Positions 1 through 64,000 of a stretch of DNA of 64,000 nt are shown here, in pieces. The stretch comes from Metellina segmentata. Its lineage: Eukaryota > Arthropoda > Arachnida > Araneae > Tetragnathidae. How positions within the stretch are numbered: position 1 is the first letter of the stretch; the number at the start of each line of letters is the position of its first letter. The notes below the pieces were generated by a model. It ran no database searches, was not told the origin of the DNA, and saw nothing but the letters and a program-made list of their open reading frames with translations. The stretch spans positions 87,518,377 to 87,582,376 of the forward strand of contig OX375878.1 of the NCBI GenBank assembly GCA_947359465.1, given 5' to 3'. Made by a program: the position numbers and the translations under genes.

Positions 1-185
1 AACAAGATTAGCTTTTTTTCATAATGTCCTGTGGGATGAATAAAGTCGATCCTGTTCTTTTATTTTGATGATGACTTTGAGTGCTTGTTGATTGGTCCTT
101 CAAAAGTCTTCAGGTCACTTCAAAATTCTCTGAATGGCATGGAGTTCCAATTCTTTGCAGACTGTCAAACAGTACTTCGATAACT

Positions 186-387
186 TCTCTATTATTATAA
201 AAGAAAGTGTTTGTTTGTCTGTCTGTGACCAAAGTCCTGACGAATCTATGACACATACAGTAATGGGATTTGGCACACAGGTAGCCTAAATTTTTGCAAA
301 TTTTGGGTTGCGTCAAATTTTAAAATTCAATCTAGAACATTGAAAAATGAATTTAAAGGAATTCAATTATTATTATATTCTTTAGAA
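186..387 (+). mobile_element. Helitron 5' end fragment
   Basis: Starts with a TCTCT-A-TTATTATAAAAG type terminus, then a GT-rich stretch and a 'gatttggcacacaggtagcc' segment. The same 5' module recurs at 5395-5530, 7440-7637, 17640, 23447 and 61154. TC at the 5' end and no inverted repeat fit a Helitron. It is cut at 387 where a second, oppositely oriented Helitron 3' end begins, so one element probably landed in the other. Confidence 0.6.
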
Positions 388-549
388 CTAGAGGGCTAAC
401 GCCCCCTGCTCGCTAACGCTCACCAACCCCCGGAACTGCAAGCAATTCCCTCCGGATCGCTTCGCGATCCGAGCTCGCTTCGCTCGCCCATAGGACACTA
501 CAATTCTTTAGTCTAGCTTAAAAGGGGATCTATTTAGTCTGCATAGACC

Positions 550-1430
550 TGAAAATTGATCTGATTATATATAGCTGAACGATACAGCTACAGTTCTGAG
601 AGAGCAGCGAGAAAGAGGATCTCTGGGGACTACTATGTACTAAATTCACTTTGAGGAACAGTATGGGTGAGTATTTACACTGATAAATAGATTTTTGGGA
701 AAATATATAACTGAATGTATTTACAATAATAACAAATTTTGGGGGATATGATATTTGAGTATTTACACGGTGCAAAACAGTTTATCCGAAGATCCTTTTT
801 ACGTATTACTGAACCATACAGCTAATGTTCTGAGGGAGCAGCGAGAAAGGGGAACTCTTGGGACTACTATGTTCTAAATTGACTTTTAGTAACAGTATAA
901 GTGAGTATTTGCACTGACAAATAGATTTATGGGATATGATATGACAGTGTATTTACAATAACAAATTCTGGGGTACATGATATTTGTGTATTTACATGGT
1001 GCAAAACAGTTTATCCGCAGACCCTTTTTACGTATTGCTGAACCATACAGCTAATGTCCTGAGGGAGCAGCAAGAAAGGGGAACTCTTGGGACTACTATG
1101 TTCTAAATTCACTTTTAAGAACAGTGTAAGTGAGTATTTACACTGACAAATAGATTTCTGGGATATGATATGACAATGTATTTACAACAACAACAAATTC
1201 TGGGGTATATGATATTTGAGTATTTACACGGTGGAAAACAGTTAATCCGAAGACCCTTTTTATGTATTGCTGACCGATACAGCTGAGGTTCTGAGAGAGC
1301 AGCGAGAAAGGGAATCTCTTGGAACTTTTAGGAACAGTGCGGGTGATTATTTACACTGAGAAATAGATTTCTGGGATATATGAATGAATAAATTTACTAT
1401 GATAACAAATTCTGGGGTATATTCATTCAC
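550..1430 (-). repeat. tandem repeat, ~235-bp unit, about four copies
   Basis: The landmark 'gagagagcagcgagaaag' and its variants recur near 598, 834, 1064 and 1293 (spacings about 229-236 bp). Each is followed by 'gtgagtatttacactga' and then 'ggatatgatat'. Copies are clearly related but differ by substitutions and small indels. They sit between the Helitron helicase fragment and the 3' terminus, so they are probably an expanded tail of that element. Confidence 0.8.
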
Positions 1431-1768
1431 ATAAAACCTCCCTGCACACACAGTTGTGTATTTGAGAACTCGCAGATACAACAGTAACATATTTGACAGA
1501 TCTCTCTAGAAAGACCTACGTACAATTGGCCATGAGTAAAAACTGGTTTGCTCAAATCTAAACATATTTTGTCAAAAGTTTGGCCCTGAGCTTTATTAAT
1601 GGTCATTGAACATCCGATTGGATCTCTTCGCAATTCGAATTTGGCCGCATTTGACAATGAGCGTTGCCCGTGGTGTTGATTTGCGAAGCAAATAGAGAGA
1701 AAATAATTATCCAGCTGCCGGAAAGATGGCAAAATGTCAGAGAACAAAATAGTGCTTATATGATTCAA
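1427..1768 (-). pseudogene. Helitron Pif1-like helicase C-terminal fragment
   Basis: The minus-strand reading frame contains MTINKAQGQTFDK followed by KPVFTHGQLYVGLSR. These are the late helicase motifs (V and VI region) of the PIF1-like helicase domain of Helitron Rep/Hel proteins. Only about 113 aa remain; Walker A and B and the HUH nuclease are absent, and the frame degrades on both sides. The surrounding Helitron 3' end in the same orientation supports the call. It cannot be an active transposase. Confidence 0.8.
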
Positions 1769-1849
1769 TAATATGTTTTTGTGCTGCTTTATTGATATTT
1801 ATCATACAAAAAACACAGAACTTTTTGGATTTCCCAGTATACATTAATG

Positions 1850-2910
1850 TCTCTATTAAAAAAAGCTGCCGCAGTCGCAGATTGAAAATTTGCTTTTTTC
1901 TCTCAATTCTTAGACGGTTTACCGAGAAAGTAAGGATCAGAAAATTACGAACTTAACATGGTTTGTTCAAACAGAGAAGATTTTCTTGCGGCTATTAGTT
2001 AAGGGTGCATTAAGTGTCAAAGTCGAAATTTGTAACGCGATTGAGCAAAACACCATACTCTCCAACATTGGTAACCCAGTCATCAGTAGCACTTCTTACC
2101 GACATATTACATACGACATAGTATCAATAAATTATTGAATAATTATTAAAATTTATAAGTTACTAATTAATAAAATAATTAATTTATAATTAAAATTAAT
2201 AAATTAAATTACAAAATGATTAAATAGACAAAACAAATTTTTTAAAACAATATTCAAAATTATTTAAGAAAATTACTGACTAAATATATAAGTGAATGAA
2301 TCTCATTTTAAAAGTCACACAATACAATTTTGTTGATCAAACTAATTACCTATTTATTAACATCTATTTTGCTATTTATTCATAGCTCCAGTTTGAAATC
2401 ATAACAAACTTTCAAATTCATTTTTGTTATGAGGAAGTATCTCCAGTGTTTTAGTGTTCAGCCTGGAACAAGATTCGGTTTGGTTTTTTCAAACTATGCT
2501 GAAAATTCTTTTACTGCTTGCATTGCAGTGAGGAACTGGCAACATTATTTTAGGCAATGCCACATATTTTGAGTTGCCATTGCTATGCTTGATTTGTAAA
2601 ATTTTATACTTTATAAGCTTATAAGTTACATCAGCTCTATCAGATTCCAAAATTTCAGATGACGAGATCCGTAGTTTTTCACTATACATCTATAGCTCTG
2701 TAGTTTTCACCTAATTTCCTTAACTACGGAAATTCTGTAAAAGTTGGATGGTCTGAAACACGTACAAATTTTCAGTCTTCAACCATGAGTTTTTTAAGAG
2801 TATCTCTAAACGTGGATTTTTACTGCTTGTCGAGTTTTTTTTTAGAAATATCAATTTGGTTCCTGATAATCTTTTTTTGAAATTTGGGGAAAATCAGAAC
2901 ATTTTTGTTT
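1850..2910 (-). repeat. dispersed repeat module, interrupted copy
   Basis: 1850-2045 and 2735-2910 are reverse-complement matches to one continuous module at 39400-39775 and a shorter copy at 43000-43315. Shared landmarks include 'gcaccctaaactaatagc' and 'tctcggtaaacc'. The ~690 bp between the two halves, which include a hAT relic, are absent from the other copies and look like a later insertion. Confidence 0.6.
2400..2689 (-). pseudogene. hAT transposase C-terminal (dimerisation) fragment
   Basis: The minus frame reads VALPKIMLPVPHCNASSKR then IFSIV. This resembles the hAT dimerisation region, where a 'P-x-x-N-A-x-x-E-R-x-F-S' pattern is usual; here the Glu is replaced. After a frame break a second piece, LNTKTLEILPHNKNEFESLL, continues the family pattern. 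Everything upstream is missing. A decayed relic. Confidence 0.5.
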
Positions 2911-2989
2911 TTTTTGTTAAAACTTTCTATATATAGCTTATTACTATTAGTTTTTAAATTTGAAAACATCACAGAAAACCTTAATCTCT

Positions 2990-3625
2990 ATCTGTCCAAT
3001 CCAGAGGGGCATGATTAAAGTGGTGTTGGCAACATGTAAATTGGACTGTGTCTGATAGGGCCAATGTTACGTTCACGGATGTGTCGAGATTTGCCCTAGA
3101 GCCAAATGACAAACATGTAAGGGTCTGTAGAGAACAAGGCACATGCAATCGGTACCAGAACATCATTGAGCATCACGCATTCCGAGGTGGAAGTATCATG
3201 TGGGTAGGGATTTCCAGGGGATATCGCACCAACCTGCACATTTATAGAAGGGGTTCTGTGACGGCTGTTCGTTAACAGTGATTAAGGCCTAGAACCCACT
3301 GTGAAATTTATGCTGCAGCAGTTGGTCCTTCTTTCGTTTTAATAGATGATAATGCGCGTCTCCATAGAGCTGGCATCGTTGATGACTACCTGGAGTGAGG
3401 GGATTGCGCTTATGGTTTGGCCGGCATACTTGCCCAACCTTAATCCCATTGAAAATATTTGGGATTCACTCTGCCGTGCTGTGTCTGTCCCACCCCCAGC
3501 TACTCTCAGAGTTGCAAACGGCTCTACAGGAGGAATGGAGATTACTTGACACTCTGGGGTGGTTGATCACCTCATGAAAAGCATGATGACATGCTGTAAA
3601 CTTTGTATGAGGATGAGGGTTGGTC
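2990..3625 (+). pseudogene. Tc1-like transposase fragment
   Basis: The plus strand encodes FTDVSRFALEPNDKHVRVCR, then RGGSIMWVGISRGYRTNLH, then PAYLPNLNPIENIWD. This is the usual order of the Tc1 DDE domain: first Asp in 'F-[ST]-D-x-S-R-F', then the third catalytic acid in 'NPIEN-x-W'. Frames shift at least twice, between 3275 and 3346 and again after 3540. The N-terminal helix-turn-helix is absent and no inverted termini were found. Inactive relic in snf intron 3. Confidence 0.85.
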
Positions 3626-4268
3626 GGTCACTTACACTTACTGATAAATTTGTTAACATGATGATGTAATTTACTCAAGAAAAACTTTGTAGGATGTCAA
3701 CTTGTGTTTTAAAGTTAAACAAATGTTTTACCATCTAACAAACTATGATTTTTAGTAAAATAAATATTGGTTTACATGTTGTGTCAAAAACTCAATTTTT
3801 TATTTAACAAATTTATATACAATTATTATAAAAACAGTGTATGGGGCCTACAGAAATTTAAACTTTAAAAAAAAAAACTTATTTAAATTTAAAAAAATGC
3901 AATTATTTGATTTTTTTACACCTTGCTTGTGAAGGAACACTATGACCACTATACCAACTAGATGGCTTACTAGAAAAGTTGGAAATAATCTATCTATTAT
4001 ACTAAAAAAATACTTCAATGCAAAAATTCAATTTTCTTTTTCAAACAGAGCTCAAATAGCAATAGTATTTGCTTATCCCATCCTCTAATTCAAACAAAAT
4101 TAAGAAATTTCTACTTTTCGGTTTACTTTGCATATTAGCCAAATGATGTAAATTTGTAGAGGAAACACAAACTCCCCTCTTTATATTATATTTTCACAAA
4201 GAATTTCAGGTCATGCACCACCTTGATTTTCCATAGTAAAAATTCTATGAATTTAAAAGTATACTTAC
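3626..4268. other. non-coding, snf intron 3
   Basis: AT-rich intronic sequence next to the exon 3 donor. I see no coding frame, RNA fold or repeat that I can name. Confidence 0.5.
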
Positions 4269-4509
4269 AAGATGCATGAGTTGGATGGGAAGAAACAGCA
4301 TTAGCTACTAGGTTCTGCAACATAGAACTAGATGCAATTCCTGGTAACAATCCAGACTGCAAGGATGGGTGGTTAGTCTTTGAAGACTTCTTTTTCAGTT
4401 TCTTTGACTCTCCAGTCTCAGTTGATTGTTTCCCAGGAGCAGAACGGTCAACATAAGTACCCTTCATTTTGGCAACAACATTGGAATCTGATTTGGAATA
4501 TTGGATTCT
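4269..4509 (-). CDS. snf: snf exon 3
   Basis: 241 bp between the acceptor ATTTTCAG|AGA and the donor TCTT|GTAAGTAT, leaving phase 1. It starts [20 protein letters not shown] (end of RRM1 and the following conserved helix). It continues into a Ser/Lys-rich linker (KKLKKKSSK) that is poorly conserved in the family. The rest of the linker and RRM2 should follow left of the window. Confidence 0.92.
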
Positions 4510-7500
4510 CTGAAAATAGTCAATTCATTCAGCATGTTAAAGGATAAATGAGCTACAATAACATTCTGGCAACACGTTCTTCAGGTTTATAAAGCACTAA
4601 TTGCCTTTGAAATATAGAAATCTGAAAGTTTTAAATACATAAAGTATCAGGGTTTGGAATTAGAGGTGACAAAGTTATGCTTTTAAAAAGTCAACCTCAC
4701 TGATTCAGAGAAAACCAAATAAACAGTGATAAACAAAAAATTGTATAAATTATAAAAATTAAATATTGCTATACTTTCAAAAAGTCTTAAAGCTAAAAAA
4801 AAAAAAAAAAGTAAGAAATTATACTTTTAAAAAGTTTAATCACTGATTCTGACAAACAACGTAAATCCAAATTCCAAAAGTCTTAAAGCTAAAGAAAAAG
4901 GCAAGAAAGCTATGCTTTTAAAAAGACTTAACGCTAATCACCAATTCCAACAAACAATAAAAATCAAAACAATAAAAACTTTCAAAAAGTCTTTAAGCTA
5001 AAGAAAAAAAGCAAGAAAGTTATGCTTTTAAAAAAGCATGAAACAATACAACCTGAAAAGAATGACTACACTGGGTCGTGATTCAAATAAAAAAGAATGG
5101 AAAACTCTTCCAATTTGCAATCTGTTAAGAATTAAGAACAAAAAAAGATACAAAGAAGATCAAAGCAGAATCGGAATTCCTTAAAAAATTATACAATAAA
5201 ATCAGAGGGGATTCGGAAATCTGTCTTCTAACTCCTTTCATCAGTGATATCATTGGAAACTTGCCGTGCATCCAAAAGAAATGAATAAACATGTCTTGAA
5301 TAAAGCTTTGCAAAAGAAAAAACACTAGATTTCCCACTGTTGCCATTCTTAGCAAAACCAAATAAAAAAATGTCAATAAATAAATTTTTAAATATTCTAG
5401 ACTAAATTTTAAAATTCGGGCATTACACTTGCAGTCACCTATAGGACTACCTGTGTGCCAAATTTCATAACTGTAATTGTATTGATTTGTCTGAAGACAC
5501 ACAAATACTTCCTTTTATAATAGTAGAAATAACTTATTTACAGTGATATTTTACAATCACTGCTCAAAGGTGCCACCAACATTAATGCAATATTGGCAGC
5601 ATGGCAAGCTCGCGAAACCCGCTTTTCGACTGTCAGTTTCCAGCAAAGGAAAAATGCTCAAGCATGCCAAACCAATGTCCATAAGTGAATCTACAAAAAA
5701 TTATTCCTTAAGGGGTGCCCTAACCCCCTTTGAAGTTTGTCCCATGAGTTCTGAATCACTCTGGAAAAGAATTCACAACATTGAGCATAAAAATCTTATC
5801 TAGACTATCCCACAATGGCAACCTAATATTCAGTCATTTTATTTCATTGTCTGTTAAAAAATACTCCTTAAAATTGCTATAAAAGAAATTGATGCCCTCT
5901 ATAAAATTAGTACCCTAAGATCAGAGAAACATTTTCTGAAATTGATCAGTAAAATTTAAAGTTCTTTCTAAATAAACAGGTTAAAAAAAAAATCAGTAAA
6001 TAACTTGATTATATATCAAGATATTCCAAAAATTTGAAAAGGAATATTTTTTAATCAAAAACGATGGTGTCAATAATCTCATATGTCATTTCAGCATTTC
6101 AAGTGTTATCCAGACTAGTATAAAAGCCCTTGAGCTTCTTGCATTGAAATATGTATTATAAACTTATTCAAAGTTGTCCATGATATCAGAGCTGCTTGTT
6201 TAACCTGTCTGAACTCTTTTCCTGAGAAATTGGAATGGCAAGAATTTGCACCTAGGTATCACAAGCAAGAATATTAAATTACACGATTTATAAAGAAATT
6301 TCAGATTGAGAGAAGACATGTTGCATTTATTCATTTTAAGAAAAATGTTCAAAACTTTTAAATGAAACTTAGTCAATATTCAATTAAATGTTTCTTTTGA
6401 ATAGATACGAATAATAATAATGAACTATGCTAACTCTAATCACCTTTAAAAGTTGATGGGAATTATAATTTATCAATAGCATTCATACAACATATACATG
6501 TAAGATGAAAATGGAACAAACTGATGATGTAAAGTTACCAAAATAAAGAGAGAAATTTCCAATTGTTCAAGTGTCTTAACTAGCATTCACACATCAAGGT
6601 TATTTGTTTACTTACTATATGTCTGCCATAAGAACTACTTCAGGAACTACCATTGATTTTGTGTTGTTTTTCATAAATTTAAATAGAAAATGTATAATTT
6701 ACAAGTATAGTTTTTGTCTTTTTATTTCTAAGTAGCCACTACATGGACCGCATGGCATTGCATGTGACAGTTCTTTTCGAGGGATCAGGTGTGACCACTG
6801 CGTGTTAACCCCTAGTGATGGCTACGCATTCCCATTTGGTTTGCTTCACAAACCAATACTACAGGCAATGCCGTGATGGCCTCAAAAGGGGCTAGTAATA
6901 AATAAATGCCAATAAATTAAATAATATCATTTGGTTTGCAAAGACAATGCTGTGATGGCTTCAAAGTGGCTAGTAATAAATATATATTCATGTGTGTGCC
7001 AATAAATTAATTAAAATTTTTTTAAAACTAAAATTAAAAAATTGTGCTGGACACATTAAATCTAATTGATACAAAACACTAAAAAGAAAAAACAATAATT
7101 TTAAGAATGAGTCGTACCTTTACCCAACATGACAAAGATTACAATTGAAAAAATTATTTATTTAAAGAAAATCACATTTAACTTTCACTCTATTTTTAAC
7201 AATCATGAAGATAGAAAACATCAAATTGTCTTTGCCCGTGACAAAATTGAAATCGCTACCAAGAAAGTTAAACAAATCAACAACTTAAATTAAAACAATT
7301 TGGAATCAAAAATCTGTTAGAAGAAAAAATAGAACGAAAAAGTCGGAATCTGTCCTTTCTTCAATGTTACGTCAGCTCTGCGAGTGATGTCATAACTTGC
7401 CACAGTTCCAAAGGTCGAAGAGCTATGACATCTGATTCACAAAAAGAACAGAGGGGGAAACTAATAAATAGCTTTTAAAATGTTCTAGATTAAACTTTAA

Positions 7501-10500
7501 AATTCGGGCTGGACACAAAATTTGTAAAAAAATTAGGACTACCTCTGTGCTAAATTTAATTATTGAAAGTGTCATAGATTTGTCAAGACACTGCATATAT
7601 ATACACAGAGAAACACTTCCTTTTATAATAGTAGAGATGAGCAAGTTTTTCTCAGCCTTTGCTTTATAGCATTTTTCTTGTCCAACACAATGAATAGCGG
7701 CTTAATGTACTATAGATAATTTTTTTAAAATTTCAACTGAACTATCAGGCCAGCACGGCACTGCTTGTGACAGTTCCTTTCGTGTCCAAGTATATGTGGT
7801 TGTTTAGAACTCAGGGATATGGATCGCCATTTCATGTCTCACGCTTGCATTTGCTTTCTGTCTAGCTACATCGGCTAAATTCTAGGTAAGACATTTTATT
7901 TTTACTAGTATTTCAAATTAGAGTACTATATAAACTTATAATGGAAAATTAATTTCTTTTGAAAAAAATTTCGTTTTAAAAATGACAACTAATTTTGCTG
8001 TCCTCAATTGAGGACGCTGGGCGTTAGAACCAGCTTTTATACAAATTTCAAGAGTCATTTCAATTTTTGTATTTTTTCGTATAATACTGGAATAAAAAAT
8101 TATTTTGACTTTTATATGGTAATTAGTCATAAGTTTTTCCTGAAACATAACAAAGTTAAAGTACTTATAATGGCTCGTAGGTTCTTAACGATTGCAGAAG
8201 CTCATGAATATTTATTTTCCGAAAAAATTGAAACTGACATTATCGCAATTCCACCTGATGTAGATGAGCTTACTGATGAAGAGGATCTTGATGATGAAAG
8301 TACAGCTTTAGCTGAAGTAAGTGATATTGCAGGAATAGCTGTAATTAAAATTTCTGAAGATCCAAATTCCTCTTAAACTTAACTTTCTGACTAGAATTTT
8401 GTTCAAAAACTGAAATTGTGGCACTATAAAACAGACAACAGAATAGCAGGATGTCCTCTAAAATCTCGGAAAGAAATAGAAAAAGAAACAAGACTATGAG
8501 CATAAATTTGATAAGGAAAATGAAATTTTAATAGTCAGATGGAACAACAAGTCTGTTACTTTGGCAACAAATTATGAACAGACTAGCACGGCGTTGCCCA
8601 TGCTGTACTTTGTGGGGTTAGGTGTGTCTATTGTGAACGTAAGAAAGAATTTCTGTTCCACAACACCAAACATAATCCACTCATACAACACATTTATGGG
8701 TGCTGTTGATCAACACGATTGATATTTGGAAAAAACATTCAATATCCATAAGAGGCAAAAAATGGTATTGGTGTTTATTTACAAGAATGGTCGACATTGC
8801 TGTTGTACATGCCTATATAATGTATAAATCTGTCCATCAAGATGTGAAAAATAAGCATATATCGAATATAAAAGCTTTTTGATGAAAAATAGCAGTAACC
8901 TACTAAAGACGTCAACTGAAAAATTGTGCGTCAAAACCACGCAAATTCTGTAAAAAATTTAATGTAACAGTGTGCATTCCTTATTTTCTCATATATTATA
9001 CCAAACCAAAGAATTGATGCATATTTTATATAAATTTGTTTGTATTTTGTTTATGGGTCATTCTTGTGAAATAAGAAAAATTGGCTTCTTAAAATTTTTT
9101 CAATCGAAGGTTTTTAAAACTTTATTTTTTTGGCCTAATAATTTTTTCTACCATGTTCATTAAGTAAATTAAAAATATCAGCAATCTAAATTATTAACAT
9201 TTTGTTAAGGAAAAAAATATTTCAAAATATTGGAAGGCAGGACAATGACGAACCTGCCAGGACAATGATGAAAATAGAAAAAATATATATAAATTTCTTG
9301 TTGAACATTTCATATGACCATGTATTTTTAATTCAGCTGATTAAGTACATAAATAAAATTACTAGGAACATGACACTTCAGGAAATTATGGATTCCCGAA
9401 TATTTAAGTATTATTAGAAAGTAGGAACATTGTGGATAGCTATTACTGCAACTTTTATGCTTTTTTAACAGATTATGTATTTTGCTGTGTGGTGTTAAAT
9501 TACTGCAATCAATTCTCAGCTATTTTTGATCTGTAGTATTTCTTTTTGAATTTTTTATTTGCCTTGTATATTTTTTAAATTTTTCTTCCAGTTTCTTTAT
9601 ACGAATGTAGGTCTCTGCTCTATCTCTTCTAACTTTTTTCATTAACTTTTTTTCTTAACATTATCGTCTCTTGTTGTGTCTGGGTTTGAAGAACCTGAAA
9701 GTTGAATATCTATACCACTTTCACTTGGTTTGGGTAGCCAATTCTATCAGATGACAATTTCTTGTTCAAGCGATAGAGTTTTGAATTTTCTTTCCTATTT
9801 TTATAATTCCCCTTTTCTGCCTCAAACTCATTTTAGCTATAGGCTTTACCACCTCTTTCTTCTTTTGTTTAACATATATTTCACATGCCTCTTCAATTTA
9901 TCTTGTATCAAACGTTGTGGAATTTTTTTTAATATGCTCCTGACGACGTTTCTCAGCTAACCTTTTCTTTAACAACCTTTCCTCATGTTTGTTTCTTTTT
10001 ACCACTCATATCTGTCCATATATTGTTTACAACTTATAAAAAAGAGCATGTGATAAAGGATATTTAGTAATATCTAGACATTTGTAGGTGCAATGACAAA
10101 AACATTATGTTTTAAATAAAAGAAACAAATAAGTTTCAAAATTTCAAGCCCATTATAATACAAATACAAATACAAATATTGACAACCAGCTACAGGCTCA
10201 AGCCCAACAAGGCTGGTCCTTTGTTTATGAATTCTCCAATTCCCACTGACTATCCAATCGTGTCTTAAATTCGTACACTCCCTTTGAATTAACTATATTT
10301 TCTGGCAACGCGTTCCAACTGTCTATTACCCTATTAAAGTAGTAGTTTTTCCTTAAATCCCGATTAAAATGTGTCTTATTCAATTTATACCCATGGCCCC
10401 TTGTTCTGTTATCCCTATTGAAATTTAAGCCCTCTGTGTCCCCTTGTTTTACAAACTTGAAAAGCTGAATCAAATCCCCCCTCCTTCTTCTTTCCAGTGT

Positions 10501-13500
10501 ATACATGTTTAGCTTACTTAAACGTTCATTATAGTCGAAATTTGCTAGCCCCTTTATTATTTTTGTAGCTCTGTGCTGAACCCTTTCAATTGATTCTATG
10601 TCCTTTCTCATATATGGAGCCCAGAATTGTACAGCATATTCTAGATGTGGTCTTACTAAACCCTTATATAATGGCAAGATTATATTCTTATCCCTTGAAG
10701 TTACAGTCTTTTTAATATACCCCAATAACCTATTAGCCTTTTTACCCGCAGCTGAACATTGGTGACCCATTTTAAAATCCCTGTGAATTATCACCCCAAG
10801 ATCCTTGACTGTTTCTCCCTCCTTTACCTTTACTCCCTGCAGACAGTACTCGGCTCCACTATTCCTGTAACCCATATGCAGAACTTGACATTTCCCTACA
10901 TTAAATGACATACCCCATTTTACAGCCCATTCGGATATCTTATCAAAATCCCCTTGTAAATTTTCTATCTGTAACTTGGTATCCACTGTCCCCCATATTT
11001 TTAAGTCATCTGCAAATATACTGATTCTATTCTTGATCCCCTGACCTATATCATCTATGAAAATTATAAATAAAATTGGTCCCAAAACTGATCCCTGAGG
11101 CACCCCACTTATAACTTCTGTCCACTGTGAATAATTTCCTTTTACCTGCACTCTCTGCTTTCTACCCAATAACCAGTTCTTTATCCATATTAATGTTTTT
11201 CCCTGAATCCCCAGCCTTTCCAATTTAAACAGTAATGCCTCATGAGGTACTTTATCAAAAGCCTTTTGAAAATCTATGTACATGATATCCACACTGCTCT
11301 TATTATCCAGCTCCTCAGTAATTTTTTCGTAGAACTTCAAAAGGTTTGTAGAGCAGGATCTGCCCTTCCTAAACCCATACTGATTCTCTGATAACAGTCC
11401 CCCCTCCTCCAAGTATAACATTATATGCTTTTTTAACAGAGATTCAAATATTTTGCAAATTACTGATGTTAGACTTACTGGTCTATAGTTGCCCGGATCA
11501 CTTTGTATTCCCTTTTTGAAAATTGGAGTTATGTTGGCCAACTTCCAATCCATTGGCACCCAACCTGTGCTATATGTTGAATTAAATATCGTGTGAATTA
11601 CTTCCCCCAGTTCTTCCGCGCATTCCACTAGTACTCTCGGATAAATATCGTCTGGCCCTGGTGCTTTAGATGGCTTAATTCTTTTCAACTGATGTACTAT
11701 TTCTTCCCTGTTGAATTTGCATTCTTTAATTATACCCCCTGCAAAGGCTCCATCCTTGGGGTCCTTTTTTAAACTATAGTTACCATTGAAAACCCCCAGA
11801 AAAAAGTCATTTAACACAAATAATGATCCAGGATAATGATGGATCACCAGGATAATGATGAATGGATAAGGTATTTTACTATTAAAAAAATTACAATGGA
11901 TAATAAATAATCAAAAGTTAATAGTTAAAAGTAAAGAATATATTTGTCTTCAATTTAAATATTTATAAAATACTGAAAATAAAACATCATTTTCCTGTCT
12001 TGACATCATTGACTTGGTATGTTAAAGGCAGGCAATGATGTGGCCAAAGGCAATGATGTGGCCAGGATAATGATGAAATAGGCTTGTTCAGGGCTTAATG
12101 GATGAACCCTTAAAAATTTCAGTTTGAATTTCACACACACATTTAAGAAATATCTTTTATACACTTGATAATAATAAAAATTAAAAATTTACTACAAACA
12201 TTTAATTTTTATCAAAGCCAGGAAAATGATCTTCAATATACATAAACCTTGAACTCTGAACTTGTATGTGCTGACCAAAAAAAAAGTTGATAACTTTTCA
12301 AAATGGCAGTTATTTATTTAAATAACCTCAACCCCAGATTACTTGAAAAGTATTCTTTTAACTCAGTGCTGTCATCTATTAATTGCCCACATAATGATAT
12401 CTGAGATGCCAGGAAAATGATGATATTACTTGGGACAATAGTTATTGAAGTTACTTTTGGAAATTTTTGCAATATTATTTCCATTATTGTAACTAATAAC
12501 CTTTCAAATGTATAAAGAAGCAGAATAAATTATTTACAAGAATATATAAATAAATATTAAAACCCTAACGAATGAAGAAATTGTAAAATTTCACCCAGGG
12601 ACATGCCAGGACAATGATATAATATTTTAAAAATATATAAAATAAAAAAATATGTCATTAATTTTCTAATTCTGTAGCTTATAAAAGAGATCCTAAACTA
12701 TTCTTGAAAGTTGACAAAATCTTCAGAGTGATAGAATTCTATAAATTTTGAAGGGACATGAATTTTGCCTATTTTGCAAGAATGACCCTTATATATCATA
12801 TATCTGCATCTTGTTCTTCGTCATTCTGAATAAAAAGTTGTCCTTTTTATCAACTGTCATAGTTCGCACAAAACTGAAACTGTAGCGTTGAACAATACTC
12901 AGTTTGAGATAAATTGTCATTAAATGTTAAATAAATAACAGTTCAAAATTAATTTTATCTTAAAATTTAATAGAATACTGTAACTAGTCCATTTTTACAT
13001 TTATTACATGTTCTTTTCAAATTTGCTGACTTCACTGAATTTCTTGATTTTTTTTTTCACTGAAACGCCCAGCGTTCTCAAATGTGAGGAGGGGCTGTAA
13101 TTTTAAAACAAAATCACAAATTGTTTGAATTTTAGTTTTTTTGCATTCAAGGGTTCATAAATACATAGATTTGAGATAATCATGAAAATATTTTGAGCAG
13201 AAATAATTCGGCCGTTAATAGGTTAGTGATCGCCAAAATAGAAACTTAGACTAAAGAATAAAAAAGAAGCCAGGCAAAATTTTTTATTTGTTTTGTTTAG
13301 CAGGAATTGTTTGTGCTCAGGAAATGAGAGGCAAAATAAATTTAGAATCTGATCTCTACACTGTTGCTATTCTAAGAACATGGTTCCCACACCTTTATCC
13401 AAAATAAATTCAAGGACTTTTAAGGACTTTTCAAAACCAAAAAAAATATTTTTCAAGGACCTAAAATTTTTTATAACGACCTAAAACAAGGCATACACAA

Positions 13501-16500
13501 AAGTTGTCACTTAAAAAGAAAAATATAAAAAAATAATAATAATTTTTTTATACAACTGTTAGTCAAAAAAGGGAAAGGTTATTGTCACTTTTGGGAACAA
13601 TTTGGATTTTCTTTTCTCACAGAACCTGATTTTTTTTTGTTGCAGAGTGGGCTTCTTGTTTCAATGCTAACTTTCAGGCTACTTGCACTCATATCGATTT
13701 CCGTCGTGCGATAAAATATCGTACGATAAATTCTTTTGGTGGCACGAAGAGTATGAGAAGCGGCCGTCTTAATGGAGACCAGAAGTGTCAACTTAGACGG
13801 ATAGCCATACTGTGGAGATCTAGACCTAGTATTATAAGTATATCACATAGTGTCAAAGCGTGAAACACCGGTTTCATTCAGAATGAGGCTCAAATGGCAC
13901 ACATGCTGTGGAGGAAACTAGTCTGGACAATTTCCAATGCAAGACGAAATTACACAATTATGTACTTGTTAAAAAAATCAAGTACTTTCAAGGACTTTTC
14001 ACCAAGTACCGTAATTTTCAAGGGCCCCTAGTTAGGAAAAAAGAATTCAAGGACTTTTAAGGACTTTTCAAGGACCGTGGGAACCCTGAAGAAAAACAAA
14101 TAACAATGCCAAACATTAATAAAAAAATGTTCTAGATTAAATTTTAAAATTCAGGATTTTCAAAAAATTAGTTGTTGTTTCGAATCTCCTATGCTAGACC
14201 AAGTCCATGAGTCCGTGGATATGCAGAAAGTCACAAATCAGGAGGGGATCCACTAGGAGATCCTCTCTAGACACCCCGATGCAGTTCAAGAGATGAGAGG
14301 GGCAGGCCTGCACAGTGTTGCATTTAGGGCAGATAGAGAAGGTCTTGTGACCCTGAACAAATCTAAGACACCTAGTATGTCCACTGATGGGTCTAAAAAT
14401 AGTGGTTTGCCGGGAGGCGTCACCCTGAAAGGACAAGGCGCCATCAGGTTTTTTCATATTTTACCAGTCATGTGAGGGAAGAGTTCTCCAAATGTGAAGG
14501 TTCTGGATATTTTTATTGTGACTTGAGAAAAGTACCTGTAGAGAAAAGTCAAAGCAGAGGAGTTGATGGGTGTGGGAATGTCAGTAAATTCCTTTGCCAG
14601 TCTGTCAGCAGTATCATTTCCCATGACTCACACTTGAGAGGGGATCCACTGCAGGAAGATCTCATGGTGTTTGGATAGCCGTCGGAGGTTGTCCAGGATG
14701 GAAATCGTGATTTTGTCTCCAACACTAGGCCAGTTGTTCAGATGTTGAATGGCACTGCGACTGTCAGTCATAATCCAAATGTCGTTGAGAGTGCAATTCC
14801 CTCTCAACCCGCAATTAGCTCTGACCTGAAGACAGAGCAAAAATCTGGGTTTTTAATCTTCAATTCGACAGGAGATGGGTAGGTTCTGATGTAGACCCCA
14901 CTTCCGCAGTTATTAAACTCGTTTTTACTTCCGTCAGTGTATATCAGCAATACCCAGGGGGAATGTTATTTATGGTTTCAAGAGCAACCAAATGCCAAAG
15001 AAGTCGAAAAGTTTTATGATCAGTTTATTTCTCCAGACTATCAAAAGCCTTTGTCAAGTCCAGGAATGCTGCCACAGTGTGGTTTGTAGGCCTTAGGTTC
15101 CGAGTCTCTAACACGTTGTCCAAAATAAAGTATCTGATCCACAGTACTGTGTCCTTTTCTAAAACCGAATAGTTCTTTTGGTAGTAAATTTTTGGACTTC
15201 AAATAAAAGGCCAGTCTTTCCAAAATCATCTTCTCCATGACCTTACACGAAAAACTGGTAAGGGCTATGGGTCTGTAACTCTCAGGAGTACCAGCCTTCT
15301 TGTTTGGTTTCCTAATAGGGAAAATTGTTGCCTTTTCCCAATCTTGGAATTCTACCAAGCTTCCAAGACAAATTACAGACTCCCAGCAGTCTCAGTTTAC
15401 CACCCAAACCAAGTCACCATCATCTGCCCATGGATGTTATCAGGCCCTGGAGATTTAGTAGGATCAAGAGCTTTAAAAGCCCGTTCCAAATCCTGTAGTG
15501 TGAAAGGTCTCTGGAAAATAGGACTGCCCTGGTTTGTGCTACGACAGCCATGTAAGCCTTAAAAGCCCGTTCAAAATGAGTCAGGACAATGAGGAGTGAC
15601 AAGTCTCCTTGCTCTTCTCTCCATAGGCTTATTGTCTTCGGTGAAGGTCAGAGTATTCATCTTTTTGTAATATTTCCCCAATAAATCTGCCGTGACCTTG
15701 TCATTTGAGGTAACTTGTCCGTTCTCATCAAGAATGGAATTGCTCTCCTCGAATTGAGGTTGTTTTGTGCTAATATTTTTAGCAAGTTTCCATATTTTAG
15801 AGTTTGGAGTTGTCCCTCAAACTTCACAAAATAAGTACCCGTGTGTCAGGATTGTAAGTGGTATAGATCGTTTGAAAATAGACACATTCATAGTAGAGAT
15901 TACATACTTTTGGAATTAATGTTTTCCGTGTAACCCTGTGTTTGATCTGCGATAAACAATATTGCTAATATTATAGGAAAAGCCTGTGCCAAATCTTTCC
16001 CAATTAAAATAATTGTCAAAGGGTTTAAGGTGACAGAAATTTGCCCAATAGAAAATATATTAAGCGGTGACTTCCAAGCACGTTATATTACTGATCAACA
16101 ATGATCATCCAATGGTACCAAAATCTTAAAAGATAATAACTGCTTCATATTCCCCTGATTTACCTTTTAACCATAGGTGATGTACCTAGAACACCCAGTT
16201 TGGATCACAAAAAATCATTTGTAACATTACCCCATAAAATAATTCAAGCTTATTTAAAAGCTGTTCCAAGAAAAGAAAAGATGGAAGGTGAAAAGAAAGA
16301 ATCCGAACATAAACAGAAACTAAGAAGTGTTAAACCTAAATATCTTCTATGAGATAAAAGTAATGTTCTGATGAGGACAGGTGAAGAATTGATTTTACAA
16401 GATACTCTTGGAACCTCATAGAAGTGATAATGGAAAGGAAGCTTTTTTTTTTAGACAGGTGTGGACAGGAAATGTAAAGGAAGGATCAGAACATAAACTG

Positions 16501-19500
16501 TGCTAAACTAAAAGTATCTTTTCTGAATAGGAAACAGTTTTGAGTGCTGAAGAATTGATTTTACAATATACAAGTATAAATGTTAATTTATTGAAACCCC
16601 TTCTCAAATATTTGATGAAGTAGTTAATGACAAAGATACTAAAGCTACAGAGGTGTGAATAGGAGATTTATCTTGGTAAAATTAACAGGAAAGCAAAAAA
16701 AAAAAAAACATTATGTTACTAGGGTTATAAATAATCCTAGAATAGGTATCAAGGAAAGTTTTAAAGAACAAAAATGGTTGATTCAAATAGATTTTTACCA
16801 AATGAGCATATTTATATTATGTGTAAGTTTGAAAGAAATTACCTAGCCCATGTACAACAGGTGTTTCTGAGGACCAGCTAATACAAATAATTTAATAAGA
16901 TAAATTAATTTCCATAATTTTTTTTATTTAGTTCAGTTAATGTGCCTTTTTAAAAATGATATCTAGATTCAATCAATTAACAGATTAATGCGTGAAGAAT
17001 GGTTTGAAAATATTACCATCAAATGGACCAATTACCTTACATTTACAAGATATTTTTTCTAAAGTTTATGCCAATATACATGTCCTTGAAAATATTAATG
17101 TATTTCTGACAAAATTTCTGTCATTGAAAATATTTAGCTTCTACAAAAAATTATGTAGTGAAAATTGATCCTAGATATACAACACTCTCCCCAATATTAA
17201 AGTGTCATTTTGTATTACTTATTTTGTCATAAATGTAGGAAACATCTTTCACAGAGTGAAAGCTACAGAACCAACCAATTCTTCTCTTTAACTATCTAAC
17301 ACTAAGAGTGGAATACTTGGAGATTTTGAGAAGTACTCACCATTGGTTTATCATAAAAAGGAAATCCTTGCATTGAGCGAAGAGCATTAGTAGCACTATT
17401 GATGTCCTTAAATGCAATAAAAGCTTGACCTCTCATTTTCATTGTTTTCAGAGCAACAACATCTAGAATTTGGCCAAATTGGGAGAATATTGCATAAAGT
17501 GACTTCTTTAACTCTGCAAGATTAAAAACCATATCACATTTCAATCAAAATATTATTAAAGAAAAAGAGTGAATTTATAATTTATTACAAAAGTGAGAAC
17601 CTAGTTCATACATAAAAACTCACACATATACATTTGTTTTCTCTACTATTATAAAAGGAAATCTGTGTCTCTGCAATATGGAGGTGTCCAGACGCATCTA
17701 TAGCACTTACATTAATGAAATTCAGCACACAGGAAACTAGAGGTGACCTGAATAGGCCTTGAAGCCCTGATTTTAAAATTTAACCTAGAACATTTTAAAA
17801 TAATTTGTTGGCATTATTTTATTATTTGGTTTCCTCAGAATGGCAATTGTAAAGAGATCAGATTCTACATTTATTTTTTCCTTTCATTTCCTGAGCAATT
17901 CCAGCAAAGTGAAACAAAACAATAAAAATTTTTTGACTGACATTTATTTTATTCTTTAGTCTAAGTTTTTATCTTCACGTTCATTAAAAATTGAGAGAAA
18001 ATTTCAATGGATTTGAAATCTGCGGAACATTTTACAAACAGCCGGATTTTAGACTTACCTAAAACCGCCATTGGGGGTCAACTTGACCCTCATAAGAAAT
18101 GTAGGTCATATCAAACTACATTTTTTGTAATTGATAAAGGATGTTGAAATGACAGTATATAAGAGTTTTTATAGGGTTTTTTTTATACAGTTTTTAAAGT
18201 TTTTTTTAATTTTTTTTTTTTAGTTTTTAGAGCTAATTTTTTTTGTTCAAATTTTAAATAGACATTAGCGCAGATAGAACAATATGAATGCTTTGCAGTG
18301 AAGTCAACATATTTATCACAAATTGGTTTCAGACATCCCTCAGAACTGGCAAAGTCTTACTCTGTCCCTTGTCAATATCAGAGGGACATTTCTTTCGTTT
18401 CGGGGTCTGTAGTTGAACAATTGGGGGCATCTGTTGCACAAAGCACCATTCGTAATTCTTCACAAGTGCAAGAATAAATTCCCTGTGAAAAATGAGTCCA
18501 GGGATTCCTTGAAAATTAGCCAAGCATTGAGTGCAGCAATGTCAAGGACGTTATAAAAACATGAAGAGGCCACCTACGAGTAGTGTCAGTGTTTGGCTTC
18601 TTAGCGCTGTCGTGTGCATGGTTCCAAGAATCGTGTGGCATTCTTTGGATATACATAGATCTACACGTAGAGAGAAATATGTGTAAATCACAAATATCTG
18701 AATCTAACGGCTTCAGGAGGGCAAGGGTGTCCTGTCTAAACAATACTTTCGACATTGTTTATACGGAAAAATTTTTACACACTGGTTGAAATAAAAAACG
18801 CAGATAACAAAACTGTGGAAAGTTTCGTTCTCGATAGTAGCTGTAACAGAACGGGTTTCTATCCAAAAGTTCTGTAGCAGGACTGATTTCCCTCAAAGAG
18901 TTCTGTAGCACATAAGTGCTGCTAGGATGCAAGCGCATTTCAAAGAACAGTCAAGAGTGTTAAGAGTGAACCCGCTAACTGTCGCGATAGTCATCGCAAT
19001 CAAACTAAATTTTGCGGTGCGAGTTTCCCCATGCGCAAAAAACAAAAATTGAGACATCGGGAATTCAACAACATTCACTTGAAAATCGGTCATTTTTCTT
19101 GTGAGGGTCAAAATGACTCTGTCTGACTATTGGCTGTCCTAGGTATTTGTTAGATTATTTAATTTAATAATTAACATAGAAATATGAAAAATTGTCACAG
19201 TACACTTGGAAGCATTTTATGAAAAGTAAAAAAATATGAGCTTCGATGTTCAGTTGTATGGTGAAATAAAGCATTGGAAAATGGAAAAAGGGTCAAAATG
19301 ACCTGAACGGTGCTTCTAGTGTTAAAGACACCATTTAGATTGTATTTTTAAAATTAAACCTTACTGATGAAGGAGCTCATGAGTATTATTATCCTGATAT
19401 ACCCCAACATTATGTTTTGATAAAGGGTCGTTCCACACCAAATCAACCAATGGTCAAAACATGATGTCTTCAGATCTTTATGATTTTTTTACATGATATA

Positions 19501-22500
19501 GTATTAGCTTAGTAGATACAAAAATACCGAGTTTTAATTTTTTTGGACCTTTCGTTTTTGAGTTATACATTTTTGAAAAATTCAAAAACACCAGTTTTTA
19601 GGAATGTTTTGATATATTTAAAAGCACGTAACTTCAAAACCGTTTGTCCTAGAAAGCTCAAATTTGTGCCATTCTCTTTAGATTTAAAAGGGCTTTAATT
19701 TAACATATAGCTTGGGTGTACCACATCAGTTTTTATATATTTTTTTTTAACTAAAAAAAAATAAAAAATTGTAAAAAAACAAAAATTGGAATTTTTAATT
19801 TTGATGAAAGAAATATATTTTATACTAAACCTAAATAGTAAGGTGTGTACAAAGTTTCATGATGGTATTCCGATGGTGTCATATTAAAAAAAATTTTTTT
19901 ATCTGAATCAAGACGTGTGAAAATTCTGTTAATTCGTGACTTGTTACCCTAGATAAAAATTAATCTCTTAAGCAACACTATTGTATTTAAATTTCATTTA
20001 CCCTATTTTATTTAAACAACAAATTCAACTTACTTTACATTCAAGGAACAGATTTTTTTCTTCTTTTAGCACTAGAAATTAGTAAATGTGAGTTCTCTTC
20101 TTTGCCAAAACTTGTGCTGCCTCGGCCATCTCATCTGCTGGAACTCGATAGGTTCTACCTGTTGAAGTGGTTGGATGTCATGTGCATAAAATATTGCTCA
20201 TCGGCAGTGCTAAGGTATCTGCTCTCCTAGGATTTGTGTATGATAGCAATGGCCATTTTGGGTGAAGAAAGGACACAAGAATTTCCTTTTCAACTTCGTC
20301 TTTTGAGTCAACATGCGCCAACCATCACTCTCTATCGTAAGCACAAGGGACAAAACCCACAATTTCTTCAAATGGAATGTCATCATTACCAGGGATAATT
20401 TGTACCCTATGTGCTTCTGAGTCATCAAAAAATGAGTAGACTTTGGTTTTGACACTATTTATTTAGATCTAGAAGAATGAAGGCATGAAATTTACGGGTC
20501 CCTGAGACTGTAACAGCTTTTTCAAATCATGGTTTTAGAATCTTTTCTTCATTTATATACTCTTCATTGGTTACATAAAAAAATGTGATGGATAACAAAC
20601 TTTTCACACCCTGCTGAAAAAGTGTTAGAATTTGATTATCTAATGGATTTTGGAGGCTGGCTTTGGCGGCAAGCCTTTTTGCTGTACCCCTTCATCACAA
20701 ACTCCCTTCTAATTTTCAAATTTGGTGTCAACACACATACTGTCGTAGTTCATGCTTTTCAGAAAAGTCATAGTCCAGAAAGTTAATCCTGTCTGAGAAA
20801 TTATATGCCAAATCATTAGTTAGATATTTGAAAAAGCTGTACTATTTTCCAGATGGTTCAGCTGCGCAGTGCATAATTCATAAGCTGTGGCACTTTTATG
20901 CCACATCATATGGGAAGCGAATTTGTGATGGAGTAGGGAATATGGTAAAAATGCTTGCTGCTAAAGCCAGCCTCCAGAATTTATTACAAAACCAAATTCT
21001 AACACCTTTTCAGTGTGAATATTTGCCATCCATCACATTTTTTTATGTAACCGATGAAGAGTATATAAATAAAGACAAGATTCTAAAACCATTCTTTGAA
21101 AATGCTGTGGCAGTCTCAGGGACCCATAAATTTCATGTCTTCATTCCTTTAGATCTAAATAGGGTCAAAACCAAAATCTACTCATTTTCTGATGACTCAG
21201 AAACACATAGGGTACGTACAAATTATCCCTGGTGATGATGATATTCCATTTGAAGAAATTGTGGGTTTTGTCGCTTGTGCTTACGATAAAGAGTGATGGT
21301 TGGCGCATGTTGACTCAAAAGACGATGTTGAAAAGGAAATTCTTGTGTCTTTTCTTCACCCAAAAAGGCCATTGCTATCATACACAAATCCTAGGAGAGC
21401 AGATACCTTAGCACTGCCGATGAGCAATATTTTGTGCACATGACATCCAACCACTGCAACAGGTAGAACCTATCAAGTTCCAGCAGATGAGATGGCCAAA
21501 GCAGCACAAGTTTTGACAAAGAAGAGAACTCACATTTACTAATTTCAAGTGCTAAAAGAAGAAAAAATCTGTTCCTTGAATGTAAAATAAGTTGAATTTG
21601 TTGTTTAAATAAAATAGGGTAAATAAAATTTAAATACAATAGAGTTCGTTAAGAGATTAATTTTTATCTAGGGTAACAAGTCACGAACAGAATTTTCACA
21701 CGTCTTGATTCAGATAAAAAATTATTTTAATATGATACCATCGGAATACCATCATGAAACTTTGTACACACCTTACTATTGAGGTTTAGTATAAAATATA
21801 TTAAAAAATATATAAAAAAAATTATTTTAATATGATACCATCGGAATACCATCATGAAACTTTGTACACAACTTACTATTGAGGTTTAGTATAAAATATA
21901 TTTCTTTCATCAAAATTAAAAATTCCGATTTTTGTTTTTTTACAAAAAAAAAATAATTTTTAGTTTAAAAAAATATATAAAAACTGATGTGGTACACCCA
22001 AGCTATATGTTAAATTAAAGCCCTTGTAAATCTAAAGAGAATGGTACAAATTTAAGCTTTTTAGGACAAACGGTTTTTGAGTTACGTGCTTTTAAATATA
22101 TCAAAACGTTCCTAAAAACTGGTGTTTTTGAATTTTTCAAAAATGTATAACTCAAAAACGAAAGGTCCAAAAAAATTAAAACTTGGTATTTTTGGTCATA
22201 TTGGTGAGTAGAACACAATCACTAAATATGATACATTTTGAAAACCTCAAGGTTTAAAATAATTTTTTTATTGGTTGATTTGATGTGGAATTACCCTAAA
22301 GCTTTTACAAAGTGGAAGAGGCAAAGCAACAAGTAATCGGAAGAATGCCTGTGGTTAGTGTGCAGGATTCTGAAAGATTTTACCTTTTAATATTATTGTT
22401 AAGAAAAACTGGTGTGATAAGTTTTAATGATCTGAAAACTGTCAATGGAACATTGTGTGAAACTTTTCAAGCGTCGTGCAAACAGCTCGGGCTTCTAGAT

Positions 22501-25500
22501 GGTGATCGATCAGCACTGGCATGGCACTTTCCTTGAGGCAGCAAGAATGCACATGCCTATCTCAAACAATCTCTCTCTCTCTATCTCTGAAGATTTCATG
22601 CATAGGTATTCAGAAGAAACTGGCCCCTTTACGCCCTTGTAGGAATTAATGAACTGCTCAAGTCTTATAGGTCTGAATTTACAAAAAGTGAATCTTCCAT
22701 TGGTAGACTTACAATTTGATCCCTTCCGATTATCATATGTTGCTATGGAAGAGCAGTCTAAGGCTAATGCTGAAACTGAATTCCGAACAGAGATACATAG
22801 TTAACTAAGTGCTTTTTTCTTGATAGCCATGCTGGAACAGGCAAAACTTTTGTGTATTCGCCCCTTTTGCATGCAGTTAGGGGAAAAGGCGATCAAGTCA
22901 TTTTTGTAGCATCGACCAGAATAGCAGCTACATTGCTAATTGAAGGCAGAACTGCTCACTCTATTTTTAAAATTCTCCTTACCCTGAAAGCCACTTCAAC
23001 ATGTAATTTAAAACCAAACACCAAACTTTTGATAAAATTTGTTTAGATCTAACTAAACCCGTTTTTAACCATAGTCAATCGTATTTAGGTCTTTCTAGAG
23101 TAAGATCCTTTGATTCTGTCAATATTGTGTCGCACAAACTCTGAAATTTCCAAATAAGTATATAGGGAAATTTTATGAATTTTTAAGATAGTTAACAAAC
23201 ATGTTGCTTAGGGTGAATGATGCTGCATACTATTTGGAGCGTGTAAATGTAAGAATTGCAAATAGGAATTATTTTACAATCGAAAGGTTCTCTAGCACAC
23301 TGCTCTCAGAAATAGATAAAAGTTGCTTACTACTTGCAACATGTAAATATGATAGGTAAGATTTTTTTGGCACTGTGTTTGTATATACTATACAGGGCAA
23401 TTCATAAGTAAGTAAACAACTTTAATGCACTATATAACAGTGATTATCTCTAATATTATAAAAGGAAGTGTTTGTTGCCGCAAAATCCTGACGATTCTAT
23501 GGCACTTACAGCAATGAGATTTGGCACACAGGTAGTCAGAATTTTTTGAAATATTTGTGTTGCTGCGAATTTTAAAATTCAATCTAGAAGATTTTAATAC
23601 ATGAATTTAATAGTTTTATTCTTCAACGTGTTTCTACCAGAGAGAAGAAACACCAGAATCTAGACTTTTCTACCCAGATGACCTTCCGTCAGGCTTTGGA
23701 ATCATGCCAAGTTTTTTTTCCTCGTGGTAGATTCTAAATTTATTTCTTTCGTTTCTGCTTTCATTTTGCGCAGAGGAATGATTTCCCAGCAGAGGCTAAA
23801 AACAAAGTTTCAACTCTAGTTATGTAGTTATTTTTTCTATCTCCTAGACTGTTAAAGATAAGAGTAAAAATTTCAACGGATTTGAAATCTGCAGAAAATT
23901 TCACTTTAAATCGATACCCAAAAATGTGATTTTCTTTAATTAAACAATTTTAAATTGAATATATATATATTTTTTTTTCACAAGAGATTGTGATGTCACG
24001 TGATTCTGCCCTTCGCGTTAAAAAAAAAGAAACAGATTACATTTCTTGTCCTATTCCATTTCAGGTAATGAGAGCAACAAATAAAAAACAATTTGACTGG
24101 GATTGTTAATTCTCTCGTAAAATCGGAATCATTAAAGATGGATTAAAAATTTTAACGCTAATTGATTATTAATTAAGGATTTTAAATCAATCTGCGGAAA
24201 ATTTTACACCAGATTAATAACTTAATCACGCTGGGCTAGTGTAAGATATTTTAAGTTACCTGTAAGAGAAGTGTAGGTGAATGTTTCAAGAATTTTTAGA
24301 GAAAGTCAGATGTTCTATATGTGCACATTTAGTCACACTACACACATCAAACCAGTAACCCATTTCCGCCCAGACGCATGTTGGGTATCTGAAGCAGATG
24401 CAGTGATAGTGGATGTGATACGCTATTTCAACAGGAAGAGGAGGGTTACATACGTTATCCTTTCCATAGTCCCAAAGAAAAGGTCACATGGTGTTAAGTC
24501 AGGGCATCTGGGTGGCCATTGGGTTAGAGGTAATCCATCAATGAAGAAGATGTTAATAGAGGTAATTTTGCATATCACCTGACCAGTGTGGTGGTGCACC
24601 ATCCAATTGAAGAATTAAGTTTTTCAACTTTATTCTCCAATTGGATTAATACGTTTTTGACATCTGCCGATACACTTGGTTGTCCTGACTTTGGAACTTT
24701 GCACAACCAGCCCATAGTTTCACATTTTTTAAACTAATCGTAAATGAATTTTCTGGTTGGAGGTTCTTTTCAAAATCGTGATCGAAAATGCTGTTGCACA
24801 AACGCGACAGATTTGGTTTAGCTCAATTTCAAGAACACAAAACACCTTCTCCACTGAAGACACAGCCATTTCCACTGATTAATCACGTGACACGCTCGCT
24901 ATTGCTTACGTCACTGCTCCTGTTTTACTGCATCTGGAAACTGTATAAGTACTTACCCTGTATTATCACAGATATATTTTTACTGTAAATGAATTCACTT
25001 AATGATGCTATTCTTTCTGTGGTAGTGATAAAGCTAGACTAAAATATTCAAGTGTCCGATGAGCGAGTACGGATCGCGAAGCGATGCGAAGGAACTGCGT
25101 AAGCAGTTCCGGGGGTTGGCAAGCGGCAGCGAGAAGAGCCCCCTATTATATACAATTCCTTTTGATATATTTTACTTAGGATAAAATTAATTAAACAAAG
25201 TTACTAAAGAAAAAAAAAATTTATGTTGTAGTCTGATTCTCTGCATGTTACACAAATGGAATACTTGGTCATTTCACAGGGTTCACATACTTTTGGGGTA
25301 CAGCTTTACAATAGGCAATGCTCTTGGTGTACTGTTTGTAGCGAGTTATGGCGGGTAAAGACAACCCATTTTTATTAGGGTTATTCGAGTTCTATGGCAA
25401 CAATAGCAAACGGAAAGTTTAAAATTATAGAATGTTCTTTTCATTTCTGTTTTATGTACATTAGAATAAAGCATTTGGTTTGATTTCAGTTAGTGCTGTG

Positions 25501-26374
25501 CAGTCACATTAGGTTATATCGTTTCTTGTTAATTTCTTTTGAAAATTGTTACCTTTTTTTCATTTGAAAATGTTTTCTGTATTTAGTGCTAAGTTTCAGG
25601 GTATTTTGCAAAATTTGAAGTTTTGTTTAAAACATGAAGGTAATTTATATTTGTATGTGTCAAACATAAAAACACAAGAAATTAGAACATTATTATGTAG
25701 GTGTTTACAAATACCCAGAAAAACCCAGACGGGTTGGGTATTTGTCCCAAAACCCAGGTATTTGCCAACCCTGCACTCAACAGATGTGACTTCACAAAAA
25801 TTGTCAGTCATTCAGCATTTAGTTGAACAATACTTCCTAGTGATTTGGAGATAGTATCATATTTCTCATTTTTCACTCAATTTAACAAAATGTATAAGAA
25901 AATTCATAATTTTTCTGTCTAGTACCTAAACATATTTTCAGATACACTTTCAAATAGCAATAATTTTTTGCTTCAGTTCAATTATTATAACAGATTTTAA
26001 CTTATTCAGCCCTGAACTGTTTAAAAGGCCTTTGTTGGTAAAACAAGATTGAAAGGTAAAACCTATTTGGAAATATGAACACATATTTCCTCTATTATAT
26101 ATTTAAGTAAATTCTAGCTTTCTAGGTCCCTGAGAAACCAATATATATATATATATATATATCCAAATCAACTATCATGGTCATTTCAATTTCAAATGGA
26201 CGTACAAAAGCTAACTACTAAACGGAAAGTGAAACAAAATAGTTCCAATAGCTGGAAAATAAATACTCTCGATACAAGAACAATATAGAAATTAATGTTT
26301 GCCTTACCATCCTTCTTAATTTTGTCATTTAGATTGTTTATGTAAATACTATTATTTGGTCGCACATCAAGCAT
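4269..26374 (-). CDS. snf: snf / U1A-U2B'' spliceosomal RRM protein, 5' three exons
   Basis: Join of 26374-26308, 17513-17341 and 4509-4269 (minus), 481 coding bases, continuing left of the window. It encodes the arthropod U1A/U2B'' protein, which binds U1 and U2 snRNA stem-loops in the spliceosome. RRM1 spans roughly residues 8-85: RNP2 is IYINNL in exon 1 and RNP1 is RGQAFIAF in exon 2. The exon 1/2 junction rebuilds a Glu codon in [18 protein letters not shown]. Exon 3 opens with [20 protein letters not shown] and runs into a Lys-rich linker. All visible junctions are GT-AG with phases that fit. RRM2 is not found at 1-4268. Introns of 8.8 and 12.8 kb are filled with transposons. Family assignment is secure; the symbol assumes a single snf-type gene as in flies. 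Confidence 0.93.
4665..5045. repeat. imperfect tandem repeat, ~100-bp unit
   Basis: About 3.5 degenerate copies. Each carries 'aaagtctt(t)aagctaaa', an A-run, 'gcaagaaagttatgctttta' and 'aaaaag', near 4675, 4785, 4880 and 4985. AT-rich, no coding capacity, within snf intron 2. Confidence 0.65.
5395..5530 (-). mobile_element. Helitron 5' end fragment
   Basis: Minus-strand copy of the common Helitron 5' module (TCTACTATTATAAAAGG, GT-rich stretch, 'atttggcacacaggtag', 'ttaaaatttagtctagaa'). No 3' terminus is visible beyond it, so it is a truncated relic. Confidence 0.55.
5531..6746. other. non-coding, snf intron 2
   Basis: AT-rich with a short 86-codon open stretch at 5543-5803 that matches nothing I know. 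No RNA gene or named repeat seen. Confidence 0.45.
6747..7637 (-). mobile_element. non-autonomous Helitron, ~890 bp
   Basis: The 5' terminus TCTCTACTATTATAAAAGG is at 7637 on the minus strand. The 3' end near 6747 matches the family end 'gcaacgccgtgctgg', seen intact at 61971-61985, but has mutated to CGGT. Near the 3' end, a ~76-bp segment with 'gctagtaataaat' is duplicated (about 6865-7010). No protein remains. Confidence 0.55.
7750..7900 (-). mobile_element. Helitron 3' end fragment
   Basis: Minus strand reads gaactgtcac...gccgtgCTGG ending at 7750. It is the same 3' terminus as the element at 61154-61985 and carries a valid CTRR end. Its body is lost towards the piggyBac boundary near 7976. 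Confidence 0.5.
8170..8880 (+). pseudogene. piggyBac transposase (PGBD-like), internally deleted
   Basis: The N-terminal piece from ATG 8170 reads [15 protein letters not shown], then [17 protein letters not shown], the acidic N-terminus typical of piggyBac transposases. After a stop at 8376, a C-terminal piece resumes near 8530: [15 protein letters not shown], then [12 protein letters not shown], then [17 protein letters not shown]. The last two are the 'N-x-x-M-G-x-V-D' catalytic-Asp region and following helix. The middle of the DDD domain is missing. A piece resembling a Helitron 3' end (CTAG at 8583-8586) sits inside the C-terminal part. Non-functional. Confidence 0.8.
10145..11830 (-). 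mobile_element. CR1-like non-LTR retrotransposon, 5'-truncated
   Basis: The minus-strand insertion carries a 3' part of ORF2, a short 3' UTR (10224-10165) and a 3' tail of (TATTTG) repeats at about 10155-10175. The 3' 300 bp recur almost unchanged at 44812-45135. The 5' side lacks the endonuclease, as usual for target-primed insertion. The open frame suggests it is fairly young. Confidence 0.8.
10225..11847 (-). CDS. LINE reverse transcriptase (CR1-like), partial ORF2
   Basis: An uninterrupted 540-codon frame for a non-LTR reverse transcriptase that would copy element RNA at a nicked target. Seen motifs: KAPGPD (residues 61-66), YRPVSLTSV (121-129), YGFRKGRS (157-164), YIDFQKAFD (190-198, first catalytic Asp), [11 protein letters not shown] (247-257) and FADD (278-281, catalytic pair; F-A-D-D in place of Y-x-D-D). 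Thumb-like and C-terminal parts follow, with [12 protein letters not shown] and [13 protein letters not shown]. The apurinic endonuclease that should precede the RT is missing. The first ~12 residues come from flanking DNA, so the ATG is probably not the element's own start. Clade (CR1 versus a neighbour in the jockey superfamily) is inferred from memory. Confidence 0.85.
   Translation of the reverse strand: MIHHYPGSLFVLNDFFLGVFNGNYSLKKDPKDGAFAGGIIKECKFNREEIVHQLKRIKPSKAPGPDDIYPRVLVECAEELGEVIHTIFNSTYSTGWVPMDWKLANITPIFKKGIQSDPGNYRPVSLTSVICKIFESLLKKHIMLYLEEGGLLSENQYGFRKGRSCSTNLLKFYEKITEELDNKSSVDIMYIDFQKAFDKVPHEALLFKLERLGIQGKTLIWIKNWLLGRKQRVQVKGNYSQWTEVISGVPQGSVLGPILFIIFIDDIGQGIKNRISIFADDLKIWGTVDTKLQIENLQGDFDKISEWAVKWGMSFNVGKCQVLHMGYRNSGAEYCLQGVKVKEGETVKDLGVIIHRDFKMGHQCSAAGKKANRLLGYIKKTVTSRDKNIILPLYKGLVRPHLEYAVQFWAPYMRKDIESIERVQHRATKIIKGLANFDYNERLSKLNMYTLERRRRGDLIQLFKFVKQGDTEGLNFNRDNRTRGHGYKLNKTHFNRDLRKNYYFNRVIDSWNALPENIVNSKGVYEFKTRLDSQWELENS
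11860..13060. other. non-coding interior of the piggyBac element
   Basis: AT-rich, no credible open frame. It holds most copies of the 14-base recurring motif described separately. Confidence 0.5.
13190..14165 (-). mobile_element. Helitron 5' segment, split by a MITE
   Basis: 14165-14105 and 13370-13190 read on the minus strand as successive parts of the common Helitron 5' region ('ttaaaatttaatctagaaca', then 'ctttagtctaagtttctat'). They match 17760-18000. The 710-bp MITE at 13379-14088 interrupts them. Confidence 0.55.
13379..14088 (+). mobile_element. MITE with GGTTCCCAC termini, copy 1 (710 bp)
   Basis: Ends are CATGGTTCCCAC and GTGGGAACCCTG, flanked by the 5-bp direct repeat AAGAA (13374-13378 and 14089-14093). 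Near each end the phrase 'aaggacttttaaggactttt' recurs in inverted orientation. No transposase. A 709-bp reverse-complement copy lies at 32470-33178. The terminus looks hAT-like, but the 5-bp target duplication is short for a typical hAT. Confidence 0.85.
14170..15840 (-). pseudogene. jockey/I-like LINE with RNase H, fragmented
   Basis: Order on the minus strand: RT finger region, including '[10 protein letters not shown]'-type and [13 protein letters not shown] then [16 protein letters not shown] (15358-15041); RNase H region [19 protein letters not shown] then [12 protein letters not shown] (14840-14628); and a C-terminal Cys/His piece, [19 protein letters not shown] (about 14360-14270). 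The RT palm with the catalytic Asp pair is deleted between 15041 and 14990. Several frameshifts and stops. RNase H after the RT points to the I/R1/jockey group. Dead copy. Confidence 0.8.
15880..16860 (+). other. coding-like decayed region, unidentified
   Basis: Successive plus-strand frames read like a broken protein: [20 protein letters not shown] (about 16030-16090), then [19 protein letters not shown] with [19 protein letters not shown] (16230-16350), later [20 protein letters not shown] (16670-16735). Stops and shifts separate them. A segment near 16310-16410 is partly repeated at 16490-16580. Family not recognised; probably a captured or transposon-borne gene relic in snf intron 2. Confidence 0.3.
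17341..17513 (-). CDS. snf: snf exon 2
   Basis: 173 bp between the acceptor TTGCAG|AG and the donor ATG|GTGAGT. It encodes the central RRM1: [20 protein letters not shown], then RNP1 RGQAFIAF, then [19 protein letters not shown]. This matches the U1A/U2B'' family almost residue for residue. Confidence 0.95.
17640..18045 (+). mobile_element. Helitron 5' fragment
   Basis: TCTCTACTATTATAAAAGG at 17640, then the shared 5' module and the 'gatttgaaatctgcgga' segment near 18015. No 3' terminus; it ends where the piggyBac relic begins. Confidence 0.55.
18050..19322 (-). mobile_element. piggyBac element 2, deletion derivative
   Basis: The right end read on the minus strand is TTAA, CACTAGAAGCACCG, then GGTCATTTTGACCC (19322-19285), a classic piggyBac-type terminus. 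The left end near 18050-18095 has a degraded counterpart ('aaaaccgcca', 'gggggtcaacttgaccc'). Transposase C-terminus lies inside at 18240-18760. About 1.27 kb against 2.5 kb or more for full elements. Confidence 0.7.
18240..18760 (-). pseudogene. piggyBac transposase C-terminal fragment
   Basis: Across a frameshift near 18560 the minus strand encodes TRRWPLHVF, then a '[12 protein letters not shown]'-like stretch, then [17 protein letters not shown]. This is the conserved helix after the third catalytic Asp in PGBD-type transposases. The catalytic core and N-terminus are absent. Non-functional. Confidence 0.75.
19425..22296. mobile_element. foldback element with ~1.3-kb inverted arms
   Basis: The left end GGGTCGTTCCACACCAAATC at 19425 is mirrored at 22296 (reverse complement GGGTAATTCCACATCAAATC). 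Similarity continues inward for about 1.3 kb on each side (to about 20712 and from about 20918), leaving a ~205-bp loop. TAAA flanks both ends directly (19421-19424 and 22297-22300), a possible 4-bp target duplication. The right arm holds the ORF at 20828-21235; the left arm holds an inverted partial copy. A ~100-bp piece inside the right arm is duplicated (21721-21905). Confidence 0.85.
20828..21235 (+). pseudogene. transposase-like ORF fragment of the foldback element
   Basis: 135 codons: [10 protein letters not shown], then [19 protein letters not shown], then [10 protein letters not shown] and [10 protein letters not shown] recall a widespread but poorly characterised invertebrate family with 'F-[SP]-D-G' and 'W-H-F-[FY]-A-T-S-[HY]-G-K-x-x-C-D-G-[VI]-G'. 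Its conserved Asp/His/Glu pattern could be a DDE-type nuclease; that is inference. Residues between FPDGSAAQ and LWHF are shortened compared with that pattern, and the start and end are truncated. Confidence 0.5.
22310..23145 (+). pseudogene. Helitron helicase, internally deleted
   Basis: Order: [20 protein letters not shown] and [11 protein letters not shown] (22360-22460, region before the helicase); Walker A as [12 protein letters not shown] (about 22828-22860); [19 protein letters not shown] (22915-22970); then a direct jump to [13 protein letters not shown] and [10 protein letters not shown] (23030-23105), the last helicase motif. Motifs II-IV are deleted and frames shift at least twice. 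Same subfamily as the fragment at 1427-1768. Its upstream part is cut by the foldback element. Confidence 0.8.
23447..25146 (+). mobile_element. Helitron, ~1.7 kb, with nested mariner relic
   Basis: 5' end TCTCTAATATTATAAAAGG at 23447 after a host A. The 3' side has a GC-rich palindromic region (25060-25140) like that at 391-490, ending near CTAT (25143-25146), one base off CTRR. The middle (24250-24990) is a mariner-like relic. No Helitron protein remains. Confidence 0.6.
24350..24885 (-). pseudogene. mariner-like transposase, centre deleted
   Basis: The minus strand begins [15 protein letters not shown] and, after a frameshift, [36 protein letters not shown]: the helix-turn-helix N-terminus common in arthropod transposases. 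It then jumps to [14 protein letters not shown] and [17 protein letters not shown], the last part of the DDE domain. The section with the first two catalytic acids is missing. Stops in several places. Confidence 0.8.
25147..26190. other. non-coding, snf intron 1; (AT)n near the end
   Basis: No gene seen. A 20-bp AT dinucleotide run lies at 26141-26161. A segment at 25725-25785 ending 'gccaaccctg' resembles a hAT MITE terminus, but no partner end was established. Confidence 0.4.
26308..26374 (-). CDS. snf: snf exon 1
   Basis: 67 bp from ATG (26374-26372) to the donor ATG|GTAAGGC type junction at 26307, phase 1. Encodes [20 protein letters not shown] plus KD, ending one base into the Glu codon. 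RNP2 lies here. No upstream in-frame alternative start is needed for the family match. Confidence 0.92.
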
Positions 26375-26939
26375 TATGAAGCTTATAAGTTGTAAAAATA
26401 TACCACAACAAAATTATTCACCGAGAAAATGAAACTTTGCTAAGCAAACACGGTAGCTTCAATCATAAAATACAAATATTTGTTATGTAAAACAATTCTT
26501 ATTTCGTAGAAAATCTCAAGAATCGCCGATTTTGAAAACTAAACACTAGTCTCTTCACTTCTTTTCTTTCATTAAAATTTAGGCATTTAAGAAAAGTTTG
26601 ATCGCCATTTCATTTGCAAAAATGCAACGCATAATGTAATGTTCTTAATATAATTTTAATGTTTATTTCTTTCTCTAAGAGATGATTGTACTGGCTAATA
26701 GGGATTTTTATACGCCCAAGAAAATAAAAGGAGGATTTTTTTGTTCGATAAAAAATTATGATAGCATATGAATTATGAACTAGACTTCGAGTTCCAACTT
26801 CGGAAACTGTAACTGCTTGATTCCGATTGTTGAAGGATTCTGTAAATACCATTCCGTTTCTCACCATATTATTCAATCTCATTCAATCTAAAAAATTGTT
26901 TTAATTTTTAATACAATTAACTTAAATATTTGAAAAAAA
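26375..26939. promoter_or_regulatory. shared divergent promoter region of snf and RpL12
   Basis: 565 bp separate the snf ATG (minus, 26374) from the RpL12 ATG (plus, 26940). Both 5' UTRs and both core promoters must lie here unless an untranslated exon is outside. A pyrimidine stretch 'tctcttcacttcttttcttt' near 26550 could be a TOP-like start for the ribosomal gene, though its distance implies a long leader or a 5' intron. A 90-codon antisense ORF at 26610-26882 is probably fortuitous. Confidence 0.55.
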
Positions 26940-26976
26940 ATGCCACCCAAGTTTGATCCAACAGAAATTAAAACGG
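26940..26976 (+). CDS. RpL12: RpL12 exon 1
   Basis: 37 bp, ATG at 26940, encoding [12 protein letters not shown] plus the first base of Val. Donor ACGG|GTAAGTG, phase 1. Confidence 0.95.
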
Positions 26977-29900
26977 GTAAGTGTTAAATTTGATTTTGTG
27001 AAATATATTGTTTATATACTCGAAGATGAGCATGGTTATCCAATTTCCGATCTAAATACTTTTGTCGAAGTATTTAGTCACAAATGTTTCTTTTAATGAT
27101 GCGTTGGTGCATGCAAATAAATTTAACTTCTAAATCATCTTTATCGAGGTGCCGAACGTTTGTACTGTCAATATTACACGTGTGAATCACTGCTTTATTC
27201 TGTCGTTGAATATCACTTGTGATATTTTTGTGTTGCAGTATATTCACATATAACATATTAGTGTTAATTATTGGGGATGGCAAATGTACATATGTGTTGA
27301 TATTAGTATGCCTTAGTATGTATGCCTCTCTATGGTATTAGTTAGTATGCCTCTCTGGGTGCAGCTCCAACTTTTAAAATGTTTGTTGACTTAGGGGTAC
27401 TAGTCGTGAATTACCCTCTGATTGCTGCATTTGAATACAACTTGGTAATTTTTACATAATAGTTCTTTGGATGTGTAAAACTGCCTTTTCATGGGAATTG
27501 GCACACATAACTGTTCCATATGTCCTCGCCAGGAATTTCAGAACTTTTGACTACTGTAGCTGTTTTTCAGCCGACTCCAATGGATAATTTTTATTTATGT
27601 CCGTAAAATTTAGTTAAAAAAATGTTAGCAGGCTTTAATTCAATACCTATTTCTTTCACGATCACTTTAACAGCAAGCAGAAAGATGCATTTGTGATTCT
27701 TGATATCTGGAGCCCAACTGACTTCCTTTTGACAATTGCCCTTCACTTCTATATGCTTAACATACTATGTATCACCACCCGAGATTCATAATATTGAGCA
27801 GAACCTATGAGTACAAGTTAGAATATTTTGAGTATTTGCTATAAGGAACAGATCTTTTAATTTCTGTTCTGTATTACTAAAAACTTTGTGTTTTCTATTT
27901 ACTTGATATTTGGTCAAATTTTTGTGTTTTAATTATATTTTAATGAAAAAAGTATTGGAATATTTTGTTTTTAGTTTACCTCAGGGTCGTTGGAGGTGAA
28001 GTTGGAGCAACATCGTCTCTTGCACCTAAAGTTGGTCCCTTGGGTCTGGTAAGTTAATGTTCATAGTACTGTGTAAATTAAGTTCTGGTGTATTATAATT
28101 ACCATAAATTTAATAGCTATAGTGAAATGTTTTAAACAAAATATGTTTTGCTTGTTTGTTGTTAGTGTTCATATTTTATTTAATGAATTGCTTATATTAC
28201 AGTCTCCAAAAAAAGTGGGAGATGACATTGCTAAAGCAACAGCAGATTGGAAAGGTCTAAAAATCACAGTGAAATTGGTGATTCAAAATAGGCAAGCTGC
28301 AATTGAAGTGGTTCCTAGTGCAGCATCTTTAATTATTCGAGCTCTGAAAGAACCTGCAAGAGACCGAAAGAAGGTTAAACATGGTATGAAGATATTTTAA
28401 TTGTTATGTGGGTGGAGTGGTAGCATACAGGACGGTGGACAATATCTTGCCAATGTGGCAACCTTCAATTTATGCTTTTTTAAGACAACCCTATTTATTG
28501 TTTCAATGTGCAGTAGTGTTACGTCTTTTCTTTTTTGCTTGGAAGTATTGCGATTTACGTCTTTGTAAGTAAGTTGCACTTTTTTCCCCTTTTGTTCGTC
28601 GGTCACGTACCCAATATTAGCTATGGCGGCAGATGGTTTAACTATAGAATAAATACTTTGGTGGTTTTTTTTTTGGTAAAATGTATTTTGATATGGATGA
28701 TCTTGAGAGCTTGGTTGTAATTTAATTTTGTCAGAAAGTTGGATTAATTGCTACGAGTGTGAAATGTCCAGCATGTGGTAATGAGATGACTTTAATGTTA
28801 AGAAAGGATGTAGGCAATAGGTATGAGTGGAAGTGTTGAAAGTATGGACACAAAAGGTCTCAATCAGTGTGAAAGGGGACATGATTTGAAAGTAGTAAAT
28901 TGCATATCTGTAAGATTCTTCTGATTACATGGTATTTTGTGAGTGAAATGTCGATTACATGTGTTATAAATGAAATGGATGTGGCAACTCATAAGATGAC
29001 TGACTGGTTTAATTTTTGTAGAGAAGTTTGTATAAATGCTTGCTTGGAATGATTGGAGGGGTGGGAAAGACTGTTGAAATAGATGAGAGTAAGTTTGGAA
29101 AAAAGAAATTTAATAAAGTTAAGAGTGGATGGTAAATGAGTAGTTAGAGGAATAGAGCGAAGAAAAAATTGTGCTGGGGACAACAATTTTGTCTGACTGT
29201 TGGAAGTCTTATGCTGGCATGGATAATCTGGATGACAAAGAGGTCAAGGGTTATCAATGCCTAGCTACATGATGCCATACCAATGCTATTGAGGGTACGT
29301 GGGGTGCAGTCAAATAATCCCTTAAGGGAAGGCGTTTTGTTAAGGATCAGTTTGACGGCTACTTTGCTGAATACATTTGGGGGTGGAGGTGCAGAGGAAG
29401 TTTCTGGCCTTCGTCCACGAAATAAACAGAATTTACAAGGGGCAAGTTTCATTTTTCCATTTCTTTTTGCTGCCTTAACTACCAAAAAATTACTAACAAA
29501 TCCATACATGCAAAGGTTCACAGTGTGGATTTTGCTGCATGGACATGGCCATCTTGGTTTGGCGACAAAAAAAATGCCTTGGCGTCACTGTTATGTGAAT
29601 AAGTAGGTGTAAACTTAACTATTCACTGCTAATTTGTTGCCCAAGTATTCGGAAAATTGCTGTTACTGTTGACAGGCATGCATGCTATCGCAGGTGATCG
29701 GGACTGCTCCATGTTAACCCTTAGTTCTGTTTGGCATTGTTATTATACCTGTTGCCATCTATAACATTATAATTGATGATTTGAGGGGTTATGACTTGTT
29801 CAAATATTTTAGCTATTGGTGACAGCTTTAAAAAAAATTTGTTCCCTGTGATGTAAAATATGGTGCAGCTTTGATATTACGACTGATAGCATGCTTTTTA

Positions 29901-32900
29901 TGGTGACCAAGGAAGAATTTCTTTGCCGGGAAAAATAATGAATTAACCATAAGATATTTTAAAGTACAAGTCTATGTAACATGAATGAAAGAAAAAAAAT
30001 CACATTAATTCTATTGAACTAGTTTTGGCATGGTCCAATAATCGTAATGTTGCCATAATCCTAACAAAACAGTTGCTACAAAAAGTCTTTCTCAAAGCTG
30101 TACCTTTTATACTTCTCCAGTTGAGCTACTTTTTTCACTGTACCACAACTTTTTGTGTGTAGAGTAGTAATAGTAGCAATATCAATTCTTTTTCTTGAGA
30201 AAAATATATTTACTTTTGTAAAATATTCTCTTGAATAGAACAGGCAATCCATGAAGTTCCAAATAAATGTGAAAGTTATTGTATTATTTTTTTAAGATGT
30301 AGAGTACAAATATGCTAGGTATTTTGGAATCTATTATTTTGTCTACATTTGAAAATGTTGACATTATGCAAGCTCCAGCTAAATTAAGACAGACTGCTTG
30401 AGATTTAAATCTCCTTTCACTGTTGTCCACTATATCCTGTGCTCCATTTCTCATGGCCTAACCTGACCCTTGTGCTATAAAAATTCAATCTGTTCCTTTT
30501 CTTTAATTCAAAGTTTTCATATGCATTACCTGTAATTGTTTGTCAGGTTACAAATATAACGTTGCATACCAAACATGGCATCCTTTGTTGTCTTACTTCA
30601 GAATGTATAATATGTTGATGTAAAAAGGAAAATGCAAGCTTTCTCATGTCTGGATCAAAATTGTTCCGATTAAATATTAAAAGCATTAAGTATTATTCAT
30701 GCCCTACTTAGTTTCATATTAATTTGTAATCCTTCTGGTTTCCAGAATTACTAAAAAACCATGTGACTAATAATCTTATAACATTTGTTAAATAAATCTG
30801 ATTTATCCATACAACATAGATTAATCTAAAAGGTAGTAAAAAGTTTTCATAATTTCTTTCCCTTCAAATTTTCTTAAAATTTGTATTGTAAAAAAGTATT
30901 TTTTTTAAAGTAGATGTATGTTGCTTTTGATAAGCTAGCAAATATGCAGACCCAACTCCAAGAATTGCTCAATGTAACTCTTGGCGTACCTATACTGCAA
31001 AAAATAACATTGCAGCGCTATGTTTCACATCTTCCTAATAGATATGTTAACACACTCTGTAATGACATTAATTTGAAGATGCGCCATATTCCGTTTTTCA
31101 CACCTTTTCGAAAAGTCCATTTGAACACCTTTGCTCGTTTTGCAAGCTCAGCTTTCCTAATGCATTGAATTATATTTTATTCCCTAATTTTAAAAATTTC
31201 TGTCTTAGAGTTTTGTAGATGGAGTATAAATTTCAACAGCTTTCAAATCTGCAAAAAATTCTACACCAGATCAATGTAAAAAACATAATTTTCTCTAGTA
31301 ACTACCTTTTTTCGAAACACATTTGGGTAGGACTTTTTAACAATCGAAAAAGTGATCTGAAGCAGAAGTTTTTAAATTATTATAGGATGTATGAATTTAC
31401 TTGTTTCATGAATTAGAAGATTGGTGTTGTATCACTCTGCTTCCCTCATGAACAACTATCCGTTATGATTGCTAATCCTGCTTTCCAGTGTCAATAGAAC
31501 GCTTTTGATAAGCTAGCAAATATGCAGACCCAACTCCAAGAATTGCTCAATGTAACTCTTGGCGTACCTATACTGCAAAAAATAACATTGCAGCGCTATG
31601 TTTCACATCTTCCTAATAGATATGTTAACACACTCTGTAATGACATTAATTTGAAGATGCGCCATATTCCGTTTTTCACACCTTTTCGAAAAGTCCATTT
31701 GAACACCTTTGCTCGTTTTGCAAGCTCAGCTTTCCTAATGCATTGAATTATATTTTATTCCCTAATTTTAAAATTTTCTGTCTTAGAGTTTTGTAGATGG
31801 AGTATAAATTTCAACAGCTTTCAAATCTGCAAAAAATTCTACACCAGATCAATGTAAAAAACATAATTTTCTCTAGTAACTACCTTTTTTCGAAACACAT
31901 TTGGGTAGGACTTTTTAACAATCGAAAAAGTGATCTGAAGCAGAAGTTTTTAAATTATTATAGGATGTATGAATTTACTTGTTTCATGAATTAGAAGATT
32001 GGTGTTGTATCACTCTGCTTCCCTCATGAACAACTATCCGTTATGATTGCTAATCCTGCTTTCCAGTGTCAATAGAACGCTGATAAAGACTAGCTTACAT
32101 TAAAGGTAGTGCCAGCTCACATTTATGGCACCAATAACTGAGGGATGAGTCAAGTAACGTGCGTGATTGGGAATGTTTCAGCCATTGACCCCCAGTACAT
32201 AAGTTTATTTTCAAAAGGCATATTGAGTTCAATTTAACACGGGGATGTGCAAAATGAATTAAAATTAAAACTTCTTCACATTTCATGTTGGGGACATTAA
32301 AAAATAATTTCAAAGTTTCACTTTCAAATTAAATGTTTAATATTAGTTTATTTTGTTTGCTTACACTTTATATTTAGCTTATGTTTGCTGCACATGAAAA
32401 TGTGAACAGAGCGTTCTTCTCTATCTCAAAAGTATGGAATGTGATTGAATTTGCATCCTATTTTTAATGCAGGGTTCCCACGGTCCTTGAAAAGTCCTTA
32501 AAAGTCCTTGAATTCTTTTTTCCTAACTAGGGGCCCTTGAAAATTACGGTACTTGGTGAAAAGTCCTTGAAAGTACTTGATTTTTTTAACAAGTACATAA
32601 TTGTGTAATTTCGTCTTGCATTGGAAATTGTCCAGACTAGTTTCCTCCACAGCATGTGTGCCATTTGAGCCTCATTCTGAATGAAACCGGTGTTTCACGC
32701 TTTGACACTATGTGATATACTTATAATACTAGGTCTAGATCTCCACAGTATGGCTATCCGTCTAAGTTGACACTTCTGGTCTCCATTAAGACGGCCGCTT
32801 CTCATACTCTTCGTGCCACCAAAAGAATTTATCGTACGATATTTTATCGCACGACGGAAATCGATATGAGTGCAAGTAGCCTGAAAGTTAGCATTGAAAC

Positions 32901-35900
32901 AAGAAGCCCACTCTGCAACAAAAAAAATCAGGTTCTGTGAGAAAAGAAAATCCAAATTGTTCCCAAAAGTGACAATAACCTTTCCCTTTTTTGACTAACA
33001 GTTGTATAAAAAAATTATTATTATTTTTTTATATTTTTCTTTTTAAGTGACAACTTTTGTGTATGCCTTGTTTTAGGTCGTTATAAAAAATTTTAGGTCC
33101 TTGAAAAATATTTTTTTTGGTTTTGAAAAGTCCTTAAAAGTCCTTGAATTTATTTTGGATAAAGGTGTGGGAACCATGTAATGGCATTAAGTACAAAGCA
33201 ATAAATTAAGGCACCTAAGCACTCCATTCAGGATATTTTTTTCTATAAAATGAGATAAATAGTCCTTTTTGTGTTCGTAATGGGTAATATCTTCATCAAA
33301 TTCGTATTGGGAAAATATAAAAATTACAACAAAAATATTTATTTAAAGAGAATCGCATGTAAGGTATTGATCTTGTATAAAACTTTCCGCATATTTCAAG
33401 TCCGATCAATTTTTTACTCTAAACTTTAATGATCGTAAAGATAGAAACTTGTCTATGAAATAAAAAGAGCCTGTCAATACATGGGTCATGTGAACAGTGC
33501 AACAGAATCCTATATTGTTGAGTCAAAATAACTCTAAGTATTTGTTATTTTTCCTGTAATATGTGTAGAATGCAGACCAGTTCCAAGAATTGCTAAATGT
33601 AACTCTTGGCGTACCTATACTGCAAAAAATAACATTGCAGCGCTATGTTTCGTGTCTTCCCTAATGGATATGTTAACACACTCTGTTATGACATTAGTTT
33701 GAAGAATCCCATATTCTGAGAAGCAACTCTTAAGTATTCGACATTTTTCTGTAATATGTGTACAATGCTTGCAGACCAGCTCCAAGAATTGCTAAATGTA
33801 ACTCTTGGCGTACCTATACTGCAAAAAATAACATTGCAGCGCTATGTTTCGTGTCTTCCCTAATGGATATGTTAACACACTCTGTTATGACATTAGTTTG
33901 AAGAATCCCATATTCTGAGAAGCAACTCTTAAGTATTCGACATTTTTCTGTAATATGTGTACAATGCTTGCAGACCAGCTCCAAGAATTGCTAAATGTAA
34001 CTCTTGGCGTACCTATACTGCAAAAAATAACGTTGCAGCGCTATGTTTCGTGTCTTCCCTAATGGATATGTTAACACACTCTGTTATGACATTAGTTTGA
34101 AGAATCCCATAGTCTGAGAAGCAACTCTTAAGTATTCGACATTTTTCTGTAATATGTGTACAATGCTTGCAGACCAGCTCCAAGAATTGCTAAATGTAAC
34201 TCTTGGTGTACCTATACTGCAAAAAATAACATTGCAGCGCTATGTTTCGTGTCTTCCCTAATGGATATGTTAACACACTCTGTTATGACATTAGTTTGAA
34301 GAATCCCATAGTCTGAGAAGCAACTCTTAAGTATTCGACATTTTTCTGTAATATGTGTACAATGCTTGCAGACCAGCTCCAAGAATTGCTAAATGTAACT
34401 CTTGGCGTACCTATACTGCAAAAAATAACATTGCAGCGCTATGTTTCGTGTCTTCCCTAATGGATATGTTAACACACTCTGTTATGACATTAGTTTGAAG
34501 AATCCCATAGTCTGAGAAGCAACTCTTAAGTATTCGACATTTTTCTGTAATATGTGTACAATGCTTGCAGACCAGCTCCAAGAATTGCTAAATGTAACTC
34601 TTGGCGTACCTATACTGCAAAAAATAACATTGCAGCGCTATGTTTCGTGTCTTCCCTAATGGATATGTTAACACACTCTGTTATGACATTAGTTTAAAGA
34701 ATCCCATAGTCTGAGAAGCAACTCTTAAGTATTCGACATTTTTCTGTAATATGTGTACAATGCTTGCAGACCAGCTCCAAGAATTGCTAAATGTAACTCT
34801 TGGCGTACCTATACTGCAAAAAATAACATTGCAGCGCTATGTTTCGTGTCTTCCCTAATGGATATGTTAACACACTCTGTTATGACATTAGTTTGAAGAA
34901 TCCCATAGTCTGAGAAGCAACTCTTAAGTATTCGACATTTTTCTGTAATATGTGTACAATGCTTGCAGACCAGCTCCAAGAATTGCTAAATGTAACTCTT
35001 GGCGTACCTATACTGCAAAAAATAACATTGCAGCGCTATGTTTCGTGTCTTCCCTAATGGATATGTTAACACACTCTGTTATGACATTAGTTTGAAGAAT
35101 CCCATAGTCTGAGAAGCAACTCTTAAGTATTCGACATTTTTCTGTAATATGTGTACAATGCTTGCAGACCAGCTCCAAGAATTGCTAAATGTAACTCTTG
35201 GCGTACCTATACTGCAAAAAATAACATTGCAGCGCTATGTTTCGTGTCTTCCCTAATGGATATGTTAACACACTCTGTTATGACATTAGTTTGAAGAATC
35301 CCATAGTCTGAGAAGCAACTCTTAAGTATTCGACATTTTTCTGTAATATGTGTACAATGCTTGCAGACCAGCTCCAAGAATTGCTAAATGTAACTCTTGG
35401 CGTACCTATACTGCAAAAAATAACATTGCAGCGCTATGTTTCGTGTCTTCCCTAATGGATATGTTAACACACTCTGTTATGACATTAGTTTAAAGAATCC
35501 CATAGTCTGAGAAGCAACTCTTAAGTATTCGACATTTTTCTGTAATATGTGTACAATGCTTGCAGACCAGCTCCAAGAATTGCTAAATGTAACTCTTGGC
35601 GTACCTATACTGCAAAAAATAACATTGCAGCGCTATGTTTCGTGTCTTCCCTAATGGATATATTAACACACTCTGTTATGACATTAGTTTGAAGAATCCC
35701 ATAGTCTGAGAAGCAACTCTTAAGTATTCGACATTTTTCTGTAATATGTGTACAATGCTTGCAGACCAGCTCCAAGAATTGCTAAATGTAACTCTTGGCG
35801 TACCTATACTGCAAAAAATAACATTGCAGCGCTATGTTTCGTGTCTTCCCTAATGGATATGTTAACACACTCTGTTATGACATTAGTTTGAAGAATCCCA

Positions 35901-38900
35901 TAGTCTGAGAAGCAACTCTTAAGTATTCGACATTTTTCTGTAATATGTGTACAATGCTTGCAGACCAGCTCCAAGAATTGCTAAATGTAACTCTTGGCGT
36001 ACCTATACTGCAAAAAATAACATTGCAGCGCTATGTTTCGTGTCTTCCCTAATGGATATGTTAACACACTCTGTTATGACATTAGTTTAAAGAATCCCAT
36101 AGTCTGAGAAGCAACTCTTAAGTATTCGACATTTTTCTGTAATATGTGTACAATGCTTGCAGACCAGCTCCAAGAATTGCTAAATGTAACTCTTGGCGTA
36201 CCTATACTGCAAAAAATAACATTGCAGCGCTATGTTTCGTGTCTTCCCTAATGGATATGTTAACACACTCTGTTATGACATTAGTTTGAAGAATCCCATA
36301 GTCTGAGAAGCAACTCTTAAGTATTCGACATTTTTCTGTAATATGTGTACAATGCTTGCAGACCAGCTCCAAGAATTGCTAAATGTAACTCTTGGCGTAC
36401 CTATACTGCAAAAAATAACATTGCAGCGCTATGTTTCGTGTCTTCCCTAATGGATATGTTAACACACTCTGTTATGACATTAGTTTGAAGAATCCCATAG
36501 TCTGAGAAGCAACTCTTAAGTATTCGACATTTTTCTGTAATATGTGTACAATGCTTGCAGACCAGCTCCAAGAATTGCTAAATGTAACTCTTGGCGTACC
36601 TATACTGCAAAAAATAACATTGCAGCGCTATGTTTCGTGTCTTCCCTAATGGATATGTTAACACACTCTGTTATGACATTAGTTTGAAGAATCCCATAGT
36701 CTGAGAAGCAACTCTTAAGTATTCGACATTTTTCTGTAATATGTGTACAATGCTTGCAGACCAGCTCCAAGAATTGCTAAATGTAACTCTTGGCGTACCT
36801 ATACTGCAAAAATTAACATTGCAGCGCTATGTTTCGTGTCTTCCCTAATAGATATGTTAACACACTCTGTAATTACATTAGAAGTAAGAATGCAGACCAG
36901 CTTCAAGAATTGCAGTGCTGTGTTTTGTATCTTCCATGAAAGTACTTAGAAATATTGATAATTTTCCTGAAATATACTTATAATGAAGAGTGTCCAAGGA
37001 TTGCTAAATGTATGTGTCTTTGGTGCAAATAATAACACTCCAGTGTTTTGTTTCTTAATTAATATGTTAACTGTTCCACCTTTTGAAGAGTGCCCACAAA
37101 TCAGTATTTTAAATTTGATCCTTTTGTACCCAAATTTTTTTTAATTCACTTTATTGTTTTTAACCCGACTTTTCTGAATGCTTTTGCTTTTTGGTGCAAA
37201 TATTGTTTTAACCCTTTGTACTCAGATGTGTGCATCAAATTCTGCCTTTTACATTAGATTATGTGTTTACCATATCCATGAAAACTGAATAGATTTTGAA
37301 ATGCACTCTGTAGAACATATTGGTAACAGAAAATATATTAAGTCATTGACATCTACCATTTCCCATAATTTCTAACCCTGTTTCAAAACAGTAGATGTAT
37401 TTTTCTTAAAATATGGTTTAAAAAACATTGTAATTTAGAGCCGCTTGAGTTTTTGTTTCATATTAGTCCACAGATTAAGTTCCTTGTTTTATTTTGTTTC
37501 ATCTTGTTATTTCAAATGGTTTCGAAATAGTGCTTCAGAAATAAGTTGACTTCCTAAATACTAAATTTGTTTGTTCCAGTTAAACACAATGGAAACATCA
37601 GTTTTGATGATGTGTTACAAATTGCAAGGACTATGAGGACTCGTTCTATGGCTAGGAAGTTGCCTGGAACTGTCAAAGAAATTCTGGGAACATGTCATTC
37701 TGTTGGATGCACAATTGATGGAAGTCATCCAAGCGAATTGATTAAGCAAATAAATAGTGGAGAATTGGAAATTCCCGAGGTTGGTATATTTTAATCTTAC
37801 ATTGACTGCAGTAATTTGGTACTCTTTGTTATGTCATTTAAGTCAGCTTGGCTTAATCCTCTAAATGGTTTTGACCAGGTATTTCATCCATTTTTTATGA
37901 TGACATCAAGATCTTATCAGTTTTCAATTTATAACGAAATCTTGTCCATCAATAACTGGTCAGTTTTTCTAATGACTTGATACCACATCGAGACAAACAC
38001 CCATAGGGTTAAAGGTTACTTCATGTTTTGAAATTGTTAAAGCAGTATTGATGAGTTATTTGGGGTTCCTAATGCTCAAGCTTTATTGTACCTGCCTATT
38101 TCTATGAAATACCCTGTGTTATGTAGTAATTATGGTTGCTGACTGGATTTCTATGCAAACTATAAAAAGATGTTGAGACTACTGTAATAGTCTGATTTAG
38201 AACAGAAGATTAAACTGTTTGGGCCTAAGTATTGCTGGAGATTGTTTTTAATATTTTAAAGGTATCTATTTCATGGATGACAAAAAATTCTTTTACTGAA
38301 AGATGAAGTGAAAAAGCTTGTTTACCCATAAGTGGTAGTTAAGATTTGTATTATGTCTTTTAGACTGTTTTTCTTTATCGAACAGATGTCCTATCAAAAT
38401 TATCTGTGACATAACTTACGGTTATGTCACATACGGTACATAACTTACGGGGTGAGTGGCATGAGGTCAAGTATCTTGGAGTTTTATAGTGGACTAGGGG
38501 GCTTGCTACGCAACACTCCTTTTACATATGGCACTTGGTGTGCTTCGCAAACCAACATTCCTTTTGCAGAGTGAAACTATCTGAATAATTTGTATTATCC
38601 TGATTTCACTTTACGGTCCATCACGTCACAGCGAGGGCTTCGCCCCCTGCTCGCTTACGCTCGCCGACCCCCGGGGATTGCTACGCAAACCAATACCTCT
38701 TACGCAAGTGATTTCACTCTTTTTTGCTTTAACACTTAATGCACCCTAAACTAATAGCCGCATGAGTAAAAAAATCTTCTGCATCTTGTTCCCTGTACAA
38801 TTTTAAGTAAACCCTGTTAATCTCCAAACTTTACGATGTGTACTTTGTACATTCTCGGTAAACCGTCTGAGAAAAGAGGGAAAAAAGCGAGCCTTTTTCC

Positions 38901-40082
38901 TCGCCAAATAAAAAGAAATCGTTTTTATGGCAATTGTTGCTACGATAAATTTGATATCTGGCAAACCCGATAGTCAAAAATACAACCCTACGCGAATACA
39001 ATGCTCCGCAAATTTGCTCGACAAAATAAAAAATACGAAATTTGTGTCACCAACTTTTGATTGCATCAAATTTATTTATGAGCCAATTTTTAAAATAATG
39101 GTACCGAAAGAAAAAATACAGTCTGAGGTATACTGCGCTATTTTCAAAATAAAAAACTAATAGTAATACGATATAGATATGACAGTTTTAGTTAATGGTT
39201 GTAACAAAAAGTAGCGAAAATATCCAAAGATTCCGAATTTTGTATGACCAACTTTTGATCGCATCCAATTTAATTATTAACCGATTTCAAAAATAATAGT
39301 ACCGTAAGAAAGAGTACATTCTGAGGTATACTGTGATATTTTAAAAAATAATAGTAATAAAATATAGATACGCCAGTGTTTTAAAAAAAAAGGTAACATA
39401 TGTCCTGATTTTTCCCGAATTAAAAAAAAGTATTATCAAGAACCAAATTGAAATTTAAAAAAAAAACTCGAGCTGCAAAAATTTACGTTGAAAGGTACTC
39501 TTTAAAAAAACTTACGGCTGAAGACTGAAAATTTGTATGTGTTTTGCTCACTCGCGGAAGAAATTTCGCTTCTTCAATTTTGACACTTAATAAACTCTAA
39601 ACTAATAGTCGCATCAGAAAAAAATCTTAATAATTGTCCAAGGAATACGATGAAGTACAAATCCTGTTAATTTTGTTTTTTTACTATCAGTACTTTCTCG
39701 GGGAATCGTTTAAGAATCGAGCTAAACAGCACAGTTTTCAATCCTGCGGCGGCTGTAACTTTTTTTTAATATAGAGAAAAGCTTATTGAAATTTGCAGTT
39801 GCTTGTTCTGGGGAAAATTTACTCTAGGTGTGTGTGCGATATATATGTAACGCAGTAGTGTTTGGGAATATTTTTCAACTGAGAAACGAGCCCAAAATAT
39901 ATAAGTCGAGAATTTGTTAGCGACCGGTGGTCTTTTATGTCATCATGGTGGGATCAGATTTCATTGAAAAAAGTGATTGGCCAGTTTTTACTGTTTTCAA
40001 AAAAGAATTTAAATGTTTTTAAATATTACTGTATTTGTATTATACTTTTCTAATTTTGATTTTTTTTTTCTTTCAGGAATAA
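26940..40082 (+). CDS. RpL12: ribosomal protein L12 (uL11), five exons
   Basis: Join of 26940-26976, 27975-28048, 28203-28383, 37580-37779 and 40077-40082; 498 bp, 165 aa, the usual eukaryotic length. L12 forms the base of the ribosomal P-stalk on 28S rRNA and helps recruit GTPase factors. It starts [11 protein letters not shown] and contains [20 protein letters not shown] (N-terminal domain), [20 protein letters not shown], and the rRNA-binding C-terminal half with [19 protein letters not shown]. Frames across all junctions agree with the family. Intron 3 is 9.2 kb and carries the snoRNA array; introns 1 and 4 are 1.0 and 2.3 kb. The last exon gives one Glu codon and the stop. Intact and surely functional. 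Confidence 0.96.
26977..27974 (+). other. RpL12 intron 1, no feature recognised
   Basis: About 1 kb. A short direct repeat 'agtatgcctctct' occurs near 27323 and 27344. No C/D or H/ACA snoRNA convinced me here. Confidence 0.5.
27975..28048 (+). CDS. RpL12: RpL12 exon 2
   Basis: 74 bp from TTTTTAG|TTTAC to CTG|GTAAGTT. Encodes [20 protein letters not shown] then GPLGL. Followed by a short 154-bp intron 2. Confidence 0.95.
28203..28383 (+). CDS. RpL12: RpL12 exon 3
   Basis: 181 bp from TTACAG|TCTCC to CATG|GTATGA. Encodes [20 protein letters not shown] through ARDRKKVKH. The donor after CATG, not the earlier AAG|GTTAAA, is needed to keep phase; it yields VKHVKHNGN, the same length as other L12 proteins. 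Confidence 0.93.
28737..29470 (+). pseudogene. ISXO2-like (Merlin/IS1016) transposase relic
   Basis: Pieces in order on the plus strand: [18 protein letters not shown] (zinc-ribbon-like N-terminus), [20 protein letters not shown] (first catalytic Asp in 'E-I-D-E-S-K-F'), [17 protein letters not shown] (second Asp), then [11 protein letters not shown] and YFAEYIWGW (final acid region). This is the order of the DDE_Tnp_IS1595 domain of ISXO2-like/Merlin transposases. Many stops and shifts. Lies in RpL12 intron 3 in the same orientation as the gene. Confidence 0.8.
29600..30920 (+). other. RpL12 intron 3, mostly featureless
   Basis: AT-rich with no credible open frame. 29660-29760 weakly resembles the Helitron 3' region at 6747-6850. 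Confidence 0.4.
30945..31070 (+). ncRNA. H/ACA snoRNA, class A copy 1
   Basis: Folds as hairpin 1 (TGCAG/CTGCA outer stem, CCAAGA/TCTTGG inner stem), hinge AAAAAATAA, hairpin 2 (outer stem CATTGCAG/CTGTAATG, eight pairs with one G-U) and ACA at 31065-31067, three bases from the 3' end. Same strand as the host intron of RpL12, as expected for an intronic snoRNA. The left guide is ACCCAACT. Confidence 0.7.
31523..31648 (+). ncRNA. H/ACA snoRNA, class A copy 2
   Basis: Identical in sequence to 30945-31070, in the second 578-bp unit; ACA at 31643-31645. Confidence 0.7.
32470..33178 (-). mobile_element. MITE with GGTTCCCAC termini, copy 2 (709 bp)
   Basis: Begins CAGGGTTCCCAC, ends GTGTGGGAACCATG, flanked by TAATG on both sides (32465-32469 and 33179-33183). 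Reverse complement of copy 1 at 13379-14088 over its whole length with few differences. Sits in RpL12 intron 3. Confidence 0.85.
33769..33895 (+). ncRNA. H/ACA snoRNA, representative array copy (2 of 17)
   Basis: Hairpin 1: stem TTGCAG/CTGCAA (33769-33774, 33819-33824), pocket strands ACCAGCT and CGTACCTATA, upper stem CCAAGA/TCTTGG (33782-33787, 33803-33808). Hinge A-run fits ANANNA. Hairpin 2: CATTGCAG/CTGTTATG (33832-33839, 33882-33889; one mismatch), left guide GCTATGTTT, upper stem CGTGTC/GATATG (33850-33855, 33866-33871). ACA at 33890-33892, then TTA. The H box lies 14 bases after the first upper stem, as the family rule requires. In human, RPL12 also hosts an H/ACA snoRNA (SNORA65), from memory; orthology is not claimed. 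Equivalent copies repeat every 199 bp. Confidence 0.72.
36754..36879 (+). ncRNA. H/ACA snoRNA, last array copy (17 of 17), mosaic
   Basis: Starts like the array units but carries the 578-bp-class variant CTAATAGATATG. It ends CTGTAATT-ACA-TTA, so its lower stem differs from both classes at the last pair. Hinge is AAAATTAA. May be inactive or an older member. Confidence 0.5.
36885..37100 (+). repeat. decayed snoRNA copies
   Basis: 36890-36950 begins GCAGACCAGCTTCAAGAATTG, shortened here to its landmark and internally deleted. 36985-37080 keeps 'gattgctaaatgt', 'aataacactc' and 'aatatgttaac' in the right order. Both lack a complete fold. Confidence 0.6.
37101..37579 (+). other. RpL12 intron 3, end portion
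   Basis: AT-rich; no feature beyond the acceptor of exon 4. Confidence 0.4.
37580..37779 (+). CDS. RpL12: RpL12 exon 4
   Basis: 200 bp from GTTCCAG|TTAAACAC to CCCGAG|GTTGGT. Encodes [20 protein letters not shown] through LEIPE. The donor GTTGGT is weak. An alternative donor ten bases on (GTATAT) would add a different tail, [13 protein letters not shown]; the family ending favours the first. Confidence 0.88.
38494..39790 (-). mobile_element. Helitron-related segment in RpL12 intron 4
   Basis: Minus-strand 3' terminus CTAG at 38497-38494 followed by a T. A second GC-rich hairpin region of the same kind lies at 38625-38695. Inside, the dispersed module occurs twice (about 38725-38900 partial and 39400-39775). 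No helicase is left. Confidence 0.5.
39400..39775 (+). repeat. dispersed repeat module, most complete copy
   Basis: Continuous match to the split copy at 1850-2910 (reverse) and to 43000-43315 and 38725-38900 (same orientation). Landmarks: 'gaagactgaaaatttgtatg', 'ctaaactaatagtcgcatca', 'tctcgg'. Confidence 0.6.
40077..40082 (+). CDS. RpL12: RpL12 exon 5, last codon and stop
   Basis: After the acceptor TTTCTTTCAG, GAA TAA closes the frame as ...IPEE. The pyrimidine tract upstream is strong and poly(A) signals follow at once, which supports a terminal exon here. Confidence 0.75.
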   Translation, partial: E

Positions 40083-40098
40083 ATTTGAAAACAATAAA
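40079..40098 (+). terminator. RpL12 poly(A) signals
   Basis: AATAAA at 40079-40084 overlaps the stop codon and a second AATAAA lies at 40093-40098. A very short 3' UTR is usual for ribosomal-protein genes. Confidence 0.6.
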
Positions 40099-40867
40099 AT
40101 CTTCTTGCTAATCTTTGGTTATTTATTTCAACTTTTATTTTACACTTGTGAAAATGCACCAAGGAGTGGTTAGGTTTTATACGTACAATAATAAAGGCTA
40201 CGATTATGCAATCAGTATGAATGATAGTTAAGTGTTAGCTTGAAAATATTTATACATGTAATCAGGGTGTCAAGATTAAAATCATGATTTTAATTTTTTT
40301 TATTATTATTATTATTATTTTTTTTAATCACTGATTTAAATCAAAACTAATCTTGCATTTTTATAACTAAGTAAATACACCATCGAAAAAATCACAGAAG
40401 TTGTCAAATGCTTAAATTTTTCTGCACTCATGGTGATTTCAGCACTAATGGCCACACCAAGCTCAGAGGGAACTGGGTCAATTACTGTAATAAAGTATAT
40501 TTTATGAGAAATCTGTAGTTTTTTTTTCCGTATAATTTCTTAATATTAGGTTTGTGTTCATTAGTTTAACTCATTTTACAGTCGATTCATTTCCAAGTTT
40601 ATTTCTATTGTAGACTTACACAATTCATAAAAGAACAAATTTTTTAACATTAATATGTGGATCCCAACATTGTTAAAAGAGCATTGTAAAGTTACTTCAT
40701 TGATATAAAATTATTTGAAAAAGAATCCATACGTTTAATATAATATTTTCAATTTTTAGTGTGGAATCTTATAATTTGCACTAATTTCAGACATTTTCCC
40801 TTCTTTGGAAATCAAGCTATCAAATTTATTTTTCTATGCTGCTTTGAAATTCAACTGTGTTGCTTAA

Positions 40868-40929
40868 GTACGACGCTAATTAAAAATTACCTTACTGAGA
40901 AGGTAAGGTAATTTTAATTAGCGTCGTAC
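40868..40929. repeat. 62-bp palindrome made of two SINE tails
   Basis: Reads GTACGACGCTAATTAAAA, TTACC repeats, then the exact reverse complement out to GTAC. Outside it, both sides continue as SINE 3' ends ('tgttgcttaa' and 'tactagagcaaca'), so it is a tail-to-tail SINE pair. It would form a strong hairpin. Confidence 0.75.
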
Positions 40930-41083
40930 TAGAGCAACACGAAAGCATTTTTAGAAATTCGTTATGCAAGTCCGAATTAAACACAAGGAGTGTAAGGAAC
41001 CTTAAGTTACCCACTCAGACATCTGGTTATAGGTAGCTATTTTTCAGGTTGTGGTGATTTTTAAATACCGTCATTCTAGAGTA

Positions 41084-41325
41084 ACACAGCGGGTTATTGA
41101 CGACAGTCCAGGATCAGTCCCTTAAGGGAAAGACCCGATGACAACACCTCGTAATTTTGAACCACAGTCAGATGACGAAGCAACACCTGAGACTTCTACA
41201 CCAACCCAACGTGAGGACTTTCGGCCACAACATATTTAAGGTGCACCAGCCGCCTCTACACCATAGGTTTACAAGTATCCGGATTCGAACCAGGAACCTT
41301 CCAATCTAGAGGCTAACACTAAGCC
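41084..41325 (-). mobile_element. type-A tRNA-derived SINE, nearly full
   Basis: Minus strand: box B region GGTTCGAATCC and 'agcctctagat' head, then the body 'ctcacgttgggttgg', ending 'cccgctgtgttactc'. Diverged copy next to the SINE-tail palindrome. Confidence 0.75.
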
Positions 41326-41439
41326 CAGGGATGGGCTTTTTCGGTCGTGGGACAAAAATCGGGGGGGGGGGGAGTTTGGCGGGTCAAGATAAATTTTTCT
41401 AAAATTTTAAAAACAATATACAAGTATTTAAATTTAAAT

Positions 41440-42545
41440 ATGTTAATGAAATGAATGAAAGTACTGACTCTAAGGAACAAGGCTAAATGCTCATCTGTCA
41501 GGCTACTTCTGAAATAATTCTTTCTAAGGTTCATAGTTGAAAACATAGCACTGATTTTCTGGGCAGGAGATATTAAATTTGGGAAACTTACTTTCTATAA
41601 TGATTTGTAAAACTTAACTTTGGCATGTTTAGAAACAACTGCTTGAGATGATTGTTAGATTGCAACTCAATTAATTCAAGCTGCAATTCTGACCTCACTG
41701 CTTCACAATTTACGTTGAAAGGCATGGTTAAAATATCCAATTCTGTTTGAATGGCATTGAAAACCGAGAAATGAGACGAGTCGTTCTTAGCTAGCTGCTC
41801 AGCATACAGATTACGCTTTAGTTTAAAGCTTTGAGATGGGCCTAGATATCATTGATAAATTAATTTTACCCTTGCATCTTAACATTCAAGTTGCTCATAT
41901 GACAAAGAAGATCTGTGAAAAATGCTAAGTCCGAAAGTCATTCTGTATCTTCTAACATTTCGCACTCCGCAGAACACTGCTTCTCATGGGAGAACGACAC
42001 AATGTCGTGTTTCAGCTGCCAAACTCATCCTGCACTAAGCCACCTTGCTTTCGTGTAATACAGTACATCAGAGTATTCAGATTGCACGGACTGAAGAAAA
42101 TCTCGAAATTGCCTGTGAGTAAGCCCACGAGATCGAATAGTATTTACAAGCTTCACAGGTTTCATATTCAATGCAGATTTACAGAGCAACTTGATGTGTA
42201 ACACAATGTAGAAAAACAACATTGTTTCCGGGATAGTTTTGATTATGAGTCCAAGAAATCCAGGTTTTTTTCCTGTCATATTTGGTGCTCCATCGGTCGT
42301 AATATTACATATATTTGTTATAGGCACTTTCAAAGTTAAAAGCCCTTCCTGAAATTCACGAAAAATACATCCCATTGTAGTTCCCTTTAAATTACGCATG
42401 CCCGCCAGTTCCTCGGTAATTTCAAAATTCTCATCAACATCTCTTATAAATAATACTAATCGAGTAGTATCACACATTTATATCAGTGCTTTCATGAATA
42501 GCTATGGAACAAAAGTTAAACTGGCCAATATTTGACTCTAAATAA
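41440..42545 (-). pseudogene. hAT transposase relic (GTF2IRD2/ZBED-like)
   Basis: 150 intact codons at 42477-42025: CDTTRLVLFIRDVDENFEIT, then CNITTDGAPNMTGKKPGFLG, then TIRSRGLTHRQFRDFLQSV and YYTKARWLS. This is the middle of the hAT catalytic domain as seen in GTF2IRD2- and ZBED5-type proteins. Just upstream, in another frame, is a 'IAIHESTD' stretch (first catalytic Asp). Downstream broken pieces run to MNLRKNYFRSSLTDEHLALF (41540-41470), the dimerisation tail. Stops between pieces show it is dead. A SINE lies right upstream at 42576. Confidence 0.85.
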
Positions 42546-42575
42546 GCTTAGTCTCAAAATTATTTTTCTTAAAAA

Positions 42576-42835
42576 ATTACCTTACCAAGAAGGTAAGGTA
42601 ATTTTAATTATCTTCGTACTAGATCAACACAACGGGCTATTGACGACGGTCCTGATCAATCCGAGGACGACACCACGGTCAGATGACGAGGCAACGCCTG
42701 AACATGCAACCCAATGTGAGGACTTTCGGCCACGACAGATTTTTAAGGTGCAGCAACTGCCTCTACACCATGCGCTTACAATCATCCAAGTTAACCACCA
42801 GACCGGTTGGTCGGCCTTACCAAGAAGGAACTGCT
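42576..42835 (-). mobile_element. type-A SINE
   Basis: Tail-side palindrome (about 42572-42632) like that at 40868, then the body with 'gtgaggactttcggccacga' and a degraded head ending 'ccggttggtc'. Minus orientation. Confidence 0.7.
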
Positions 42836-42999
42836 GCTTTCTGTCATTGACCAATAATATTGCAATCCAAGTAATCTGAGCAAGTGTTATGGAAATGGAT
42901 GGACGCATGTCATTTAAGTTTTATACCTACAGAAACAAAGATGTTTATACTTTAATTGTCTAAAAGATATCTTGAATTCGTATTTGCAACTTCTTCCAA

Positions 43000-43315
43000 T
43001 ACTAGGGGCTCCGTCCCCTCATCCTTCAAAAATTGACGTTTAGAGGTATTCTAGAAAAAAAGAACTCTCGGCTGATGACTGAAATTTTGTACGTGTTTTA
43101 CACACTCGAGTCAGAAATTTCGACTTTGACACTCATGCACCCTAAACTTATAGCCGCATCGGGGGAAAAATCTTCATCTTGTTCCCTGTACACTTTTGAA
43201 CAAACCATGTTAATTTCGTAATTTTCTGATCCGTACTTCCTAAGGAAACCGAAGAATCAATCGAAAAGGGCGTTTTCAATCCTGCGGTGCGACGGCGGCA
43301 ACGTTTTATTAAGAG
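43000..43315 (+). repeat. dispersed repeat module, third copy
   Basis: Same module as 39400-39775 ('aaattgacgtttagaggta', 'gcaccctaaacttatagcc', 'gtacttcctaagg'). Followed by a truncated SINE. Confidence 0.55.
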
Positions 43316-43431
43316 ATTGCACGTGTGTGATAAAGCAGTTTATGCATACTTGCACTCGACCTGATTCTATAAAAGTTGAGGGGAAATATTTTCCTATATT
43401 ACACTCCTAAAACATCCTTAATCGTGCAATT

Positions 43432-43560
43432 TGCAACGGGCTATCGGCGACGGTCCGGGATCAATCCCTTAAAGAAAAGATTTGAGGACAACACTACGTA
43501 CTTTTGAAACATGGTCAGATGACAATTCAACACCTAACTGGCACCCCCACTCTCCAACTT
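43432..43560 (-). mobile_element. type-A SINE, 3' part
   Basis: Contains 'gacggtccgggatcaatccc' and 'ttgaggacaaca' of the SINE body; the tRNA-like head is missing. Confidence 0.6.
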
Positions 43561-44810
43561 TAAATGTGAGAAGAGAATATTCTGAGAATACATTGAAATT
43601 TGAAGTTTTCTATTTAAAACCTAAATTTCAAAAAATTAATAATTTGTTTCATTTTATTGACTGCAGAAATGAATAAGCTATTTTATGTATTCTTCACAAT
43701 ATATATAGGCATATAAGCACTAAGTTCGCAAACATGCTATACAACATACTAATTTACCATGCCTGACATAATTTGTTAAATCTCACTCTTATATATAATA
43801 ATTCTTCCTTATTAACTAAGTTAGTAATATTTCATAAAACCAATAGCATTAATTTTGATTATTAATGAATATTTTAAAATTAATGGAGATTTTTCATCCT
43901 CAGGAAAAGTATATTTGGTATTAGATTTGTAGCAGTTTATAAAGCTATGTTATTACAAAAGCATAAATCTAGCAATTTTTTACTAAAAAATATAGTTTTT
44001 CTAGCCAATAAACATTAAATAAAATGTTAAAATTCTGTGAAGATAATCACAAATTATAATTAGTTTGCATTTTTTTTTACAAAAAACAGAAATTTAGTAG
44101 TTTTGGTTCTAAAATGTGTTTATTTAGGGGAATTTGGAGGTTTTTCAGTCTTCTGAGTTGGTAATAGTGCCACAATGCCTTGCTTTTTTTTTTTTTGCAC
44201 CATTACAGTCCTCCATATATAAGTGAAATGTTTACACCTCTTTCTTTATTCTCAATGTTAGATTTGATCAAATACTACATTTTAAAATTATGACTTTTCC
44301 TTGTATTAATTCTTAGATTAAAAAAATGTGCCATATTTTTTATGCATTAGAAAAGAAAATTCTTGATTATTCTCCAAAAGATTATTACCAAGAATTTTAC
44401 ATCTAGTTTGCTTTGTCAATTCCTTTTACACGACATTCTTACACTTTTTTTCAAATTAAAAATAATTTGATTATTGAGTAACCTTTAATACCAGATAATT
44501 GATTGCATAAGACCATATGTGAATTGCATTTTATTGTTATTTAAAAACAAAATAAAAGTACAGGTTTTTTAAACTATTAAATTTGCTAACAAAATAGTAA
44601 ACAGTAGCAATATTATTACAATGTTAATAAGCAATAACATGAATGTACAAAATTATACTATATTTTCATCAAAATAAACATGAAACAACCATAAATTAGA
44701 AAAAAAAATGTCATAATATCTCAATGAAGACAAAGGCCAGCATTTTACATATATTTTCTATGGACAATTTAAATTTGTGTTTTTGAAATATTCTTAATTT
44801 TAATACATTG
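43561..44810. other. intergenic, featureless
   Basis: AT-rich; no coding frame over 70 codons, no named repeat. Confidence 0.5.
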
Positions 44811-44811
44811 A

Positions 44812-45135
44812 ATACAAATACAAATATTGACGACCAGCTACAGGCTCAAGCCCAACAAGGCTGGTCCTTTGTTTATGAATTCTCCAATTCCCACTGACTA
44901 TCCAATTGTGTCTTAAATTCGTACACTCCCTTTGAATTAACTATATTTTCTGGCAACGCGTTCCAACTGTCTATTACCCTATTAAAGTAGTAGTTTTTCC
45001 TTAAATCCCGATTAAAATGTGTCTTATTCAATTTATACCCATGGCCCCTTGTTCTGTTATCCCTATTGAAATTTAAGCCCTCTGTGTCCCCTTGTTTTAC
45101 AAACTTGAAAAGCTGAATCAAATCCCCCCTCCTTC
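44812..45135 (-). mobile_element. CR1-like LINE 3' fragment
   Basis: Last ~84 codons of the same ORF as 10225-11847 ([17 protein letters not shown], then [19 protein letters not shown]), the same short 3' UTR and a (TATTTG) tail. Almost identical to the first copy; 5'-truncated at about 45135. Confidence 0.9.
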
Positions 45136-45139
45136 GTAC

Positions 45140-48100
45140 ATAATTTGGACATAATTTTAAATAGTCTAGTATATGTTTTATTAGAAATTTTGCACACTTA
45201 TTTGGATTAAAATTTTGTTTTTATTCAACATAATGTTTGAATACAGTTGAGAGAGAATCTCCTCTAGGAAAACTATTCCAATTGTATACTTTTCCCCCAT
45301 CTACCATAACAATCAATAATCACAATTCTTAATTTCTTTTTTTCAAAAAGTTATTCAAAACCTAAAAATATTTTAATAGAACTTCGTGAAATGCTTTATA
45401 CTGACCAGCTGCAAACACTCTAAATTGAAAAAATTTTTCATTGAAATTGACAAACTTTGAACAATCCATTACATTTACAGAAAATAAAATGATTATACAA
45501 AAAATTACATCAGAGCAGAAAAAATACATGAATAATAAAGATGACAGAAATGAAGTAAATAGGATTATGATTTTTCTAACATATACATTTAGGCACATCA
45601 TCATAGGAAGCATAACTGTATTAAGGAAACTGCATCTAAGTTGAAATTTCCTCATAAAGAATTACAAATGATTTGGGTGAAATATCTTTGATGAAACATG
45701 TGAATAGCATAATCAAAACAATTCTTTTACCATTTATGTACAGTATGCAAATTCATATAGCTGTATATATGTTTATTTTAATGAGATGAATTTTTTAAGA
45801 AACTAGCTTAATCCCTAAAAGATAAATTGTCTCTTACATGTGTGGAAAATATATTCTGAAAAGAAATATGTGGTTTTATTCAAATGAATATGTACAGAAA
45901 TGTCAGAATTCAACATTAGAGACAGTTATCAATTTACAGTTTTGCTAGTATTTTTATCATACATGTTGAAACAAAATCTTAAATCTATGCATACATAGTT
46001 ATACGTAAAAGTATTTCCTGAATGAAGTTTTTAGCTTTAAACTAAAAATAAATTAATATTGTTGACTTTATATCAGGTGTTACAACTCAAAAACAGTTAC
46101 TGAATTTTATCTGTAAAAATATTTTCAGGAATTAAAGATCCAAATATAATCCTATGTAGAAATTACATAGTTATGCATTAAAACAAAGCAAAAACTAACA
46201 GTGATAAATAAATATGTTCTTTTTTATTCCATATTTTACAAAAATTCAAAAATAATTTCTCATTGAATTATATTACAGTTAACATTAAACACATAATGAA
46301 GGTATATCAATTAAATAACCAATCATTTAAAAACACACAAATGAATTTGTACAATGGTGACTCACCAAATTCACAAAAATGATTGCTTCTGTAATCTTGT
46401 GCAAATATAACCAGCATGAAGAAAAAGTAAATTCGCATTTTGGAAATGCATACTTTAAATAATAAACATATATGTAAAGTTAGGTTTAATCATTACAAGT
46501 TCTTGTCTAAACCCATTCAAAGGATTTTTTAAACTAAAAAAATTTAAGTTCGCCAATCAGTACAAATACAGCTTAGTGAGGAAAAATAATTTTGAAATGT
46601 CCTTAGTCAATCAGAATGCATCTTTAAATCTCAAAAGCTAGAACACAAGTAATATTTCCGACTCAAAGTATTTTGTAAACAGCAATATGTATTGCATTTA
46701 AATATTTTTAGTGACAAACTATATTTGTTTATACACAATTACATTTTCATTATAAGTTCCAAAAAATATAAAAACCAAAAAGAATGGGAAAACATGTTTA
46801 TAAACAAATCTATATTTTTAAAAATTCAGCTGTATACAAGATGTGAAAAAAAGTAATGAAATTGATTGCCTATGTTCAGAATTTTGTCGTAGGAAACAAA
46901 AGTTCCTTTCAGCTTTCATGAATCAAGCACACTTGCTCTTTTAGTTATGTCTACACTAATGTGAGCAACAGCTTCGCCTACTTACCACATCCAAAAAAAA
47001 TTATCATATCTGCATGCCATCAACAAAACAGATCAGTTTTTATCCAGTGTGCAAGCAAATGCATAAACTGTTGAAAACGGACAAATAGGAAAATCAGCTA
47101 ATTGCTATTCGACATATCTACTAATATTAGTTTCCATTGAGTTAAGTCAACTTGTGACAATAAAATTGGACGAGTTCGTTTGACAGCTCATATTTTCGAG
47201 TACATTCTAAAAGATGATTAATTTTTGAAAATTTAAATGAGAATGTCCAAAGTTAGTTTAATTCTTCACAGAAAGTTACAAGTGTTGCAAGATTCTGCCG
47301 TTTCACCGATCATGTGGGAATTTGTTTATTATGAATATAAAACATCAGAGACGACTCAACCAAGGAATCTTTGATACAGGTATGTGTATAAGGAATAGCA
47401 AAGCATTGCTGATAATTAATTGTAACTTATGCCAATGTTGCTGTATGTGAATTTAATATTTGCCAAATTTCCATTTTTGCAATTTTTTTTATTCCCTAAA
47501 ATTAGAGGGAAATATTTTAATACCAAGGATATAAAACATGTGATGAGGTAGCTTGTTGACATTTCAAAAACTGTTTCAAGTAATCAAAACACAGCATTCA
47601 AAGTAATTAAAACTTCATTTGAATCAAATTTAGTTCACCTTTTTATCACACCTTGTAGATGAATAAAACATCTAAATTATTGATTACATTTCTTAGTGAT
47701 ATTTTGTTTAAAAATAGTGTTTTATTAAATTGGAAAAACAAAACTTGGATACAATTATTTCTTCAATAAAATAAACAATATTCTTATAAAATTTTTAGAT
47801 GCAAAATCTTGAGTATATATATATATGTTGCTAAGATTTCAGTCTTGAGTTTTAAAGAGATTTAGAGAACATATAAAAGTATACATAATTTTGAAATAAA
47901 AAAGAATATTTCAATGGAATTTTTGAAAAATGACAATTTAGGGTGTTGAATGGTAGTATGGAAGTTTTGCCGCACTGCCAATAAAAAGTATTTATTGTGT
48001 ATAAATTGAAACAATATTCCATATGGAAGACAAATTAAGAGAATTTCGTTTTTTGAAAAGTAATTTCAATTATTTTGTATAAAATAACTAAAATTTGAAT

Positions 48101-49180
48101 TCATGTAACAATAGTAAAATTTCTTTCAAATAATATATAATTCACCAAGGCTGGAAACTAATACTTTTACAATGCAAGGGTTGGGAAGTAAATTCCTGTT
48201 CCAAATTTTTAAACTGACTGAATTAAGATACATAAACGAAACTATAAAAAGGAAAAAAAAAACAGCAAAATTAAAGCAACACAAAATTTATTCTTCCACA
48301 TATTACAAATAATTTGCTTCATACTACAAAAAGTAGACATTTGACTAAAATGTTATTTGTTAAAAATCAAGTAACTGGTTGAATAGGCAATACAGTACAA
48401 AGTAAAATAGCAGATATACAAATAGGAATAATTTTTAAAAAAGGAAAAAACTTAATACAATACAAGAAATTTTTCTTGCAAATCTTCCAATTTTTTTGTC
48501 TGTTATTTTGAATTGTTTCATCAATTAGATCCAGGTTTAACTCCCTGTTCTTTTAAAAATTGTTGGAAATTCCAGATTTTTGGGACTTTGCTCAAAGATT
48601 TCATTAAAAAATTACTAGTCAAATAAAATCAATTTGATAGGTTTACAAGATTATAATTGGATATAATTAATAGAAAACCTAGTATTATTATTAAACAATT
48701 TTCAGCTTAGAATATCACAAATTTTTTCCCCCTTTACATTCTTTTAAAGTATGCCCACCTAATTAAACACAACATATTCATTAAAAAATAATTTCATGTA
48801 ACCCAAACTAAGAATTTCAGCTTGCATACAGGTACATCATTTTTTATAAACTTTATTCTTATTTTATAACACAATAAGACTCCAATCACATAACTTTATG
48901 TTGCAAAAGATATGTATCAAGAATTCATCCAACCAAAATTCATCCAATGTAACATGTATTTCAAACAAATTTAATATAAACTTAAATTTTAAAATAAGAA
49001 AAATTATCTGTAACTGTAATGGCAATGGTTTTTAATTCAGTAATTGTATCTAAAAGAGGAGGAAATTAGGATTTAAGATGCCAGTTCAGCACAAAGTTAC
49101 ACTCAACATACATATACGTACACAACATGTTGATTTTGATACAAAATATTGAGCCCATATACATAAAAATTATGTATATT
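45140..49180. other. intergenic; right end may be zinc-finger gene 3' UTR
   Basis: 4 kb of AT-rich DNA with no supportable gene or repeat. The zinc-finger gene transcript must end somewhere in the right part; several AATAAA candidates on the minus strand (for example near 48288) cannot be ranked. Confidence 0.5.
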
Positions 49181-51424
49181 TCAGTAATATTTCCTATTGT
49201 AATAATAATCCGTTGATAAAGTCTTTATGATTATAACTTTGCGAATGGGCTGTTGTTCTGTGCGGTTAAATCCAGATTTTGGCTTATTCTTATGACGGCG
49301 TGCTTTGTGTTTCAAAAGTTTCGCCTTTTCTCTGAATCGCCTTTCGCACAAATCACAAGCAAATGGCTTTTCACCTGTGTGTGTCAAGTAATGTCTTTGC
49401 ATGTTACACTTGTCTTTGAATCCCCTCTGGCAGATGTCGCATACGAAAGGTTTCACACCAGTATGCCCCAGCATATGACGATTAAGACGAGCTTTCTCAT
49501 CAAAGCCTTCCTTGCATAAATGACATGTATGTGGTTTCTCACCTGTATGCACCCTGTAATGCTTCTCGAGATCCTGTTTGTTTGTGAATGCTTCTCCGCA
49601 TTGATCACAAGCATAAGGCCGAGGACGTTTGTGGATCTGATGATGCACTTGGAGGCTATACTTTTGTGTAAACCTCTTGTTGCAGATTTCACATTTGAAC
49701 AACTTTTCTTTAGTATGGGTGACTTGATGCTTACGAAGAGTGCTCTTCTGAACAAAGGCTTTTTGACAGATGTCACAAACATGGTTTTTCTGACCTGTAT
49801 GGATCTGCAAGTGTTTTCTAAGGGTGCTTTTATCTTTAAACCTGCGGTCACAGTAATGGCAGTTGTGAGGTTTCTCTCCAGTATGGATTAAGAAATGAGT
49901 GGCGAGACTGCTTTTCTTGGTAAAAGCTTTACCACAAACGCTGCAAGCGTGAGGTTTCTCGCCAGTGTGGACAAAAACATGTTTCTGCAGGGCATTTTTT
50001 GTCATGAAACCCTTGTTACACACTTCACAGAAGAATGCTTTCTCTCCTGTATGTACCATGTAATGCTTTTGCAGGTCACATTTTCGCTTGAACTGCTTGG
50101 GGCACTGGTCACACCCAAATACCTGTGGTAAGCCAGGAGGTATATTCTGATCTTCCACAATGGGTGCCATTGTTTGATGAACAATATGAGTCAAAGGCTG
50201 TTGATCAACTGTAGTGTAAGGCTGTTGACCGATAATTGTGAATGTCTGATGTCCAATCTGTGCTAAAGTCTGATGTCCAATTTGGGTTAAGGTCTGATGG
50301 CCAATATGAGCAATCCCTTGTTGATCAACTGTCATTAAAGGATGCAAACCTTGTGGACCAATATTCAAAGCTTGGTGAACCATATGCGTCAATGGCTGGT
50401 CAATAGTAGCAAATGCTTGGGGATTTTCCAAGTACACTTGTTCAGTATGCATCAATGCTTGATCATGGGATCCACTGTTATCCGCAAAAGTCATATCACA
50501 ATGCTCAGCTTCAACCTCAGCTACTGCTTGTTCCATATCCACAGCCTGTTGATGCTGCTCTTCAGGTTCCACATCAATTTCATGCAAAATGGCTTCAGGT
50601 TCTGTAATTGGTATAACTATCTTTTCATCTGCTTCATCAGAATTTTTCTTTCCCTTTCCCTTGCCTTTTCGTCTTTTACTTTCCCTGTCTGCTGAATGCA
50701 CAAGATAGTGAGTGCGAAGCGTGCTCTTTTGAGCAAAACCTTTGTTGCATACCTCACAAATATGATTTTTTTCACCTGTGTGTGTGAGATAGTGCTTTCT
50801 CAGTGTTATCTTCTGAACAAATCCACGCTGACAGATGTCACAAACATGAGGTTTCTGCCCAGTGTGAATCAAGCTATGTTTTCTCAGTGTACTTTTGTCA
50901 GTAAAACCTCGATTACACACTTCACAAACATGAGGTTTATCACCTGTATGAATTAAGTAATGTGTCTGAAGGCTACTTTTCTGCGTGAAGCCTTTGTGGC
51001 AAACATCACATATGTGGGCCTTCTCACCTGTGTGGCCAGCATAATGAGCTTGTAAATCAGACTTTGATTTACAAGTTTTATTACAGATATCACACACATG
51101 TGCTGGGGAAGCTTGTTGAGCAGGTTGTTGCTGCTGTTCTTGTGGGACTTCTCGATAAATCTGAGTGTGTTGCTGAATATCTTCAGCACGGTATATTTGG
51201 GCATGTTGCTGCAAATCTTCTTCTCTGTAGATCTGAGTATGCTGAGGTATAAGATGCTCAGCATAAATTTGCTGTTGTACCGTGGGATCTCGGTACATTT
51301 GATGCTGTTGGATCACTGGCTCAGCATATATTTGATGGTGTTGCTGCAAACCGCGATTACCAAGATCTTGATAAGTTACGTCAACTCCTTGAGGACCGTA
51401 TGCTTGATGAATATAAAGGGCCAT
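49181..51424 (-). CDS. C2H2 zinc-finger protein, 15 fingers, single coding exon
   Basis: 747 aa in one frame from ATG 51424 (CCAATATGG context) to the stop at 49183-49181. Residues 1-108 are Gln/His/Tyr-rich with about five repeats of a QIYREEDLQQH-type unit. Fingers 1-5 span about 109-245, a linker about 246-430, fingers 6-15 about 432-711, then a short basic tail. Fingers have the C-x2-C-x12-H-x3-H form with TGEKP-like linkers, so it is most likely a nuclear DNA-binding regulator. The linker has a basic patch (KRRKGKGKGKK), an acidic part and about five IGHQT-type repeats. It is the only intact long gene in 40-64 kb. No KRAB, ZAD or BTB domain is seen. Orthologue and targets unknown. A non-coding 5' exon is possible. 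Confidence 0.9.
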   Translation of the reverse strand: MALYIHQAYGPQGVDVTYQDLGNRGLQQHHQIYAEPVIQQHQMYRDPTVQQQIYAEHLIPQHTQIYREEDLQQHAQIYRAEDIQQHTQIYREVPQEQQQQPAQQASPAHVCDICNKTCKSKSDLQAHYAGHTGEKAHICDVCHKGFTQKSSLQTHYLIHTGDKPHVCEVCNRGFTDKSTLRKHSLIHTGQKPHVCDICQRGFVQKITLRKHYLTHTGEKNHICEVCNKGFAQKSTLRTHYLVHSADRESKRRKGKGKGKKNSDEADEKIVIPITEPEAILHEIDVEPEEQHQQAVDMEQAVAEVEAEHCDMTFADNSGSHDQALMHTEQVYLENPQAFATIDQPLTHMVHQALNIGPQGLHPLMTVDQQGIAHIGHQTLTQIGHQTLAQIGHQTFTIIGQQPYTTVDQQPLTHIVHQTMAPIVEDQNIPPGLPQVFGCDQCPKQFKRKCDLQKHYMVHTGEKAFFCEVCNKGFMTKNALQKHVFVHTGEKPHACSVCGKAFTKKSSLATHFLIHTGEKPHNCHYCDRRFKDKSTLRKHLQIHTGQKNHVCDICQKAFVQKSTLRKHQVTHTKEKLFKCEICNKRFTQKYSLQVHHQIHKRPRPYACDQCGEAFTNKQDLEKHYRVHTGEKPHTCHLCKEGFDEKARLNRHMLGHTGVKPFVCDICQRGFKDKCNMQRHYLTHTGEKPFACDLCERRFREKAKLLKHKARRHKNKPKSGFNRTEQQPIRKVIIIKTLSTDYYYNRKYY

Positions 51425-52080
51425 ATTGGAAAAGTAAATTGAAGTTCAAGTAAGCAAAACAATAAGCTGTCGATGTTATCTACGTGTTCACTTATGAATC
51501 ATCCCTACATAAACAAGCTGCTAAATACAAACAGCTTATTTAAGCAACAGCCCAATAAATATGTGAAACAAAAGTTTTTTTACCCTATAGGAAGTCAATT
51601 AAATTTAATCTTAACAGAATATAAAAGTTTTTTTTCCGTTTCTTGGTCGATATCAATCTGACGCTAAGAACAGCAGACATAAAAACTACAATACCTAAAT
51701 TCTGTTGCTCAAATTCCAAGGAATCACTTCTATTTTCTTGGCATACAAAGTGATCGAAAATTTCACCAACACCACTGTATAATTGAAAACTATAATTAAA
51801 TAGAAAACTTTTTAAGACAATCACAAACAACTAACAAAAGTCAGTAATATTTGGATTCAGACGAAAACGTTGCCACTTACCACTGTTCGAATATTAACAT
51901 CGAATTTTTTCAGTAATTGATTACGAAGGCAATGTACGTGTTTGTTCCAGAAATTTCCGAAATGTTTTAATTAAGTACACAAAGAATTCCGAACTGTGGT
52001 GAGATTGATCTCAACAATCGCTTACAGATCACAGTCAGGTAAAATACATTACATGCGTTAAAATGTAACTGAATCAGGTA
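51425..52080 (-). promoter_or_regulatory. 5' flank of the zinc-finger gene
   Basis: Upstream region holding its 5' UTR and promoter by position. No core promoter element or intron boundary could be fixed. Confidence 0.35.
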
Positions 52081-52084
52081 GGTA

Positions 52085-52260
52085 GGTATTTTAATTAACG
52101 TCTTACTGAAACAATACATCGGTCTATAAGAGACGATCCTGGATCAATCCCTAAGATAATGATGCGAGGACAATACCACGTAATTTGTAATCACGGTCAG
52201 ATGAAAAGACAACAACTGAGCTTGCACTCCACCTCTCCAAACTCCCACACCACGCCACTA
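52085..52260 (-). mobile_element. type-A SINE, diverged
   Basis: Body landmarks 'gatcctggatcaatccct', 'gcgaggacaataccacgtaa', 'ctctccaaactccca' in order; head missing. Confidence 0.55.
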
Positions 52261-52912
52261 ACACAGAAGACAGAAATTCATCACAGTTATTTACGTTTAT
52301 GAATTAATAACCTCTATAGAGAATAGGCTTCTAGTGTTATTTATTCAATGCTGAATTTCGTCATACAAGTAGTACAAAGAGGTTCTTTTAGAAACCTCAA
52401 TTATTTTTAAATATTTCCTACGATAGGTTGTTAAATTAACGTCTTCTGAAGCAAATGCCGAGCTATTGGCGTTGTACCGGCATCAATTCCGAAGGGTAAA
52501 TAGTTAAATCACGTGGCACTTGAGCAACAAAACGGGAAATTGGTGACCCTCCAGGATCAACCCCAAAGGGAAAGAAACGAGGACAATACCTCATAATTTG
52601 TAACCTGGATCAGATGGCGAGGTCAACATATGAGCTGGTACCACACAATCTTACAAGTTCGTAACTCAACGCAACCAGCGACCGTCATGTACGTCAAATC
52701 TGTCGTGGCCTCTGTTGTAATCACTTTGGCGTGAAGTAGCTGCTTGGAGAGTGCGGTTCCAGCTCAGGTTTTAACGTCATCATCAATACGAGCCCGTTGT
52801 GGGTCCAAGGCGACGTTAATTAAAATACCTTCCCACACAGCCTTCGGAATTGATCCCGGACTGTCACCAATAGCCCTTTATGCTGCTTCAGTAAAACGTT
52901 ACTTCCACTTTT

Positions 52913-53230
52913 ATTTTGGGCCGCGGTAGCCCGGATGGAAAGGTAACGGATAGCAACAGGAGTGTTGCGAATACGGATACATTCAAAGACCGTAGTGCAC
53001 AAAGGGAGCTGGTGCACTTTAAATCCGTAGTGGCCTCAAATGTCCTCAAATTGACTTGGTGTGGAAATTTGGAGAGTGAGGTAACAGCTCATGTGTCACC
53101 TTGTTGTCTCACCGTGGTTCAAAATTACGTGGCATTATCCTCGGATCCTTCTCTCGAGAAAATTCATCCCCGAGCGTCGCCAATATCCTGTTGCATTGCA
53201 GCAGTGCGACCTTAATCAATTACTTACTTA
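52913..53230 (+). mobile_element. type-B SINE, copy 1
   Basis: Head GCCGCGGTAGCCCGGATGG, a degraded box B ('gcgaatacggata'), then the same body as type A ('gtgtggaaatttggagagtg', 'caccgtggttcaaaatta'). Confidence 0.65.
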
Positions 53231-53257
53231 CTTCAAACAGATCATCCAGATTTATTG

Positions 53258-53528
53258 CTCCTGGTTCGAATCCGGGTCCAGGCGTGGATGTTTGTAAGCG
53301 TATGGTGTAGAGGCGCCTGGTGCACCTTTGATTTGTCGTGGCCGAAAGTCCTCACGTTGGGTTGGTGTGGAAGTTTGGAGAGTGGGGTGCCAGCTGAGGT
53401 GTTGCCTCGTCATCTGATCGTGGTTCAAAATTACAAGGTGTTGTCCTTGGATCTTTCCCTTAAGGGACTGATCCCGGACCGTCGTAAATAGCCCGTTGTG
53501 TTGCTCTAGTACGACGTTAACTAAAATT
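53258..53528 (+). mobile_element. type-A SINE, 5'-truncated
   Basis: Begins within the tRNA-like head at TCCTGGTTCGAATCCGGG (box B intact) and runs through the body to 'gtacgacgttaactaaaatt'. Inserted after 'tttattgc', compared with the uninterrupted site at 54740. Confidence 0.8.
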
Positions 53529-53679
53529 AACATTACAATCAAAGATTCTTTTGGAAATTTCAGATTTTTTTGAAAATTTCTGCCGGTAGGTTAGAATTAG
53601 CGTCTTCTGAAGCAATTACCGAGCTATTTGCGATTGACCGGCATCAATTCCGAAAGGTAGATATTTAAATCACGTGGCA

Positions 53680-54007
53680 ATGGTAATGGTAATTTTAGTT
53701 AACGTCGTACTAGAGCAACACAACGGGCTATTGACGACGGTCCGGTTTCAGTCCCTTAAGGGAAAGATCCGAGGACAACACCTCGTAATTTTGAACCACG
53801 GTCAGATGACGAAGCTACACCTGAGCTGGCACCCCACTCTCCAAACTTCCACGCCAACCCAACGTGAGGACTTTCGGCCACGACAGATTTAAGGTGCACC
53901 AGCCGCCTCTACACCATACGCTTACAAACATCCATGCCCGTACCCGGATTCGAACCAGGAACCTTCCGATCTAGAGGCTAACACCTCAACCACTATACCG
54001 GTTGGTC
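53680..54007 (-). mobile_element. type-A SINE, full length, 328 bp
   Basis: Flanked by the 14-bp duplication TAAATCACGTGGCA (53666-53679 and 54008-54021). On the minus strand the head has box A TAGTGGTTAAGG and box B GGTTCGAATCC, then the body and a short (ATTACC) tail. It sits inside an older SINE relic. Confidence 0.92.
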
Positions 54008-54406
54008 TAAATCACGTGGCACTTGAACAACAAAACGTGAAATTCGTGACGGTCCAGGATCAACCCAGAAGGGAAAGATCCGATGATAACACCTCATAAC
54101 TTTTAATTAGGTTCAGACGAGGTCAACATATGAAATGGCACCCCACTATCTTTCAAATTCGTAACTCAACGCAACCAGTGTACGTCAAATCTGTCGGCGC
54201 CTCAGTCGTCCTCGCGTTGGCGTGGAGTAGAAGTTTAGAGAGTGCGGTTCCAGCTCATGTTTCAACCTCATCATCATTGCGAGTCCGTTGTGACGCCAGT
54301 GCGACGTTAATTAAAATACCTACCAACCCAGAATTCTGAATTTGTCCCGGATTGTCACCAATAGCCCTTTATATTGCTTCAGTCCAACGTTACTTCAAGT
54401 TTAATT

Positions 54407-54715
54407 TTGGGCCGCGGTAGCCCGGATGGAAGGGTTACGGATTGGCAACCGGAGTGTTGCGAGTACGAATCCTACCAAAGACCGTCGTGTTCAAAGGGAG
54501 CTGGTGCCCGTTAAACCCGTCGTGGCCTCAAATGTCCTCACGTTGACTTGATGTGGAAGTTTGGAGAGTGGTTTAATAGCTCATGTGTCACCTTGTCATC
54601 TCACCGTGGTTCGAAATTAAGTGGCATTATCCTCGTATCCTTCACTTGAGGATAAATCCCCGACCGTCGAAAATATTTCGGTGTGTTGCAGCAGTTCGAC
54701 CTTAAATAATTACCT
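54407..54715 (+). mobile_element. type-B SINE, copy 2
   Basis: GCCGCGGTAGCCCGGATGG head and 'gcgagtacgaatcctacc' box B region, body as in copy 1, 3' end 'cagttcgacctta'. Confidence 0.65.
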
Positions 54716-54745
54716 TCCTACTTCAAACAGATCATCCATTTTTAT

Positions 54746-55080
54746 TGCAGAATTATATTCATATTTTTTACGCAGATAATTTCGATTTCGAGACAAGAAA
54801 AACCATCGTTCATTCAAACTATCATCATCTTCCACGTCTCTGTTTAGGGCATACATGGCACTGTAGCTTTTTGTACTGGTATGGAAAATTTCTATTAACA
54901 TGAAAAATCACTTAATTCTTTCAAAGGTCATTATTGTATCAAAAACGAGTGAAGCAACTCATGGGGAATGGGTCCAGATGCATCGTATGCCCTGGAGTGT
55001 CTTCTGACAACCAATTGGTCGGGTTCTTAGAACGAATAGGGCATGATGTGCTTTTTTCTAACATTTTTTATAAACGAGTT
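54746..55080. other. no supported gene
   Basis: Contains a minus-strand exon-like open stretch (54755-54870) discussed as a finding; otherwise nothing recognised. Confidence 0.3.
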
Positions 55081-55084
55081 GTGT

Positions 55085-55300
55085 ATCAGATTCAATGCTT
55101 AGTGGGAGTGCTCACTTCGCTAGCAACCTGTGATTTATTGGTGGCGCAGGTTCGATACCTCCCTGAGTGCTACCATCCCTATCCTCTCTTTACCGGTCAG
55201 TTAAACCTCCCTCGCCCTTGTATGTTTATTCACCACCTTTCCACGTATGTTCATTCTCTTGACGTTGTTTGACGTAGCTTGACCAAAATGAACCCTGCGC
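55085..55300 (+). repeat. tRNA-related (SINE-like) sequence
   Basis: 'cttagtgggagtgctcac' resembles a box A region and 'ggcgcaggttcgatacctcc' a box B region, about 60 bp apart. A tRNA cloverleaf is not intact, so a SINE head is more likely than a gene. Only one copy is in the window. Confidence 0.35.
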
Positions 55301-55856
55301 CATGAAATTCAACCCAACTAACCGGACTTAAATTGCACACTTGAAAAGGTTTTTCAGTTAAGCTGAATCCAAAGAGCGTTATAGCGTGTTTGCACACTTA
55401 GCAATTTGGGGCGTAAAATCCGGCGATAATTATTTAGATAAATATATATATATATATATAAAGACCAGCAACCTGAAATCACAACAATGCTTAGTACAGA
55501 TAAATAGCGAGAAAATTCAAACTTATTTGTAGAAACTTAGGAGCCCACATTTTTATATAGAATTAGAGCTCATCTTACAGGTGCCCTTGAAGAGACCTGT
55601 TTTTGTACTGATGCGTTCCAGGGTACTCGCCATTATTATAGACACCAGATTCTCTCCCACCATATTTTAATCACGTATGACAGTCACTTTAATCTATCAA
55701 TGATTTCCCCGGGAATAGGTTCGGTTTTTTCTTCGGATATCGACATGACAGATCTCAGAAGTTCAAGTCACGTGGGCTTACGATTCGACTTGGGACACTA
55801 AGGTACCGAAGCAAGCGCAGCTTAGTGCTTTTAATCACGCTGAATAATCACTTTAA
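55300..55856. other. intergenic, (AT)n at 55443-55461
   Basis: A short AT microsatellite; nothing else recognised. Confidence 0.4.
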
Positions 55857-56564
55857 GGGGGTCCCAGACACAAAAATCGTCAAATTTTCGAGTTTGTTTA
55901 ATTTTAAGAAATTCTCTGTGTTTTTCTGCTTAAAATGACGTCTAAATCATGTTTCTATCTTAATTAGAACTAGAGATATAATAATTTTTGTGGTGCGTTG
56001 TTTTGAAAATCTAACACTCTTGACAGTTGTTGTCATGGCAACAAGATCTGTTTTTAAAACTTTAAATGCGTTTTTCTCCATGATACATTTTTTCAAGATT
56101 TCCTGTATTCAAATTGCTATAAGTCGAACACCGATAAAGTTTAGAGATTTAAATTTGGAATATATATTTTTCAAACATTATACTTTAATTTTGATTCAGC
56201 AAATTTGAAACAAATATTTACTTAAAAAAAAAAGTACCTTAAAATTTTCAAAAATTTGCATTCAAATATTTTTTATTTTGTATCAAATTAATATTTTTTA
56301 AATTGCTGAATCAAAATTAAAATTTATAAATTTGTAAATAATTTACTGCAAGAATTTTGAAAATTGATCAAGAATATTTTGAGGTTTAGCAACTTAAATG
56401 ACCCCTCTTTTTTTCAAAAAATTTTAATTTAAAATTTTTAAAAGACTTTTGGAAATATTTTGTGTAAAGATTTTGCTTATTAGTTAGATAGGTAATCAGT
56501 ACAAAAAAATTCGCAATTAAAAATTAATTAATAAAACATTTTTTTCAATGTGTCCCAGACCCCT
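55857..56564. mobile_element. possible MITE flanked by TTAA, 708 bp
   Basis: Ends GGGGGTCCCAGACAC and, reversed, AGGGGTCTGGGACAC, with TTAA directly outside both (55853-55856 and 56565-56568). Very AT-rich inside. An open stretch at 55990-56208 matches nothing. TTAA suggests piggyBac-type mobilisation. Confidence 0.5.
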
Positions 56565-57018
56565 TTAACCAATTAATGATTTAATCTCACATTAAAATTC
56601 ATGCTTTCTACCACAAAAACGTGAAAAATCTTCAAGCCGAGCGATCGAAAGAAATAGTATGAAGCTTCGCGTTCATACTCCGTTTATTTTATTCGAAGGT
56701 TGATGTCATCGAACTTTTCAATGAAGTCTTCGAGTTCCATAAGAACGTAGATAGTACAAGTTTCTTTGATTCTTGCCAAGAATTGTTTAAAGAAAAAGAA
56801 AAAATTATGCATTCATGCAAATTTTCAATTTGGTACAGGGACTCTGAATCATTCAATCAATTTGGTACAGGGGAGGGGCAGATGAGGGGGTATGATGATC
56901 CTTGCACATTCTCGGTTTAGGAAAGGCAAACAAATGTCAAATGATGTAGGGATAATAATGAATCACAGAACTGCTACGCAATCATCCATACTTGTGAATC
57001 AGTTTTTACCGGTTACTC

Positions 57019-57348
57019 GCCGACCAACCGGTATAGTGGTTAAGGTGTTAGCCTCTAGATCGGAAGGTTCCTGGTTCGAATCCGGGTCCGGGCATGGATG
57101 TTTGTAAACGTATGGTGTAGAGGCGGCTGGTGCACCTTAAATCTGTCGTGGCCGAAAGTCCTCACGTTGGGTTGGCGTGGAAGTTTGGAGAGTGGGGTGC
57201 CAGCTCAGGTGTTGCTTCGTCATCTGACCGTGGTTCAAAATTACGAGGTTTTGTCCTCGAATCTTTCCCTTAAGGGACTGATTCCGGACCGTCGTCAATA
57301 GCCCGTTGTGTTGCTCTAGTACGACGTTAACTAAAATTACCATTTAGC
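57019..57348 (+). mobile_element. type-A SINE, full length, 330 bp
   Basis: Flanked by the 13-bp duplication TTACCGGTTACTC (57006-57018 and 57349-57361). Box A TAGTGGTTAAGG at about 57034, box B GGTTCGAATCC at about 57073. Body and tail intact, so this is the best reference copy. Confidence 0.93.
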
Positions 57349-57361
57349 TTACCGGTTACTC

Positions 57362-58510
57362 AACTATCAAAATAACAGTGTTTGGATAATAGTGATTGAG
57401 TGCATATGTGATTCGATAAGTGACTAAACTGATATCACTAAGCTGATACCTTGGCTGATATTGATACTGCTACTGCTATTATAGTAGAAAGGGCGGATTC
57501 TAATCTGATACTACGATTACGCGAGTTTGTGTGTCGCTTTCAACGACTGTTTGAAAAAGGTTTGCTAGAGTGTGACACATAGATAGTTTTGTATCCAAAG
57601 AGTGGATTGTTACAATCCTAACCTATATACACAGTAGTATAAGTAGGTTGTTAATTACGTTTCAGAAATATCTGAATTAAATTATGCCTAGCAAAGCGTA
57701 ATAAAATACCCTTCATACAAAAGCTTTATAATAAATCATTTAATAATAATACACAATCACAATATAGATATTAATATCATGTGCAGTGGCAGTGGCAGTC
57801 GCAGTCAATGACCTGTTGCAAGTGCCGTGGAGTCTATTAATTAAGCTGGTGACAAAATCAGAATCCATTCTGATGGAATTTTTTTTTCTATTATTGCTAC
57901 AATTACAATGTCGGTTTTCACTTTGTGAACAATCCGAAATAATGATAATAATCATAGAATTTTGCAAACAGCTTTCACTGCGCTACTAATTATGCACGTC
58001 ATGAACTGAAATTTAAAAAAATTCCGATGCTTCAGATAGGGTTCTGGTGCCCTTGGTAAAGGTAGCACTTAGCGGTCCCATATCAAAATGTATACAGCCA
58101 AAACTAGGACTAAAATTAAAAAGCTTCACTGGATCATTTATAACTACTCTTAATTTCATATATTACTTCATTTATAATAAAAAAAAATTCATGTAATAAA
58201 CTACATCGAAAATTGTAAATTCTAAAACTATATCTTTACTTTTTTGCTTTTCGCGAGGCAAATAGATTACGACGTAAAAATACATATTTTCCGAAACCTT
58301 TTGTTCAATGGATGAAATAGCAAGGTTTTTCAAACGTTATTGCCTATGCTAGACCTGGAGTAGTTTTTAATGTTTCAACGTACTTTTACTGCGCCCACTC
58401 GACGTCACTATAACCGGCAAGGTAAAAAAAATCCTGAGGGCAATTTCTATAGTAGGATATGAATCTTTAAGAAGATATTTGCATATACACTTTAACAAGT
58501 CAAAGTTGTG
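57362..58510. other. intergenic, CAGTGG microsatellite
   Basis: A short (CAGTGG)-like run at 57784-57806; it creates short fortuitous open frames on both strands. No gene seen. Confidence 0.45.
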
Positions 58511-58517
58511 TGGTTGG

Positions 58518-58690
58518 TCTAAATTTCCATACCAACCCAACGTGAGGACTTTTGACCACGACAGATTTAAGATGCGCCAGCCGCCTCTACACCATACTCT
58601 AACAAACATCCATGCACTGACCCGGATTCGAACCAGGAACCTTCCGATCCAGAGGCTAACACCTTAACCACTATACCGGTTGTTCGGCCC
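58518..58690 (-). mobile_element. type-A SINE, 5' part
   Basis: Minus strand: 'ccggtatagtggttaaggtg' head, box B GGTTCGAATCC, body to 'aacccaacgtgagg'; 3' half missing. Confidence 0.8.
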
Positions 58691-59108
58691 TGACGTATCT
58701 GTCGCAATGGACTTTGGCCGGCCCTGCGTATACCCGATGTAACGTTATGATTAACTTAAAAATAGTTTCCTATTTCCATTGTAAATCATTAATTAATCAC
58801 TGTTGTATCTTTAATTGTTAAAAACGTCTCGTTTCATTCATTTTACAACAACAAAAAAATTAAGTGTTCTACCTATCAAAAATTATTTCTGTGCTCAGAT
58901 GGCAAAATGTTATAAGTCACTTTTTGAATTTTTCGTGACAGCAATTTTAAGATTTAACACGTGGTTCTGTGGTTTTTGATTTATTACAATTTTCCAACCT
59001 TTGTTTTCTCATAAACTGAAAGAAAAAGACTTACGACATTTTGCCACCTTCTAAACATTAACAAAAAAGACTCAAGAAGGGAATTAGTCAATTTTTTGCG
59101 AAAAATGA
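58691..59108. other. intergenic, nothing recognised
   Basis: AT-rich spacer between the SINE and the hAT element. Confidence 0.45.
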
Positions 59109-59116
59109 CTTATCAC

Positions 59117-59982
59117 TAGAGCTCGGATTTTGTATAGATTTTTTAGTCCCTAATGTTGATAGAAATCCATATTGAGTGTTTTTTAGCAATTTGCAACAAA
59201 AAAAAAACCCGAATTTATTTTGCATGTTTTTGCATATTTTGGACCATTTTGCATGTTTTGTGCATATTTGGACAATTTGTCTCTATTTTTAAACATTTTT
59301 ACAAAAATATTTTTTTTTTCAAATAACTTTGCTTAGCGCGTTTGGAAGGAAGGTTTTCAGAAGCAATCAAATTTAAATCAACTACGACTCACAAACAAAA
59401 GCGGAAAAGGCGCAAAAAGATAAGAATATTCAACAGCCTTTCATCGCGTCAAAAGTTTGAGTTAGTGTCCCAATCTTCGGAGAAGTACGAGATGTACCAA
59501 GATCAAGACTGTGTTGAAATCTAATAATATGCTCTTTATAAGTTGGAGAATGAACAGTTTAGAGCCTTCTTGAAGAAGTACACAGGTAAAGAAATCCCTC
59601 ATGAATCGATAGTCAGAAAGAACTACATTACGCCAGCGTACGAGAAGGTGCGACAAAAATACAAAATGAGATATGTGATTCACCCATCTGGATGTTGATG
59701 AAACGTTTGACCCCTACTGGCGATACCTAATTTATGTAGAGTTGGAAAAAAACAAATCACTCCACGATCGACAGGACAGTGGGTGAAGCGATTAATAAAT
59801 AAAAATTTGTATTAATTGAATGAAATTGTTGCTCGTTTTCACTTTATCCTCCTCACTACCTTTTTTGTAAGAATTAAAACATTTGTGTTTGCAATTTCAC
59901 ATAGTTTGAGGTTTTAGTGCATATTTTGGGATTGTGTAATGCATATTTCAGGTCATTCTTTTGCATATCGATCCGAGCTCTA
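59117..59982 (+). mobile_element. hAT deletion derivative, 866 bp
   Basis: Ends TAGAGCTCGGAT and, reversed, TAGAGCTCGGATCG, with the 8-bp duplication CTTATCAC on both sides (59109-59116 and 59983-59990), as expected of hAT. Inside on the plus strand are transposase remains (about 59342-59755): LENEQFRAFLKKYTGKEIPH, then VRKNYITPAYEKVRQKYK, then after a shift DVDETFDPYWRYLIYVELEK. This resembles CGGBP1-like hAT proteins, with the first catalytic Asp in 'D-E-T'. The remainder is deleted. Confidence 0.85.
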
Positions 59983-59990
59983 CTTATCAC

Positions 59991-60840
59991 ATTTTGCCAT
60001 ATGTGCACAGATTTAAAGTTCTGAACGAGACGGGGGAGGGGAGGGGGGGATAAAAAGGCACTGGTGCGCAATGGAATTATTGAGATGGGACATTCCATTC
60101 ATAATTAATACCACTCTACACAGTAGGTATACTTAAATCTCGTAGAAACATTATCCCAGATACCCGAGTGTCTTAATCTTGTTAATACCTATTATATATT
60201 GTATACCAACTACTTATAAACATAAATACACCGTAGAAATTAAACCATACATTCAGATTCTGACGTTTAATAATCATACAGAAATGTAAACAAAATAATT
60301 TTGATATTTACCGTACAGTTTAAAAAAAAAATTGAAACAGAGTTTTTGTTTACTCGAGGTAGCCGAGCAAATACTAACGAATCCAGCGAAATATATTCTC
60401 TCATTTTTTTCAATTCAATAAATAAAACACATGTTTTCACAGATTAGCAGTGTCTACTTTGACAAATAACAATAGGAAAATAAATTATGCAACTTACATT
60501 AGGATTATATCCATAAATATTTTGATTTCGCGTAAAGGATAGAACCGTAAAGCACCTCAACAGATCTTAGACCAGGTTACAAAACAATATTACATAGAGT
60601 CTCAATAAATATTGAGTACACACCTGGTTTTAATGAAAAAATTTACGTTCAAAACTGTGAAATTCGTATTATAATTTATTATTATGATTTAGAATATTTA
60701 TAGGTAGCATTAGGTATTATTTTCTAATAAAATAATCCAAATATAGATTGCAATATAGAACTTAAGACCCAGAAAACAGAATTTAGGAACAATTTAAAAA
60801 AAACAGTCATAAGGTAGAGCAATTTTTTTTTTTTTTTTAA
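59991..60840. other. intergenic, nothing recognised
   Basis: AT-rich; a G-run at about 60030-60050. No gene seen. Confidence 0.45.
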
Positions 60841-60849
60841 TGAAATAGA

Positions 60850-61110
60850 AAGTATGCAATACAATATATATATAAGGACACATTTATTTGCCCCATATTT
60901 TCTCTTTCAACTTTTTCTATCAAGTATTATCGATCATTGATCATACGCATTAAACCCCTTTGCGGTATGTTTCTTAAACAGTTAGCTAATGACCGTGTTG
61001 GATGGCTAGTTTTTATAGAGCAACCAGAAGGAATCGAAACTGTGCCGTTAACAATTCGTAGGTTACTAGCGCAGTGGTCAAACCCACTGAGCTATCAATG
61101 ATCGGGGATT
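60850..61110 (-). repeat. tRNA-related SINE-like sequence
   Basis: Minus strand 61100-61025: 'gatagctcagtgggtttgac' (box A region) and, ~45 bases on, 'cacagtttcgattcc' (box B region). Arms do not form a full cloverleaf and a tail runs to about 60850. Probably a SINE head, not a working tRNA gene. Confidence 0.4.
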
Positions 61111-61153
61111 GCAACTTCTATTTACAGAAAGCTGAGCTCAACATACTAAAACA

Positions 61154-61985
61154 TCTCTACTATTATAAAAGGAATTGTTTGTGTGTGTGGACTGTCCTGA
61201 CAAATCAATGGCACTTACAATAGTGAGATTTGGCACACACGTATTCCAAATTTTTTACAATTTTTCTATTGCGCCCGAATTTTAAAATTTAATATAGAAC
61301 ATTTAAAAATTTATTGGAATTTAATTATTATTGTTTTCCTTAGAAGGACAACCGTATAAAGAGATGACATATTCTAAATTTACTTTTTCCGTTTGCGTTT
61401 GATTTTCCTATGAACGATTACAGCAGACGTACAAAACAAATAAAGTTTTAAATGGAGTTGTGTAGTTATTTCCTAGATCGTTAAAGATCGAGTAAAAATT
61501 TCAACGGATTTGAAATCTGCGAAAAATTTTGCACTAGATCTATACATAAAAATATACTTTTCTTTAAATAAATAATTTTTAAATTGCAACTTTTAGATTT
61601 TTTCCCAATACGAATTTGAGACCTTCGCTATCGAGAGATCACAGATTTCATTTTCCTGCTTTTAAAACTATAACTTTTTTATTTTTGCAATACGAATATG
61701 GGCGCATTAGACAATGACGTCACGACTTTTACGTTCTTCAGTGCTTTTTCCTATCTCAGCGATCGTTAAAGATAGAATAAAAATTTCAACGGATTTGAAA
61801 TCTGAGGAAAATTTTACAATAAATCGATACCTAATACACTGGATTTTCTTTTAAGAAATAACTTTTCAGTTGAATATCAAATGAATATCAAACCAAATGG
61901 GAATTCGTAGCAATCACCGGGGGTTAGCGAGCAGTGGCCCCACCTGCCCCCACTAAAAGAACTGTCACGAGCAACGCCGTGCTGG
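61154..61985 (+). mobile_element. non-autonomous Helitron, 832 bp
   Basis: 5' TCTCTACTATTATAAAAGG at 61154 and 3' GCAACGCCGTGCTGG ending at 61985, a valid CTRR. A CACG/CGTG mini-hairpin is next to the end. The segment 'aatttcaacggatttgaaat' occurs twice inside (61497 and 61783), showing an internal duplication of about 286 bp. No protein. Best-preserved copy of the family in this window. Confidence 0.75.
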
Positions 61986-63325
61986 CCACGCCAGTGACTG
62001 GTATTCAATAGTTTCAATCCTCCATTTTCAATTCAATAAAGTTAAGATGCATACTCAATTTTGTAACTCTCATGTTTTTTCACCGGATTCTTATAAACAT
62101 TTAAACAGGAGTTTAATGTTGATATGATATGAGTTTATTGGAATATTTTGTTGGAAAACTTATTTTATTAATGCCAAGAAATATTGTAAATCACAATAAT
62201 TACTTTTCATACTAATTTTACTCTTAAGTACGTAAATTTCCACAAGAAAAGTAGGTGTCGGCTCAATTTTAACCCTGGTTGTGGATTTCACTTAACAATA
62301 AATAATGTTCCTAAGAGCTTAAAGGTTCACAAGCACATTTCAAAAACTTTCAGTTTCTAAAAAAGGTTGTTGCATGGCACACTATAATTCAAAGCCTTAT
62401 ATGCACAGGACACTATCTTAATACTTTTCATCTTTAGCAGTGAACAAGTAAAATTCACAGCATAAATTGCGTTTCATTAAAAGTATACTCTCTTACATAG
62501 GAAGACCTAAGTTATTTAAACACATAACATGAATAGCTAAAAGTAGTTTGTACCAGAAAGATTTTACTTCACTTTCAAGCTAATGCTTTTTAATTAGATG
62601 ATGTAATCTTGGAATACTTCACACAAATATTAGAGAAGTGTGGTTTTACCCATGTTTTGCAAACTTGAATCGGATCAAAAAGGGTTAGTTGCGAATTTAA
62701 CTAAATAAACTTTATAATGATTCGTAAATTTTATAAACAGGTTTTTGTTTTAACCTCTTGAAGGAGCATTGCAATGAAAAATTTTTATTGTTAAAAAAAA
62801 AGACCTTTACGGCTGAAAGTTTATTCTGACAAGAATGCATTTTGCACGGAACGAGATTTGTTTTTTTATGTTTTTTAATATTGCTGGGATCCACATGTTT
62901 CACAGCCTCATCTAGAGTACTTCAGGACATCCAAATATCAAATGAGCTAATATTTATATCTTAGCAGCCTTAATGTATCTAAAATATTTATATACTTAGC
63001 CTTAACTATTTCGAGAAGGTAAGAATGGCCCTGAATGCAAGGGAAAACGGTTATTTTCACCCGAATTTGTAATAATAAAAATTTGAAATTCGCGGTGCTC
63101 CAAAATATACTCTGAGACTTGAAATTCATTGTGCGAACGGTCTGATCCATTTCAATTTCATTTTTTCGGTCGAATTTTCCACGAATTCGAGTTGTCCACA
63201 TGTTGAGATCCATAAGACTTGGATTTGTCTTTAGTAGTTGCATAGGACTTCAGTTCAGTCGCACGCGCGATCAATGCGAACTCAAATTCTTTCTTTGAAT
63301 TGATGAAAAACATTTTGGTATTTTT
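61986..63325. other. no supported gene
   Basis: Two overlapping minus-strand open stretches (62947-63430) lack recognisable motifs. Otherwise AT-rich. Confidence 0.4.
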
Positions 63326-63434
63326 AATTATCGTCACACTGGACGAACACAACTGGCAATTGAAAAATATTTTGGAAACAAATATATTCATATGACAGAA
63401 CGAAAATCTCCTTAAATTTAGGATAGACACAAGG

Positions 63435-63575
63435 TTGGTTCATTAACATCGCACTGGGAAAACACAACGGGCTATTGGCGACGGTCCAGGATCAATGTTT
63501 TGTCAATCGGATTTCCAAGGACACAATGCTTCGTAATTTTGGACCACTGTCACAAGAACAACACTTGACCGACAT
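63435..63575 (-). mobile_element. type-A SINE, 3' part
   Basis: 'aaaacacaacgggctattgg', 'cgacggtccaggatcaat', then 'gcttcgtaattttggaccac' follow the SINE body; a partial tail copy also lies at 63325-63360. Head missing. Confidence 0.6.
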
Positions 63576-64000
63576 AAGGAGATACTAGGAACATTTCACG
63601 ATAGAACTTTCAACTACTAGGCAAATGTTGGTTTGAAGGAACTAATCTTTCAATATCTTTTTCGTAATTCAAACTTCATAGAAAGGTAACTAGTCTCCTT
63701 TCCATGATTCCATTTCATGAGTAAGAAGGAAAACCCTTCAAATGTGTTAAACGTTTGGGCTAAAGTATTCTTGAAAATATACAGTAATTTTAACTGTATC
63801 GAATGCGGAAATGATTAATTTAGAGAGCCTGCTGCCTCCGAGGTAAAGGGTATAGCCGTATTTTCATTTGTGCGTTTATTTCCAGCAATATACATAGTCA
63901 TGTAATCCCTGAACCAAGTAAACATGCATTCTTAGTAAAAATACAACGCAATGCAAAGCGTGCATCGACTATAAGTTTGCTATATTTACAAGCAGTAGCT
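63576..64000. other. no feature recognised
   Basis: Right edge; AT-rich, nothing supportable. Confidence 0.4.

What the first reader, a model, noticed from the sequence alone, without database searches (positions are those of the whole stretch)
33570..36890. Seventeen-copy tandem array of an H/ACA-type snoRNA inside an RpL12 intron
Exact 199-bp periodicity, near-identical units, and in each unit a two-hairpin, hinge, ACA architecture on the host sense strand. Intronic snoRNAs are normally single per intron because both ends are trimmed by exonucleases. Seventeen in one intron would need endonucleolytic release, recursive splicing or another route. It may be a dosage amplification of a guide RNA carried by a ribosomal-protein gene.
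Basis: partly seen in the sequence, partly recalled or inferred. Interest (0 to 1): 0.88.

Follow-up and report, generated by a model that had tools for sequence, protein, structure and literature searches.

The report
Seventeen-fold snoRNA array in one intron
In a spider, one intron of a ribosomal-protein gene carries seventeen near-identical tandem copies (plus two older ones) of what looks like a small guide RNA for modifying ribosomal RNA, an arrangement that raises the question of how so many guides could be cut out of a single intron.

Summary
33530-36881 is a 199-bp tandem array with 17 recognisable units, on the sense strand of RpL12 intron 3 (28384-37579) in a spider. The 127-nt core of a unit folds strand-specifically into hairpin-hinge-hairpin-ACA (z -3.3 sense, -0.8 antisense, +1.5 spacer).
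New here: two more cores at 30944 and 31522 lie in a separate 578-bp duplication. Core and the next 20 nt are conserved (118 of 127 core columns identical); the 5' flank is no better than shuffled. Two decayed relics follow the array. Two searches of the 1.67-Gb own assembly found matches at this locus only, so it is not a dispersed satellite.
At the register set by the fold, the 5' pocket best matches the LSU site equivalent to yeast 25S Psi2944 (snR37; 18/1000 shuffles as good), but with free register this is not significant. No clear target for the 3' hairpin; no Rfam match.
Best reading: an H/ACA snoRNA recently amplified inside one intron. Expression and release are untested.

The parts
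33530..36881 (+). 199-bp tandem array, 17 recognisable units
33570..33696 (+). first 127-nt H/ACA-like core (unit 1; ATGCAG start)
34366..34492 (+). representative consensus core (unit 5): 5' hairpin, hinge AAAATA, 3' hairpin, ACA-TTA
34493..34564 (+). representative 72-nt spacer, no stable fold (z +1.51), no strong splice donor
36754..36880 (+). last core (unit 17); homology to the unit ends soon after it
30944..31070 (+). older separate core copy A
31522..31648 (+). older separate core copy B, in the second half of a 578-bp duplication
36890..36935 (+). decayed core relic 1 (approximate ends)
36990..37090 (+). decayed core relic 2 (approximate ends)
28384..37579 (+). RpL12 intron 3 (9,196 nt), host of all copies found; ends inferred from protein match and GT/AG
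28203..28383 (+). RpL12 exon 3
37580..37776 (+). RpL12 exon 4 (coding part matched)

Best explanation
A genuine box H/ACA snoRNA gene, with no described family match, lives in RpL12 intron 3 of this spider. It has duplicated more than once there, and one copy with its 72-nt spacer was recently amplified to 17 units, most simply by unequal exchange. Shown by sequence: the array, the sense orientation, the strand-specific H/ACA-type fold of single cores, conservation of core (plus about 20 nt after it) but not of the 5' flank between two separately located sets, and no match elsewhere in the assembly at the sensitivity used. Inferred: the cores are co-transcribed with RpL12, bind the H/ACA proteins while still in the intron, are separated by cuts in the spacers (or partly left joined) and trimmed to about 127-nt RNAs. 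Also inferred: the 5' hairpin guides pseudouridylation of LSU rRNA at the site equivalent to yeast 25S Psi2944, and amplification raises guide dosage.
For: Array and copy numbers. Sense-strand fold z -3.26 (array unit 5), -4.81 (copies A, B), -3.92 (unit 17) against -0.81 antisense and +1.51 spacer. Hinge AAAATA lies 16 nt from the upper stem of hairpin 1, and ACA sits 3 nt before the core's assumed 3' end. Core 118 of 127 columns identical between unit 5 and copy A (0/1000 shuffles as good); 5' flanks of 72 nt score no better than shuffles (662/1000 for unit 5, 531/1000 for unit 1). None of the 10 core differences between array consensus and copy A falls in the right guide arm, H box or ACA box. 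Own-genome searches give 22 and 19 matches, all at this locus on one strand. At the fold-fixed register the top rRNA match is LSU ..GGGAACG[U]GAGCUGGG for the array guide (28.2; next 19.9; 18/1000 shuffles) and for the A/B guide (28.4; next 17.9; 18/1000); antisense rRNA gives at most 18.7 and 20.5. The site is a known Psi: 25S-2944, snR37 (PMC8307265 table); PMC2780460's table lists a Neurospora guide marked 'H' with snR37 and ACA10. Host is a spider: RpL12 87-89% identical to Stegodyphus, Argiope, Trichonephila, Parasteatoda.
Against: No Rfam family reaches its gathering score; a permissive scan of one unit gave 4 matches, all far below cut-off. No compensatory pair changes among 7 sequences, so structure rests on energy and one-sided changes. 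With guide register left free, 101 of 120 randomised guides score at least 28.2, and two other rRNA places score above this site for the real guide (31.4 and 29.4 against 28.4). The rRNAs scanned are from other eukaryotes, lack part of the LSU, and were fetched with a pattern that contains the site. No distinct target for the 3' hairpin. In naked 1.1-kb context the 3' hairpin's mean pair probability falls to 0.10-0.41 and the 5' hairpin's to 0.65-0.66 (about 0.95 each alone); copy A in 0.6 kb gives 0.23 and 0.73. The conserved block does not end at ACATTA: 17 of 20 columns just after it also match between unit 1 and copy A. The array consensus has lost one 3'-stem pair that copy A and unit 17 keep; unit 4 has a change in the guide arm. 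No expression data.
Confidence: 0.66

Rival explanations
1. Decaying snoRNA turned local satellite: a real H/ACA snoRNA once sat here, but the 17-unit array is a neutral by-product of unequal crossing-over and most units are not processed.
For: Units 2-16 differ by 0-1 changes, as expected of very recent amplification. Variable sites fall in the core (unit positions 55, 79, 117) as well as outside it (146, 159), so no selection is visible inside the array. Decayed relics show that copies here can die. The array consensus lost one stem pair. No match elsewhere shows spread.
Against: All 17 units and copies A and B give full-length core matches (model built from 7 of them), the listed unit differences leave an ANANNA hinge and the ACA in place, and no other copy was found that could supply the RNA.
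Confidence: 0.21
2. A simple intronic satellite whose fold resembles H/ACA by chance.
For: No Rfam match; no covariation; free-register target search not significant; conservation runs about 20 nt past the core; hairpin 2 weak in long context.
Against: Strand-specific fold in two separately located sets; 5' limit of conservation at the core start; hinge spacing of 16 nt and terminal ACA; sense orientation in a ribosomal-protein gene; matches confined to this intron.
Confidence: 0.11
3. Each copy lies in its own small intron with cryptic exons in the spacers, as in SNORD115/116-type arrays.
For: Known tandem snoRNA arrays lie in repeated introns (PMC11028025 passages).
Confidence: 0.02

Closest known systems
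Intronic clusters of box H/ACA snoRNAs in Drosophila (Huang et al. 2004; title seen in reference lists; paper not read)
   Same: By its title, arthropod H/ACA snoRNAs grouped in introns
   Different: From the title alone copy number and sequence identity cannot be compared; here 17 near-identical units stand in an exact tandem array
SNORD115/SNORD116, SNORD113/114 and rat Bsr tandem arrays (PMC11028025 passages)
   Same: Large local tandem repeats of a snoRNA with homogenised copies
   Different: Those are box C/D, in repeated introns of lncRNAs; here box H/ACA-like, all in one intron of a ribosomal-protein gene
sno-lncRNAs such as SLERT (PMC11028025 passages)
   Same: More than one snoRNA in one intron, where exonucleases can leave a snoRNA-ended long RNA
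   Different: Two snoRNAs there; 19 cores here; no RNA evidence here
yeast snR37 / human ACA10 / Neurospora NcACA15
   Same: Predicted target site (25S Psi2944 equivalent) and, for NcACA15, a table entry marked 'H'
   Different: No sequence-family match; target support is modest
Two-snoRNA intron of Plasmodium ribosomal protein S27a and plant intronic clusters (PMC2656528 passages)
   Same: Several snoRNAs in one intron, in Plasmodium of a ribosomal-protein gene
   Different: Two there, not a tandem array of one RNA

Membership tests
box H/ACA snoRNA | hairpin-hinge-hairpin-tail architecture | tested here: met
   MFE and centroid structures of unit 5, unit 17 and copies A/B, each core folded alone; weaker in long context, above all hairpin 2
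box H/ACA snoRNA | H box ANANNA in the hinge | tested here: met
   AAAATA after the first stem, 16 nt from its upper stem; the A-rich hinge makes a match easy
box H/ACA snoRNA | ACA three nucleotides from the 3' end | tested here: inconclusive
   ACA-TTA stands where expected after hairpin 2 in the 7 aligned cores, but the RNA's 3' end is assumed, not mapped
box H/ACA snoRNA | pocket complementary to an rRNA or snRNA uridine | tested here: inconclusive
   Fixed register 18/1000; free register 101/120 as good; 3' hairpin none clear
box H/ACA snoRNA | covariation or cross-species conservation of structure | tested here: inconclusive
   0 compensatory changes in 7 rows; only paralogues within one intron available
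box H/ACA snoRNA | accumulates as a small RNA bound to dyskerin, NHP2, GAR1, NOP10 | not testable with these tools
   no RNA data
snR37/ACA10 orthologue | sequence-family match | tested here: not met
   no Rfam hit at gathering score or near; that Rfam holds a model of this family is recalled
snR37/ACA10 orthologue | guides 25S Psi2944 or equivalent from the H-side hairpin | tested here: inconclusive
tandem snoRNA array | head-to-tail near-identical copies of a snoRNA-like unit | tested here: met
dispersed satellite or transposon | copies at many unlinked genomic places | tested here: not met
   all 22 and all 19 matches at one locus; the tool scored 3 candidates each and warns that counts can be lower bounds

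The most novel reading that the evidence does not exclude
The excised RpL12 intron matures, at least partly, into a multi-snoRNP RNA: with no endonuclease cuts, exonucleases would stop at the first and last H/ACA RNPs and leave a beads-on-a-string RNA of about 3.3 kb (array only) to 5.9 kb (copy A to unit 17) carrying 17-19 H/ACA RNPs, acting as a dyskerin-binding sink or a staged dosage reservoir whose output is tied to ribosomal-protein synthesis.
Probability: 0.15. Interest if true: 0.88.

Novelty: new variant of a known kind. Interest (0 to 1): 0.62.

Why it matters
The large snoRNA tandem arrays named in the review passages seen here are box C/D and sit in repeated introns. A 17-fold H/ACA array in one intron of a ribosomal-protein gene would be a natural test of how several intronic snoRNPs are separated, whether snoRNA dosage evolves by array expansion, and whether multi-snoRNA lncRNAs form. 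Unit-specific variants allow some copies' output to be read from RNA-seq.

Tried and rejected
Rfam at gathering score over the window: 0 matches; permissive scan of one unit: 4 matches, all far below cut-off. 3' hairpin target scan over 9 distances, 12 left-arm ends and two variants: many near-equal scores (best 29.5), none standing out. Free-register test of the 5' hairpin removed significance. Cryptic splicing per unit disfavoured by donor scores (the exon 1 donor was mis-indexed there and not scored). A 36-nt exact core pattern in viral contigs: 0. The first flank test used end-gap-free global alignment and a core shifted by one base; its 3' flank alignment joined only 4 letters and is dropped in favour of the local-alignment test. 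Literature: 10 paper searches listed no spider snoRNA array among the rows shown; several lists were capped and the library holds open-licence papers only. Papers seen as passages only: PMC8522698, PMC8351944, PMC3412847, PMC2653536, PMC2656528, PMC1821038, PMC1766470, PMC2780460, PMC8307265, PMC5932544, PMC2246290, PMC13228274, PMC12205218, PMC11028025; in PMC13140492 none of my terms occurred. Recalled, from no call: that human RPL12 hosts SNORA65, the canonical 14-16 nt pocket distance, box definitions of H/ACA RNAs, and anything on Huang et al. beyond its titles.

The composite guide (1/1000 shuffles) joins the array's and copy A's left arms and was made after the target was seen, so it is not used as independent evidence. 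The target itself was first guessed from memory (note) before the scan.
Full report
WHAT IS THERE. A 199-bp unit is repeated head to tail from 33530 to 36881 (period 199, 16.9 copies, 99% matches, no indels). A short anchor matches 23 times in the window, 17 of them at exact 199-bp spacing. Units 2-16 each differ from consensus by 0 or 1 base; one change (unit position 146) is shared by units 6, 10 and 13, another (159) by units 1 and 2, as unequal exchange would leave. Unit 1 differs mostly before its core; unit 17 has 4 changes in the core and 40 after it.

HOST. tblastn of a recalled human RPL12 protein finds four RpL12 segments on the + strand at 26940-26972, 27959-28048, 28203-28382 and 37579-37776. 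Read with the sequence, exon 3 ends ..AAACATG|GTATGA (28383) and exon 4 begins after TTCCAG (37579), so intron 3 spans 28384-37579, 9,196 nt. The joined product matches Ribosomal_L11 domains. In the list of the best 120 of 5,253 proteins, after five longer records, the top named matches of normal length are spiders: Stegodyphus 89%, Argiope 88%, Trichonephila 87%, Parasteatoda 87%. The array is on the sense strand.

THE CORE. A 127-nt core starts at TTGCAG and ends at ACATTA. Folded alone it gives two hairpins, an A-rich hinge and a 3' ACA tail: -31.9 kcal/mol, z -3.26, 0 of 200 shuffles as good. Copies A and B give z -4.81 (0 of 200), unit 17 z -3.92 (1 of 200), the antisense strand z -0.81, the spacer z +1.51. 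The hinge AAAATA lies 16 nt after the upper stem of hairpin 1. Against this, in a naked 1.1-kb stretch of array the mean pair probability over five units is 0.65-0.66 for hairpin 1 and 0.10-0.41 for hairpin 2, from about 0.95 each alone; bound proteins could change that, which is inference.

MORE COPIES. They sit in a 578-bp tandem duplication. Unit 5 and copy A agree at 118 of 127 core columns (0/1000 shuffles as good). Their 72-nt 5' flanks align no better than shuffled sequence (662/1000; with unit 1, 531/1000). The first 20 columns after the core still match (17 of 20 with unit 1; 0/1000 for the first 25 nt); over the whole 72-nt 3' flank the signal is weak (42/1000 with unit 1, 162/1000 with unit 5). 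So conservation starts at the core and ends about 20 nt after it, roughly what a conserved RNA would leave. The ten core differences between consensus and copy A spare the right guide arm, H box and ACA box; within the array, unit 4 has a change in that guide arm and unit 17 one in the hinge. Compensatory changes are absent in 7 rows (96.2% of cells paired), so covariation neither supports nor refutes. After the array two decayed relics remain near 36890-36935 and 36990-37090; the covariance search does not list them at E up to 5.

NOT A DISPERSED SATELLITE. The window's own assembly has 1.665 Gb in 173 contigs. A 221-base array query gave 22 matches, all between C6:87549321 and 87555257; a 151-base copy-A query at E up to 10 gave 19, that is 17 + 2, same place and strand.

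TARGET. At the register fixed by the upper stem CCAAGA/TCTTGG, a scan of eukaryotic SSU, 5.8S and two LSU parts ranks LSU GGGAACG[U]GAGCUGGG first for the array guide (28.2, next 19.9) and for the A/B guide (28.4, next 17.9), each matched by 18 of 1000 shuffled guides; antisense rRNA reaches 18.7 and 20.5. This is the site of yeast 25S Psi2944, snR37: the table in PMC8307265 lists Um2921, Gm2922, Psi2923, Psi2944, Am2946 and Cm2948, which fit the letters of the fetched LSUs (T, G, T at 23, 22 and 21 before the U; A and C at 2 and 4 after it). PMC2780460's table lists the Neurospora guide with 'H', snR37 and ACA10. But when registers are free, 101 of 120 randomised guides do as well and two other places outscore this one; the rRNA came from eukaryotic rDNA in other collections, fetched with a pattern holding the site, lacks a middle part of LSU, and is not the spider's. 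I rate the target as suggestive. The 3' hairpin has no clear target.

HOW IT MAY WORK. Animals mostly have one snoRNA per intron, but intronic clusters exist, and when two share an intron exonucleases can leave a snoRNA-ended sno-lncRNA (PMC11028025 passages). Drosophila mfl keeps one per intron (PMC1821038 passages), whereas a Drosophila paper title announces multiple intronic H/ACA clusters. Inference: spacers, without stable fold or good splice donors, are cut by an endonuclease and trimmed; or the intron stays a chain of RNPs. Neither is tested.

VERDICT. Real feature; H/ACA snoRNA identity likely but unproven; the array is a new variant of known tandem snoRNA arrays. The large arrays named in the review passages are box C/D in repeated introns. 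Ten paper searches listed no spider case in the rows shown.

Noticed in passing
window about 30923-32080: 578-bp near-perfect tandem duplication inside the same intron, each half carrying one older snoRNA-like core (far end by eye).
   Followed up: yes
window 570-1326: Another tandem repeat, 229 bp x 3.3 copies, 87% matches.
   Followed up: no
window 10225-11847 (-): Reverse transcriptase ORF, 540 aa, PF00078; a second RT-like fragment at 15041-15358 (-) (by eye).
   Followed up: partly
window 49181-51424 (-): 747-aa C2H2 zinc-finger open reading frame.
   Followed up: partly
window 21716-21902: 100-bp x 1.9 tandem repeat, 98% matches.
   Followed up: no
L002-L008: Contigs titled as bacterial MAGs hold eukaryotic rDNA, i.e. 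probable contamination in a prokaryote collection.
   Followed up: partly
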